Shown piece after piece: positions 1 through 64,000 of a stretch of DNA of 64,000 nt; position 1 is the stretch's first letter; each line of letters opens with the position of its first letter. Under the pieces are notes generated by a model. It saw nothing but the letters and a program-made list of their open reading frames with translations. It ran no database searches and was not told the origin of the DNA. Source of the DNA: Artocarpus heterophyllus. Taxonomy: Eukaryota; Streptophyta; Magnoliopsida; Rosales; Moraceae. The stretch is taken from NCBI GenBank assembly GCA_025403435.1, contig JAJQZP010000058.1:185773-249772 (forward strand), in the 5' to 3' direction. A program made the position numbers and the translations under genes.

Positions 1-1244
1 TCTGTCACTCTCTCCACGACCCCACCATCATTCGACCTAACCCCCAACAAACTTGGCATCGTTTGTTGCCGTTCGTTCTCGTCCCTTGACATTCCATCGA
101 CTCAACCGTCGTTTGACTCCTCCCTTGACGTTCTTCTGACTCCACCACTGTTGGTAAGTTTCAAACCATTAGTTTTAGTTTTAGTGTTATAGTTAGTTCT
201 AAACTTAGTATTATTTGGTTATTTTAGTGTTATTTAGCTTTAGTTTTAGTTTTAATATTACTTACATTACTTTGCTATTTGCCATTTAGTATATGTTACT
301 TGTATTTGGTGTTTGAAAGAACTTTGAACAACATTTAGCATTTTGAAATGAGAATAGGTTACTTTTTTGTGTTTATGATGCCTAAGTATTATTGTGATGC
401 CCACCACATGTTTGATGAAAAGCTTCTATTAACTATGTGTTTGTGTTTGTGTTTTAGTTAATTAGTTTTATTTTCAATGTTGTTGTTAATTCTATTTATT
501 TTTATTATCATTTCTTTACCCCACACATAAAGACATGGACTTAGACACCAAGAATCCATCAACTCTTGTGCAAGCATAAAAAGAGCACATGACTTTACAA
601 TGTAAATATATATATACATATGATTTTGTAAAAATTTTATAGTTCAATGTAATTATGTGATTATGAAGTCAGAGCATTGTATTAATAGTGAAAATATGGG
701 ACTATTCATATTATGGGAAACCAAAAATTTTGGTTATTTTTTTCGCTTCAAACCAACTTTTTCACAACGGTTTTTATGAAAACCGTTGTGAAACAGAGCC
801 TTACACGACGGTTTTTACAAAAACCGTCGTGTAAGGCATAGCATACACGACGGTTTTCATACAAAAACTATTATATAAGGCTAAGCTTACACGATGGTTT
901 TTATGAAAACCGTCGTGTATGCTATGCCTTACACGACGGTTTTTGTAAAAACCATCGTGTAAACTTAGCCTTACATGACGGTTTTCATAAAAACCGTTAT
1001 GTAAGCTTATGAAAACCGTCGTGTAAGATTAGCATTTTACGACGGTTTTTGGTGAAAACCGTCGTGGTAGTCTCGTCCCAAGATCTTAGAAGCCCGCCAA
1101 AATAAGGATTCTATGATAGTAAAAAACCGTCGTGAAAAGTTTTGTTGGTACCACAACGGACAATTGTACGATGATTTTTTAACCGTCATGAAAATACACC
1201 ACGATGGTTTTAAACCGTCGTGTAATATAGAATTTCTACTAGTG
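1..1244. mobile_element. CACTA (En/Spm) transposon, right terminal part
   Basis: The right edge reads CTACTAGTG at 1236-1244, so read inward on the minus strand the element begins CACTAGTAGAAATT, the classic CACTA terminus, and is followed outside by TTA. From about 740 to 1230 the DNA is filled with both orientations of a short ACACGACGGTTTT motif, the subterminal repeat array these elements use for transposase binding. Positions 1-152 are pyrimidine-rich and end at a splice-donor-like GTAAGT (153-158); the AT-rich stretch to about 520 could be an intron. No transposase ORF is visible. The left end lies outside the window, so completeness and the target duplication cannot be judged. Confidence 0.75.
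801..962. repeat. 60-nt foldback inside CACTA subterminal array
   Basis: Bases 801-860 and 903-962 are inverted copies of each other with one difference by eye, separated by a 42-nt spacer. Each arm also contains a smaller ACACGACGG palindrome. A transcript through this stretch would form a long, nearly perfect hairpin. Confidence 0.85.
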
Positions 1245-1552
1245 TTACTAAGTTTTGTGTATGGTTTGTATTAAGATTGACTATGGTGTGTATAAGCAAC
1301 ACTATGACATGATTCAAATTGCATAAAATGATGAAGTTGAAAAACATTTTGCAACCAAAAAATAGCTCATGCGAAGACAACAACAAAGTAAACTTATAGT
1401 TCCACCTTTATTTGTGGAAGATGATGACACATTTCCTTCACTTTTTTTTTAATATTTTCAGAGAAGAATGTGGGTGGAGAACCTAATGGCGCATCAATGG
1501 AATTTTTTGGACGATTGTTTTTTTCTTTAAGTATAACCCAATCGGAATCTTT
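1245..1552. other. Unassigned AT-rich spacer
   Basis: This lies between the CACTA end and a MITE-like element. I see no ORF, RNA gene or repeat that I can name. Confidence 0.5.
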
Positions 1553-4500
1553 GGGTTTGTTTGAGTAGGCTTCTTAAAAGTTGTTTTTAGTTTTTTGAGT
1601 TTAAAAGCTGCTTGTGGAAGTATTTGGATGAACTATTAGAAGAGTTTTTGCTTTCTAAAAGTGTTTCATGTTAAAGTTACAAAATATACCTTCTTAAAAA
1701 AGCACTTTTGAAATAACTTTGAAACTTGTACCAGAGTATCAATAATATGTTATAAGCTTAGACATAACATTTTTGTAACTTTTAAAAATAATTGATACCA
1801 TTTTGACCTATTAAAGCTCTTTTAAATATATGGTTTTAACACTTACTGAAAAGCTGTAATGACCGAAAAAATCCAAAAATTAATAACCATGATTAATTAA
1901 GGATTTTTCCATAATTACTCATTTAAGTACCCGAGAAAGTACAAGTGTAGAATTTATCAACACTCAAATTTGAAGGTCTTAATAGATGTAAGACCTTAGA
2001 AATAAATAATGCTGTGAATGCACAAATTTATGTGCTTTATTTATGGAACATATGATAATGTAATGTTATGATAGTACATTGAAATAATTAATTAATGTGC
2101 TAAACTAAAAGTTTATGATTCATTAATTTCATGCATAAGCCAAAGAGGTGATGTTATTTGGCAAAAAATGGAATTTCCAACTTACTATGATGATGTGGAA
2201 AATTCCTATATGATATCAGTTCAGTAAACGAAACCCAGATCAATAGTGATCATGAGCTCCATACTATAATTCAGAAAATGGTGAGCACCAAGTTTAAGTA
2301 TGCAAGGTTTATGACAATTTTACTATGATTGATCTTGAAATTTAAGAAGATCATAAGGTAAGATAAGAATTTCAAGAAAATTATAAAGATCATTGAAAGT
2401 TCGAGAATTTCAATGTTTATATGTGTATAGTTAGTTATTATACACATTAATAATTACGTAAGGTTTATTATTGTTGTGGTAATAATAACAACAATAATAA
2501 TAATAGCAGTTGTCATAATAATAGTGAAGAAGAAGAAGAGCGTTGATAAAGTCCACAAATGTTAATCTATAGGTAAGAAGTAGATCCATAAATGACTCCT
2601 TATGAGGAAGAGTTTGGGTTATGTCGTAAAACTTAAAATAGTGTTAATTTCATAATTTGAATTAAATTGAATTACAAATAGTCAATTTAATTTATAAAAC
2701 TATTTTAAATTAAGACTATTTTTTTTATGACAAAATTTGAAGCTTAAATATGAAAATTTTTAATTAAAAATATATGTTTTAAATTATAATTTTTTAAAGT
2801 AAAAATAAATATATATTTATGTTGAGCAAAATTTTAAATACATAATATCTTTCTTAGAAGTCATATACATATATATATATATATACACAAATATGTATAC
2901 AGTTGTGAAAATAGTTAATCACTGGTTTGAAGGCAAATGAATCAAAGTTTATTGTTATAAAATAAGATCAAGAAATCAAATTTTAAGTTTTAACCAAAGT
3001 TCTTAAATACAAAGTATTATTATTAGTAAATAAATAAATATATATATATATATTTGGTGAAATAAGTGAATCAACGATCTTAAAGACAATACTGTCAAAG
3101 TTTATCATATCAATACAAATTCAAGAAATCCATACAGTATGGATAAATTTTATGAAAATGATTGCTATGACAGTATGCAGATATTTATATGACAATGATA
3201 CAGCAAGAAAAAAATTAGAATTTTTTGTAAGTATTTTTGAAGAACGAGGATATTACAGTTTTAAAAAGTATAGTTATGTTTATGAGAATTTCAAACTTAC
3301 GGATCAAATTTTCTCTGCCCGACATGACACAGTTTAGACTGTGTAGATCATAAGGTTTTGTATAAATATGTGGAGAAGGAAATGAAAAAAAAAAATCTCA
3401 CCAATCAAATTAGTTCCCCTTCTCTCACTACTTTCTCTCTCCTCAAACTCAATCTAAGATTTGGCTTCCGTTTTTTACACCTCCCATACCAATAGAAAGC
3501 TCTTGACGAGCTGAGTCCAACTGTGTGTTGTGCCGCCCACAATGCCACAGGAGGAAGCCGTATGTGCCGGTAAAAGTGGCAGAGAAACTCAAACTTTTTG
3601 GCCAAATATCTTCGTCATCCGACCTCCAATTGACGTGATTCTTGTTTCTACACGACCATCACGATGAGAGGAACATGATCCAAGCTTGGTTGTATCTTAA
3701 TAGCTGTCGAAATGCTTTGCCCATCCACCCCTCATCACCGCCACCGTGCCACGGTTGAGCTCGCCATCCTATGTGGAGTTGAGGCACATGATCGGTGCCA
3801 TTAGCCTCAGACCACCACGGGGAATCTTTCCCCCCAATCAATTGTAGCAGGCCATGGCTGCACGTTGGAGAGTGTAGAGTGCCACTGCCAATCGCCACGT
3901 GGGAGATGGATCTCACCATTCCCGACCAAATTATGGCAAATTAATGGCACTAAATCATTCAGAGGGTGTAGAGGAAGAAAACTCATGCCTCAACTATTTG
4001 AAATCGTCGTCATTCATCGAAGAACCGTGATCGCCGCCGTGCATCACCGCATGAAGCTTCAATCTTGCCTACTTTGACAATGTAGCCTTCAATTGATGAG
4101 GGCAAAACACTCAGAGGTGGATGGGTAGCAAAAGCTAGATGGGTAGCAAAAGCCCTCAGCCAACTTCAAGCCACAACCGCTGGAGCACCACTACCCAAGC
4201 CGCCATTTTAGGCCAAGATTATGGAGCCTGATCTGCTATGTTAGAGGCCAAATTAGGTGAAATTGACACCACCATTGGACTCAAAAGAGTCAATATAGGG
4301 GGGTAGATCCAAGCTTGGCCACCAACGGAGTCAGGTCAATTTTGGTCAATGGTTGATCAACGCTAGTCAACGGTGACCTTGGACTTTCGTGATCCAGACC
4401 TCCGATCGATGATCCGAGACCGTCTCCTGACTCCTTTCAATACTCTAAACACGATGGTGCCCTCCGTTCGAGCTAATTTTGCTCTGTTGAAAATCGCTCA

Positions 4501-6531
4501 GTACCGACTACATGTGGATCAAGGTGACTTAAACCAAGTAATAAAGTCTAGAATGATGTTTCTAGCGATTCTAAATCTCCATGGAGCTTTCTAGCCATCC
4601 ACAGTTGCTCGAGGACCATTGTCGAGGATGCTTTGCAAACTGTAGATACAATGAGATGCAACTGGACCTGTTTAGCTCGGAGTCCAGGTAAGTAGGAATC
4701 TCGCCTATAGTATGGATAGTTTTAAAATAAATTGATTTAAATGTTTCCATAAAAAATTTATGAAAATGCATGATCAATGATGTGTTACACTGTTTTATGT
4801 TATGTTGTGTTGTGTTATGATCTACTATGTTATGTTATGACATGACATGATATGCTATGATCATGGTATGATTAAGGTGTGATGTACGCAATATTTAACT
4901 CATATTTTTTAGTCACCTTCAAGTTAAGCATGGTTATGATTTATGGTTTATGATTCATGAAATTGTGATGCTATGTAGTGGTAAGTTATATTGCATACAC
5001 ACATAAGATAAGTGAAATTTATAAGACAAGTTAAGGGTGTCATACCAACCTCTCGACCCATGGGGGAGGCTCCATGTTAAAATTATGAATGATTTTGGTG
5101 TTGTTGGGGACCTCGCGAACCCTAACTTCCCAAGATTCACGCGCAACTGGTACGATCACTCGAACCCAAAGTAAGAAGATAAGATATAGTTTAAATAATT
5201 AAGTATAAAACAAGTTGATAAGCAAGCATAAAATGTTCATGCATATTTTTATTAAAATTATTTTTAATTATATTTTGTGAGACTAATTTCCTACTTGCTG
5301 AGCGAAAGCTCATTTAAGCATGTTCATGCTGCAGGTAAGAAAACCTATCAGTGGCACTTGATGGGCAGTGGTGAGCGGCGGACGAATGGTAAATATGAGA
5401 ATGGATACTGCACACGCAATGTAATAATTATGCATTATTATTTTATGAATTTATGCATTTTTTATTTTACGAAATTGCGTATGTTCATACTTTACAAAAA
5501 TTATGTGTATATGAATAAGTAAATAAATTTCATAATCATGTTTTGAAAACCGAGATTGTGATTACGCAACCTTGGTCCAAAGAGTTTAAAGTTTAAAAAT
5601 GTTGCAATAGATAATGCAACAAATGTGTGAAATCTTCAAGTAAGAAAATTATATGATTATTTATAATAAAAAATGCTTATATGATTTTTACGCTAAAATA
5701 AGAAATGATTTTTATGAATATGTTTTATGAATTTTATTTTTATGAAAGTTTAAATGAATATGCTTCGAAATTATTATTATGTCGGTTTTAAGTGAACGAG
5801 TTCCAAGTAAATATTATTATGATAAGTTCTGAAAGAGTTAAACTTATAAGAAATCAATATGTTATTTTTAAGATATTAAGTTATAAGTAAAATATGTAAA
5901 TGATTTTTAAGGAAGTTTTAAAGAGCATTTAATATGATTTTATTCCATCAATTAATTTAGAATTTTTTTAATTAGTTATATTTATATTAAGGAATGTTTT
6001 AAGAAAAGTAATTCTTAAATAATTATTTTCATGTTTAAAAGAAAAGTTTTAAAGGATTTTCATTATTTCATGTTTTAAGAGATTAATGTTATGTAGTATG
6101 CAAAGGTTAAGTTTTTGCAAATGATGATTACGTTAAAATGTCGTTATTATCATTATGTTATTATCACATTTTCAGAAATTAATGTTATTATGTTAGGCTT
6201 ATGAAATTAAGTTTTGAGAAATGATTGTTATATCTCTTAAGGTTACATGTTGAGAATTCTTTATCATCAAGAATTCATTTGTTATTAAGTTTTAGGAAAC
6301 AATTATTATTTCCTTTAAGATTTCATGTCAAGGATTCCATAATGAGAATCCATTTAAAGGAAAAAAAATTATTCCAAAATTTCTCTACTTTATTCATAAG
6401 TATGTTTAAGTTCATGGTCATGTTTAAGTTAAGTAACGGTCACGTAAGGTGGGTCATTACAAAAGCTATAGCTTTCATTTCTCTTCGTCTACTGACTAAA
6501 AGTATAAGCAAAAGCTGTGCCAAACGAGCCT
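1553..6531. mobile_element. MITE-like element split by a solo LTR
   Basis: The left end GGGTTTGTTTGAGTAGG (from 1553) and the right end, GCCAAACGAGCC (to about 6530), are imperfect inverted repeats of the GGGxxxGTTTGG type seen in hAT and Tourist-like MITEs. The inside is full of AAAAGC/GCTTTT steps. Without the nested LTR (1855-6461) the element would be about 370 bp. I could not find a convincing target duplication, so the superfamily is open. Confidence 0.45.
1855..6461 (+). mobile_element. Solo LTR, family A copy 1 (4.6 kb)
   Basis: It starts TGTAATGACC and ends GGTCATTACA (perfect 10-bp inverted ends, TG..CA) and is flanked by the 5-bp duplication AAAGC at 1850-1854 and 6462-6466. No internal domain or second LTR adjoins it, so it is a solo LTR left by LTR-LTR recombination. 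Orientation is inferred from a TATAAATA at about 3361 followed by a GC-richer stretch (about 3500-4700, R/U5-like). A perfect splice-donor-like CAGGTAAGT occurs at about 4686. The small ORFs inside it are not credible genes. The size and the TGTAATGACC start suggest a Ty3/gypsy element with very long LTRs; this is inference. Confidence 0.85.
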
Positions 6532-6954
6532 TTTGTCTTCTATATTGTTGTTCATCTTCCTAGAATTTGAGGAACCCTTCATCGGTTCTGCAATAAATTC
6601 TACAGGAAGAAAAATGCGATTCATTAGCAGGACATCATATTTAGCATCTTATAAAATATTCCCAACAAAATTTGCCTTTAAAAATGCAATCCACCGAAAG
6701 TTGCAACCTGATCAAGTTAAAAAGTAAGCAAATGAGAGAGAAATTTATCAATCAAAAGTGCCATTAATTAGCCTACTAAACTCTTTGAGTCTTGAATCAC
6801 ATTGGTTAGACACAAAATTCTTCATTTTCTTGCAACCACATTGCAATTTTGCTCGTCTAACATCTACAAGTATTTCCACCAACTTATTTTCCTAACCGTT
6901 AGCCTTTCCTCGTCCTCTTTGCAGTGATCATTTTGTCACTAGTCAGTCGACTAA
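6532..6954. other. Unassigned spacer
   Basis: No recognisable gene. A stretch near 6731-6765 (ATGAGAGAGAAATTTATCAA...) resembles 22270-22305, so both may descend from the same older sequence. A 64-codon ORF here has no features that make it credible. Confidence 0.4.
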
Positions 6955-7631
6955 GGGCTAGTTTGGTATTTTTGTGTTGTATGGTAGCTTCTGCTATATT
7001 GTGCTTCTACTGTGCTATACTGTGGACTAGAAGTAGATAGGCGTTTGGTAAATTTTTTTCAAAGCTACTGTGAGGACCAGAAGCAGAATTACGGGTGTTT
7101 GGTAAACCAGGTATAAAATTGCTATGGAGATTTATATGATGAAAATAGACATATTTTACCAAACATATTTATAGTTTTAGTTTTTATTAATTGCAATTAA
7201 ATTGAAAAAAATTAAATCACTCTAATTCATAACATGACATTTGAGCATCTAAAAAAATAACAAGATTTTTGATTTATTTGTTTTGATTTATTTTTTATTT
7301 GATTTATTTCTAATACATTTTTAAAAGTATTTGAATATATTTGTAAGCGCATTTCTAATACATTTTGTCTTCAGCAAAATGTGTTATTTGATTTATTTCA
7401 ATTTTTTTAAAAAAAAAGTAGATTGGGAATTATGTATAATTACTAAGATTGGTCTAGTAATTTTTAATTATAAAAGCAGAAGCTGCTGTAAAAAAAGCAA
7501 CCCCTGAATTGCTTCTCAACTTTTGCTGATGGGCATCAGTTTTTAGAAGAAGAGTTTACCAAACACCCTAAACTATTATAGGTGGTTACAAAAGCAAAAA
7601 GCAGCCTCTAGAAGTAATGCCAAATGGGCCC
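6955..7631. mobile_element. MITE-like element 2
   Basis: The ends GGGCTAGTTTGGTATT (6955) and AATGCCAAATGGGCCC (to 7631) are inverted repeats with a few mismatches. The 680-bp interior is AT-rich with GCAGAAGC/GCTTCTGC steps in both orientations and has no ORF. TAA precedes and TAG follows, which would suit a PIF/Harbinger Tourist-type duplication with one change, but hAT cannot be excluded. Confidence 0.5.
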
Positions 7632-7745
7632 TAGGATTGTAATGACCAAAAAAATCTAGTAACTAATAAGTAAAATTAATTAAAGATTTTTCTATAATCA
7701 CACCGTTAAATTCGTAAGGAAATACAAGTTCAGAGTCTATACATG

Positions 7746-7985
7746 CAAATATCTATAAGAATTATGAGAATAGCAACAATGTAATTAATCTAGTCATAGT
7801 ATACATATTGGCAAGTTTAAGAATAGGCGTGGGCAATCAAATAGATAGCTTAACAATGAATTGTGCAAATATCTAATAACAATTATGAGAATAACAACAA
7901 TGTGATTAATCTAGTCATAGTATACATATTGGCAAATTTAAGAATAGGCACGAGCTATCAAATAGATGGCTTAACAATGAATCGT
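7746..7985. repeat. 120-bp tandem duplication
   Basis: Two adjacent copies start at about 7746 and 7866 with the word CAAATATCTA; both contain AATCTAGTCATAGTATACAT and end in CTTAACAATGAATYGT. It lies in the U3-like part of the family-A LTR. Confidence 0.8.
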
Positions 7986-8973
7986 AATGATAGATAACAG
8001 GGTGAATCGACTGCGGGAGAGTTAACATATTTAAGTCAAGGGTTTTCTTAAAAGCCCAAATAATTATTTATGCACAAAAAATTCATGGTATTACAACAAG
8101 GAATCCACGATTTTATAATTGGGAATATAATCGGGCTATTAAGCGTTGAGAGATACTGTAAGAATTTAATTTGAGGTTAGAAAACTAGTTACAACGCTTG
8201 GAAAATTCAAAATTTAAATCATGACTTAATCATGATTTACAATTATGAATTTTTCTAATTAAAGTTCATTTTGAAGATATTAATAATTGTTAGATTTTAT
8301 TAATAAATGATGTTATAATTGCACAATTTAGTATGCTTTATATATATTAAGATAGCACAATTAGTTAATTGACAATAATTATTCAATGTGCCAAATTAAG
8401 ATTTTATGATTGAAGAATCTCATAAGCATGTCAAAGTAATGACCTTTATAAGAATCTCAATCAGAATATTTAAATTGAAATTGATTGATAAAAAGAAATT
8501 TCCAATTTAGTATGATTATACAGAATTTCTACATGATGCCATTTTAGTAAGGGAAATCTAGATCAATCGCAATCATTAGCTCAATATCATAATTCAGGAA
8601 TAGTGAGCATAAGGTTTATATATGCAAGATAGATCTCAATTTTAATGAAGATCGCAAGATATATGATAACAATATTTCTAAGCCATAAGAATTATTGGAA
8701 AATCGAGAATTGATAATATCCTATGTGTGCATAGTTAGTTAGTTATACACGTTACTAATTGTGTAAAGTCTACTACTATACTACAACATCAACAACAACA
8801 ACAACAAAACATTATTTGAGTCCACATGCACTGCACGAGCCTTGAAGGAAATGCAATATCACAAACGAATTAATTTCAAATCCATAATGTGATTAAGAAA
8901 ACTTTAAAAAGTATCCATAGATTGGATGTAGATCTATAAACAACTCTTTACCATAAACAGTTTACATTATATC

Positions 8974-11900
8974 TGTAATGCCCATTGTTTTCTTCTACGA
9001 ACACTTATATTAATTTAATGTTAGAATGTGATGTTTTAAGTACTATTATTATTTATGTTAAGTAAAGTAACGTTTTTTTTAGTAATGTCACAGGTGATGA
9101 CCACAAGGGATCGATGTGCTCAAGATGTTTATGTCAAAAACAATGATAAGCATAAAATAATTAATCTATTTATGTCTATGATGGTTGAGTTTTGATATTG
9201 AATACATACACACATACATATATAGTTTATGTGTAAGTTTATGTGTATATGTTGAATTATCTTCTCATTTGTGTATATATGTAGTATAACATCATTAGTT
9301 CGAATGTACCATAAAAACATATTTGAAAAATTTTTACACATATATTTACATATATATATATATATAAGTATATAATTTCAAACCGTTAACTTGAATAACT
9401 TATATATATTATATTATTTTATTAGGTTACTATATTTCTATTATGTTATATTTTATTCTATTTTTATATATGCAGTAGTGACTTCAAACTTTCCAGAAAG
9501 TTAAGGCAACTGAATAGTTGTCATGTAAAGAAAAAAAAAAAAAAAAAGGGCAACTTTGTTGTCGTGAAGGAAAAGGAAAAAAAAAAAAAAAGAAACCCAT
9601 TTAATCTAGGACTAGGTTTACTTATGCCTAAAAACAAGTGGCTTTATGCACACATATTATTCCTATCACTTTTTCTTGCCTCCATCTTTTCTCCTATTCC
9701 TCAATGCTTTTATACTTTCTTTTCTTCCTAAACCTCATGCACCATTAGTTTGAAATTTTGTTTTCTTCAAAATTTTCTCTCTTAAAGAATTCGAGAACAC
9801 AAAGTATGCATTTATTTTTATGTATGATGTTTTGGTTTTGTTAATGGATATATTTATAGTTGTATGTGTTTGATATGATTAAGGTTTGAAATTTAGGGTA
9901 TGTTGTTAAATTAGAATATGCAGTTTTGGTTTAAGTTGTTAAATTTTTGTGATATTGCACGAATGTAATGATTTTAATGTTTGGGAATGTTTAATTTTAT
10001 GATGTTCATGTTATGTTTAATTTTTGGGTTGCATGAGTTTGGTACAAATTCAACCTAATTTTTGATACTGGAATGTGATATAAGAGTTTTGGAGTTCACT
10101 CATTTGGTAAATTCCTGATAATTTGAATCCAAATGATTTTATTTTACTACAATTTTTAGATATGATGTGTATATATATGTTAAGAATGTGAAATTTTTTT
10201 TTATAAATTTCCATTCAATATATTTTAAATGTTATGAGCTTTTAATCAAACACTGCTCATGAAATTTTATTTGCTGGCAGATTTGTATGTGTACTTTATA
10301 GAGTCCGTTTTATGGGTCAAAAAACATCTCTTGATTCTGTAAAAATTATGAGTCATTGTTCATATGTTAACTAATTGGTTCGAGTATTTGAATAGAGTAT
10401 TTGAATGAAGATTTAAATTTTTGTGAGAGAAAATACTATAGCAAAATGATTTAAACCGTGATTCGAATATCGAAACAAACGGTCCCTAAGTGTCTGTAAA
10501 TTTTGAACTTCATATCTTTATTATGTTTTAATAAAAAGTTCTTTGATCACTAAATACTTAGCAGTTATAAATATCTACTTGATATGCTCTATATGATCCG
10601 TGAGATACTAAATCACACTTTTAAATGTGCTTTTCATGGTTTATTATTTTTTTAGTGTTTATTTGTTTGTTAAACATGTTACATAAAAATTCCATAAGCA
10701 TATCATGTATTTAATTTTATAAAAATGTTTGAGTGAAAAGTATTCATGGTTTAGTATGTTTGATGTTAATATTAACTCTGAATTCAATCGTGTGTTTTGA
10801 ATTATTCTAAATTTATTTTGAGCTTAATTTTGGATATGTTATGAGTTTATGTGTCATTACGTGTTTATGGCATAAATAGTTTAATCCATAATTTTTAATT
10901 AAGATTGCTCACTACCCAGGCTTTGCTAGTAGATTTTGTAGTATTGATTGTGAGATTTATTTAAATTATCAAATGGAATTTTTATAGTTAAAGAAAAAGT
11001 AAGATCATATACATATGTGTTAACTTTATATGTGTGTGTGTGTGTGTGAGTGTGTGTGTGTTAATTTTATCCTTGCAAATTTTTAGGCTCTAATTGAATA
11101 TGAATTGAAAGATATCTGGTTATAAATCCTCAAAGGTTATTCAGTTTTTGTGACTGGTAGATTTACTTAAATGTTTTGAAAATTAAAAAAAAATGTATTT
11201 CATATTAATATTTTCAAGAAAAGAAAATTTGAGTGGTGTTTTGATATGTTAGCTATGTTATAGAAGAAGCTTTACACCTTATTCATGCTTATAAGTTGAT
11301 ATTGATTTCTCTAAGTGATTAAAGGTTAAGTTTTTTTTCTTTATTTTTTTATTCTAAGTGCATATTTGTGACTCAAAGATGCTTTGTTTCGTTAAGAATG
11401 ATGTATGATGATGTAACATGGTATCAAATAATATTATAAATATGAATATTAATTTCATATATTATATGAATGATTGATATGAACACTACAAAAGGCAAGC
11501 ACACCGAGAACCATAGCTACATCACCTAATTTAAGGTTTAGTAAGCAAGCAAGTTAAGTAAGTATATTCTTACCTGTCACATGATAAAATTTATAAAAAT
11601 GTTAAACATTGTTTTATAAGTAAAGGTTTGTGATTTGATGTTCTTATTTCAAGACCTTTGACGAAGAATTTTCCTAAGGATATTTGTATGTTTTTGTTTT
11701 TATGGTTTATGACAAGTTTTTAAAGAAAGCTTATATATATGTATATATATCACTTAATTAAGCATCGCACACTCTATGTTTATATTTATGACAAGTTTTT
11801 AAAGAAAGCTTATATATATTGGACTTGTCATATTTAGTTTGGGACTAGTTACTCCACTTCTCTCATGGCGGTGCACCTATAATATTAATAGTGTAATGCT

Positions 11901-12704
11901 TAGGCCCCTAAAGATAAAATAAATAATATCTTAATACAGAAGTTTAAATAAAAAATATGTTATGTATATGAACATGTGCCTTGGCACTATTATGTTTATG
12001 ATTATGATCTTATGTTATGTTTTTTATGAAAGTTCATATTTTATGTTATAAGATAGAAAAGTGTAATTACTAAGCTTATAATAACTTAATTTTATATCAT
12101 GTTGCAAACAAAGGTAAAAGGTGTTTGGAATATGTAGGGGGCGGGGACGGGCGTATGTGCATGCAAAGAGTGTTAAATTGGAAACAGAATCACGCCATGA
12201 GAAGAATTAATTACTCGAGCAATGATTTTATTATTAATGTTATTTTTCTCATTGATGTTGACTTAAGACTTGGTTTATTTTCCTATGAACTTTTGAATGT
12301 TTTGAGACTGTTTAATATTTCCTTAATTGTGATTTCTTGAGAACTATATCATGGTTCTTTTATTTTAATAAGATTAAACTATTTGGACATTTAAGTATTT
12401 TTCTCGAGGGTTTTAGACATTGTTTGAAGTTTTGTGTGTGTCTATAACTTAAAATGTTTGTATTTGTAAATTAACTATTTCTACAGGATGTCGGTTAGCC
12501 AAACACTGTAGGTGTTCCATTTGACTTGCCTAGGTGAAGGAAGCAAATCCGGTAAGTAGTTTTTTTAAAATATATATATATATATGCATATTTTCCTTGG
12601 ATATCTACTCGAGTGTAAGTGTTTTATTTGAATTGTTTGTCTTTAAATAATATTTTTTATGGTAAAAATAACGATTATTGTGATGTCCACAAGGGGGCAT
12701 TGCA
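8974..12704. mobile_element. Solo LTR, family B, nested in family A
   Basis: It begins TGTAATGCCC and ends GGGCATTGCA, a 10-bp inverted terminus with one mismatch. It is flanked by ATATC (8969-8973) and GTATC (12705-12709), a 5-bp duplication with one change. The family-A sequence reads through on either side when the 3731 bp are removed. The inside is AT-rich, with poly-A runs at 9530-9590, a GT run at 11030-11060 and no coding signal. Confidence 0.7.
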
Positions 12705-13651
12705 GTATCCATAAGCCGTATATTGTGTTAAGTCCAGGATTTGATTTAAATTGACTTACAGATAGTTAATTTTAATTACAAAAATATTTAATAAATTTTG
12801 ACAACTACTTTTATAAAACAAATAGAATATGATATGTTTTGGTACAAAAAATTGGTTTCTATCATGATGAAAAAGACATACTTATTTTAGAAAATTACAA
12901 TGAAAATATATATTTTATTTATTACTTAGCATTTTAAAGTTTTAAACTTTCTGAAATATTATTTTGATCAAAGCTTTAAATACAAAATGTTATTTTTATA
13001 TAAAAAAAATGATGAAAATAGTTAATTGTCAATTTTGAAGACAAAAGTGTTAAAATTTTTCATTTCAGAATAAAATCATAAAATCCATAAAGTATAGATA
13101 AATTCATGAAAATGATTTTATGACCATATTACAATTTTAAAAAGTATGGCTATGTTAACAAAAATTTTAAAGTTTACGGATCAAAAGTTGACAACCCGGC
13201 CATGAAACAGTTTAGACCGTGAAGACTGCAATAGTGTCTATAAATACATGTGCAAAAAATTAGCCAATCAAAATCAACCACTTTCTCTCTCTACTCTTTA
13301 TTTCCTCCAACTTCGGCATAGATTCTGGTGTCGGTTTTCAACACCTCCCACAATAGCAAATACATTGGGATAAGTTGTGTTCAACGACATGCCGTGCCTG
13401 CATCAACTCTACCAGAGTAGCCCACACTTGCTAGTTAAAAGCTTTGGAAACCCAATATTTTTCCGGCGAGATTTTTTAGCCATCTGACCTCGGATCGATG
13501 TGATTTTAGTACTCACAAACTCGTCTCAATGAGAGGAACAAAACCCGATAGGTACACTCCTCCATTTTGGCTAAAAAAACGCCTCGTCAGAGTTGCCCGT
13601 TACTGTCCACCATGCCACCATTGATCCTGCCATTCTAGGCCACACCACTGA

Positions 13652-13757
13652 TGCCAAAATGTTAAGAAGGGAACAAGGATGAAGACCCTTTTTCCAATTC
13701 CACTAGTGCCAAAATGTTAAGAAGGGAACAAGGATGAAGACCCTTTTTCCAATTCCA
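13652..13757. repeat. 55-bp tandem duplication
   Basis: The unit starting TGCCAAAATGTTAAGAAGGG occurs at 13652 and again at 13707, with no interruption between copies. It lies in the transcribed-region part of the rearranged family-A LTR. Confidence 0.85.
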
Positions 13758-16700
13758 TGATCCTGGAACTCGAAGCTAGAGTTCCATGAATGCCACCATC
13801 AACTGTCGTACAAGTTGATGATTTTGGCAGCGTCAATCCAAATTGAATGGGGGGAAATGTTCATAGCAGCATGAGCAACCTTTGCCCCCATCAGTTTCAC
13901 ATAACCATGTTGAAAAGGTGGAGATCGAAGTCAGCAATCGTACGCAGCAGCTAAAACTGTTCAAAACAACCAAAAAACTACAATTGACTGCCAACCTGGC
14001 TGAAGAAAACCAAAAAAAAAAAATCAATTTATAGGAAAAAAAAAAAGACAAATTAGGTCGAAAATCAACTGCCTATGCATTTCTGACGGTTGGCTGTCGA
14101 AAGCCAGTTTTTGAGTTTGTCGCTAATTGACCAATCCTCTCTAACTTTAATATACTACAGCAATATACTAGTCTGTGCGTCTCTTTGCTTAAATTCTTTC
14201 ATGATTTTGGTCTTTTGAAACGTGATTTGCTCTCATTCATGGTGACAAATTATACAAGGACCACATCGTATATCTGGGATGTTTCTATTTCTTTCTTCCT
14301 CTCTTTCTTTTTTTTTTTTTTTTTGGTTTTTTACTCTTAACCTTTTTCCAATGAATTATGATTACTTTCTTCTGGGTTTCTTTTGGGTTTCTTCTGCTGT
14401 GATGATTTTGATACTCTGTTGGCTATAATTCTTGCTCTTTTTCTTTCTTCCATGTCTTATTTGTTTATTTACTTATTCTTTTAATTATATAAGATCTTTC
14501 ATTGGGTCTTTATTCAAAGTAATTTTTCGCTCCTATGTTGAATTTGAATCGACTAATTTCCTATTACACAAAATAGAATTGGTGGACCCACAATAGTGTC
14601 TATAAATAAATGCACAAAAAGTGAAAAATTAGATAAAAAAAAAAAAACTCTCTCTACTTTCTCTCCATGCTCTATCTCTCCTCCATGTCCTATATAGATT
14701 CCCGCACCCGTTTAGATGCCTCCTGCACCAATAGATAGATCATAACAAGCTAGTTCTAACGAGATGTTGTGTCGACTGTAACTCCCCAGAGTAGCATGCA
14801 ATCACCGATCAAAGCCACAGAAATACTAATTCTTTCTAGCAAGATTTCTCTGCCAGCCGGCCACCAATCCACACGATTTCAATGTCCATCTTTCATATTG
14901 ACGAGGTGGAAAAAACCATACTAGATTCCCTATTCAACTTTAGCCAAATCAGCCTAATGGTGCTACCCTACTTCTACTATCACACCACTGTCAGAACCAT
15001 CGTTTATGATAGCGGAGAGGTGCACTGTTGACAACATCACTTCCAGACATAGGAAGGGAGTAAAACCCCTCACCTAATTCCATTGTAGCACCATTGTTGA
15101 TTGAAGAATGGATAGCCCTAGACATCGCTACAATGTGTGATGTCAATTATGGCGTTCCCATCGATGTTGTGCAAAATTGGTGACTCAAACATGTTCAGAA
15201 GGTCAAGAGGAATAAAATTGATTCTCCAATTGCTCAAAACTACCACTAAAAGAGGGGCAACAGCCTCCGCCATCAAGCGCCATTGTGAGGAGGCGGAACC
15301 ATCATTCTAGGATGTGGTAAGGACCACCGCCATCACCAACAAGTTTAGATAGCCTCGGAGAACGAAAAGCCTAGCCCAATTTTGGGCTACCACTGCCAAA
15401 GAACCACCACCTACGCTGCCTCTTTTGGCTATGAATCCTAACTTAGATGCATTGTGCTCAAGGCCGATTTAGGTGAAATTGACACCATTATTGAGTCCAT
15501 AAAGTCAAGAACTAGCAGGAGCCAAATTTTCATCGTCGTTCAGTCATTGGAACCACCGCACATGCCCCACACGTCGTTGCGGGTGGCCGGTTTCTAACAA
15601 CCTCGGGTCTCATGCTTTCAGACCTCCGATGAGCGATCCAAGATCACCACTTGACTCGTTTCGACGTTCCAGACGTGATATTGCCCTTTGTTTGAGAAAA
15701 TTCTACTTTGTTAAAAATGGTCTGACTGCGTGTGGATCGAAGCAAGGCAAACCGCAGTAGCAGAATCCAAAATGATGTTTCCAACAATTATAAATCTCCA
15801 AAAAGTATTTTTAGCCGTCCATGGCGCCTCTAGGATCTTTTTGGAGGAGGCTACTTAGAGTATAAAACAAGATTCAATTGGCTTGGAATCCATATGAGTA
15901 GGAATGTCGCCTACAGTATGAACTATTTTTAAATAAATTATTTTACATTTTTTAATAAAAAAAATTATGAAATGCACAGTCAGTGATATGTCATGCTGAG
16001 TTATGTTATGATGTGATTATGATTTTTTATGTTTATGTTGTGCCATCTCATGCTATGTTGTGATTATGTCATGATAAATATGTGATGTATATGCAATAAT
16101 AAATTATATTGCTTAGTCACTTTCAAGTTAATCATGTTTACGATTTATGATTTATGAGATTGGATACTATGTAGCAACATGCCATATTGCATACACACAA
16201 TAAAATTAGTGAAATCAAAAAGACAAGTTAAAGGTGTTGTATCAACCTCTTGACTTATAGGGAGGCTTCAATACAACTCTGTACAATTTAAGATCTCGAT
16301 GTCGTCAGAGACCTCGCAAACCCCTGACTTGCGGAAGATTGTGCTCAATCAGTATGATCACCTAAGCCTAATCAGTACGATAACTCCATGCTTAAATAAT
16401 TAAGCATAAAAAAGTTGATAAGCAAGCATACAATTTTCATGCATGTTTTATTAAATGATTTTTGAAATATGTTTGCAAGTCTAATTTCTTACTTACTGGG
16501 CGAAAGCTTATTTAGTTATGTTCATGCTATAGGTAAGAAATCAACGACATTTGATGGGCTATGGTGAGCGGGAGACAAATGGTAGAGATGGGAAAGGATA
16601 CCGCTCACGCAAAATGTAAATTCCGCATTTATTGTTTTATTAAAATATGTACTTATGAATAATTAAATAATATTACGCAAGTATATTTTAGAAATTGATA

Positions 16701-17277
16701 TTAGTTTAGAACACATAAATCTTCTAGTAAGAAAATTATGTTGTTATTAATAATTAAAAATATTTATAAATTTTTTCCATTAAAATTAAGAAATAATTTT
16801 AATGTATATGTTTTATGAAATCATTATTATGTTAAGTTTTTATTAAGAATAAGTTTTAAGAAATTAAATGTTAGTTTTAAGAGAATTAGTTATAGGTATA
16901 ACGGTTAATTTTAGAAAGAATTTAAAATTTATTCAAAATAGGAATTCATAACGATATTTAATTTAAAATTGTTTTAGAAATATTTTCATTTAATTTAATA
17001 AATGTCTCAAATGAAATAGTTTTGAATAATTATCTTACGTCTAAAAGAAAAGTTTATGAAATTATTATTAACTACGACCACGAAATTATTATTATGCTAG
17101 ATTTATGGATTTATGTCTTAAGAAATAATTATTATTTCTTAAAATAAAATATGTTAAGAAATCATTATTAAGATTTCATTTAAAAAAAAGTTCTACAATT
17201 TAAGTATTTAACATTAAGGTATGCTTAAATTCATGATTATGTAGTTAAGTAACGGCCACGCAAGTAGGGCCGTTACA

Positions 17278-17940
17278 AATTGACTGTCGTACCAACCTCG
17301 CGACCCACGAAAATGCTTAAGACTTAATCATCATAATAATAAAATAAATTAGATCACGGTGTTGTTAGAACCTTGCAAATCCTAACTTCCTGATGATCGT
17401 GTGCAACCGGTATGACAACTTAGGCCCAATAAAATAATAAGACATGAACATAACCGAGCAAAATCAGGACATGCGTATTATCATTTTATGCTGCTTTAAA
17501 TGTTTTGTGAATTATAGTTCCTACTAGCTGAGCGAAAGCTCATCCAATAATATTCTTACTGTAAGTAAGTAACATGCCAATAGCATTTGATGGATGGTGA
17601 CAAGCAGCAGACGATTGGAGAAGAGTTTTGGGAATTGGACACCGCATGCTTTATTTTCTGCAAATAGTTTTGTTATTTATGATCATATATAAAACTTTAT
17701 GACTCTAGCAGTATGTGTAAATGTTTTGAATTGACTGTTAAACTCCTATAATATGTTAAAATTTCTATTGCAAAATAAAGTAAAAATAATTTTCAAAGAA
17801 AGGTTATAAAAATATTTTAAATGGTTCAATTTAAAATTATTTGGTAAAGTTATTTTAAAAAAATTTCTGCAAAATTTTATAATCTGATTAAAAGTATTGT
17901 CCAGGAGTTAAATAATAGCCACGTAGATAGGATCGTTACA
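17278..17940 (+). mobile_element. Family-A LTR 3' tail fragment
   Basis: From the first bases after the previous LTR end this stretch aligns to the last part of the family-A LTR. It has the motif GCTGAGCGAAAGCTCAT and ends GGATCGTTACA at 17940. It is probably the distal part of an outer LTR interrupted by the copy ending at 17277. No target duplication was found. Confidence 0.55.
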
Positions 17941-19175
17941 ACTCCAGAGTTTAGCATTTTCAACGCCTTCTATGTATTTTCTAGTTCAGTTTATGTCTCT
18001 TGAAGCTTTTTCTCCTTTTCAACCGTCAGGACCTCATAATTGATTACGACCCCTTTTTAACATATTTTTCTCTTTGACGAGGTAAGGAACCTTTCCTTCG
18101 AGAAACTTATTCAGTTTGCAAACATGTACCTATTTGTTGTACATGAGCTGGTATGATTTTTAATGTCTTTTTTGCTCAGGTCTTCGTTATCACTAGTGCA
18201 GTTAGATTGAGCCTCAGATTTGACAGAAACCTCATCACCTACCATCAATGTTGCAAGAGGGTTTGCAACATCACATGCGACATTACTGGCAGACACCTCA
18301 TGTTTGGTGGTAATATTGAAAGCCACATGATTGCTTACATGTTCCTCGATATCATCCTGACCACCATCAAACTCCTCATCGCTTCAAGTGACTTTGAAAG
18401 ATTTTCCCTTCCTTTTAAGGGTATTAGCACGCGCTGATTGAATCTATCCATATCTTTCAATTCTGCATCATCAGTCTCATCAGAATCATATTCTTCAACG
18501 AGCTTTTATACTTCGACTTGAAGAGCTATACTGTTCTCCTTCCTGTTCAGTTTTATATTCATCTTGAAGGTTTGTAATGGTCCATTCAATTCATCTGGCT
18601 TCAAAGATTCAACATCCCGAGCTTTTTCAATTGCTGTAACTTTGTAAGAAAATCTCTCAGGTAGGGATCTCAGCATTTTTTGACCAACTTGGTGTTGAAA
18701 TATTTTTCTCTAAGTGAAAAGGCTTTACTGGCTATATCACACAGTTTAGCTTAAAAATTAGCAATTGTTTTGTTTTTATGCATTCTCAGATTCTCAAACT
18801 TGGTAGCTAGCATCTAGAGTTTTGATAGTTTGACTTTAGAGATTCCTTCGTGAGCAGTCTCTGAGATAGTCCATGCATTCTTGGCAGATTCGTAGGTTGA
18901 GATTAACTTGACTTGAGTACAGCTAACTACGTTGAAAATAGCATTGGCCAACCATTCTTCCTCAGCCAACCACCTCTCTTTAGACTTCAAAGTTTCGTTA
19001 CCATCATTGTCAGTATGTGTAGGGCGAGTCCAGCCCATCAAAACAGCATGCCTTGCTTTTTCATCAATGGCTTTGATAAAGACCCTCATATGAGCATTCT
19101 AGTAGGAGTAGTTTGATCCATCCAGCAATAGAGGCCGTGTAATTGATCCACCTTCTCTTAGAAAATCTATTAAAA
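17941..19175 (-). pseudogene. Decayed Ty1/copia gag (antisense)
   Basis: Read on the minus strand from about 19175, the sequence gives the N-terminal part of a copia Gag: LLLDGSNYSY, then AIDEKARHAVLMGW, ANAIFNVV, TAHEGISKVKLSKL and, after a stop, LATKFENLRMH. This order is that of the plant UBN2-type Gag domain. Stops interrupt it at the Trp of NYSYW, after KLSKL and several times beyond, so it is non-functional. A primer-binding-like TTGGTACAGAGC lies just upstream (19214-19240 on the minus strand). A related copy is split between 29265-29570 and 49989 onwards. Confidence 0.75.
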
Positions 19176-19237
19176 AAAAAAAACTTTTTTCCAAAATCTC
19201 ACCAAACTAGTGTTAGTGACACTGCTCTGTACCAATT

Positions 19238-20105
19238 GAAAGATTTGATTTTATTATTTATCAATTTTAATTAAAAGTCAAGTTAATTAAATTTTTTAAT
19301 GGCAGAAAGTAAATGAGAGACAGATAATTTTATTGTGGTTCAGTTGTAAAACCTACGTCCACGAGACAATGCCCAGCTATTTGAATAATTTACTAAGTCA
19401 GAACAACTACAATCACTCATCAGACTAATACAATTTCAAGACTTTCTCTTTTGACTGTCGTCTCTGTGTTGTAATATCTAGATAGATCTATCCAACGGGC
19501 ACCACTCGTCTTAAAATTCTGTACTTGATGAATCCCTTCACAATGCAGAGTGTCTCCTCCCACAGTCTTCAATTTCTTCTCTTGAAGGATGCTAATAATG
19601 ACCTGCTCATAAAACCTCTGTAAAACTAAGCTTTCTAGACGTGCAAACACATCTCCTTATGCTGAGGTTTATATCGAGTTGTTTCAGAATCTTAAACGGA
19701 TCTCGGATGGGTTGTTTAAAATTAGAATGTCATACTCGCTGTTGTAACACTGTTGCAATATCATCTGATAAGATCATAATCCAATTTCTAAAGTGAACGT
19801 CGACAGTTTTTGCTGCGATTTCTAAATCTTTTCTTCAAAACTATCCTCTATAAATCTTCCATAAAGTAAATCGCAATCTTCCTCTTTTAAAAAAAGCTAA
19901 AATAAAATTCTCCTCAAAGTTTGAATTTGAGTCTTTGTAGAACCAAAATTTTCCTTCAAAGTTTATCCTTATCATCAATTTGAAGTCGCCTTGGACTGAT
20001 CCTTTTAGTAAAACCGTGTAGAGCCTCTGCAATTTGATTTTTGAATTTTTTGAATAATGTTTAGAAAATTTGCCAGAACATAACACATACACGCTAACAC
20101 CAAAT
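19238..20105 (-). mobile_element. LTR remnant of the antisense copia element
   Basis: It directly follows the PBS-like GCTCTGTACCAAT in the position expected for the 5' LTR of a minus-strand copia element, and starts TGAAAGATTTG at 19238. The far edge is not defined; I place it where the sequence shared with the CNL upstream region begins (about 20105). A homologous stretch runs from about 50200 to 51070. The ORFs inside (19420-19650, 19841-20158, both minus) show no recognisable product. Confidence 0.45.
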
Positions 20106-22264
20106 AAATAGATGTGAGTAAGGCAACATAACGGATAGGTGTTCGTACCTTTTTGCAAGTAATAATTAAGATTAAAGTGGTGGAAGATGCAAGGACTACT
20201 AACTTTAAAATAGAAAGAAAAATGACAACGCCTTAAAAAAAATTAAAATAAAAAGACGGAAGAAGACAACGGCCAGTGATCACTTTCAAGTTACAGGTGG
20301 AGCATTTATGTCGAATACAGGAATTCCCTGTACTATGAAGACGACTATGGCGGACAATAAAACGTTCAAATGATAGTGACAATTGGCTTGAGAAGCCAAC
20401 GGCTAGCTAGTGACGGTATTTTCTTGTAAAAAAATAGTAGTACTAATATTAAATGATGAGATAACGGGCTTGTGTTATAACATAATTAATCCACTTATTT
20501 TAGATTATTTTTAATATAAGTGTCAATATTAATGTTACGTTTATCACCAAAAACTATAAAAAAAAAATTGAATACAAAAGTGAAAACTTTTGATTTCAGT
20601 GAAATAATCATTAATTTCAAATGAAATTAAAATGAAAAGTTAGCCAAAAAAAATGGAAGTGAAAATCTTTTTAACAAAATGGGTAATACATATGGGTGTA
20701 TATAAGGGCAATTATATAATCTTAATATTAAAAAGAAAATAATTTAAAGTTTTAAATAATTTTGGATGCGATAATAAAAATTTGGGGTTGTAATTTTCCA
20801 AAAATACTAGTAGTAAGAATAAATAATGAGATACGGGCTTGTGTTATATCCTAGTTAATCAACTAATGCGAGACTCTTGTTAAGTGTTAAAACTGAAGTC
20901 AAGTGGACAAACAGAGGAATTAGTTGAATGATCTGGATTTACATATAACCATCGGCAGGCATTCTGCATCCTCAGTTGCGAAAATTACCGAACACTTTAG
21001 TTTGACAACAGGAAAGGAGGATTGAACTATCATCTGTTGAAGAATGGGATTAAACACAACACATGCTATTGGGCCACACGTTGACAATTTTAGGGACGTA
21101 TTTGCTAATATTTATAAAAATTCAGGGCCAACCTTTAATTTTTCAAAAATTAAGGGTCAAAATACAAACTTTGTATGATAAATATTTCAAAAAAACCCTT
21201 AAATTTTACTAAATTAGCGTTTGACCTTGATTTTTAGGGAGGAAAAAACGCATAAGGCCCTTGTCCTAATAAAAAAACATTAAAAATATAATTGTAAAAT
21301 TTAATCATGTCCTATTCAATATTGTCATATTCTTTGCATCAAACCGGTCCTTGAGAAGACCGATGCCAAACTAGGACGAGATCTTAATTGCTTGGTTTAA
21401 TAGTTTGCAACTCTCCAAAGTGCAACGACCTAATGTTATTTGTATATTGCAATATCTAAATTCTAAAGCTAACAAGTCTAACAGTGATTATCCAATTGTT
21501 GCAAGCATCCTTCCAAAAATTAAATATTTTTCTAAAATTATTCAAATTATTATTTTTCAGTATTAATTAAGTATTGAGCCCGAAAGATACAAATTTAATA
21601 TGAATTAAAAATTTAAAGGTATGTTCTTGAAAACATCTAAAATACAAGGTTTTTTTTTATGAACTGAAAGGTAAGGTATAAATAGAAAATAATCCTGATA
21701 TAAATTAGATTAAATAATGGAACGTGCGAAAGTTTCTTTTTCCAGCTGAAGAAGCCAAAAGCCAGTTCCATTTAAATAATTAGAACGTTAGGAATGAACG
21801 ATAATATAAACAAACGGGCATAAGGCAACATAAAGGATGGGTTGATTAAAGATTTAGTGGAAGATGCCAAGGAGTACTAACTTTAAAAAAGATAAAAGGA
21901 AAAGAAAAAGGTAAATTACAACAGCATAAAAAATAGCGGAAGAAGGCAACGGTTAGGGATCACTTTCAAGTGGAGCAAGTTTTTATTTTTCTTATGAAGG
22001 AATTCCTTTTTCTATCAAGACGAGACAAGACAATGTAGGAACAATATGATTGTCACAAGTCGCTAAAGAAGCCAACGGTTATAAACAATAATAATATCCG
22101 GCTTCACTTTTTAATTATTTATTTTGTTTATTTCTTCTCATTCAGCGAAATCGACATGGGTTAGTTTGTTATAAATAGTGGGAAAAGCTTTCATCTCTTT
22201 CCTTTTCTGTTGTCTTCGCATTCCTTGTATCTTTATGTAATCTCTCTCTCTATATCTATATATA
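20106..22264 (+). repeat. Duplicate of the CNL upstream region (no gene)
   Basis: This matches 51075-53400 in order. A block beginning GGCAACATAA (about 20118) recurs at about 21826, 51083 and 52817, each time followed by GGAAGATGC-like, GATCACTTTCAAGT and GCCAACGG-like words. Between the blocks are the shared GGGCTTGTGTTATA and TAACCAT..GCAGGCATTCTGCATCC stretches. The copy ends with TTTGTTATAAATAGTGGGAA (TATA at 22170-22177), identical in layout to the CNL promoter at 53175, but no CNL coding sequence follows. It is a duplicated, orphaned promoter region. Confidence 0.75.
22170..22177 (+). promoter_or_regulatory. TATA box of orphan CNL-type promoter
   Basis: TATAAATA sits in the same context (TTTGTTATAAATAGTGGGAA) as the TATA of the CNL at 53175-53182. 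The CNL-like leader is lost within about 90 bp. Confidence 0.6.
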
Positions 22265-23077
22265 TATATAATGAGAAAGAAGTCTATGAATCAAAAGTGC
22301 CATTAAACAGACAATTGGGCCATATGCTTCTGTCCCATGGTCACACTAAATGTTATTTATTGGTAGATCTGTTATCATGATCATTTTATACTAGCAGTAA
22401 TATCATGCCTTCACTCTTTAGGCTTCTAATTTTAAACTTGGTTTGATCCATATGTTGGCTCGAGTTTGGCATGAGAAAAAGTCATCAGAGGGACGTCTGA
22501 ATGAATAAACCACGTACAAGATATTCAAAATAGTCAACAAATGATAACAAATATAACGAATGCAATCTCAAATATCATGTGTTATTTTTTGCTCCTATGG
22601 AAAATTCTGAGGAACACTATTTGTGCAATTTTGTTGGCTATGCTTGCCGTGAACATTAGTTGCCTGTCCTTTTTATGGAAAGTAGAAACTGTTTGTAGCC
22701 AGCCACTTACTCCAAAAGTAGAAAGTAGAAACTGCTTGAAGAAGGGTTTCAGAAAGAAGCTGGTCTCTGCTCGTCTGCTATTCGTCCTGCTCTACTTAAG
22801 GTAATTTATTTATATATTTATTTTGTTTTTCACAAAAGAGGAATCTTGAATTTTTTTTCCCCTCTCTCTGAAGAGCATGGAGTATATGGGATCCAAATAG
22901 AACATGTATAGTTTGCTCCCTTTTGTTTTTTTCTCTCACAGATCATGTATGATCGGCACGATGCCTGAAGTGATATTTGAATCCATATATGTTTTGGTAG
23001 ATCTGTAAATATTTCTGTATGTTTTTACTTTGAATTTTTGCAGCATCATGTCCTTGTTTGCCGTCTACACCGACTCT
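22265..23077. other. Unassigned, possible gene remnant
   Basis: There is an 87-codon ORF at 22541-22804 (+) with a hydrophobic stretch, followed by an intron-like run (GTAATTTAT after 22800, a TTTGCAG at about 23037-23043). I do not recognise a protein and would not call it a gene. Part of it (22270-22305) resembles 6731-6765. Confidence 0.3.
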
Positions 23078-23616
23078 TGAAACTTAGGATGATCTAAGGG
23101 TTTTCTAAAGTTGCAGTCATCTTCTAGAATCGGTAAAGACCGTGTGCTCCTGGAAGTTCTAAGTGCTCTTTAACTTGCTGCAAAGAGAAGCTTCAAGAAT
23201 ACTTACAAAAGTCGGTGATGGTTACTGACTTACTAGAGACCTCTTCATTATAGATTTAACCGACATTGACATAGTATAAATAGAGACTCAAGGGTCTCGG
23301 TTGTGAGTGTCCAAGATTAGTGAGTGCTAGTGTGACTTAAATAATGTGTAATTGAGCGCTTGTGTGATTAGTGTGAGTAAATAATAGGTAACTGAGTGCC
23401 TTGTGAGTGTCGTATGGTCCAAAAGTGTGTGATTAAAATAATGTGTTTGTGAGTGAGTGACATGTACATGCAAGGTAGTAGTCTTGTGAGCATTTAATAG
23501 TGGGCTGTGTCGCGAAGTGCTTTAAGTAAATTTTGTGGTCTTTGGCTTGAATTTCGCGTGGTGCTAGGAAAGTTTGTTGTGATTACTCTTAGATAAAATA
23601 AAGGTAATTACGTAAT
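23078..23616 (+). mobile_element. 5' LTR remnant of a Ty1/copia element
   Basis: This stretch carries TATAAATAGAG near 23275 and TGTGAGTG-rich sequence. It is followed at about 23618 by TGGTACAGAGCAGG, a tRNA-Met-type primer-binding site, and then a Gag start at 23784. The left edge (TGAAACTTAGG, 23078) is my guess. Confidence 0.5.
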
Positions 23617-23917
23617 TGTGGTACAGAGCAGGTCGATAAGGGACCGGATCTGAACTACTAGAGTAGTTCTTTAAGAGTCAATATTATTAAGCTTCATGAT
23701 CATGTGTGGTTTTAGTAACTGCAAGGCTTATTAAAAATAATAAGCTTGCTTGGCATAATTAAAGTTTTTTAAGCGGAGCCACGATGGGTGATCTTCAATC
23801 AGCCAATGGTTTTATAATCAAAACTACAACATTTGGTCTACGTTTATAGAGTCGTATCTCCAAGGCCAAGACCTATGGGAGGTCATTGGTATGGTGAGAC
23901 CAAGCCACCAGAGAATG

Positions 23918-26900
23918 TGTAATGACCGAAAAAATCTAAAAATTAATAAGTATAATTAATTAAGGATTTTTTCATAATTACTCAACTAAATACTTGAGAA
24001 AGTACAAGTTTAGCACTTATTAACACGCAAATTTGAAGGTCTTAATAGCTGTAAGACCTTAGAAATAAATAATGTTGTGAATGCATAAATTTATGTGCTT
24101 TATTTATGAAATATGTAACAATATAATGTTATGATGGTGCATTAAAATAATTAAAAATAATTATTTAATGTGCTAAATTAAAAGTTTATGAGTTATTGAT
24201 TTCACATACGAGCCAAAAAAGTGATTTTATAAGAATCTCAATTAAAATGTTTAAATTAGGATTATTTGACAAAAAGTGAAATTTCCAACTTACTAAGATT
24301 ATGTGAAAAATTCCTATATGATATCAGTTCAGTAAAAAAAACCCAGATCAATAGTGATTATGAGCTCAGTACCATAATTCGAGACATGGTGAGCATAAGG
24401 CTTAAATAAGCAAGTTTGACCTCTATTTTTCTACGAAACCACAAGGCATGACAAGAATGCACGATGTTCTATACATTTACAATTAGTTGCTTACAAGTGT
24501 AAATAACTACGTAAAATTTATAATAGTAATATTAATTATTATTATCATTATAAGAGCGCTAATGGAATTCACAAAGATTACACAGACCTTTAAGGCAATT
24601 GCAAAAGCATAAACAGACAAATGTTAACCCATAAAGTGATTAAGGTAAGTTTAGAAACATCCATAGATTGGATGTACACCTATAAAGGAATTTTTGCTAA
24701 AAATAGTTTAGGTTATATCCGTAAAGCGCGAAATTATGCTAAGTTTGGAATTTTAAATTAAATTGACTTTTAGATAGTCAATTTAATTTACAAAATGTTT
24801 ATAAAATTACAACTATTGTTTTTATAATGAAATTTGAAGTTTACAATATGCAAATTTTTAACAAAAATATATGTTTTAAATTATATCTTAAAGTTTTTAA
24901 AAGTTAAAAATAATAATAATACTTATATTGAGCAAAGTTTTAAATACATAATATCTTTCTTAGAATACATACATACATATATATATACATGTCTAAATAT
25001 GGGTACAGTTGTAAAAATAGTTAATCATCGGTTTTGAAGACAAATTTATCAAAGTTTACTGTTTCAAAATTAAATCACAAAATCCATGTAGTATGGATAA
25101 ATTTATGAAAATGATTTTTATGTCAATATGAATATTTTAGTAATGCAATAATACAATAAGAGAATTAGAAACTTATGTGATTATCTTTAGAGTGCAAATA
25201 AATTACAGTTTTTAAAAGTATAATTATGTTTACAGAAATTAAAGTTACAGATCAAATTTGGTCAACCCGACACAACATGTAATTGACTGTGTGGACCATA
25301 TGAAGGCCTATAATTACATGACACAACCAGAAAAAAAATTTTCAAAAATTAGCCAATCAATCAGCTCATCCACTCTCTCTCTAATTTTAAAAATTTTGAC
25401 ACCTCTTGCACCACCAGAAAGATCTCAAGGAGCTGAGTCTGATGGTGTGCCGTGCCACCCACAACTCCGCCGTAGGAGGCCACACGTGCCGGCCAAAGTG
25501 GCACAAAAGCCCAATCTTTTTGACGTGATTTCTCCGCTGTCCAACCACCATTTTGACACGATCTTGGTGTCCATAGACTCAAATTGACGAGAGGAATAAG
25601 AAGACACCAATCTCCCAGCTTGATTTCAACTGTAGTGAAACAACGGAGCTACCCCATTTTTGCCACCCTATCACCACCCGATCTTGTCGCCAATGGCAGC
25701 GGTGATCGACACCGCCACTGCCGTTATGCTCAGAAGATCGAGGTGAGCAAGACACCTCAATCAATTTGGCTGTGGTGTTACTGGCCACCAGAGGTTGAAA
25801 GCTTCCGCCGTTGCCGCTGCGTGAGACGCCGATGAAGGTGTTTCTAGCTACTGATGAAGGTGTTTCTAGCTATCGTACCCCAAATTGAAAGGGGGAAAAC
25901 ATTCAAAGCGTCACATGGAACGATTTAACTCGGTCAATTTTGTCCCTGACCTGCTGATTGTCGAAGAACAATGAGGCCCGTCGACGCCACCGTGGGAGAA
26001 TCGGGTTCATCATGGGTTCACCATCCTCGATGGTTTTGTGCCAAATTGATGGCATGAAAACACTTAGAGGATTGAGAGGACGAAATTCAGCCCCTCAATT
26101 GCATGAAACGATCGCCGATCACCGGAGAACCAAGACCTGCCGCCTAGCGCCATCGTGAGGAGGTGGAGCCATCATTCCATGCAACGTTGAGCAGCTCCAT
26201 GTTAGGGGAAATGCTCAGAGTGACCTGGGGAGCAAAAGCCCTCGCTCAATTTTGGAGCAAGAACGCCGAAAGACCGAGATCAGAGTTTGCATTTTTCACC
26301 ATTAATGGCAGCTTTGATTAGCATTGTTGGAGGCAAAATTAAATGAAATTGACATCACCATTGAACTCAAAAGGGTCAAATTAAGGGGGGTAGGCCTGAG
26401 CCCAGCCACCAACGGAGCCCAATTGACGCCAATCAACGCCGTTCAACGGCCACTTTGGGTTTTGTGATCCGAACCTCCGATCGATGATCTAAGACCACCT
26501 CTTGACTTGTTTCGATGCTTTGAACGTGACGGTGACCTTTATTCGAGCTAATTCCACTCTGCTGAAAAATTTCTGGTATCGAATGTACACAGATTGAGGC
26601 GACTCAGACTGGAGTAACGGGTTTGAAATGATGTTTTAGCAATAATAAATCTCCATGGAGCATTCCTAGCCATCCACAGCCACTCGATGAGCACTGCTAA
26701 GGATGCTACGTGGACTGTAGATATAGCGAAATGCAACTGGATCCGCTCAACTTGGAGTCTAGGTAAGTAGAAATCTCGCCTACAATATGAATAGTTTTAA
26801 AAATAAAATGATTTAAATATTTTTATAGAAATTTATGAAAATGCATGATCAGTGATTTATTACACTGTTTGATATTATGATGTGATGTGTTATGTTATGA

Positions 26901-28506
26901 CATGATGTGAAATGCTATGATGATGATGATATGATTAATGTGTGGTGTATGCAATATTTAAATTATATTGTTTAATCACCTTCAAGTCAAGTATGATTAT
27001 GATTTATGATTCATGAATTATGAAATTGTGATGTCATTTAGTGATAAATCATACTGAATACACACAATAAGACAAATGAAAATTATAAGACAAGTTAAGG
27101 GTGTTGTACCAACCTTCCAACCCACGGGGAGGCTCCATGTTAAAATAATGAATGATCTTGGTGTCGTTGAGACCTCGCGAACCCTAACTTCCCAAGACTT
27201 GGGCGCAATTGGTACGATCACTCGGGCCCAAAGTAAGAAGATAAGTTACAGCTTAAATAATTAAGCATAAAACAAATTGATAAGCAAACATAAAATGCTC
27301 ATGCATACTTTTATTAAAATGATTTTTAATTAAGTTTTACGAGACTAATTTCCTACTTGCTGAGCGAAAGCTCATTTAAGTATGCTCATGCTGTAGGTAA
27401 GAAAACCTGTCAGTGACACTTGATGGGCAGTGGTGAGCGACAGACGAATGGTGAAGATGAGAATGGATACCACTCATGCAATGTAATATTTTCGCATTAT
27501 TATTTTACGAATTTATGCATATTTTGTTTTACGAAATTTCATATGTTTACACCTTACGAAAATTATGTGCATATGAATAAGTAAATAATGTACATAATTA
27601 TGTTATTAAAACCGAGCTTGTGATTACACAACCTTGGTCCAGAGGATTTTAAAGTTAAAAAAAATGTTGCAATAAACAATGGAATAAATACACGAAATTT
27701 GTAAGAAAGAAAATTATAAGCTTATTTGGAATTGCAAAGGATTATTGGAGTTTTACATTAAGTTAAGAAATGAATTTTATGAATATGTTTTTATGAATTT
27801 ATTATGAAAGTTTAAAAGAAAAGCTTTAAGAATTTAGTATCTTAAACTTAAAAGCTAAGTTATAAGAAATTATGTTTTGTTTAGTTTAAGAAGTTTTACT
27901 TTAAGAAAATAATATGATATTTTTAAGATGTTAAAATTATAAGTAAAATATATAAATAATTGCTAAGAAAGTTTTAAAGAGCATTAAAATGGGATTTAAT
28001 TTTAAAATTGTTTTGAAAACAGTTTTATATAAATTGAGAAATGTTTTTAAAGTAATAGTTGCTAAATAATTAGTCTCAAGTTTAAAAAGAAAAGTTCAAG
28101 AAAACGACTATAGTTATGTTTCAAGAAATTAATGTTATGAGTTATGAAAAGGATCATGTTTTTGGAAAATTATAATCATGTTAAAATGTAATGATTATTA
28201 TTACGTTATTATCACGTTTGAGAAATTTATATTATTATGTTAGGTTTACAAAATTAAGTTTTAAGAAATGATTATTATATCTTTTAAGGTTATATGTTGA
28301 GAATTCTTTATCATCAAGAATCCATTTGTTACTAATATTTGGGAAAAAAAATTATTATTTCCTCTAGGGTTTTATGTTAAGGATTCCATGACAAGAATCC
28401 ATTTAAAAAAAAAATTATTCCGTTATTTCTCTACTTGATTCGTAAGTATGTTTAAGTTCATGATCACTTTAAGTTAAGTGACAGCCATGTAAGGAAGGTC
28501 GTCACA
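23918..28506 (+). mobile_element. Solo LTR, family A copy 3 (4.6 kb)
   Basis: It starts TGTAATGACC and ends GGTCGTCACA, with the duplication GAATG at 23913-23917 and 28507-28511. It is collinear with 1855-6461 throughout, including the GC-richer 25380-26760 stretch and a TAGGTAAGT donor-like site at about 26760. It disrupts the copia gag. The ORFs inside (for example 25258-25587) overlap on both strands in this GC-richer part and are not credible. Confidence 0.85.
25837..25880. repeat. 22-bp direct duplication
   Basis: The phrase GATGAAGGTGTTTCTAGCTA occurs twice in succession within solo LTR copy 3, a small replication-slippage product. Confidence 0.75.
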
Positions 28507-29264
28507 GAATGACAAAGCTGCTTTGAAGAAATGGAGGATCAAAGCTAGCAAGGCGATGTTTGCAATCAAGACCACAGTTGAGGAGGAGCTACTGGAGCAT
28601 ATACGGAAGGCAGAGACGCTGAAAGTAGCCTGGGATATTTATAAAGCACTTTTTTGCACAGAGGAACGACACAAGACTTCAACTCTTGGAGAACGAGTTG
28701 TTATCGGTTTCACAACCAGAAATAATGATCAATGAGCACTTCCACAAGGTAAAGTCCCTTTGCCGTGAAATCTTTGAATAAGATTCGACAGCTAGTATTT
28801 CAGAGTCTAGGATAAGGAGAATAATTATCCATTAACTGAGATCAAAGTTTAGAATTTTTGTTGCTACAATATAAGGTTGGACTGCTCAACCATCTCTAGT
28901 AGATTTTGAAAATCTACTAGCAAATCAAGAAGGAATGGCCAAACAAATAAGTAAAGGCTCAACAAAGGGTGAGGAAGAAATGTTATTCAGCAACAAGAAT
29001 AAAGACCGATCTAGGCCAAATGCTCCGAAAGGATCAAAAAGAAATGATGACAAGTCAAGTGATCATCATAGAGGGCCTTAATCGAGGGGAGCTCAGAAGA
29101 ATAATGGCAAAGGTAATTAGTCCAAGCAAAACAACAGGAATAACTTTTGATGCTACAATTGTGGGAAGGTGGGCCACATTGCTAAGAATTGTTGGTCCAA
29201 GAAAAAGTTAGCCGAGAGCAATACAAAGACTTCCAACATAGAGAAAAATAGTCAAGACGAATGG

Positions 29265-29570
29265 GATGTTTAGCATTAAAATTAGCAATCGTTTTATTTT
29301 CATGCATTCTCAAATTCTCAAACCTAGTAGCTAGTATCTAGAGTTTTGATAGTTTGACTCCAGAGTTTCCTTCATGAACAGTCTTTAAGATAGTCCATGT
29401 CTCCTTTGTAAATTCAAAGGTTGAAATTAGCTTGAATTTAAGTAGCATTAACTACATTGAAAATAGCATTTAATGCTTTGAAATGATATTGGCCAAAATG
29501 TTTCCTCAACCGACCACCTCTCTTTAGGCTTCAAAGTTTTATTGCCATCATTGTCTGTATGTGTAAGGTT
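29265..29570 (-). pseudogene. Antisense copia gag fragment (5' part of a split copy)
   Basis: This aligns with 18745-19030. The minus strand encodes a degenerate Gag segment including LATRFENLRMH-like and TVHEGNSGVKLSKL-like sequence. It is cut at 29570-29575 by the copia insertion and continues at 49989. Confidence 0.7.
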
Positions 29571-29575
29571 AGTCT

Positions 29576-31376
29576 TGTTGCAAACAAAGTGCCTCAACCA
29601 ACTGGTCTTCTTTGCTATTCTCTATCCACAACCGGAGTGAGTGTGGGCTCACACGTACAGCTCTTCCACCAGTGACTCTCCTTCCAACCAATAGAGAGAA
29701 CCCAAAGCTAGTGTTCGTGATTTGTGAACAAAAGCTCTCAGGGAGTTTTTAGATGCTCACTAGAAGAGTATCAATCTTAATCTCTCAAATTGATCTGAGT
29801 AAATCATAAGACTCACTCCCTTTTTATAGCTATTGGTCCTGGGGTCAGTCCATATCAGATTAGGTCTCAAAAACTCGAAATAGAATCAAGTTCGGATCAA
29901 TATCTAATAAGATCCGCGTGAAAACGCGTAATCTTATCTCCCGCTGATCGGCAGGCCGAACATTCTGATTGGCAGGCCAAACAGGCCAGTTCGGCAGGTC
30001 GACCACGTCATTAGGCAGGCTGAACTCCCGAGAAAAAATCTCCACGAATCTTTTATTTTCCACCCGAGATTCTAAAGGATAAAGTCTTAGTTTTGATTCA
30101 AATAACCCAATAGAGAAGTTATCTTATCAAAACAAACTTTATCAAGATAATCTCTAAGAAAATAAATCAATTCACAATAATTCTACAAGTTTATCTTGTT
30201 CTAATTTGTCCAAAATTAAAACAACCGATAAACAGACAAGAATTATATGATCGCAATAATTCAACAAGTTTATCTTGAACTAATTTCTTACAAAATTAAT
30301 TCAACCGATAAACAAACATGAATTATTTAATTCTTACAAATTTTAAACCAATCTGATAAATCCGACATAAGTCACCAATTATTGAAAAAGCACACCGTGT
30401 CGTTATAGGATTTTGTGAGCTAGCAAAGGGGACCAAAATGGACCTATAAAGTTCAAGCTCATGATAATTATGAAACCCAATATCCCAGATATATATTTCA
30501 CAATTATCAACTCCAATGCTACTCTACTAAAAGCTTGGAGCTACACTCTCGAACTTTATAGAATTACAAAGCTCGTGTAGCTAAGTCTCCATGACATATC
30601 ATAGTATATCGCATCTCCATATGATCATCCATAATCGGCTTAAGGACAAGTTCTGTCTTACCTTCCCGATTATTTTTATCTTACGTTACATTGTCTCACC
30701 ATTAGAAAACTTACCATCCAAAGATAGTATACCATTCGGTTACACCTATGTATCCAAATGGTTGAGCGCTCTAGTTTTTCAATTACAGGACAACACATAT
30801 AAGAGGATATCATTACTCCTAAAGAGGAGCTATGGATTCCATATCTATGAATAAAAAGTCTACGCTATCAAGAGTCTTGCCTCTAACGTACCGGTATGCA
30901 TACCACTATTGAGATGTGGGTGTCACCCTTTGGCACATCAAAAGACACAAGTCGAGACAACGGGCCCACTGTTCATCTCAGGATTAAGATACAATACAAA
31001 TGACTGTCTAAAGTGAATCGATTTGCCGAGATAGAATTATTAATCCAAATCAATTCACTTTATGTCCCGATCCAACACGTCGTCACCTATGACAACACGC
31101 CAATGTTTTTATTCATGGAGTCCAACTCCGATGGTCAAGACAAACCGTCTCAAAAAAGGGATATAGACAACATAACAATCTTTACATGAATAAAGCGTAT
31201 TCCCTCGATTGCGGTGCATATGTTTTAGACCATCACCTTAAGAATCGTGTCTTCCGCATAATCAGTCCATCATATGCCCAATGCTTAGGGTTTAGACTGA
31301 CAGTCTTAGACTACTGTTTGCTTATCATACATTCAACAAATATGAACGTAAAGAGGACAAGATTTGGTATATATAA
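29576..31376 (-). mobile_element. Extra copia LTR copy (truncated)
   Basis: This is collinear with the 3' LTR at 31377-33365 but lacks about 130 bp just inside its TGTTG edge (sequence jumps from AACAAAG to TGCCTCAACC) and about 100 bp at its other end, where TATATAATG runs straight into TTGGAAACAAAG. A minus-strand TATAAAAA is at 29821-29828. Its outer edge carries the target duplication, so it was part of the inserted or later recombined unit. Confidence 0.8.
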
Positions 31377-33365
31377 TGTTGGAAACAAAGATGCGCAGCA
31401 GAATTTTAAAATTTTTCATCAGAGTAATTTCCAAAACACAAGTTTGACATGTTATATGTATAAATTAGACAGATCTTACTAACCTCAATGTGCCGAAGAA
31501 CCTCCGCGACCTGTGTAGAGAAGTAACGTTCCAGAAGAGCCTCAACCAACTGGTCTTCTTTGCTATTCTCTATCCACAACCGGAGTGAGTGTGGGCTCAC
31601 ACGTACAGCTCTTCCACTGGTGACTCTCCTTCCAACCAATAGAGAGAACCCAAAGCTAGTGTTCGTGATTTGTGAACAAAAGCTCTTAGGGAGTTTTCAG
31701 ATGCTCACTAGAAGAGTATCACTCTTAATCTTTCAAATTGATTTGAGTAAATCATTAGACTCACTCCCTTTTTATACCTATTGGTCCCAGGGTCAGTCCA
31801 TATCAGATTAGGTCTCAAAAAATCGAAACAGAATCAAGATCGGATCAATATCTGATAAGATCCGCTTGAAAACGCGTAATCTTAACTGTCGTCGGTCGGC
31901 AGGCCGAACTTTCTGATAGGCAGGCCGAACTGCCGAGAAAAAATCTCCGCGAATCTTTTATTTTCCACCCGAGATTCTAAATGATAAAGTCTCAGTTTTG
32001 ATTCAAATACCCCAATAGAAAAGATATCTGATCAAAACAAACTTTATCAAGATAATCTCTAAGAAAATAAATCAATTCACAATAATTCTACAAGTTTATC
32101 TTGTTCTAATTGTCCAAAATTAAAACAACCGATAAACAGACAAGAATTATCCGAACGCAATAATTCAACAAGTTCATCTTGAACTAATTTCTTACATAAT
32201 TAATTCAACCGATAAACAGACATGAATTATTTGATTCTTATAAATTTTAAACCAATCTGATAAATTCGACATAAGTCACCAATTATTGGAAAAGCACGCC
32301 GTGTCGTTACAGGATTTTGTGAGCTAGCAAAGGGGACCAAAATGGACCTATAAAGTTCAAGCTCATGATAATTATGAAACCTAATATCCCAGATATACAT
32401 TTCACAATTATCAACTCCAACGCTACTCCACTAAAAGCTTGGAGCTGCACTCTCGAACTTTATAGAATTACGAAGCTTGTGTAGCTAAGTCTCCATGACA
32501 TATCATAGTGTATCGCATCCCCATATGATAATCCATAATCGACTTAAGGACAAGTTCTGTCTTACCTTCCCGATTATTTTTATCTTACGTTCCATTGTCT
32601 CACCATTAGAAAACCTACCATCCAAAGATAGTATACCATTCGGTTACACCTATGTATCCAAATGGTTGAGCGCTCCAGTTTTCCAATTACAGGATAACGC
32701 ATATAAGAGGATATCATTACTCCTAAAGAGGAGCTATGGATTCCATATCTATGAATAACAAGTCTACGCTATCAAGAGTCATGCCTCCAACGTACCGGCA
32801 TGCATGCCACTATAGAGATGTGGGAGTCACCCATTGGTACATCAAAAGACACAGTCGAGACAACGGGCCCATTATTCATCTCAGGATTAAGATACAATAC
32901 AAATGACTGTCTAAAGTGAATCGATTTTCCAAGACAGAATTATTAATCCAAATCAATTCACTTTATGTCCCGATCCAACACATCGTCACCTATGACAACG
33001 TGTCAATGCTTCTATTCATGGAGTCCAACTCCGATGGTCAAGACAAACCATCTCCCAAAAGGGATATAGACAACATAACAATCTTTACATGAATAAAGCT
33101 CCCAACTTTATTCCCTCGATTGCGGATCATATGTTTTAGACCATCACCCTAAGAATTGTGTCTTCCGCATAATCATCCCATCATATGCCCAATTCTTAAG
33201 GTTTAGACTGACAGTCTCAGACTACTGTTTGCTTATCATACATTCAACAAATATGAACGTAAAGAGGACAATATTTGGTATATATAAATGAATAAATTCT
33301 TTATTGATAAAAATCTCTCCAAAAACGTATTACATTTTTACTCATTAGGGCATACATGTCTAACA
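31377..33365 (-). mobile_element. Copia 3' LTR
   Basis: It reads TGTTGGAAACAAAG on the plus strand at the left and CATGTCTAACA at the right, 1989 bp. It adjoins the polypurine tract on the internal side. The minus-strand TATAAAAA lies near 31769-31776. GGCAGGCCGAAC-type repeats lie upstream of that TATA. The plus-strand ORF of about 87 codons in each LTR copy (30591, 32495, 49141) is antisense and has no recognisable product. Confidence 0.85.
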
Positions 33366-33379
33366 ATCTCCCACTTGCA
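33366..33379 (-). other. Copia polypurine tract
   Basis: On the minus strand, GCAAGTGGGAGAT lies immediately before the LTR start TGTTAGACATG. It is the primer for plus-strand DNA synthesis and it fixes the element's orientation. Confidence 0.8.
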
Positions 33380-36300
33380 CTAAGTGAGTAAATATAGCAA
33401 ATTTCGCATCCCCATAGCTTCCACATGCCTTTCGAAGGCTCTCCCAGTAAGTGTCTTTGTAAATGGATCAGCTAAATTGTCCTCTGACGCGATCTTGCAC
33501 ACCGTGACATGCTCGCTCTCAACGAAGTCCTTTATCACATGATACTTCCGATCAATATGTTTACTCTTCTTGTGAAATCTTGGTTCCTTAGCATTAGCTA
33601 CCGCCGCACCGTTATCACAATACAGTGATACCGCTTTATACATACTAGGAACTACCTCAAGATCTCCAAGGAACTTGCGGAGCCACACTACTTCTTTTGA
33701 AGCATCACTAGCCGCCACATACTCGGCCTCCATCGTTGAATCCGAAGTGCAATCTTGCTTTGCACTTCTCCAACTAATGGCACCGCCACCCAGAGTAAAC
33801 ACAAACCCCGAAGTCGATTTCCTAGAATCCAGACAGGATTGAAAATCCAAATCAGCGTATCCTAGAGGAGTTAAATCCTCACCCGAATACACAAGCATAT
33901 ACCCTCGAGTCCTTCTCAGGTACTTGAAAATATGCTTTACCGCAACCCAATGGTTCGGTCCTGGATCCACCTGAAATCGACTCACAATCCTGACCGCATA
34001 GCTAATATCTGGTCGAGTGCAAAGCATGGCATACATGAGACTACCCACTGCCGAAGCATAAGGTACCTTCTTCATGTATTCTCTTTCTTCATAAGACTTT
34101 GGAGAGTCTTTCTTAGAAAGAGTAATTCCAGACCTAGATGGTTGTCCACCTTTCTTGGAATCCTGCATTGCAAACCTCCTAAGAATTTTATCTATGTAGC
34201 CGGCCTGTGACAAAGCTATCATTTTGTTCTTCCTATCCCAAAAGATCTAGATACCGAGAACAAAATTAGCCTCACCTAAGTCCTTCATGTCAAACTGCTT
34301 GGTCAACCATAATTTGATTGATGACAATGCCCCAACGTCATTGCCAATTAGCAGAATGTCATCTACATAGAGTAGTGGAAAAACCACCTTCTCATTCTTA
34401 ATGTGTTTGTAAACACATGGTTCATCCACGTTTTGTGAGAACCCATAAGTCTTGATGACTTGATCAAATCTTATGTTCCAAGAACGAGAAGCCTACTTAA
34501 GTCCATAAATAGACTTTACCAGCTTACAAACCTTACCCTCTTGACTCGCGACCTTGAACCCGTCTGGTTGTTCCATATAGATGGACTCATCAAGATAGCC
34601 ATTAAGAAAAGCCTTCTTGACATCCATATGCCAAATCTCGTAGTCGAGAGTGGCAGCTATGGACAAGAGAATCCGAATGGACTTAAGCATGGCTACGAGC
34701 GAAAAGGTTTCCTCATAATCGATTCCTTCCTTTTGCGTATAACCCTTAGCTACCAGTCTAGCCTTAAAGATTTCGACCTTTCCATCCACTTCTCTTTTCC
34801 TCTTGTAGATCCACTTACACCCTATGGGTTTTACCCCTTCGGAAAGATCCACAAGCTTCCAAACCCGATTAGTATCCATAGACTTCATCTCAATGTTCAT
34901 GGCCTCTGTCCAGAGTCTTGAATCAACATCCTCCATAGCTTTTGCGTAAGTATAAGGATCCCTGTCATGTTCATTCGGTTCAGCCAAGAATACCTCCCCA
35001 TTGAACTTATACCTCTCAGGTTGATGCCCGATCCTCCCACTACGCCGAAGCCCCTGAGGTTGTTGTTCAGGTTTGTTTGGTTTTTCTACACCGATCAGAA
35101 TAGTTTCGTTCGGAACCTCCGGACTGAACGGATCTCCCTTTAACTCCTCAAGGACCACTTTGCTTCGAGGTTTAAAGTCGTCCATAGAACTCCCCTCAAG
35201 GAAAGTTGCATTAGTTGAAACCCCGACTTTATTTTCCTTTGGGTTATAAAAATAAACCCCTTTAGTCCCTTTTGGATATCCTACAAACACGCAAACTTCT
35301 AAACGTGCTTCCAACTTATTCGGATCCTTAAACAGGACATGAGCCGGACATCCCCATATGTGAATATGGTTTAAGGATGTCTTTCGTCTTGTCCACAACT
35401 CATGAGGAGTTTTAGGGACCGATTTTGAAGGCACATTGTTCAAAAGATAACATGCGGTTTGTAGTGCATATCCCCAAAAGGATAAAGGCAATGATGAATA
35501 ACTCATCATGGACCTAATCATGTCCAACAAAGTCCTATTCCTTCTCTCCGCTACGCCATTCTGCTACGGAGTGCCCGGTGCAGTCAAATGGGATAAAATC
35601 TCATTCTCTAACAAGTGTCCCAAGAACTCATCAGAAAGGTATTCCCCACCTCGATCAGATCAAAGTGCCTTTATGGGTCTACCCAATTGCTTTTCCACTT
35701 CAGCCCGAAACTCCCTAAACTTATCATAAGTTTTGCTTTTGTGGTGCATTAGGTACACATACCCATATCTTGAGTAATCGTCAATAAAAGTGACGAAGTA
35801 CTCATACCCTCCTCGTGCCCGGATGTTCATCGGCCTGCAAACATCACTATGCACAAGTTCTAGAACCCCTTCGGCCCTATTGCCCTTAGACCCGTATGGC
35901 CTTTTGGTCATTTTACCCTCCAAACAAGACTCACATTGAGGTATAGATTCTACCTTTAACTGACTTAAAGGTCCATCCCTTACCAACCTTTGAATCCTAT
36001 TCAAGTTAATATGGCCAAGGCGCAAGTGCCAAAGATAAGTCTTATTAGAGTGAGAAGTTTTAAGTCTTTTTGAGTCATTATCATTTATCTCAGCATTAAG
36101 CAATAAGTCCATCTTAGGTTTGATAAAATATGAATTATTTTGCATCCATCCAGAACAGATAAAAGATTTATTTTTACGAATCACCACTTTTTCATTAAAA
36201 GATACCACGTAGGAGTCTTTAAATAAAGAAGATACAGAAATTAAATTCTTTTTAAATTTAGGAACATAAAAACAATCTCGCAAAATTAAATTCCTATAAT

Positions 36301-37333
36301 TATCAAAGTAAAGATGGACATCTCCCACTGCTTCCGCTGAGACCAAGGATCCATCGTCCATCCGAAGCGTTAAGTCTTCACGTAGTAGATTTTTCGTTTC
36401 TTTGAATCCCTGCAGAGAAACACAAACATGATTAGTTGCACCGAAATCTATGACCCAGATGTCACTAGATTCCTCAACCAAACAAGTTTCTAAATATAGA
36501 AGATCACAACTACCTCCCCTGGAAAGGAAGTCCTTGCAATGCTTCTTTATATGCCCGACCTTACCACAGAAGAAGCACTTAAGCTTCTTTGGGTTCTTTT
36601 TCTTCTTCTTCTTGCTCTTGGTAGCAGTAGGAATAGAAGACTTCCCACTCTTGGCCCGTTGCTTCTTTCCATTCCCAGAGTTAGGATTGGAACCAGAAGC
36701 AGCTACCATGTTGGCCTCACTACCAGCAGGAGACTCTCTAATCAGCAGTTCAAACTCTTGTAACTGTTTCATCAGTTCTATCAAGGTCATATCTCGTCTA
36801 TTGCTTGAATTAAAAGTAGCTCTAAATGGAATAAATTCCTTAGACAGAGTCTCAAAGACCATAGTCATTTGAGTTTTAGCATCGATGTCGGCTCCATTGG
36901 TTTTAGCCTCAGCGAGGTAACCCATGACCAACATCATGTGCTCCTTTATAAATGTCCCCGGTCTCTGTCTACAGTTTAAGAGTTTTTGAAGCACCCCTTG
37001 CCATTTTGTTATGGCCTGGCCTCCAAGCATGTCCTCAAGATTATCCAAGATCTGCTTCGTAATCTTATAATCCTGATGTTGAGCCTGCAGCACGTTGTTC
37101 ATGCTAGCCATAACATAGCAGCGGGCCTGATCATTAGCATCTTTCCAGAGGTCGTACGCTTGGAATTGCTCATTACTTGAGTCTCCCGTAGGCTCGGGAG
37201 GACAAGGGTTTGTCAGTACATGTTTCAGTTTCTTAAAGGATAGGATGATGTCCAGGTTTCGTTTCCAATCGTTATAATTCTCACCGATTAATTGGTTTTT
37301 GTCAAGTATCAATGATAAAGCATTTTTAGACAT
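33380..37333 (-). pseudogene. Ty1/copia Gag-Pol, one frame with four stops
   Basis: The polyprotein of about 1318 codons starts at the ATG at 37331-37333 (MSKNALSLIL). In order it has the Gag domain, a CCHC knuckle (CFFCGKVGHIKKHC, 36536-36577), the protease site at 36437-36448, an integrase with zinc-binding HLRLGH and CESC, catalytic LVHSD and DRGGEY, RT with YVDD (34358-34369), and RNase H (SDSTMEAEY, SLYCDN). There is no frameshift. The stops are TGA at 35660-35662 (Arg in KALRSDRGGEY), and TAG at 35564-35566, 34493-34495 and 34247-34249 (Gln in family members). The protease site reads DFGA where the family has DSGA or DTGA. All these fit single C-to-T changes. The element is dead in its own coding capacity. 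Confidence 0.9.
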
Positions 37334-38959
37334 TTTCAGTCTACAATAAAGAATCATATACCAAACATAAGCAAACATATATAATAATTTAGTAAGATAA
37401 CACAATCATGTAAAATCATACAAATGTGTTTATGTGTCAAAACCTTGAAAATATCACAACCTTACAACGATAATTCCCAACTCAGAATTTAACAAGCTCC
37501 TAAGGGAGACATGCCAAATTCAATCAGGAACACGGATCCCCTCCTGATTAATATATGCCATCCAGGACCCGTATGATCCAGCATATACTAATAATCGTTT
37601 CTTTGGCCATTAATTTTATTAACAGAGCTCCTAGGGGAGGTTAAAAATAAAATTAACGTGAGTGTATAACCACCGTTTCAATATTTTATCCATGATTTAT
37701 AATCACCACCTAGGGGTGTGCAACCATAAATCATACTAAAATACCTTATCCTTTCAGAGATCCAATCTGGTACATGATAGAAATCCCTTCCTAGGGGTCG
37801 TGACCACCATGTTCTTCCTATGGACCAACGATGGAGGCCTTAGGTCCTCTCTTCGAAAACCTTCTCCCACTCAATCTTTTGAAGTCAAGGTTTTATTTTA
37901 AAATTATGCATGAACAATTTTAATATGAGCGGCACTCCCTATCCTATATGACATGTTATCAATATACATGGTAAATCATATTATAATGCAGACAAGCAAA
38001 GCAATCAAGCAAAGCTACAAGCAAAATAATAATAACCGTAATATTATGGTTCCACCCTAGAGAATAGAAAACTAAGATTACAAGAGAATAATCGAGACAT
38101 TTATCGATTCTTCATCCTTGAATCCTCAAGCTGTATCCTTCTTCATGTAATATCCATCTTCATGTCTTCAATCTCGTATGAATCGAATACTTCATATTTT
38201 CGATTATATCCAAATTTAATGTTTCTCAGAATCGTCCCAAAAATAAAACTAAAACTGCATCAAAAAAATTGCAAATTTTTTGGACACTTGGCAGCTCTCG
38301 GTCGGCAGGCCGATCTGGGTGATCAACTTGCCGATCATGAAGGTTCGGCCTACAGACAGAGCACCAAAATTTCTACCCCACTGTCGGCCTGCCGGACCAC
38401 ACGTCCGACCTGCCGATCTATGACCTTCGGCCTGCCGAACTGTGAGGTTTGGCATGCCGACCGAGTAGAAAACCTTCGTTTCAGAAAATACAATTTTAAT
38501 ACAATTCGTCAATTTTATTTTCAACAATTCAAAAACATAAAATTAGAGACTCAGAAAATACCTGGAGGCGCCATCATCAATCTTTAAGATCCGACTTCTC
38601 GTTCCGTCTTCTCTGAATAATTATTTAATTACAAAATTCTTACAAATTAAAAATTAAATAACAATTCTTAGACGGAGATGATAGTCCGCCATCTAACTAC
38701 ATGAAAAACCTAGATACACATTCTAACCTCTAAGGAACCATAACCGGTATTAATTAATTAATAAATAATTAAACAACGATTTAATTAACCATAATTAATT
38801 AATAAACATTCATCACATAATCCATGACAACATATATATTATATAGAAACTTAGAGTGTCATCTCTCTATAAAATTCAATTCAAGCATAGGAGAGATTAA
38901 GATCACAAAATTTATGCATATAACATGATCACAAACTTGCAAATTTATGTAAAAACCTC
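37334..38959 (-). other. Copia 5' leader
   Basis: This is noncoding DNA between the PBS and gag. It holds a cluster of GGCAGGCCGA / TCGGCCTGCC motifs at 38297-38465, like those in the LTR U3. The two ORFs over that cluster (38162-38587 plus, 38249-38527 minus) are products of its base composition. Confidence 0.65.
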
Positions 38960-38972
38960 GGCTCTGATACCA
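38960..38972 (-). other. Copia primer-binding site (tRNA-iMet)
   Basis: The minus strand reads TGGTATCAGAGCC, complementary to the 3' end of initiator tRNA-Met, two bases from the end of the 5' LTR (38975). Confidence 0.9.
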
Positions 38973-39831
38973 ATTGTTGGAAACAAAGTGCGCAGCAGAA
39001 TTTTAAAAATTTTTCATCAGAGTAATTTCTAAAACACAAGTTTGACATGTTATATGTATAAATTAAACAGATCTTACTAACCTCAGTATGCCGAAGAACC
39101 TCTGTAACTTGTGTAGAGAAGTAATGTTCCAGAAGAGCCTCAACCAACTGAACTTCTTTGCTATTCTCTATCCACAACTAGAGTGAGTGTGGGCTCACAC
39201 GTACATCTCTTCCACCGGTGACTCTCCTTCCAACCAATAGAGAGAACCCAAAGCTAGTGTTCGTGATTTGTGAATAAAAGCTCTCAGGGAGTTTTTAGAT
39301 GCTCACTAGAAGAGTATCACTCTTAATCTCTCAAATTGATCTGAGTAAATCATAAGACTCACTCCCTTTTTATAGCTATTGGTCCTGGGGTCAGTCCATA
39401 TCAGATTAGGTCTCAAAAACTCGAAACAGAATTAAGTTCGGATCAATATCTGATAAGATCCACGTGAAAACGCGTAATCTTATCTCCCGTTGATTAGCAG
39501 GCCGAACATTTTGATCGACAGGTCGAACAGGCCAGTTCAGCAGGCCGACCACGTCATTCGGCAGGCCAAACTCTCTAGAAAAAATCTCTATGAATCTTTT
39601 ATTTTTCACCCGAGATTCTAAAGGATAAAGTCTTAGTTTTGATTCAAATAACCCAATAGAGAAGTTATCTGATCAAAACAATCTTTATCAAGATAATCTT
39701 TAAGGAAATAAATCAATTCACAATAATTCTACAAGTTTATCTTGTTCTAATTTGTCTAAAATTAAAATAACCGATAAACAGACAAGAATTATCTGATCGC
39801 AATAATTCAACAAGTTTATCTTGAACTAATT

Positions 39832-42190
39832 TGTAACGCCCCTATATGGGGGTTAACAGTTTTTAATGAGATAAAATAAAAATAAATAATAAAAGTAAAA
39901 CCTTAAAAATAAAATTTGCCCGGGACTTAAATGAAAACTCTCAACTCAAAAATAAAAATATAAACGACAAATAAACCACAGTTTTAATGTAGCACCTTAA
40001 ATTTAATAATATAAACTGTTGTCATCATCATTTTAACCCTCAACACATTGTAATACAGTCACAGAAAGTAACAATTGATGCTTACATTATCATGAAGAAC
40101 ATTCTCAACAATTGAAGCAGTCCCAATGTAATATAGTTACATCACTTCCTCAACTATATTTCTCGTAGCCACCTCACACTTAGTGAGTCCTGAAAAGATA
40201 TAAACATAAGGGTATGAGCAACACTATGCTCAGTAGAGAAAGCCATTACTCACCTTTAGGTTTTTATCATTACCACATTAAAATCTGCATGGTTAGTAAG
40301 TTACATCATATTCCAGATTATGAGGTTTATTATGATCACATCTTATATTACCGTAGTTAATCATTACCAAGTGTCATAATTACACATTTATACAAATATT
40401 AACAATCATCATTGTTCCTAGGTATCCATGTTAAATTGAGTATCACTCAACTCATCGAAACCCAAATGGGCGCACTTGATCACCCTATAAACATTCCAAG
40501 GGTGTTCCGGTGAGGGGACATCAAGCCCCGAGTCCTCACCAAATCGATTCCTGTACAGTGTGTTCTGGGACTTTCAACCCAAGGAAGCGTCATCGCCTTC
40601 CCCCTATTTTACCTTTTAGGGTATTCATGCCCAAGGACGTAACCGTCGCCCTCTTCATGTCTCACAATTTCTCTATATTGAATCATTATTAATAGAGTTA
40701 GTTTTCCTAACCATGCTTCTCAATTTATAACATGTGTCAATTCATTATGTTCCTCGCCGTACAATACAAGACGAGTCCATGTCATAGTTTCATATGTGAT
40801 AATCATATAATATCAGTTCAACATAGATATATATATATTGCGGCAAAACAATCAATTTTAATTCTATAAAAACCTCACAAAAGATGAGTAATAGAATCCC
40901 TACCTTTCAAGCTTATCAACAATCTTTTAATCCTGGAATCAGTTAACGTTAGCTCCATACTCCCTTGATCCTAAGGCGTGCATAAGGACAATTAAAACTA
41001 AAGCACAACATACAACTACATTCATAAATAAATCATGTGTAAACTTATCTTACTAGTATGTCATTAAAGCTTTTATATAAATCTCTTTTGAATACCACAG
41101 TAAACAATTTTTGTCTTAACACAATATAAAATGTGAACAAGTAATCTATATGTTTTAGTCCCTAATAAGATTCATCAATCACTTAGGATAATATTGGAAA
41201 GGTTGCAAGACATTAAAGAATTAGGTGGTGAGCAAAGATGGGTTCTTGGTTCAGGTTAGCAGCTGGTATACCATAACAAACTGGCAGATTTACTAGTTTC
41301 CAATACAAAAATTGAATAATTCTTAGAAAATAAAATACAACTCCGATTAGGTTTATGATAGCTCGTTAGAAAGCCTAGGATGCTACTTTTCAAATATGCA
41401 AACCAATTCATAAAATTCATTTTAATTTAATCTTAGAATTTCAAGAAATAACCACTGCCCATAGAGGTATTACAAAGTTTAACAATATAAATTTTCTGTC
41501 TAGGGCATATACACTTAGACTTCATACATATGCTCCAAAATAGCAACAAACATATACTTAGGTTTAAGAACGCAAATTTGAATAATCCTTTAGTATAAAA
41601 GAAAATTTATAAATGAAAGACTAAATTTGTTCATAAGATTCTAACCTCGGATTATGGTTAGTTGGAAGCTTGAAATGGCTTTCAAAACAGGTTCCTTTAC
41701 ATCGGTATGACTGAAATTCTTGCTCAAATGGAGGTGATGGTGGCTGATTTTTATGGCTGCCTTGAAGAAGTTCTCTAAGTATTTTGCTTCAGCAAAGAAA
41801 TGAGAAGAAGAGTGTGGGAACCGTGGAAGAGAAAGGAAGAAAAGATGAAGTCTTTGAAAGAAGTGATAGAAACAATTATAGAGGAGACATGTTGAAGCAT
41901 GTCACGGAGGAAATAAAGAAAATGAGGGTCAAGAGTAGTTGGAAAAGATATCCTTATGTCTCATCTAAAGACTTTAACACACATAATGCCAATATGACAT
42001 TTTTGAGATTTATTAGAAGTTCTAAGGCTTTTTAGTAATCATACTAAATAAATATAGGAGAATTTTAGAAAACTTAAAAATAGATAAAAATAAATATTAT
42101 AAAATAAATTTAAATGAAGCAATTTTTTTTTATACATTAAAAATTAATTTAATTACCTCAATACCCGTTAGGAGAATAACGGGTGTCACA
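39832..42190 (-). mobile_element. 3' LTR of gene-carrying element
   Basis: 2359 bp, collinear with 46452-48812. Differences seen by eye include ATTAC/GGATAC near 40350, one-base indels near 41350, 41685 and 41865, and several substitutions. The plus-strand ORFs at 40510-40692 and 41784-42035 are antisense to the element and show no product that I recognise. Confidence 0.9.
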
Positions 42191-42224
42191 GCTCTACCCC
42201 CCTTAAAGAAATTTCGTCCTCGAA
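42191..42224 (-). pseudogene. Polypurine tract and last codons of gypsy pol
   Basis: On the minus strand TTCGAGGACGAAATTTC (42224-42208) leads into TTTAAGGGGGGTAGAGC next to the LTR. The first part translates as FEDEISLRGG, the usual C-terminal end of chromovirus pol, and the purine run is the PPT. This remnant shows that an autonomous gypsy element lost nearly all of gag-pol. Confidence 0.7.
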
Positions 42225-43146
42225 ATTTCAATTCTAGCAATACTAGTAAAAATTATGATTCCACTATGATTCCAATTCCGAGTCTAAACCGTTAATGTTG
42301 TTTGTCCTCCAAATTTAAGTTATCGTATCTCCACTTATTTACTTGCATAATAAATCTTACTCCTAAATCCCTCAATAAGAGTATTTCTGACAAGTTTCAA
42401 CTTATAACACCGTATAATAGTCTAAGAATCTGATCAGGCATACATATTGACCATACCATGATTCCAGTCCTTCATTGTCCATGGACTGTGATTTACAATC
42501 ACATTTAAGGAGATTGCCAGAGTAATTTTATATACTTCATCTTTAGGTTCCTTTTCCTTTTTAAGTAAGGAAAAGTCAAATATATTTGATTTCATACCTC
42601 AACTAATAAACTAAAACATAATCATAAAACATATATCACAAACACTTTTATTCAAAACTATACATTAAACTTACTCATAGAGATATTAAACAGGAATCTC
42701 AGAGTTGCAAACATACCCGACATATTTTTCATTAAACAGCTATCCTCATGACACAAACATTCAACCCAAATAATATACTCATATTTCATATGGAATATCC
42801 CCATAACTGACTCTGGTACTTCCACATAATATTAACAGAATATTACACATTACAAACATGATACGGATACGTTTCGAGAGTACAAGGCACTCCGTATACC
42901 AGCTATCCATATCATGCATGCTTATAGGATACAAAAACATCGATAAACAAAAGATCGGACCTTAAGAAGGATGCGTTTCGAGAGCATCAAGTACTCCGTA
43001 TCCAGCCATCCCGGCATTAGGCTCAATGAATCTAAAAGATTTAACAACGACGTACCACAAGAAACACAGAATACAAGGCAAACGGTTATTCGTAACACAC
43101 GAAATACGGACACACATGCCTACATGCCAAAGATAAAACAAAAAGA
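42225..43146 (-). other. 3' noncoding stretch after the LOG-like ORF
   Basis: There is no ORF of note. It includes a 43-bp imperfect direct repeat, at 42865-42908 and 42969-43011, each with GTTTCGAGAG and CTCCGTAT and bounded by GGAT/ATCC, so each copy can pair end to end. This stretch is presumably the 3' untranslated part of the captured gene plus remnants of the parent element. Confidence 0.5.
42865..43011. repeat. 43-bp imperfect direct repeat with pairing ends
   Basis: The copies at 42865-42908 and 42969-43011 share GGATRCGTTTCGAGAG and CTCCGTAT..CCAGC.ATCC. Each copy starts GGAT and ends ATCC. Confidence 0.75.
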
Positions 43147-43797
43147 TTACAGATGGAGATTCAAATCAATTGGCCGCTCCCGGCTTTCCCTTTCCCATTC
43201 AAGCTTGGATGTTGCAGTGTCGGATTCTGGATGTATGATTTGCATTTTATCTATCAATTCCTCAGCTGTTGAAGCAGTAACAAAGATTTGTCTCTCCGAT
43301 TCTGTAGTGATGTTTTCTTCCACAGCGTAATCTAGAAATTTCAAAAGACCGTCATAAAAACCCTTTACGTTCAGCAGTCCCAAAGGTTTGGAATAAAAGC
43401 CCAACAATTGCCCACAAGCAACTATAAATATTTCCTCAAGAGTACCTAGACCACCAGGTAATGCTATAAAAGCATCAGAATTATAGATTATGTCTTTAAA
43501 ATTTTTAGGGATACTCCTGACTCCTTCTCCCTTACCTATGGCTTCCTTACAAAGGTTTCCTTCAACTGGAATATGAGGCCAAATTCTTACATCAGTAGCG
43601 TCGCTAGACCTAGCTGCTAGTGCCATATTTACCATCATTTTTATACTACCACCCCCATAGATTATGTTAATCTTCTTGCGTGCTAGGACTTGCCCTAAGT
43701 GATTTGCAGCTTCTAAATAAGCTTTATCTTTTCCAAGGCTGGAACCACAAAAGACACAGACATTCTTTATTTTCTTCGTGGACTGGGAGGTAGACAT
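43147..43797 (-). CDS. LOG-like cytokinin riboside monophosphate phosphoribohydrolase homologue
   Basis: 216 aa from the ATG at 43795-43797; the in-frame upstream codons lack an ATG. LOG enzymes release active cytokinin from its nucleotide in the cytosol. Visible are the Rossmann-like start VCVFCGSS (13-20), YGGGS (47-51), and SDAFIALPGGLGTLEE (107-122) with the family's PGGxGTxxE motif, then KPLGLLNVKGFYDGLL. Length is normal for plant LOGs. Oddities: the MHxRKxxM stretch that precedes SDAFIALPGG in plant LOGs is replaced by SIPKNFKDII, the SxGLMG after YGGGS is SIKMMV, and the C-terminus ends DLNLHL, an LxLxL (EAR-type) motif. The ORF has no introns, unlike plant LOG genes, and is undamaged. 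It is sense to the host retroelement and 644 bp downstream of ORF1. The family assignment is firm; the catalytic activity is doubtful. Confidence 0.85.
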   Translation of the reverse strand: MSTSQSTKKIKNVCVFCGSSLGKDKAYLEAANHLGQVLARKKINIIYGGGSIKMMVNMALAARSSDATDVRIWPHIPVEGNLCKEAIGKGEGVRSIPKNFKDIIYNSDAFIALPGGLGTLEEIFIVACGQLLGFYSKPLGLLNVKGFYDGLLKFLDYAVEENITTESERQIFVTASTAEELIDKMQIIHPESDTATSKLEWERESRERPIDLNLHL

Positions 43798-44441
43798 ATT
43801 TGGTTTATAGAAGTGGTTGCTTAATGTCTGCTCCACTTAGACTTCGGGTTCTACATGAGATTTTAAAGATGAGAAATATACAAAAAGGGCTAAAGAGATA
43901 GACGAGTAGGTAATGAAAAGGTAATCCAAAGATTTAAACAAAATCTTGTGCGGATAAGAAAGTAAGATAAGGTGATTGATAGTTTACAGAAAATCTGATT
44001 CACTTTTTGAAAAAGATTAGACTCTAATTGTATAACTTTTGACAATTGAGAACAATTCGACAGAAGACCCTCATTGACACAACTGTAGACTTTTTGACAA
44101 ATATACACCAAGTCTAGAAATTTAATATAAACGACAAATACTGTAGAACTTTTGAAATTTGAGACACAAATCTTGAAATATCTGGATAAGCTTTTCAAAA
44201 TTCAAACATATTACTGTACCGTATGTAACGTGTCTGATAAGATAATATATTTTATTATATATATATTTAAGAAAATCATAAATTAAATAAGATATTAACA
44301 CTTACTGTATCAATCTAATAATCACAATTATTTCAAACACAAAAGCAAATATTCTGAGTAAAAGAAAAACACAAACTGTTGAACATCAGCTAAAACTGCT
44401 TCAAATAAGTAAAGACTAAATAACCTTTATAGAGCGATGAC
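43798..44441 (-). other. Spacer between the two captured ORFs
   Basis: AT-rich. It contains a minus-strand TATATATATAAT-type run near 44247-44268 that could serve as a promoter for the LOG-like ORF. A 102-codon ORF (43890-44198) has no recognisable features and starts without good context. Confidence 0.4.
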
Positions 44442-44963
44442 TTATTCCCCATCCAGTTTTCTTATGGCTTGGCAAACAGGATCTAGAAATACCATATTCC
44501 TGAGGCGTTGTCTTTCTGTATAAAATTTAGGCCAGAGTTTAAAAATAGCTCCTTGAACATATCCACTAGGGTGACCGTGGAGAGGAGGATGGATGCTATC
44601 CAAGTTCTCCTTTGAAAGTCCATCCCTACAAAACCTTATTTTATCCTCTCTATTCGTAGACATATAACCAGGTGAAGTACATTTACCGTTACAATTTTGT
44701 CTTCCACATTTGTTACAAGTGACCACGATGGCACGAGCTCTTCTTTTCATTGCACTACGACTGGTACCTGTTCCTGGTAAACCGACATCTTGACTAAAGT
44801 CACTCGGACGGATTTTCCCCTCTATTAACATTCTCACATCACAAGGGATACCAAAACGCATAAGAATCCACAACCGAGTAATTCTAGCCTTGTATTTCTT
44901 TCTGAGAATCTTTTGGGAGAGTGATGGGAAATACTTTCTCAGGTGTTGGTACTTTGGGTCCAT
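44442..44963 (-). CDS. Basic zinc-finger protein resembling viral nucleic-acid-binding (cysteine-rich) proteins
   Basis: 173 aa, ATG at 44961-44963, stop TAA. The central part has a basic block SRSAMKRRARAI (68-79), then a Cys cluster C83-x2-C86-x4-C91-x3-C95, then SPGYMS and EDKIRFCRDG (106-115). The order "SR.A..RRA, four-Cys finger, PG.S, D[KR][IL]RF..[DE]G" is what I know from the small NABP/CRP proteins of carlaviruses and vitiviruses (Betaflexiviridae; Pfam Carla_C4), which bind nucleic acid and act in silencing suppression or symptom induction. The N-terminal part (RLWILMRFGIPCDV) and the C-terminal 55 residues are not recognised. The ORF is intact and intronless, with a pyrimidine-rich 5' leader, and sense to the element. 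Alternative: an unrelated zinc-knuckle protein. I assign the viral link from motif order only. Confidence 0.5.
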   Translation of the reverse strand: MDPKYQHLRKYFPSLSQKILRKKYKARITRLWILMRFGIPCDVRMLIEGKIRPSDFSQDVGLPGTGTSRSAMKRRARAIVVTCNKCGRQNCNGKCTSPGYMSTNREDKIRFCRDGLSKENLDSIHPPLHGHPSGYVQGAIFKLWPKFYTERQRLRNMVFLDPVCQAIRKLDGE

Positions 44964-46431
44964 GATGAGATGAAAGAAGAGTAAATAGAAAGGAAAAATT
45001 AAGATAGTAAATTGCAGAATCCTAGAATTCCTTCTTCTTTTAGAGGAAAAGAAGAATTTCTAATGAAAAAGAAGAGGATTTGCGATTTAGAGAGAAAATA
45101 ACAAATTAAGAGAGAAAAAGTGAACTCGGAGAAATAAGCTCTTATGCACAGTAAACGTATATGTAAACAATAATTAAACCACTGTATATGACACGTATAG
45201 AGACCACGTGGGAGAGACAGTGTGAATCAAACTGATTTAAGATTTGAACTAGGCCCAAATGTTCTTAGTTGAAAATGGTCAGGTTGTTTCGGGCCTTAAC
45301 ACATTTGGAACGAGTTAAATAACAAACATAAAATTGAAAACCAATTTGTATAAATCTTAAACCCAATTCAAAGCCCACTATAGATAAAGTTAACTATGAA
45401 CAACAAATCTAATTTAACGACAACAAGGATCTTCCTGAATGATATTTAAAATCATTTCATAACAACATAATCTTCCAGCAACTCAAATAATTTTGTTTTA
45501 ATCAAAACCTTATTGAACAATGCATACACCCATATGTTATTCATAATACTTAACATCTATCAATGGATTCATCATCATTACTACCAAGGGTTTAGAATGC
45601 GACTAACCTTGAAATCAATACGATTTACGTCTTTCAACATAGACCATATCAACTGAACAAAGACACTTGATGTTACTACTTAAGAACATCTACAATCCCC
45701 ACAATTCTACTCATACAATATATAATTTCCTCATATAACAAAACCTTAGGTAACCAAAAGATTCACTGATACACTTAAATACAATGTACGTAACGAAATA
45801 TTCCAATTTTGAGATTCATGCATTCTAGACTTTACACAGTCTCAACAGACCAAAAGTCTAACATTTATCTCTCTCAAGATTCAATACCATGATTCCCAAC
45901 TTATATCATATTCCTCAAATAAATAGAACTTTTAAGAAAAGATATTGACACTTATGTGCTCCATCGAATCCACACATAATCATTACTTAGGTTTGAATCA
46001 ATTACGAAAAATTTGGCATATCTATGTCAAACTTTAAAATCAATAAATCAAGCCTTATATTTCTTATTGTTTTTCACGAGACAAAAGGCTTTTAAATCCT
46101 CGTATCTACACGAATTTCTCATCGTTTATACGAATTAATATGCTTATAGATCCAAATATTATACGAATCTCTCATAAGCATTCTACTTATAAACTCATTC
46201 ATATAATTATCATTCCCTTATAACTATTAATACTTTCCTTCTATATAATTATTGTACTCATATAACTATTGATATTTTCATTCTATGGCCTTTCCATGTT
46301 ACATCCTTCTAGACTGTATAAATCAATGTGAAGGTTCATTTTGATGATGACAATGAAAATTCAGCTTCAAAACCATCTCAAAAATATATTTTTTTAAAGT
46401 GGTGCTACACTCCCTAGGTTAACCGAACCTA
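44964..46431 (-). other. 5' leader of gene-carrying element
   Basis: Between PBS and ORF1. There is no ORF of interest and I found no gag remnant. The 120 bp before the ORF1 ATG are CT-rich on the minus strand, like a plant mRNA 5' UTR. A palindromic G-box CCACGTGG lies at 45204-45211, about 240 bp upstream of the ATG, so a captured host-type promoter is possible. Confidence 0.5.
45204..45211. promoter_or_regulatory. G-box (CCACGTGG)
   Basis: A perfect 8-bp palindromic G-box upstream of ORF1. Plant bZIP/bHLH factors bind this core; its function here is inferred. Confidence 0.35.
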
Positions 46432-46444
46432 GGCTCTGATACCA
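46432..46444 (-). other. Primer-binding site (tRNA-iMet) of gene-carrying element
   Basis: The minus strand reads TGGTATCAGAGCC, seven bases inside the 5' LTR end at 46452. The match to the initiator tRNA-Met 3' end is perfect, so the element is still equipped for reverse transcription. Confidence 0.9.
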
Positions 46445-46451
46445 AAAATTC

Positions 46452-48812
46452 TGTAACGCCCCTATATGGGGGTTAACAGTTTTTAATGAGATAAAATAAA
46501 AATAAATAATAAAAGTAAAACCTTAAAAATAAAATTTGCCCGGGACTTAAATGAAAACTCTCAACTCAAAAATAAAAATATAAACGACAAATAAACCACA
46601 GTTTTAATGTAGCACCTTAAATTTAATAATATAAACTGTTGTCATCATCATTTTAACCCTCAACACATTGTAATACAGTCACAGAAAGTAACAATTGATG
46701 CTTACATTATCATGAAGAACATTCTCAACAATTGAAGCAGTCCCAATGTAATATAGTTACATCACTTCCTCAACTATATTTCTCGTAGCCACCTCACACT
46801 TAGTGAGTCCTGAAAAGATATAAACATAAGGGTATGAGCAACACTATGCTCAGTAGAGAAAGCCATTACTCACCTTTAGGTTTTTATCATTACCACATTA
46901 AAATCTGCATGGTTAGTAAGTTACATCATATTCCAGATTATGAGGTTTATTATGATCACATCTTATGGATACCGTAGTTAATCATTACCAAGTGTCATAA
47001 TTACACATTTATACAAATATTACCAATCATCATTGTTCCTAGGTATCCATGTTAAATTGAGTATCACTCAACTCATCGAAACCCAAATGGGCGCACTTGA
47101 TCACCCTATAAACATTCCAAGGGTGTTCCGGTGAGGGGACATCAAGCCCCGAGTCCTCACCAAATCGATTCCTGTACAGTGTGTTCTGGGACTTTCAACC
47201 CAAGGAAGCGTCATCGCCTTCCCCCTATTTTACCTTTTAGGGTATTCATGCCCAAGGACGTAACCGTCGCCCTCTTCATGTCTCACAATTTCTCTATATT
47301 GAATCATTATTAATAGAGTTAGTTTTCCTAACCATGCTTCTCAATTTATAACATGTGTCAATTCATTATGTTCCTCGCCGTACAATACAAGACGAGTCCA
47401 TGTCATAGTTTCATATGTGATAATCATATAATATCAGTTCAACATAGATATATATATATTGCGGCAAAACAATCAATTTTAATTCTATAAAAACCTCACA
47501 AAAGATGAGTAATAGAATCCCTACCTTTCAAGCTTATCAACAATCTTTTAATCCTGGAATCAGTTAACGTTAGCTCCATACTCCCTTGATCCTAAGGCGT
47601 GCATAAGGACAATTAAAACTAAAGCACAACATACAACTACATTCATAAATAAATCATGTGTAAACCTATCTTACTAGTATGCCATTAAAGCTTTTATATA
47701 AATCTCTTTTGAATACCACAGTAAACAATTTTTGTCTTAACACAATATAAAATGTGAACAAGTAATCTATATGTTTTAGTCCCTAATAAGATTCATCAAT
47801 CACTTAGGATAATATTGGAAAGGTTGCAAGACATTAAAGAATTAGGTGGTGAGCAAAGATGGGTTCTTGGTTCAGGTTAGCAGCTGGTATACCATAACAA
47901 ACTGGCAGATTTACTAGTTTCCAATACAAAAATTGAATAATTCTTAGAAAATAAAATACAACTCCGATTTAGGTTTATGATAGCTCGTTAGAAAGCCTAG
48001 GATGCTACTTTTCAAATATGCAAACCAATTCATAAAATTCATTTTAATTTAATCTTAGAATTTCAAGAAATAACCACTGCCCATAGAGGTATTACAAAGT
48101 TTAACAATATAAATTTTCTGTCTAGGGCATATACACTTAGACTTCATACATATGCTCCAAAATAGCAACAAACATATACTTAGGTTTAAGAACGCAAATT
48201 TGAATAATCCTTTAGTATAAAAGAAAATTTATAAATGAAAGACTAAATTTGTTCATAAGATTCTAACCTCGGATTATGGTTAGTTGGAAGCTTGAAATGG
48301 CTTCAAAACAGGTTCCTTTACTTCGGTATGACTGAAATTCTTGCTCAAATGGAGGTGATGGTGGCTGATTTTTATGGCTGCCTTGAAGAAGTTCTCTAAG
48401 TATTTTGCTTCAGCAAAGAAATGAGAAGAAGAGTGTGGGAACCGTGGAAGAGAAAGGAAGAAAAGATGAAGTCTTTGAAAAGAAGTGATAGAAACAATTA
48501 TAGAGGAGACATGTTGAAGCATGTCACGGAGGAAATAAAGAAAATGAGGTTCAAGAGTAGTTGGAAAAGATATCCTTATGTCTCATCTAAAGACTTTAAC
48601 ACACATAATGCCAATATGACATTTTTGAGATTTATTAGAAGTTCTAAGGCTTTTTAGTAATCATACTAAATAAATATAGGAGAATTTTAGAAAACTTAAA
48701 AATAGATGAAAATAAATATTATAAAATAAATTTAAATGAAGCAATTTTTTTTTATACATTAAAAATTAATTTAATTACCTCAATACCCGTTAGGAGAATA
48801 ACGGGTGTCACA
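46452..48812 (-). mobile_element. 5' LTR of gene-carrying element
   Basis: 2361 bp, TGTAACGCCC to GGGTGTCACA, collinear with 39832-42190. It would drive the transcript carrying both captured ORFs. The plus-strand ORFs within (47131-47313, 48421-48657) are antisense and also present in the other LTR. Confidence 0.9.
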
Positions 48813-49988
48813 TAATTTCTTGCAAAATTAATTCAACCGATAAATAGACATGAATTATTCGATTCTTACAAATTTTAAACCAATCTGGTAAATCCGACAT
48901 AAGTCACCAATTATTGGAAAAGCACGCCGTATCATTACTGGATTTTGTGAGCTAGCAAAGGGGACCAAAATGGACCTATAAAGTTCAAGCTCATGATAAT
49001 TATGAAACCTAATATCCCAGATATACATTTCACAATTATCAACTCCAACGCTACTCCACTAAAAGCTTGGAGCTGCACTCTCAAACTTTATAGAATTACG
49101 AAGCTCGTGTAGCTAAGTCTCCATAACATATCATAGTGTATTGCAACCCCATATGATCATCCATAATCGGCTTAAGGACAAGTTATGTCTTACCTTCCTG
49201 ATTATTTTTATCTTACGTTCCATTGTCTCACCATTAGAAAACTTACCATCCAAAGATAGTATACCATTCGGTTACACCTATGTATCCAAATGGTTGAGCG
49301 CTCCAGTTTTTCAATTACAAGACAACGCATATAAGAGGATATCATTACTCCTAAAGAGGAGCTATGGATTCCATGAATAACAAGTCTATGCTATCAAGAG
49401 TCATGCCTCCAATGTAACGGTATGCATACCACTATTGAGATGTGGGTGTCACCCTTTGGCACATCAAAAGACACAAGTCGAGACAACGGGCCCACTATTC
49501 ATCTCAGGATTAAGATACAATACAAATGACTGTCTAAAGTGAATCGATTTGCCGAGACAGAATTATTAATCCAAATCAATTCACTTTATGTCCCGATCCA
49601 ACACGTTGTCACCTATGATAACACGCCAATGTTTCCATTCACGGAGTCCAACTCCGATGGTCAAGACAAATCATCTCCCAAAAGGGATATAGACAATATA
49701 ACAATCTTTACATGAATAAAGTGTCTAACTTTATTCCCTCGATTGCGGTTTATATGTTTTAGACCGTCACCTTAAGAATCGTGTCTTCCGCATAATCAGT
49801 CCATCATATACCCAATTCTTAAGGTTTAGACTGACAGTCTCAGACTACTGTTTGCTTATCATACATTCAACAAATATTAACGTAAAGAGGATAAGATTTG
49901 GTATGTATAAATGAATAAATTCTTTATTAATAAAAATGTGTCCAAAAACATATTACTTTTTTACTCCTTAGGGCATACATGTCTAACA

Positions 49989-51080
49989 AGTCTAGCCCAT
50001 CAAAACAGCATGCCAAGCTTTTTTATCAATGGCTTTGATGAAGGCCCTCATATGAGCTGTCTAATAGGAGTGGTTTGATCCATGCAATAGAGGTCATTTA
50101 ATTGATCCCCCATCTCTTAGAAGATCTATTGAAAAAAAAAAGAGGCTTTTTCCCAAAATCTCACCAAACTAATGTTAATGACACTACTCTATACCAACTG
50201 AAAGATCTAATTTTATTATATATCAATTTTAATTAATACTCAAGTTAATTAAATTTACTAAAAGCGGAAAGTAAATAAGAGACAGGAAATTTTATTGTGG
50301 TTTGGCTGTTAAACCTACACCTACGGGGACATGCCCAACTACTGAATAATCTACTAAGTCGGACTAGTTACAATCGCCAATCAAACTTATACAATTTCAA
50401 GACTCCCTCTTTTAACTGTCGTCTTTACTTTGTAATACCTAAATGGATCTATCTAGCTAGCACTACTCGTCTTAAAAGTCTGCACTTGACGAATCCCTTC
50501 ACGATGCAGAGTGTCTCCTCCCGTAGACTTCAAATTCTTCTCTCAAAGGATGTTAATAATGACTTGCTCATAAAACCTCCGTAAAACTAACCTCTCTAGA
50601 CGTGCAAAACATCTCCTTGTGCTGAGGTTTATAAAATGTTGTTCCAGAATCTTAAACATATCTCAGATAGGCTGTCTAAAATTTGAATGTCGTACCCGAT
50701 GTTGTAACACTATACAACATCATCTGAGAAGATCATAATCCCATTTCTAAAGTGAATCTAAACGGTTTTTGCCGCGATTTCTAAATCTTTTCTTCAAAAA
50801 TATCCTCTAAATCGTCCATAAAGCAAATCGCAATATTCCTCTTTTAAAAGAGCCAAACCAAAACTCTCTTCTAAGTTTGAATTTAAGTCTTTGTAGAACC
50901 AAGATTTTTCTTCAAAGTATATCCTTATCATCAATTTGAATTCGCCTTGGACTAATCCTTTTTAGGTAAAAACGTGTAGAGCCTCTGCAATTTGATTTTT
51001 GAATTTTTTAAATAATTTTTGGCAAAATTTGCCGACACATAACACATAAACGCTAACACCAAATAAATCAATGTGAGCAA
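49989..51080 (-). pseudogene. Antisense copia gag start and LTR (second half of split copy)
   Basis: This resumes the sequence cut at 29575 and aligns with 19030-20110. The minus strand has remnants of the Gag start, a PBS-like CAGTTGGTATAGAGTAG at about 50184-50200, then the LTR remnant. The ORFs 50297-50584 (+) and 50952-51218 (-) show no product. Confidence 0.6.
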
Positions 51081-53174
51081 AGCAACATAACGGATAGGTG
51101 TTCGTACCTTATTGCAAGTAATAATTAAGATTAAAGTGGTGGATGCAGGACTACTAAATTTAGAAAAGAAAGAAAAATGACAAAGCCTTAAAAAAAAAAA
51201 AAGGACGGAAGACGACAACGGCTAGTGATCACTTTCAAGTTACAAGTGGAGCATTTATATTTAATAAAGTAACTCCCTGTACTATGAAGACAAGACAATG
51301 ACGGACAATAAAACGTTCAAATGATAGTGACAACTGGCTAGTGACAACGGACAATAAGACAAGACAAGCCAACGGCTAGCTGGTGACGAGATTTTCTTGT
51401 AAAAAAAATGATAGTAGTAATAATAAATGATGAGATAACGGGCTTGTGTTATAACATAATTAATCAAGTTATCTTACACCATCATCAATTCAATACAAGT
51501 GTCAATGTTATTGTTATATTTGTCACCAAAGCCATAAAAAAAATTGAATACAAAATTGAAAATTTTGATTTCAACGAAATGATCATCAATTTCAAATGAA
51601 ATTAAAATGAAAATTTAGCCAAAAACAGGGAAGTAAAAATCTTTTTAACAAAATGGTTAATACATATGGGGTGTATATAAGGGTGCAATTATATAATCTT
51701 AATATTAAAAAGAAAATAATTTAAAGTTTTAAACAGTTCTGGATGCCTTAATAAAAACTTGGGGGTGTAAATGAAATTTCCCAAAAATAATAGTAATAAA
51801 AAATAATGAGATACCGGGCTTGTGTTATACCGTAATTAATCAACTTATGTTAGACTCTTGTTAATTGAAGTGTTAAAACTGAAGCCAAGTGGACAAACAG
51901 AGGAATTAGTTGGATGATCTGGATTTACATATAACCATTAGCAGGCATTCTGCATCCTTAGTTGCCAAAATTACCAAATGCTTTAGCTTGACGAGAGGAA
52001 GAGAGGATTGAACTGTCACCTACTGAACTACTGAAGTATGGGATTAAACACAACACGTTATTGGGCACACGCTGAAAATTTTAGGGATCTATTGGCAAAT
52101 ATTTATAAAAATTCTGCTCCAATTTTTAATTTTTCAAAAATGAAGGAGTCAAAATACAAACTTCATATGATAGATATTTTAAAAAAATTCCCCTTAAATT
52201 TTACTAAATTAGCGTTTGACCTCAATTTCTAGAAAAAAATAAAGCGTAAAGCCCACATCCTAATAACATAACATCAAACGTAGGATTAGATTAACTAAAA
52301 CTTAATCATATCCTATCTAATATTGTTATGTTCTTCGCATCAAACGGGTCCTTGAGACCAATGCCAAACTAGAACGAGATCTTAGTTACTTAGTTTAAGT
52401 TTGCATCTCTCCAAAGAGCGTTACTTGTGTATTGCAAAATCTAAATTCTAAAGCTAACAAGTCTAACGGCGATTGTCCAATTGTTGGAAGCATCCCTTCA
52501 AAAATAAATATTTTTCTATCATTATTGAATAAATATTTTTTTTATATTAATTAAGTAATGAGCCGGAAAGATGCAAAATTAATATGCATTTGAAATTTAA
52601 GGATATAATTTTGAGAACATCCAAAATGTAAGGTTGTTTTTTTTATTATCTTATAAACTCAAGATGTAAGACATAAAATCGAAATAATCCTGATATAATA
52701 GTGGAACGTGTGAAAGTTTCTTTTTCACCTGAAGAAGCCAACGGCTAGTTCCATTTAAAATATAGTTATTAGAACGTTAGGGATGAATGACATTACGTTG
52801 GCAATTCCCAAAACAAAAGGGCATAAGGCAACATAACGGATAGGTGTTGGTACCTTAGCACAATTAATTATAATTTTTTTATGGTCAAGTAATTATAATT
52901 AAGATTAAAGTAGTGGATGGAAGATGCCAAGGACTACTTACTTTCAGAAAGAAAAAGAAAAAAATGACAACGGCATTAACAAAAAAATAAAAGAAAAAAA
53001 GGAAGAAGACAACGGTTAGTGGTCACTTTCATGTTATTGCAAGTGTGGGACACAATGATAAGCCAACGGTCATAAATGATGATGATGATGATGATGATGA
53101 TATCCGGCTGCAACTTAAAAAAAAAAAAGAAATCTGCAATAATATCCAGCTGAAGTCCACATGGATTAGTTTGT
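51081..53174 (+). other. CNL upstream region with internal repeat
   Basis: About 2.1 kb matching 20106-22169. It contains two copies of the GGCAACATAACGGATAGGTGTT block (about 51083 and 52817), each followed by GATCACTTTCAAGT- and GCCAACGG-like words, and a (GAT)n run at about 53078-53101. No ORF is credible. The conserved blocks nearest the TATA are the best candidates for promoter elements. Confidence 0.6.
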
Positions 53175-53182
53175 TATAAATA
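53175..53182 (+). promoter_or_regulatory. TATA box of the CNL gene
   Basis: TATAAATA in TTTGTTATAAATAGTGGGAA, 326 bp upstream of the ATG. The same sequence ends the duplicated region at 22170. Confidence 0.65.
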
Positions 53183-53507
53183 GTGGGAATAGCTCACTCT
53201 TGACTTCTCACACTGCTTTCAAACCATAATCTTAATTTGCCTTTGAATTTTGATTTGCTCTAAAATACACATACGTACTCTCTGTTCTAAGTTTCCATTC
53301 CAATTTACCAACTATTCCTCTCTTTTATTTTCTGTTGTCTTCACATTCCTGAAATCTTTATTCAACATAATCTTATTTGCCTTTTATATATAAATATATA
53401 GATATAGATAATAGTTCTAAAACACTCCACCATTCCACTTTCCACGTTTGATCACCTTTCGCTTTCCTTTATATACACAATACATTCCATATCAACAACT
53501 AGAAATA

Positions 53508-56500
53508 ATGGCTGGAGTAGTACTCCTCACCATTGCTGAAGGAATCATTGCAAACGTGGCTTCTGAAGCTCTCAAAAAAATCAGACTGTCGTTTGGATTT
53601 AAGGACGAGCTCCGCAAACTTCAGCAAACTGTCACCATAATCAAAGCTGTGCTTCTTGATGCAGAGGAGAAGAAAGAGTCCAACAATCCAGTCAAAGCGT
53701 GGCTCGACAGTCTTGAAGATGTTATCTACGATGCTGATAACTTGGTTGATGAGTTTCGCTACCAACAACTACGCCGGAGAGTGCTTTTTGGTAAGAAAAA
53801 GGCAAAGAAGGTACGCGTTTTCTTCTCGAGATCAAACCAACTTGTTTTTAGACTGAAAATGGCTAAGAAAGTTAAACAAATTAGAGAGAAGTTAGATGAG
53901 ATTAAAGCCAATCAGGTTTTTTCTCAATTAGTCAAGGGTCCTGAAGGGACACATGTCCCCTCTAAAATTAGCTGGAGGGAGACTGAATCGATTGTTGCTG
54001 ATGAAGTCATTGGGAGGGATGATGACAAAAGAAAGATAATAGATCTTTTATTATTAGAAAACAACGTTGAAGATAAAGAAAGTGTGTCCTTTGTTTCCTT
54101 AGTCGGTATTGGAGGATTAGGGAAAACCACATTAGCTCAGTTAGTGTTTAATGATGAGTTGGTCAAAAATCATTTTGAGAAAAAAATGTGGGTTTGTGTT
54201 TCCGATGATTTCAATTTGAAGTTACTTATTCGAAAGATTATTAGCTGTCTAACTGGTACAAGTCCAGATCTAAACCTTGATTTGGAGCCACTACAAAATC
54301 AGCTTAGGCCACAAATAGAAGGTAAGAGATACCTTCTTGTATTAGATGATGTTTGGAATGATAACGATTGGCGGGAATGGGATAGGCTGAAAACATTCTT
54401 AAAGTTAGGTAAAAAGGGCAGCAAAGTATTGATAACTACTAGGAATACAAGTGTTGCTGAGATTGCTGATTCGACTAAAACATATATGTTAAGTGATTTG
54501 GGTGAAGAAAAGTCTTGGGATTTATTTGAGAGAGTAGCATTTAAGAAAATGGACAAGACAACCAGCCTTGTAGAAATAGGAAAGGATATTGTGAAGAAGT
54601 GTAAAGGAGTTCCCCTTGCTATAAAGACAATAGGAAGTCTTTTGCAATCAAAGAAAGATTCCTCACAAAACCTTGAACGCGAGTGGAAGTTGTTTAGGGA
54701 CAATGAACTTGCAAAAGTAGCTTATCAAAATGATAGTTATGGTATTATTTCAACGCTTAAGCTAAGTTACAATAATCTCCCTTCACACTTGAAAAGTTGT
54801 TTTGTTTACTGTAGCTTATTTCCAAAGGATCACAGGATTCATGTACAACAACTAATAAAACTTTGGATGGCACAAGGGTTTATTAAACCTGATGAGCCAA
54901 GACAACCAGAAGATTCTGGTTATGAGTGTTTTATGATTTTATTTTCAAGGTGCTTTTTCCAAGAAGCTGAAAAAGGTGAGTTGTCATCCACAACTATAGA
55001 GTACTGTAAAATGCATGATCTCATGCATGATCTTGCAAGTCAGGTGGCAGGTAAGAGCATAAAAATAATAAATGACAGTGACCCAACAAATGCTATTGAA
55101 AAGGTTTTTCATCTATGTGCTGATTTTCCACCTTTTAGTTCATGCCAGATTCCAACAATGTTGTTCGAACAAAAAAAGATGCGCACATTTATTTTACCAT
55201 CCAAGTACGTAAGTTTGAGTTCAGTAAATTTTCATGGTGTTCTGTCAAATTTTAAGCTCCTACGGGCACTCACTCTAAGAATTAAAAGCCCTGATACGGA
55301 GACTTTGCCAAATAGCTTGGGTAAACTAAAGCATCTTAGATATCTTGATCTCTCAGATACTAGTTATATCAAGGAGCTTCCAAATTCCATAACAGAGTTG
55401 TATTATTTGCAAACATTAATCCTTTTTTCTTGTGACAGTCTTGTAAGTTTGCCTGCAGGTATAAAAAATCTAATTAATTTGAGGCATCTTGAGATTAGAG
55501 ATTGTAAGGAACTGACTCATATGCCCCGTGGAATTGGTGAATTGACGTCACTTCAAACATTAGATAGGTTTGTAGTGGCAGGCGACAATTCAAGTGAAAG
55601 TGCAGGACTTGGTGAGCTGTGCAAGCTTAACAACTTGCGTGGAGGTTTATTCATTGAGATTTTGGGACTTGGAGATTTAGGGGCTGGACGATATTATTTA
55701 AAGGACAAGCAACATCTTGAGTCATTAGACATTATTTGGACAGAGGAAGATATGGTAGGGAATGCTAAAGAAGCATGTAAGCGCTTAGAGCCACCTCCAA
55801 ATATAAAGGCTCTACACGTGTCCTATCCAGGTGAGACATTTCCAGATAATTGGTTTTCTTTGCTCACTAATCTTGTTCAATTGCAAATAGATGGTTGTGA
55901 GAATTGCAAATATCTGCCACCACTGCACCATTTATCTTCCCTTAAGGAACTTAAACTTGAAAATTTGTCAGCTTTAGATTATGTTTCAGATAGGGATAGC
56001 GAGTGGGGCAGAGGTGACCACTCATCCAACTCTTCGACAATATCCTTCTTACCATCCTTAACAACACTTATGATTCAACAATGCAACAATCTGAAGGGAT
56101 GGTGGGAAAGAGAAGGAGAGGATTTCGGTAACACAATAACAGACCATCAACAACCTTATTTTCCTGCTCTTTCAAACCTAGTAATATTCGACTGCCCTGT
56201 TCTTACCTCCATACCCCTGTTTCCAAACCTCAAAGAGCTGGAACTACGTAACACAAGCTCCAAGCCACTACAAAGAACGATTATGATGAAATTGGAGAGT
56301 GATATTAATGTTGCAGTAACGTCATCAATAGCATCGACATCTTCATCCTCCTCTCCATCCTCTCTCTCCAATTTGAAGTGTTTAAATATTCGCTGTGTTC
56401 ACGATTTGGAATCCCTGCTACCGGAGGGAATACACAACCTCTCATCGCTTCAATCACTGGGTATTTTTGAATGTTCAAATTTGTCCTCAATTCCGAATGA

Positions 56501-57677
56501 GATAGGCAGCCTCTCATCGCTTATAGATCTTACAATTAAAGGATGCAACAATTTGACCTCAATTCCTAGCGCGATAGGCAGCCTCTCATCGCTTAAATCT
56601 CTTACAATTGAAGAATGTAGCAATTTGACCTCAATTCCTAATGAGATAGGCAGCCTATCATCACTTACATATCTTACAATTAAAGAATGTAGCAATTTGA
56701 CCTCAATTCCTAGTAAGATAGGTAGCCTCTCATTGCTTACAGATCTTACAATTGAAGGATGTAGCAATTTGACCTCAATTCCTAATGAGATAGGCAGCCT
56801 CTCATCGCTTAGAGATCTTAGAATTGAAGGATGTAGCAATTTGACCTCAATTCCTAATGCGATAGGCAGCCTCTCATCGCTTACACTTCTTACAATTGAA
56901 GGATGTAGCAATTTGACCTCAATTCCTAATGCGATAGGCAGCCTCTCATCGCTTACAATTTTTAAAATTAAAGGATGTAGCAATTTGACCTCAATTCCTA
57001 ATCAGATAGGCAACCTCTCATCGCTTATAGGTCTTACAATTGAAGGATGTAGCAATTTGACCTCAATTCCTAATGAGATAGGCAGCCTCTCATCGCTTTC
57101 ATATCTTACAATTGAAGAATGTAGCAATTTGACCTCAATTCCTAATGCGATAGGCAGCCTCTCATCGCTTACACTTCTTACAATTGAAGGATGTAGCAAT
57201 TTGACCTCAATTCCTAATGCGATAGGCAGCCTCTCATCGCTTACAATTTTTAAAATTAAAGGATGTAGCAATTTGACCTCAATTCCTAATCAGATAGGCA
57301 ACCTCTCATCGCTTATAGGTCTTAGAATTGAAGGATGTAGCAATTTGACCTCAATTCCTAATGAGATAGGCAGCCTCTCATCGCTTAGAGGTCTTAGAAT
57401 TGAAGGATGTAGCAATTTGACCTCAATTCCTAATGAGATAGGTAGCCTCTCATCGCTTATAGGTCTTAGAATTGAAGGATGTAGCAATTTGACCTCAATT
57501 CCTAATGAGATAGGTAGCCTCTCATCGCTTACAAATCTTAGAATTGAAGGATGTAGCAATTTGACCTCAATTCCTAATGAGATAGGTAGCCTCTCATCGC
57601 TTACAAATCTTAGAATTGAAGGATGTAGCAATTTGACCTCAATTCCTAATCAGATAGGCAGCCTCTCATCTCTGTAG
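53508..57677 (+). CDS. CC-NBS-LRR (CNL) disease resistance protein, RGA-like
   Basis: 1389 aa from ATG 53508 (MAGVVLLTIAEG); the open frame to 53448 has no earlier ATG. Intracellular immune receptor. Coiled-coil Rx_N domain at 1-140 with an EDVID-like LEDVIYDADNLVDEF (69-83). NB-ARC has P-loop GIGGLGKTT (200-208), kinase-2 YLLVLDDVW (275-283), RNBS-B GSKVLITTR (304-312), the GLPL motif as GVPLA (367-371), CFVYCSLFPK (431-440) and MHD (502-504), all intact. LRRs start near 560. Residues from about 985 to the end are 17 nearly identical 24-residue repeats (NLTSIPNEIGSLSSLxxLxIEGCS). The ORF has no intron and ends inside a repeat at TAG. A further 33 in-frame codons follow. The upstream region is duplicated at 20106-22264. 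Confidence 0.95.
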   Translation: MAGVVLLTIAEGIIANVASEALKKIRLSFGFKDELRKLQQTVTIIKAVLLDAEEKKESNNPVKAWLDSLEDVIYDADNLVDEFRYQQLRRRVLFGKKKAKKVRVFFSRSNQLVFRLKMAKKVKQIREKLDEIKANQVFSQLVKGPEGTHVPSKISWRETESIVADEVIGRDDDKRKIIDLLLLENNVEDKESVSFVSLVGIGGLGKTTLAQLVFNDELVKNHFEKKMWVCVSDDFNLKLLIRKIISCLTGTSPDLNLDLEPLQNQLRPQIEGKRYLLVLDDVWNDNDWREWDRLKTFLKLGKKGSKVLITTRNTSVAEIADSTKTYMLSDLGEEKSWDLFERVAFKKMDKTTSLVEIGKDIVKKCKGVPLAIKTIGSLLQSKKDSSQNLEREWKLFRDNELAKVAYQNDSYGIISTLKLSYNNLPSHLKSCFVYCSLFPKDHRIHVQQLIKLWMAQGFIKPDEPRQPEDSGYECFMILFSRCFFQEAEKGELSSTTIEYCKMHDLMHDLASQVAGKSIKIINDSDPTNAIEKVFHLCADFPPFSSCQIPTMLFEQKKMRTFILPSKYVSLSSVNFHGVLSNFKLLRALTLRIKSPDTETLPNSLGKLKHLRYLDLSDTSYIKELPNSITELYYLQTLILFSCDSLVSLPAGIKNLINLRHLEIRDCKELTHMPRGIGELTSLQTLDRFVVAGDNSSESAGLGELCKLNNLRGGLFIEILGLGDLGAGRYYLKDKQHLESLDIIWTEEDMVGNAKEACKRLEPPPNIKALHVSYPGETFPDNWFSLLTNLVQLQIDGCENCKYLPPLHHLSSLKELKLENLSALDYVSDRDSEWGRGDHSSNSSTISFLPSLTTLMIQQCNNLKGWWEREGEDFGNTITDHQQPYFPALSNLVIFDCPVLTSIPLFPNLKELELRNTSSKPLQRTIMMKLESDINVAVTSSIASTSSSSSPSSLSNLKCLNIRCVHDLESLLPEGIHNLSSLQSLGIFECSNLSSIPNEIGSLSSLIDLTIKGCNNLTSIPSAIGSLSSLKSLTIEECSNLTSIPNEIGSLSSLTYLTIKECSNLTSIPSKIGSLSLLTDLTIEGCSNLTSIPNEIGSLSSLRDLRIEGCSNLTSIPNAIGSLSSLTLLTIEGCSNLTSIPNAIGSLSSLTIFKIKGCSNLTSIPNQIGNLSSLIGLTIEGCSNLTSIPNEIGSLSSLSYLTIEECSNLTSIPNAIGSLSSLTLLTIEGCSNLTSIPNAIGSLSSLTIFKIKGCSNLTSIPNQIGNLSSLIGLRIEGCSNLTSIPNEIGSLSSLRGLRIEGCSNLTSIPNEIGSLSSLIGLRIEGCSNLTSIPNEIGSLSSLTNLRIEGCSNLTSIPNEIGSLSSLTNLRIEGCSNLTSIPNQIGSLSSL
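56470..57677 (+). repeat. 72-bp tandem repeats in the LRR
   Basis: About 17 head-to-tail copies of a 72-bp unit (24 codons) containing AGCAATTTGACCTCAATTCC. Copies differ mainly at the NEIG/NAIG/NQIG position and the variable xxL. A higher-order period of four units (288 bp) is visible: the NAIG..TLL, NAIG..TIF, NQIG..IGL series occurs at about 56855 and again at about 57143. Because 72 is a multiple of three, long antisense ORFs arise here; they are not genes. Confidence 0.95.
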
Positions 57678-57780
57678 TTTGTTAATGGTGAGCCTTGCAA
57701 TGAAATACCAGTGGACGCATTGGCTGACTACCTTCTGAGAGAAAACTCTCCTGCTCCAGAGTCTCCGCCACATATATGAG
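57678..57780 (+). other. In-frame tail after the CNL stop, with splice donor
   Basis: After TAG (57675-57677) the frame stays open for 33 codons (FVNGEPCNEIPVDALADYLL...PPHI) to TGA at 57777-57779. AG|GTGAGT follows at 57779-57786, a good 5' splice site. The tail looks like real coding sequence cut off by a nonsense codon, with a 3' UTR intron behind it. Confidence 0.55.
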
Positions 57781-58548
57781 GTGAGTTTATCGTATGCCCT
57801 GCCATTGAAAAGTTTCATTTGACAATACTTGTGTTTTATTAATTTTGCAAGAATAAAAAGTTTATAAATGGATTAATATTCTTTTTATCTTCCTCTTCTT
57901 TAGTTACATTACTGGTCTTGAGCTTAGTGGTTCCTTAACATTTATATTTCCTTCGTCATATGAAATGATAAATTTTAAGTCTTTTTTCTCTTTGGTCAAT
58001 TGGACACAAGCTAGCTTCTGATGCTCTGTGCAGTTTTAGAGCATCACATTTGAATTTCCGTATGAGTTTGGTAATCCTATTAGGTTGTTGCCACTTTGCT
58101 TTTTAGGTTTGCAATGTTGAAAGTGGGATAACAGAAGCAAAATATTCCGTTCTTATGAATTGTTTATTTTTGTGTTTGGAATATTATTCTACTTTCAACA
58201 AGAATGTTAACTGTGGACTTTCCGTCATACGTTCCGTCAGTGTTAAACTCATAAAACTAAAAATTACAAATATATCAATGGTCTCATAGGAAAGAAGAAA
58301 TTAAAGCTTAATATGTTGCATGTAATTGGTGCTGTATATTAATTTATGGGAATATTTACTGAGTAATAAAGAAAAGGTTGTTACAGCTCTTGTCCAAAGG
58401 TCTCATAACCCATGGTTTGGGTCTTGATAATTTTTTCCCAGAATATTATTCCTTATGCATTCATAATTTTTGCAGAGGTTTGCTTTGAGTGGAAGACATT
58501 TTATTATGGTGATTGGAATACCTGCAGATCATAAAACACAATCTTCAA

Positions 58549-58712
58549 AACCTTAGGAAATCAAGGAAATAAAGCAATCTTCTATTCCTGTTTAGCAGGA
58601 GCAATTGCTGAGCTTAGGAAATCAAGGAAATAAAGCAATCTTCAAAACCTTAGGAAATCAAGGAAATAAAGCAATCTTCTATTCCTGTTTAGCGGGAGCA
58701 ATTGCTGAGCTT
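58549..58712. repeat. Tandem duplication (about 97 bp unit)
   Basis: The phrase CTTAGGAAATCAAGGAAATA occurs three times and TCTATTCCTGTTTAGC twice (about 58581 and 58678), giving two copies of a unit of about 97 bp plus a partial copy. Confidence 0.8.
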
Positions 58713-60108
58713 GAATCCTTAAGATGCCTCTCTTTTCTTTTCTTTTTTTCATCCAGAACTCTTGTTTGCAGAGTAACAGATGGACAACAATCTTTTTTTT
58801 TTTTTATTTTTAATTTTCCTTGGTTTGAATCTCATTCTCCCTATACGATTGATTTGTTGATTTCTAAAACCACAGGTACCCACCTTGGCGCTTCTATGCT
58901 CGACGGACTAGTGAATTTGGCAACCTTAAGTATAAATTGTTGGGCTTCTTGTATATATCGTGAAGACAATCATGTGACATAACAAGTTTGATTCTTATAC
59001 AACAATCTTTGAAGATTTTTCCCAGTGGTTTCATAGTTCGACTTTACATTCTGCAGCAATCCACGAAGATATGACATCATTTTCTTGTTACCATTTTTGT
59101 GAATGACCGACTCTATGAGTAGAGATATGCACTCTTTTTTCCCTTTAGTCTTTTTTCCCATTGGGTTTTTTGGCTTAAAGGGTTTTTAACGAGGCTTATC
59201 TGTAGTACTCTTTCATGGAGAGAGTTTCAGTTTAATCCTTTAGGATACTTCCGGTTTTACATTTAATTTTTAGTTTAGTTTTACGTGTTACTCTTGTTTC
59301 CCTTTTCTTGGTTGTTCTTTTTTTTACTTTTTTTTTTTTGTATTTTTCTTTTATTTAATATATTTTTTTGGTGGGGAATTGGTCACTAGTAGGTGCCAAC
59401 CTAGTTGGGATATGCTAGTTGCCTAAATATCAGTTGTTTCCTCTTGCTGTTTACTCCAAAAACCATGTAACTAAGGCAGACCGATGATGAAAAATAAACC
59501 TTCCGTCATTCACCGGAAATGTTTCTGACATTATCTTTTGCAGTACAAGTTTGTTTACTAAACTGAGTAGGTTAGCCTTTTCATGTCAAAAGTTTTTTTC
59601 TAATACTTCGAGTTAGACAATACTGTTGAAAAACTTTCTTTAGCATCATCTTTCCATATAACTCCAAGATAACCACGACCCAAGAAGCACTGGGAAACTC
59701 TAAGATGCCCTTTGGTTTGCAATGATGAATTAGAATAGAATAGTAATCTGCAGAATTTTTAGCGTGGAGCGGACCAAGTTGTTGGATCTAAAATTTTTAT
59801 GCAAATGACCAACAAATCAATTATTTATTCTGGTCAATAACTTGCCTTTTTCTTTCATAAGAAAGTAATATCTTGGTGAACTATGATTTTGCGTCCGCTA
59901 ATATGCTGTTTTGCTGAATTTAACTTATGCAGATTACCTTATTAATGCATATTGAGCATGATTTATTATTATGTTGAAATTCAATTTGATTGACCTTTCT
60001 ACCATGCACGGATACACCAAACTAAAGAACTTCTTCTTACCACTGGAAACAAAATTGTGGGTAGTCATGTTAGAACAAATGGAAGTCTTGCAGTCAGGTC
60101 TAGTTTAG

Positions 60109-60262
60109 GAAGCTAATATGATTTCGTGAATAGTTATCCCATCGAAAAGTGTCCTAATCCCAAATAAAATATTTAGCCTAAAAAAAAAAACCGTATTATT
60201 GAAAAGCTAATATGATTTCGTGAATGGTTATCCCCTTGAAAAGCTAATATGATTTGTTATAA
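60109..60262. repeat. Short dispersed direct repeat
   Basis: AGCTAATATGATTTCGTGAATxGTTATCCC occurs at about 60111 and 60207, and its first half again at about 60243. Confidence 0.75.
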
Positions 60263-60929
60263 TGCAGATTATGCACCATTGAGAGGGGATCCAAATTAGG
60301 TTTCCATTTTTTTTTTCCTTTAAATAGCATTCTTGATTCTAGGCAAAATATATTTTGGGTACTTATCGAGGATTCAGATTTCATCTAGAGACGATAAGTT
60401 TATGGTGGGTATTGCTTGTTGCCTTTCTCCTATTGTATTTTTTAGTTAAAATTTTCCCACTCCTGCACAATTTTAAGACGGCAAGATAATAGATCTTTAT
60501 TCATTTTCGAACCATACGTTATCAAACTTGTAGTGTTCTTTCAACTTCCTGGAAAATTTGGTAATATAATACCTCAAGAAAAGAATAGAAGCAACAATCG
60601 CCTGGAAAAGAGAAAAATTTCTTACTTGAGTGGAAATTTAAAAGTACAGACATCATCTATAGAACTGCTTTTCTTTTGTTATGGCAACCTCTTTCTTTTC
60701 TTGCAGATTGTACACCTATATGCAAAACTCATATAAAGAATTCAATTCACAAAATAAAAATACTAGGAGCTGCTCTACCTATTCTGTTTGATAAATGAAA
60801 AGCTGCGGTTGAGTTTCATAAAGAATCATACTTCGGAAAAGAATCGGTCCCTTGTACCATAAAAGAACATACCACTTTGCTTCTCTAGATTTGAGCATCT
60901 TCATTGTCTGGATAATACGAGTCAGAGCC

Positions 60930-61258
60930 CTATAATTGTGCAATAAGTAGTTCATTCCACGCATCGGGAATCCCAGGTAGGCACCAATGCAGACAGTCAT
61001 TTACGCCAGGGGTTCCTCTAATGCTGTAGCGGGAGATGTGACCCTCATCCCTCAGTTCAGAGAGGGCAGTTACATCTAAAATCTTTACCTTTGTACCCTT
61101 TAGAGCACCTTCAACAACCGAATCACTTGATCTGTCCCGAACCACTTCACTTCCACCAGACAACGGAGTAGTGTTATCACAGCTACCTCCTGTGTTCCAA
61201 TCACCATTGAGGAAGTGCCTCGGCGAGATAGTCCTAAAGAAAGCTTTGAGGTGGGTGT
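60930..61258 (-). pseudogene. Trichome birefringence-like (TBL) protein, C-terminal exon remnant
   Basis: The minus strand encodes about 109 residues in frame: [44 protein letters not shown], then [19 protein letters not shown] and stop TAG at 60930-60932. This is the C-terminus of the plant TBL/PC-esterase family (Golgi polysaccharide O-acetyltransferases), including the DxxH catalytic motif (DCLH). The frame is undamaged but the rest of the gene is missing: at about 61256 the sequence runs into an LTR. Either the gene is truncated, or it continues beyond the retroelement to the right of the window. In-frame Trp and Cys residues typical of the family are all kept. Confidence 0.8.
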
Positions 61259-62155
61259 TGTGGATTTTTCTAACGCAAGTGCACGTATCGTTAACAAGTA
61301 ATAAAGTGAGAGTAAAGATCGTTCCCTCGAGAACTAACTGTCACTAAGTACCAAATTACTTTAACTCTAATTCTATTTGAACAACTGAAATATGAGAAAC
61401 AATGGAATGATGAAATGGTAAACGTAAGACAACTCAATGAATGAAAATTAAGAAATTGCAACTTTGACAGATGAGAATTCAATATATTAAGACTTCTAGG
61501 GTTTCTGACTCACCGGATTAATCATATCTACTTTTATCTAATTTAATCAATTGACATTTAATCCTATGCCGACAATGAATTTCTCTTAGGTAGTCATTAA
61601 TCTTTCTCAAGCATTAATAATTTATCCCAGTTAGCAAATTTCCTACATCTTTGTGGAAACTCTAAACTTACCGAGATTCATTACGATCAAGAAATTCATG
61701 GTGTTACACAAGTCTCATAGATATCTCTATCCTATGATGATCTCATGGCATTCAATCATGGTCTAATTTAATTATCGCTTCTCAGCCTCAAATTAAATCA
61801 CGAATCATGCAAAAGGTGCGCAAACTTTTACAAGCATTAAGACTAGATTAAACACTCAACATAGATACTGAATAAACATCGAATTGAATTAAATTAAATA
61901 AAAGTAAACATTCATAGTCCGGCTACATCGTAGCCCTAGAACAAAGAAAATTAGTTCATAATGAAACTAAAAATCATCCTAAACAATCTCTTAAACATGA
62001 GGAGTAGAAGGAAAGAACTGTATGTTTGGATGGGAAGATGATTCCGTCTCCGGGTTGCACCGATCTTCTTCTCCAAAGTAGTGTGTGTTTTTTTCTTCTC
62101 TTTTCTTCTGTTTCTCTCTGTCAAAATTTCGGTCTTCCAACCTTCTATAATATTC

Positions 62156-62163
62156 TATTTATA
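62156..62163 (-). promoter_or_regulatory. LTR TATA box
   Basis: TATAAATA on the minus strand, placed between the palindrome cluster (upstream) and the R/U5 side of the LTR. Confidence 0.5.
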
Positions 62164-62227
62164 TGCTAGGGTTTGAAAGGGCAATTTTGGAACAAAATTA
62201 AACTGTAATTGAACTTGGAATCGCAAC

Positions 62228-62546
62228 GACGCCTAGGCGCCAGGATTGTGGCGCCTAGGCTTCGTAATGGCGCCTAGGCGCAATGATTGTAGCGCCTAGG
62301 CGCTACACAGCGGCATGCCCTCTTTTTTGAACTGGCGCCTAGGCATCGTAGTGTTTATTCGCCTCACGATAGAATAGCGCCTAGGCGCTCAAGTTATGGC
62401 GCCTAGGCGCTTTGCTCTCGGCCTCTTCTCTTCATAGAATGGCGCCTAGGCGCTCCAGTTATGGCGCCTAGGCGCTTTGCTCTCGGGTTTTGGTATGTAA
62501 CTTCGTTTGTCTTGAGCGCCTAGGCGCCCATAAGCTGGCGTCTAGA
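62228..62546. repeat. GCGCCTAGGCGC palindrome cluster in U3
   Basis: Ten copies of CGCCTAGGC, most within the 12-bp palindrome GCGCCTAGGCGC, in about 320 bp that are far more GC-rich than their surroundings. Part of it is a larger duplication (TAGAATxGCGCCTAGGCGCT to TTTGCTCTCGG, twice). Confidence 0.9.
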
Positions 62547-62738
62547 CTCCTTTTTATCCCGAGTTTATTTTTGCTCAATTTTTAGTCTGCTTTACCCTGT
62601 GTTTTACCATTATGCATCGTTCCCCTTCAAAACCTATAAAAGAGCATAAAACATTATCAAATCCTTATAAATTGCTCAAAACTAACAAAAATATTAAGTG
62701 AAAATTATCTAATTAAGTAGTCTAAAACTAACTTATCA

Positions 62739-64000
62739 AATACCCCCAAACTTAAGATTTTGCTAGTCCTCGAGCAAAAGACACAAAAGAAGAACAAAGA
62801 ACAAAACAAAAAGAACACGACTGACACTAACACACAACGTAGTTCGAGCATCAATTTAATTTTTCATTATACTTAGCCTCAAAGATTGCATAAAGTTTAT
62901 GACTTAAAGGAAACTCTAACCACTGTGATCATGTAAAAAAAATAATTTAAATCTCAAGTTTACCATACTCATAATTCCTCGAGTGTGTGTGTGTGATGCC
63001 TCTAGCACTTATGTACCTACACTCGGATTAGTTTATGTCGACAAGCTTATTTTGAAAGATCTCTAGATTAGTGAAATTTATGAACTCCATATGCCTATTT
63101 TTCAAACCCACTCTCCACTAATGTAGACTATCGCAACATCAAAGATCATTAGGACTTTATTCGGCTTGTAATGTGTGGCTAAGGTAAAAGGTGAGATAAA
63201 GGATATAATGTAGCTCAAAATTCACCCATAAACACACAATTTGTCTCAGGACCTTATGATAACATCATTCTTTTTTTTTTTCTTCCTTTCTTTCTTTCTA
63301 AGTACACCCCAAACTTATGTTGCACTTCCTTTGTCATGCACATTTACTTGATGTATATATCAGCTTTTTTTTTCTTTCTTTCTTTTTTTTTATTTATTTT
63401 TTTTTTTAAGCACAATGAATAAGCATAAATACACAATCCCCTGATAGCAATACCCAAAGCTGTAAACATGATTATATAATCTCTTGATGATAATATTCAA
63501 AACTTCACCCATAAATGAATGATAGTAAAACATATTTCCTTAGATAAATTCTTCAAAACTCCACCCATCCTCCCGTCATACCAACTACCATCAAATAATT
63601 TCCTGGACAAACTAGTCATGCTTATGAGTGAGGGACCAAGTATGATAAAATTAATCAAAGGCTAGGCTAATTATGTGGGTAACAAAGAAAATGGAAAATA
63701 AGGCTCAACGGGGTAACTAGTGATTAAATAATGTCAATGGTAGGCTTGAAAGGCTCAAACGGTCCAAAAATGGCCTAAATCATATCCTTAATGTTGTGTA
63801 GCCTAGGATTTCACCTCGAGTGGTTATCAAATAGGTTCTAGCGTTCATTTGAGATCAAAAATATCACTTAATCAACATAAAAGTCCTCTAAGTGTAGAAT
63901 ATTTAGGTGATCAAGGCGTGAGTGCTCAAAGTGCTCAAAGAATCACAGCATGGCAAAAAAAAATCACAAGAAAACAATGATAGTTCACAACAATTATTAT
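62739..64000 (-). mobile_element. Internal region of the gypsy element (3' end)
   Basis: It begins with the polypurine tract (CTTAAGTTTGGGGG on the minus strand, about 62742-62755) and the TAGTCCTCGAGCAAAAGA context typical of Tat/Athila elements. The rest, to the window end, is noncoding, with T/CTTT-rich runs at 63270-63300 and 63365-63410. No pol sequence is visible; it would lie to the right. Confidence 0.6.

Follow-up and report, generated by a model that had tools for sequence, protein, structure and literature searches.

A high-copy, non-autonomous LTR retrotransposon family of Artocarpus heterophyllus with a linked NABP-like and LOG-like gene pair

Why should an LTR retrotransposon without gag and pol carry two other intact genes in their place? 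The question is raised by an element on the minus strand of the window, a 64,000-nucleotide stretch of the Artocarpus heterophyllus genome. An earlier note, made from the sequence alone, had taken this element for a Bs1-like transducing element that perhaps delivers a cytokinin-related protein together with an RNA-binding or silencing-related one. Here we describe the element and its family, and weigh what the two genes might do.

A young element without gag-pol

The element spans positions 39832..48812 including both LTRs, and the target-site duplication TAATT that the earlier note had reported is present on both sides (39827..39831 on the left and 48813..48817 on the right). In element sense the 5′ LTR (2361 bp, 46452..48812, minus strand) and the 3′ LTR (2359 bp, 39832..42190, minus strand) have the lengths given in that note, whereas its count of about ten differences becomes 12 differing columns in our comparison (3 transitions, 3 transversions and 6 gap columns; K2P 0.0026). 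The other landmarks were likewise recovered. The primer binding site (PBS) TGGTATCAGAGC, which we take to be of the initiator tRNA-Met type, lies 7 nt inside the LTR at 46433..46444 (minus strand), and a PPT-like stretch, AAGGGGGGTAGAGC, adjoins the 3′ LTR at 42191..42204 (minus strand). The last codons before this LTR (42192..42227, minus strand) encode NFEDEISLRGVE, a C-terminal pol-like remnant that we take to resemble the end of a chromovirus pol. The iMet-type PBS and the pol tail may point to a chromovirus-derived (Tekay-like) backbone, in an element that has no RT by which a tree could place it.

Two intact ATG-to-stop ORFs lie in sense orientation between the LTRs, the first encoding a 173-aa NABP-like protein related to flexivirus nucleic-acid-binding proteins (44442..44963, minus strand) and the second a 216-aa LOG-like protein (651 bp with stop; 43147..43797, minus strand). 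Judged by frame length alone, the 4261-bp internal region holds no further sense stop-to-stop frame above 103 aa. Therefore gag-pol is absent, and the two ORFs occupy its place as originally described; the element lacks the gag and pol genes of an autonomous Ty3/gypsy element. It is a young non-autonomous Ty3/gypsy-like LTR retrotransposon with two intact ORFs, and of this anatomy we are practically certain.

In the 985-Mb genome from which the window comes, the opening 36 nt of the NABP ORF have 1,814 exact matches and an LTR 45-mer has 4,453, as against 0 for reversed-sequence controls of both short pieces, so the element is not a chance pattern. Both LTRs were visible in 14 of 20 fetched copies; 12 of these 14 have 5-bp target duplications and six have zero LTR substitutions. 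Overall, the copies share 98-99% identity, and their LTRs are nearly the same. This is a very abundant, recently active family, not a one-off: copies with different target duplications, proposed earlier as the mark of a mobile family, are plentiful, and the single copy with mutated siblings that would have spoken against it is not what the genome holds. When neighbouring same-strand sites were paired within the first 100 of the LTR listing, 37 of the 39 pairs showed the spacing of this element. No gag-pol partner with the same LTRs was found in this sample. The single odd-sized pair at 3-10 kb (8,680 bp) was rejected as an autonomous partner via shared LTRs, since the 2,201 bases sampled from it held neither gag-pol nor any match to the element, LOG or NABP, and no frame above 103 aa.

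A relative of flexivirus nucleic-acid-binding proteins

The NABP-like ORF encodes a zinc-finger-like motif, CNKCGRQNCNGKC (44679..44717, minus strand), preceded by a basic KRRAR stretch, and the finger Cys columns are conserved in the alignment of its relatives. The same order, a basic stretch and then a Cys-rich finger, characterizes the cysteine-rich proteins (CRPs) of carlaviruses and other flexiviruses (Carla_C4, Viral_NABP). The window protein differs from these in lying within an LTR retrotransposon, in being longer at both ends and in scoring below both curated cut-offs (Viral_NABP, E 0.0096, 16.3 bits where the cut-off is 23; Carla_C4, E 0.1). Across the family the likeness is clearer. 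At E <= 0.001, 77 of 95 members match Viral_NABP and 76 match Carla_C4, and one divergent member, at locus L029, exceeds the Carla_C4 cut-off (23.3 versus 20.9). A first structure model from 16 sequences was poor (pLDDT 54); a model from 95 sequences reached pLDDT 74.5 with pTM 0.39 and is itself uncertain. Foldseek searches with the NABP model gave no significant match in PDB or in BFVD (best E in BFVD, 0.36). Flexivirus-type CRPs act as silencing suppressors, according to the cited passages of two papers (PMC10219291; PMC12172455). The protein may be regarded as a candidate for an RNA-binding or silencing role, and this part of the earlier proposal suits it better than the cytokinin part suits its neighbour.

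A viral source for the whole pair, in which retrotransposons took both the flexivirus-like CRP gene and the LOG gene from a virus, would account for the fact that the NABP family matches only viral families at E <= 0.001. It would also agree with the names of 6 of the 11 BFVD fold matches, all of them insignificant, which denote NABP, RNA-binding or suppressor proteins of flexiviruses. Yet a profile scan of viral_contigs with the NABP alignment, in which NABP alone was used, returned 54 pattern stretches with no relative among them, no virus carrying the two genes together came to light, and we consider such an origin rather unlikely.

Selection, and the same pair in a second backbone

Substitutions were counted in 18 copies against the element's own non-coding spectrum, with two copies excluded (L026 and L027, whose internal regions are in two pieces). 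In a different NABP listing, one clipped row (L024) was dropped before counting. Among the 18 copies, the LOG ORF carries 17 synonymous and 15 nonsynonymous changes (omega 0.37, P 0.003) and the NABP ORF 12 and 8 (omega 0.25, P 0.001), while the ORFs contain 1 and 0 indels versus 24 elsewhere in the element. Between subfamilies, dN/dS is 0.14-0.49 in the comparisons with finite dS. These values lie below 1, which the earlier note had named as support for selection, and we conclude with high confidence that both ORFs are under purifying selection as a retained accessory module; the selection could be on source copies only. Non-autonomous retrotransposons usually lose their ORFs. That a family without gag-pol keeps two selected ones suggests that the proteins aid its spread.

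The pair is also found in a second carrier in the same genome, an Athila-like family in which gag-PR is followed by NABP-LOG, with the order and spacing of the two genes fixed, a different PBS, and no RT seen at the sampled loci. For example, L031 has the PBS TGGCGCCGTTACC, unlike the window element, whose own PBS is not of the TGGCGCC type of the Athila lineage. No LTR pair was seen within the 10 kb of L031, and none was resolvable at L029. NABP lies upstream of LOG in all four divergent LOG loci of this genome, complete in one of them. Of 150 LOG places, 72 are preceded on their own strand by a listed NABP; the count is 0 for the opposite strand and 0 once positions are shifted by 1 Mb. In a separate listing, dropping three second-piece rows reduced 110 rows to 107 places. 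The gene-offset survey used low-end coordinates, so that plus- and minus-strand offsets differ by the feature length, which accounts for the gag-NABP offsets falling into two clusters, one near 1.74 kb and the other near 2.35 kb.

A bipartite arrangement, in which this family supplies NABP and the LOG-like protein in trans and receives gag-pol in return, would fit both the upkeep of an intact module by selection where gag-pol is lacking and the Athila-like family, in which gag-PR and the module occur with no intervening RT. We find it improbable: no partner appeared among the LTR sites sampled, and in a parasite-like element selection on a product that acts in trans is difficult to sustain unless there is cis preference.

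The sequences also bear on the age of the pair. The window LOG is at most 49% identical to its listed non-self relatives, many relatives have the LxLxL tail described below, and the same pair occurs in a gag-bearing family with another PBS, which together point to an old accessory module. Related proteins are listed from Populus, Xanthoceras, Acer, Hibiscus, Rhamnella and Orobanche. The NABP-LOG pair is therefore an older module common to two LTR backbones rather than host cDNA captured recently. Indeed, the near-identity to a host spliced mRNA that marks Bs1-like transduction was not seen (best listed non-self LOG, 49%), and the earlier reading of the element as such a transduction is not upheld. 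A canonical-LOG query in the same genome gave identities of 43-51% only among 150 scored matches, host LOG exons not being separated there; within this same survey, no intron-bearing copy of the segment was seen outside an LTR element.

One might still regard the two genes as passengers, captured cDNAs without a role that have stayed intact only through the recency of the burst. Capture of the Bs1 kind is known to occur, and such close similarity among copies (98-99%) and between their LTRs leaves little time for ORF decay. Against this stand an excess of synonymous changes and ORFs almost free of indels when set beside the element's non-coding DNA, the low dN/dS across an old subfamily divergence, and the recurrence of the pair, its order unchanged, in another backbone, with relatives in six further genera, so that we give this account a small chance.

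The LOG-like protein, the preferred reading and known systems

The window LOG matches Pfam Lysine_decarbox (E 9e-22) and resembles plant LONELY GUY phosphoribohydrolases in fold (AtLOG3, PDB 2a33; 200 residues, E 2e-43) and in keeping PGGxGTxxE and Glu122. It differs from them in its C-terminal LxLxL and in its active site: in the window protein and in L032 the catalytic Arg99 is Asn, the five prenyl-site residues M96, H97, K100, E125 and W129 are replaced, and GGGSxGLMG is broken. In Corynebacterium glutamicum LOG, alanine substitution of AMP-binding and catalytic residues including Arg99, S19A excepted, nearly abolishes activity, as stated in the cited passages (PMC4979012). With Arg99 and the residues of the prenyl pocket replaced, cytokinin activation by the window LOG is unlikely, and so is the delivery of a working cytokinin enzyme. 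That a working phosphoribohydrolase alters host growth for the element has very little to commend it, even given the Lysine_decarbox match, the retained PGGxGTxxE and an Arg99 kept in 3 of 4 sampled divergent loci.

The window protein ends in IDLNLHL (43150..43170, minus strand), which conforms to the EAR consensus LxLxL (PMC6283911, in the passage cited). Such an end occurs in 87 of the 120 best LOG matches compared with 70 of 17,400 shuffles; the listed canonical LOGs of Musa do not have it, and its strict form is missing from two of the four divergent own-genome LOGs (L030 and L031). LxLxL is a short motif, and TOPLESS binding of the LOG-like protein is putative. In a LOG tree of 27 rows, 7 of them in neither label group, the window LOG sits on a long branch (1.45) that takes no firm position. 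The nearest listed LOG relatives include Populus proteins named LOG-like or 'LOGL10', and many plant genes so annotated may be transposon accessory genes.

The reading that we favour, at a probability of about 0.5 for all its parts taken together, is a high-copy, non-autonomous family that has moved recently and codes for nothing but an accessory module of NABP followed by LOG. Other Ty3/gypsy elements would supply gag and pol in trans, and the LTR transcript would encode both proteins. NABP would bind RNA or DNA and reduce the silencing directed at the element, a service that flexivirus NABPs perform for viruses, and the LOG-fold protein would be not a cytokinin enzyme but a nuclear adaptor whose LxLxL recruits a TOPLESS-type corepressor. 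The counter-silencing function of the module is itself a tentative proposal. More doubtful still is the fuller picture of a portable two-protein cassette, pairing a flexivirus-type suppressor with a LOG-fold TOPLESS adaptor, that passed among at least two LTR lineages, replacing pol or gag-pol and living as a parasite on the gag-pol of others. A virus-type suppressor-like gene, of a kind that RNA viruses also have, and a de-catalysed LOG with an EAR-type tail are testable candidates for countering host control.

Maize Bs1 and other gene-transducing LTR elements, and the LARD type, high-copy elements without gag-pol, are structural parallels. The window element shares non-gag-pol coding content with Bs1 and high copy number without gag-pol with LARDs; it differs from Bs1 in carrying an old module, kept by selection in two backbones, and not recent host cDNA. 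VANC proteins are anti-silencing proteins of VANDAL DNA transposons. An AlkB demethylase ORF occurs in orchid Gypsy elements that keep gag-pol, according to the cited passages (PMC9289625). VANC and AlkB resemble NABP-LOG in being accessory proteins of transposons with a presumed role against host control, but VANC belongs to a different protein and element class, and the AlkB elements retain the gag-pol that the window element lacks. Steinbauerova et al. in 2011 reportedly described two Athila-like elements with LOGL4 similarity. LOG-family (LOG/YgdH) domains within gypsy LTR elements of Citrus and Populus, a likeness to the window element, were described by Alvarado-Marchena et al. in 2022 (PMC9289625). 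In the cited passages those elements are RT-anchored consensuses with a domain match only and NABP is not mentioned, whereas the present family is without gag-pol, has a different (iMet) PBS and a linked NABP, carries ORFs on which selection was measured, and encodes a LOG that has lost catalytic residues and ends in an EAR-like tail. The earlier note knew of no described element with the pair, and no report of it, of its sharing between backbones or of the EAR-like tail was found in the open-access literature. LOG-like domains in plant gypsy elements were already known, and what appears new is the linked NABP-LOG pair, its presence in two backbones and its EAR-like tail.

Copies and structure of the element family

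The LTR retroelement at 39832-48812 on the minus strand carries LTRs, a PBS and a PPT-like run, with TAATT as a target duplication on both sides, and alignment thus bore out the structure read in the earlier note. The LTRs measure 2359 and 2361 bp, exactly as that note had given them; its "about ten" differences were in fact 12 differing alignment columns, six of which are substitutions. At the resulting K2P of 0.0026, and with a rate that we take to be 1.3e-8, the element would be about 0.1 My old. In sense order it comprises the 5' LTR, PBS, a leader of ~1.49 kb, an ORF for a zinc-finger, flexivirus-NABP-like protein (NABP; 173 aa), ~0.64 kb, an ORF for a LOG-like protein (LOG; 216 aa), ~0.95 kb, PPT and 3' LTR. 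Besides NABP and LOG, the 4261-bp internal region contains no sense frame longer than 103 aa, and its final codons, NFEDEISLRGVE, are presumably of the type of terminus found in chromovirus pol.

The check for several copies with LTRs and ORFs, proposed in the earlier note, was run against the 985-Mb genome (334 contigs), where the internal region gave 44 matches at 94-100% identity (best 40 of 4,508 candidates). All 20 further copies fetched had LTR and internal matches, and in 18 the internal region was contiguous; since they were drawn from the best-scoring list, young copies are over-represented among them. Both LTRs were measurable within the fetched stretch in 14 of the 20, and of these 12 showed a 5-bp duplication and six had no LTR substitutions. 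The opening 36 nt of the NABP ORF occur exactly 1,814 times in the genome and an LTR 45-mer 4,453 times, as compared to no occurrence of either pattern reversed. The first 100 LTR sites listed lie on a single contig and include 39 consecutive same-strand pairs, of which 37 had the spacing of the window element; an exact NABP start lay inside 21 of these 37. The LOG protein query found 150 of 150 places at 100% identity and without a stop (best 150 of 6,120 candidates). The window element is a member of a mobile, abundant family.

The family includes two LTR length forms, of ~1.97 and ~2.36 kb, the shorter lacking positions ~1198-1574 of the window LTR (copies L014-L028). Two copies, L009 and L015, are arranged head-to-tail as LTR-internal-LTR-internal. 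On contig C9 (16537152-16564376), five identical LOG copies are spaced by ~6.65 kb, which suggests tandem amplification by unequal exchange.

Stop-to-stop ORFs, judged by eye, indicated other features in the window: a Ty1/copia-like element at 33380-37405 (minus strand), whose gag (CCHC), integrase and RT/RNase H frames are fragmented, and a 1418-aa CC-NB-LRR resistance-gene-like open frame at 53421-57677 (plus strand), in which near-identical LRR units follow one another in a long series. Upstream of the latter lies an 83-bp direct repeat (51411-51493 and 51787-51869; 82% identical, 376 bp apart).

Selection on both ORFs

Mutated ORFs in sibling copies, which the earlier note had held against its own reading, were nearly absent: LOG was intact in 20 of 21 rows (in the exception, L020, a single nucleotide is deleted), and all 20 complete NABP rows were intact. 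We compared 18 full copies with the window copy, using the substitution spectrum of the element's non-coding DNA to set the expected values. Distinct substitutions per kb were 49 in LOG, 39 in NABP and 71 in the rest, with one, zero and 24 indels, respectively. The dN/dS across copies, which that note had named as its measure of selection, was below 1 for both ORFs, with omega of 0.37 for LOG (17 S, 15 N, P 0.003) and 0.25 for NABP (12 S, 8 N, P 0.001). Between the window copy and four divergent LOG loci of the same genome (L029-L032), dN/dS was 0.16-0.49 for LOG and, among finite values, 0.14-0.36 for NABP, with dS saturated in two pairs.

A second backbone and relatives in other genomes

A Populus-like LOG query revealed other LOG families in the same genome, at 46-58% identity and intronless over the matched length (best 150 of 5,894). 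NABP lies upstream of an open LOG in all four divergent loci fetched, and is complete in L029 and broken or truncated in L030, L031 and L032. L030 and L032 have the window-type PBS and an LTR 88-94% identical to the window LTR. Within L030:7657-8304 (element sense), LOG is ~82% identical to the window copy and its flanks ~94%; such a mosaic suggests that subfamilies have recombined.

L031 has a different PBS, TGGCGCCGTTACCGGGG, no match to the window LTR, and no LTR pair visible within its 10 kb. Retrotrans_gag frames are followed there by a protease-like region, NABP and LOG, with no RT between the gag/protease-like region and NABP-LOG. We take this PBS and gag-protease type to be Athila's. 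The arrangement is not one odd locus, because NABP was listed downstream of at least 65 of 107 scored gag-protease places, while at least 42 of 150 LOG places had gag-protease upstream and at least 72 of 150 had NABP upstream (median 1.2 kb); the place lists hold the best matches, so that these counts are lower bounds. Opposite-strand and 1-Mb-shift controls both gave 0. NABP-LOG is therefore an older module, present also in another backbone.

Relatives listed outside this genome number 856 for NABP and 5,291 for LOG, with names including Populus, Xanthoceras, Acer, Hibiscus, Rhamnella and Orobanche. Two sequences of at least 5 kb, matched by size (8,723 bp and a 22-Mb Xanthoceras sequence), were common to the best-120 NABP and best-120 LOG lists, as compared to 0.017 expected from slid lengths, suggesting NABP-LOG linkage elsewhere too. 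Two predicted Xanthoceras LOG proteins (P0017 and P0018; 359 and 336 aa) contain a duplicated LOG segment and are possibly merged gene models. A canonical Musa LOG query against the Artocarpus assembly returned only intronless copies at 43-51% identity (best 150 of 5,624 candidates); hence, in searches of this kind, host LOG genes are drowned out by LOGs of the transposon type.

The two proteins and a proposed mechanism

In a Pfam scan, the window NABP alone scored below cut-offs. Its 95 aligned relatives matched Viral_NABP (77 of 95) and Carla_C4 (76 of 95), and no other Pfam family, at E <= 0.001. None of 11 BFVD fold matches was significant; six of them carry the names of flexivirus proteins that bind nucleic acid or RNA or suppress silencing, and one is a hypothetical betaflexivirus protein. 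Silencing suppression is described for flexivirus CRPs of PVM and CYVCV (PMC10219291; PMC12172455) and, by homology alone, might extend to the element's NABP.

The window LOG matches AtLOG3 (PDB 2a33) across 200 residues. A published CgLOG analysis assigns catalysis to Arg99 and Glu122 and places the prenyl site of CgLOG, AtLOG3 and CpLOG at M96, H97, K100, E125 and W129 (PMC4979012). The window LOG has N at position 99 and I, P, F, I and G at the five prenyl positions, and keeps Glu121, Glu122 and PGGxGTxxE. L031 retains R99, M96 and W129, L029 and L030 keep R99 and have lost W129, and L032 resembles the window LOG, which amounts to stepwise loss.

An exact LxLxL C-terminus, which is the EAR consensus (PMC6283911), ends 87 of the 120 best LOG matches, the window's own counted, with at least three K/R just ahead of it in 83 of the 87; shuffled tails gave 70 of 17,400, and the canonical Musa LOGs listed do not have it. 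In the Artocarpus genome it is present in the window copy, L032 and L029, and its strict form is absent from L030 (FDLNLSM) and L031 (WDLSL).

We propose that an LTR-driven RNA would encode both accessory proteins, NABP and LOG, and that gag-pol acting in trans would mobilise it. NABP probably shields the element RNA or dampens silencing, and the LOG-fold protein is probably a nuclear adaptor acting via its LxLxL tail. No gag-pol partner was found via shared LTRs among the first 100 LTR sites listed, from which one odd-sized pair was sampled. Our searches of the open PMC literature turned up no description of the NABP-LOG pair, of its occurrence in two backbones, of the EAR-like tail, or of a high-copy family that lacks gag-pol and retains both ORFs. 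LOG/YgdH domains themselves have already been published for gypsy elements of Citrus and Populus (PMC9289625).
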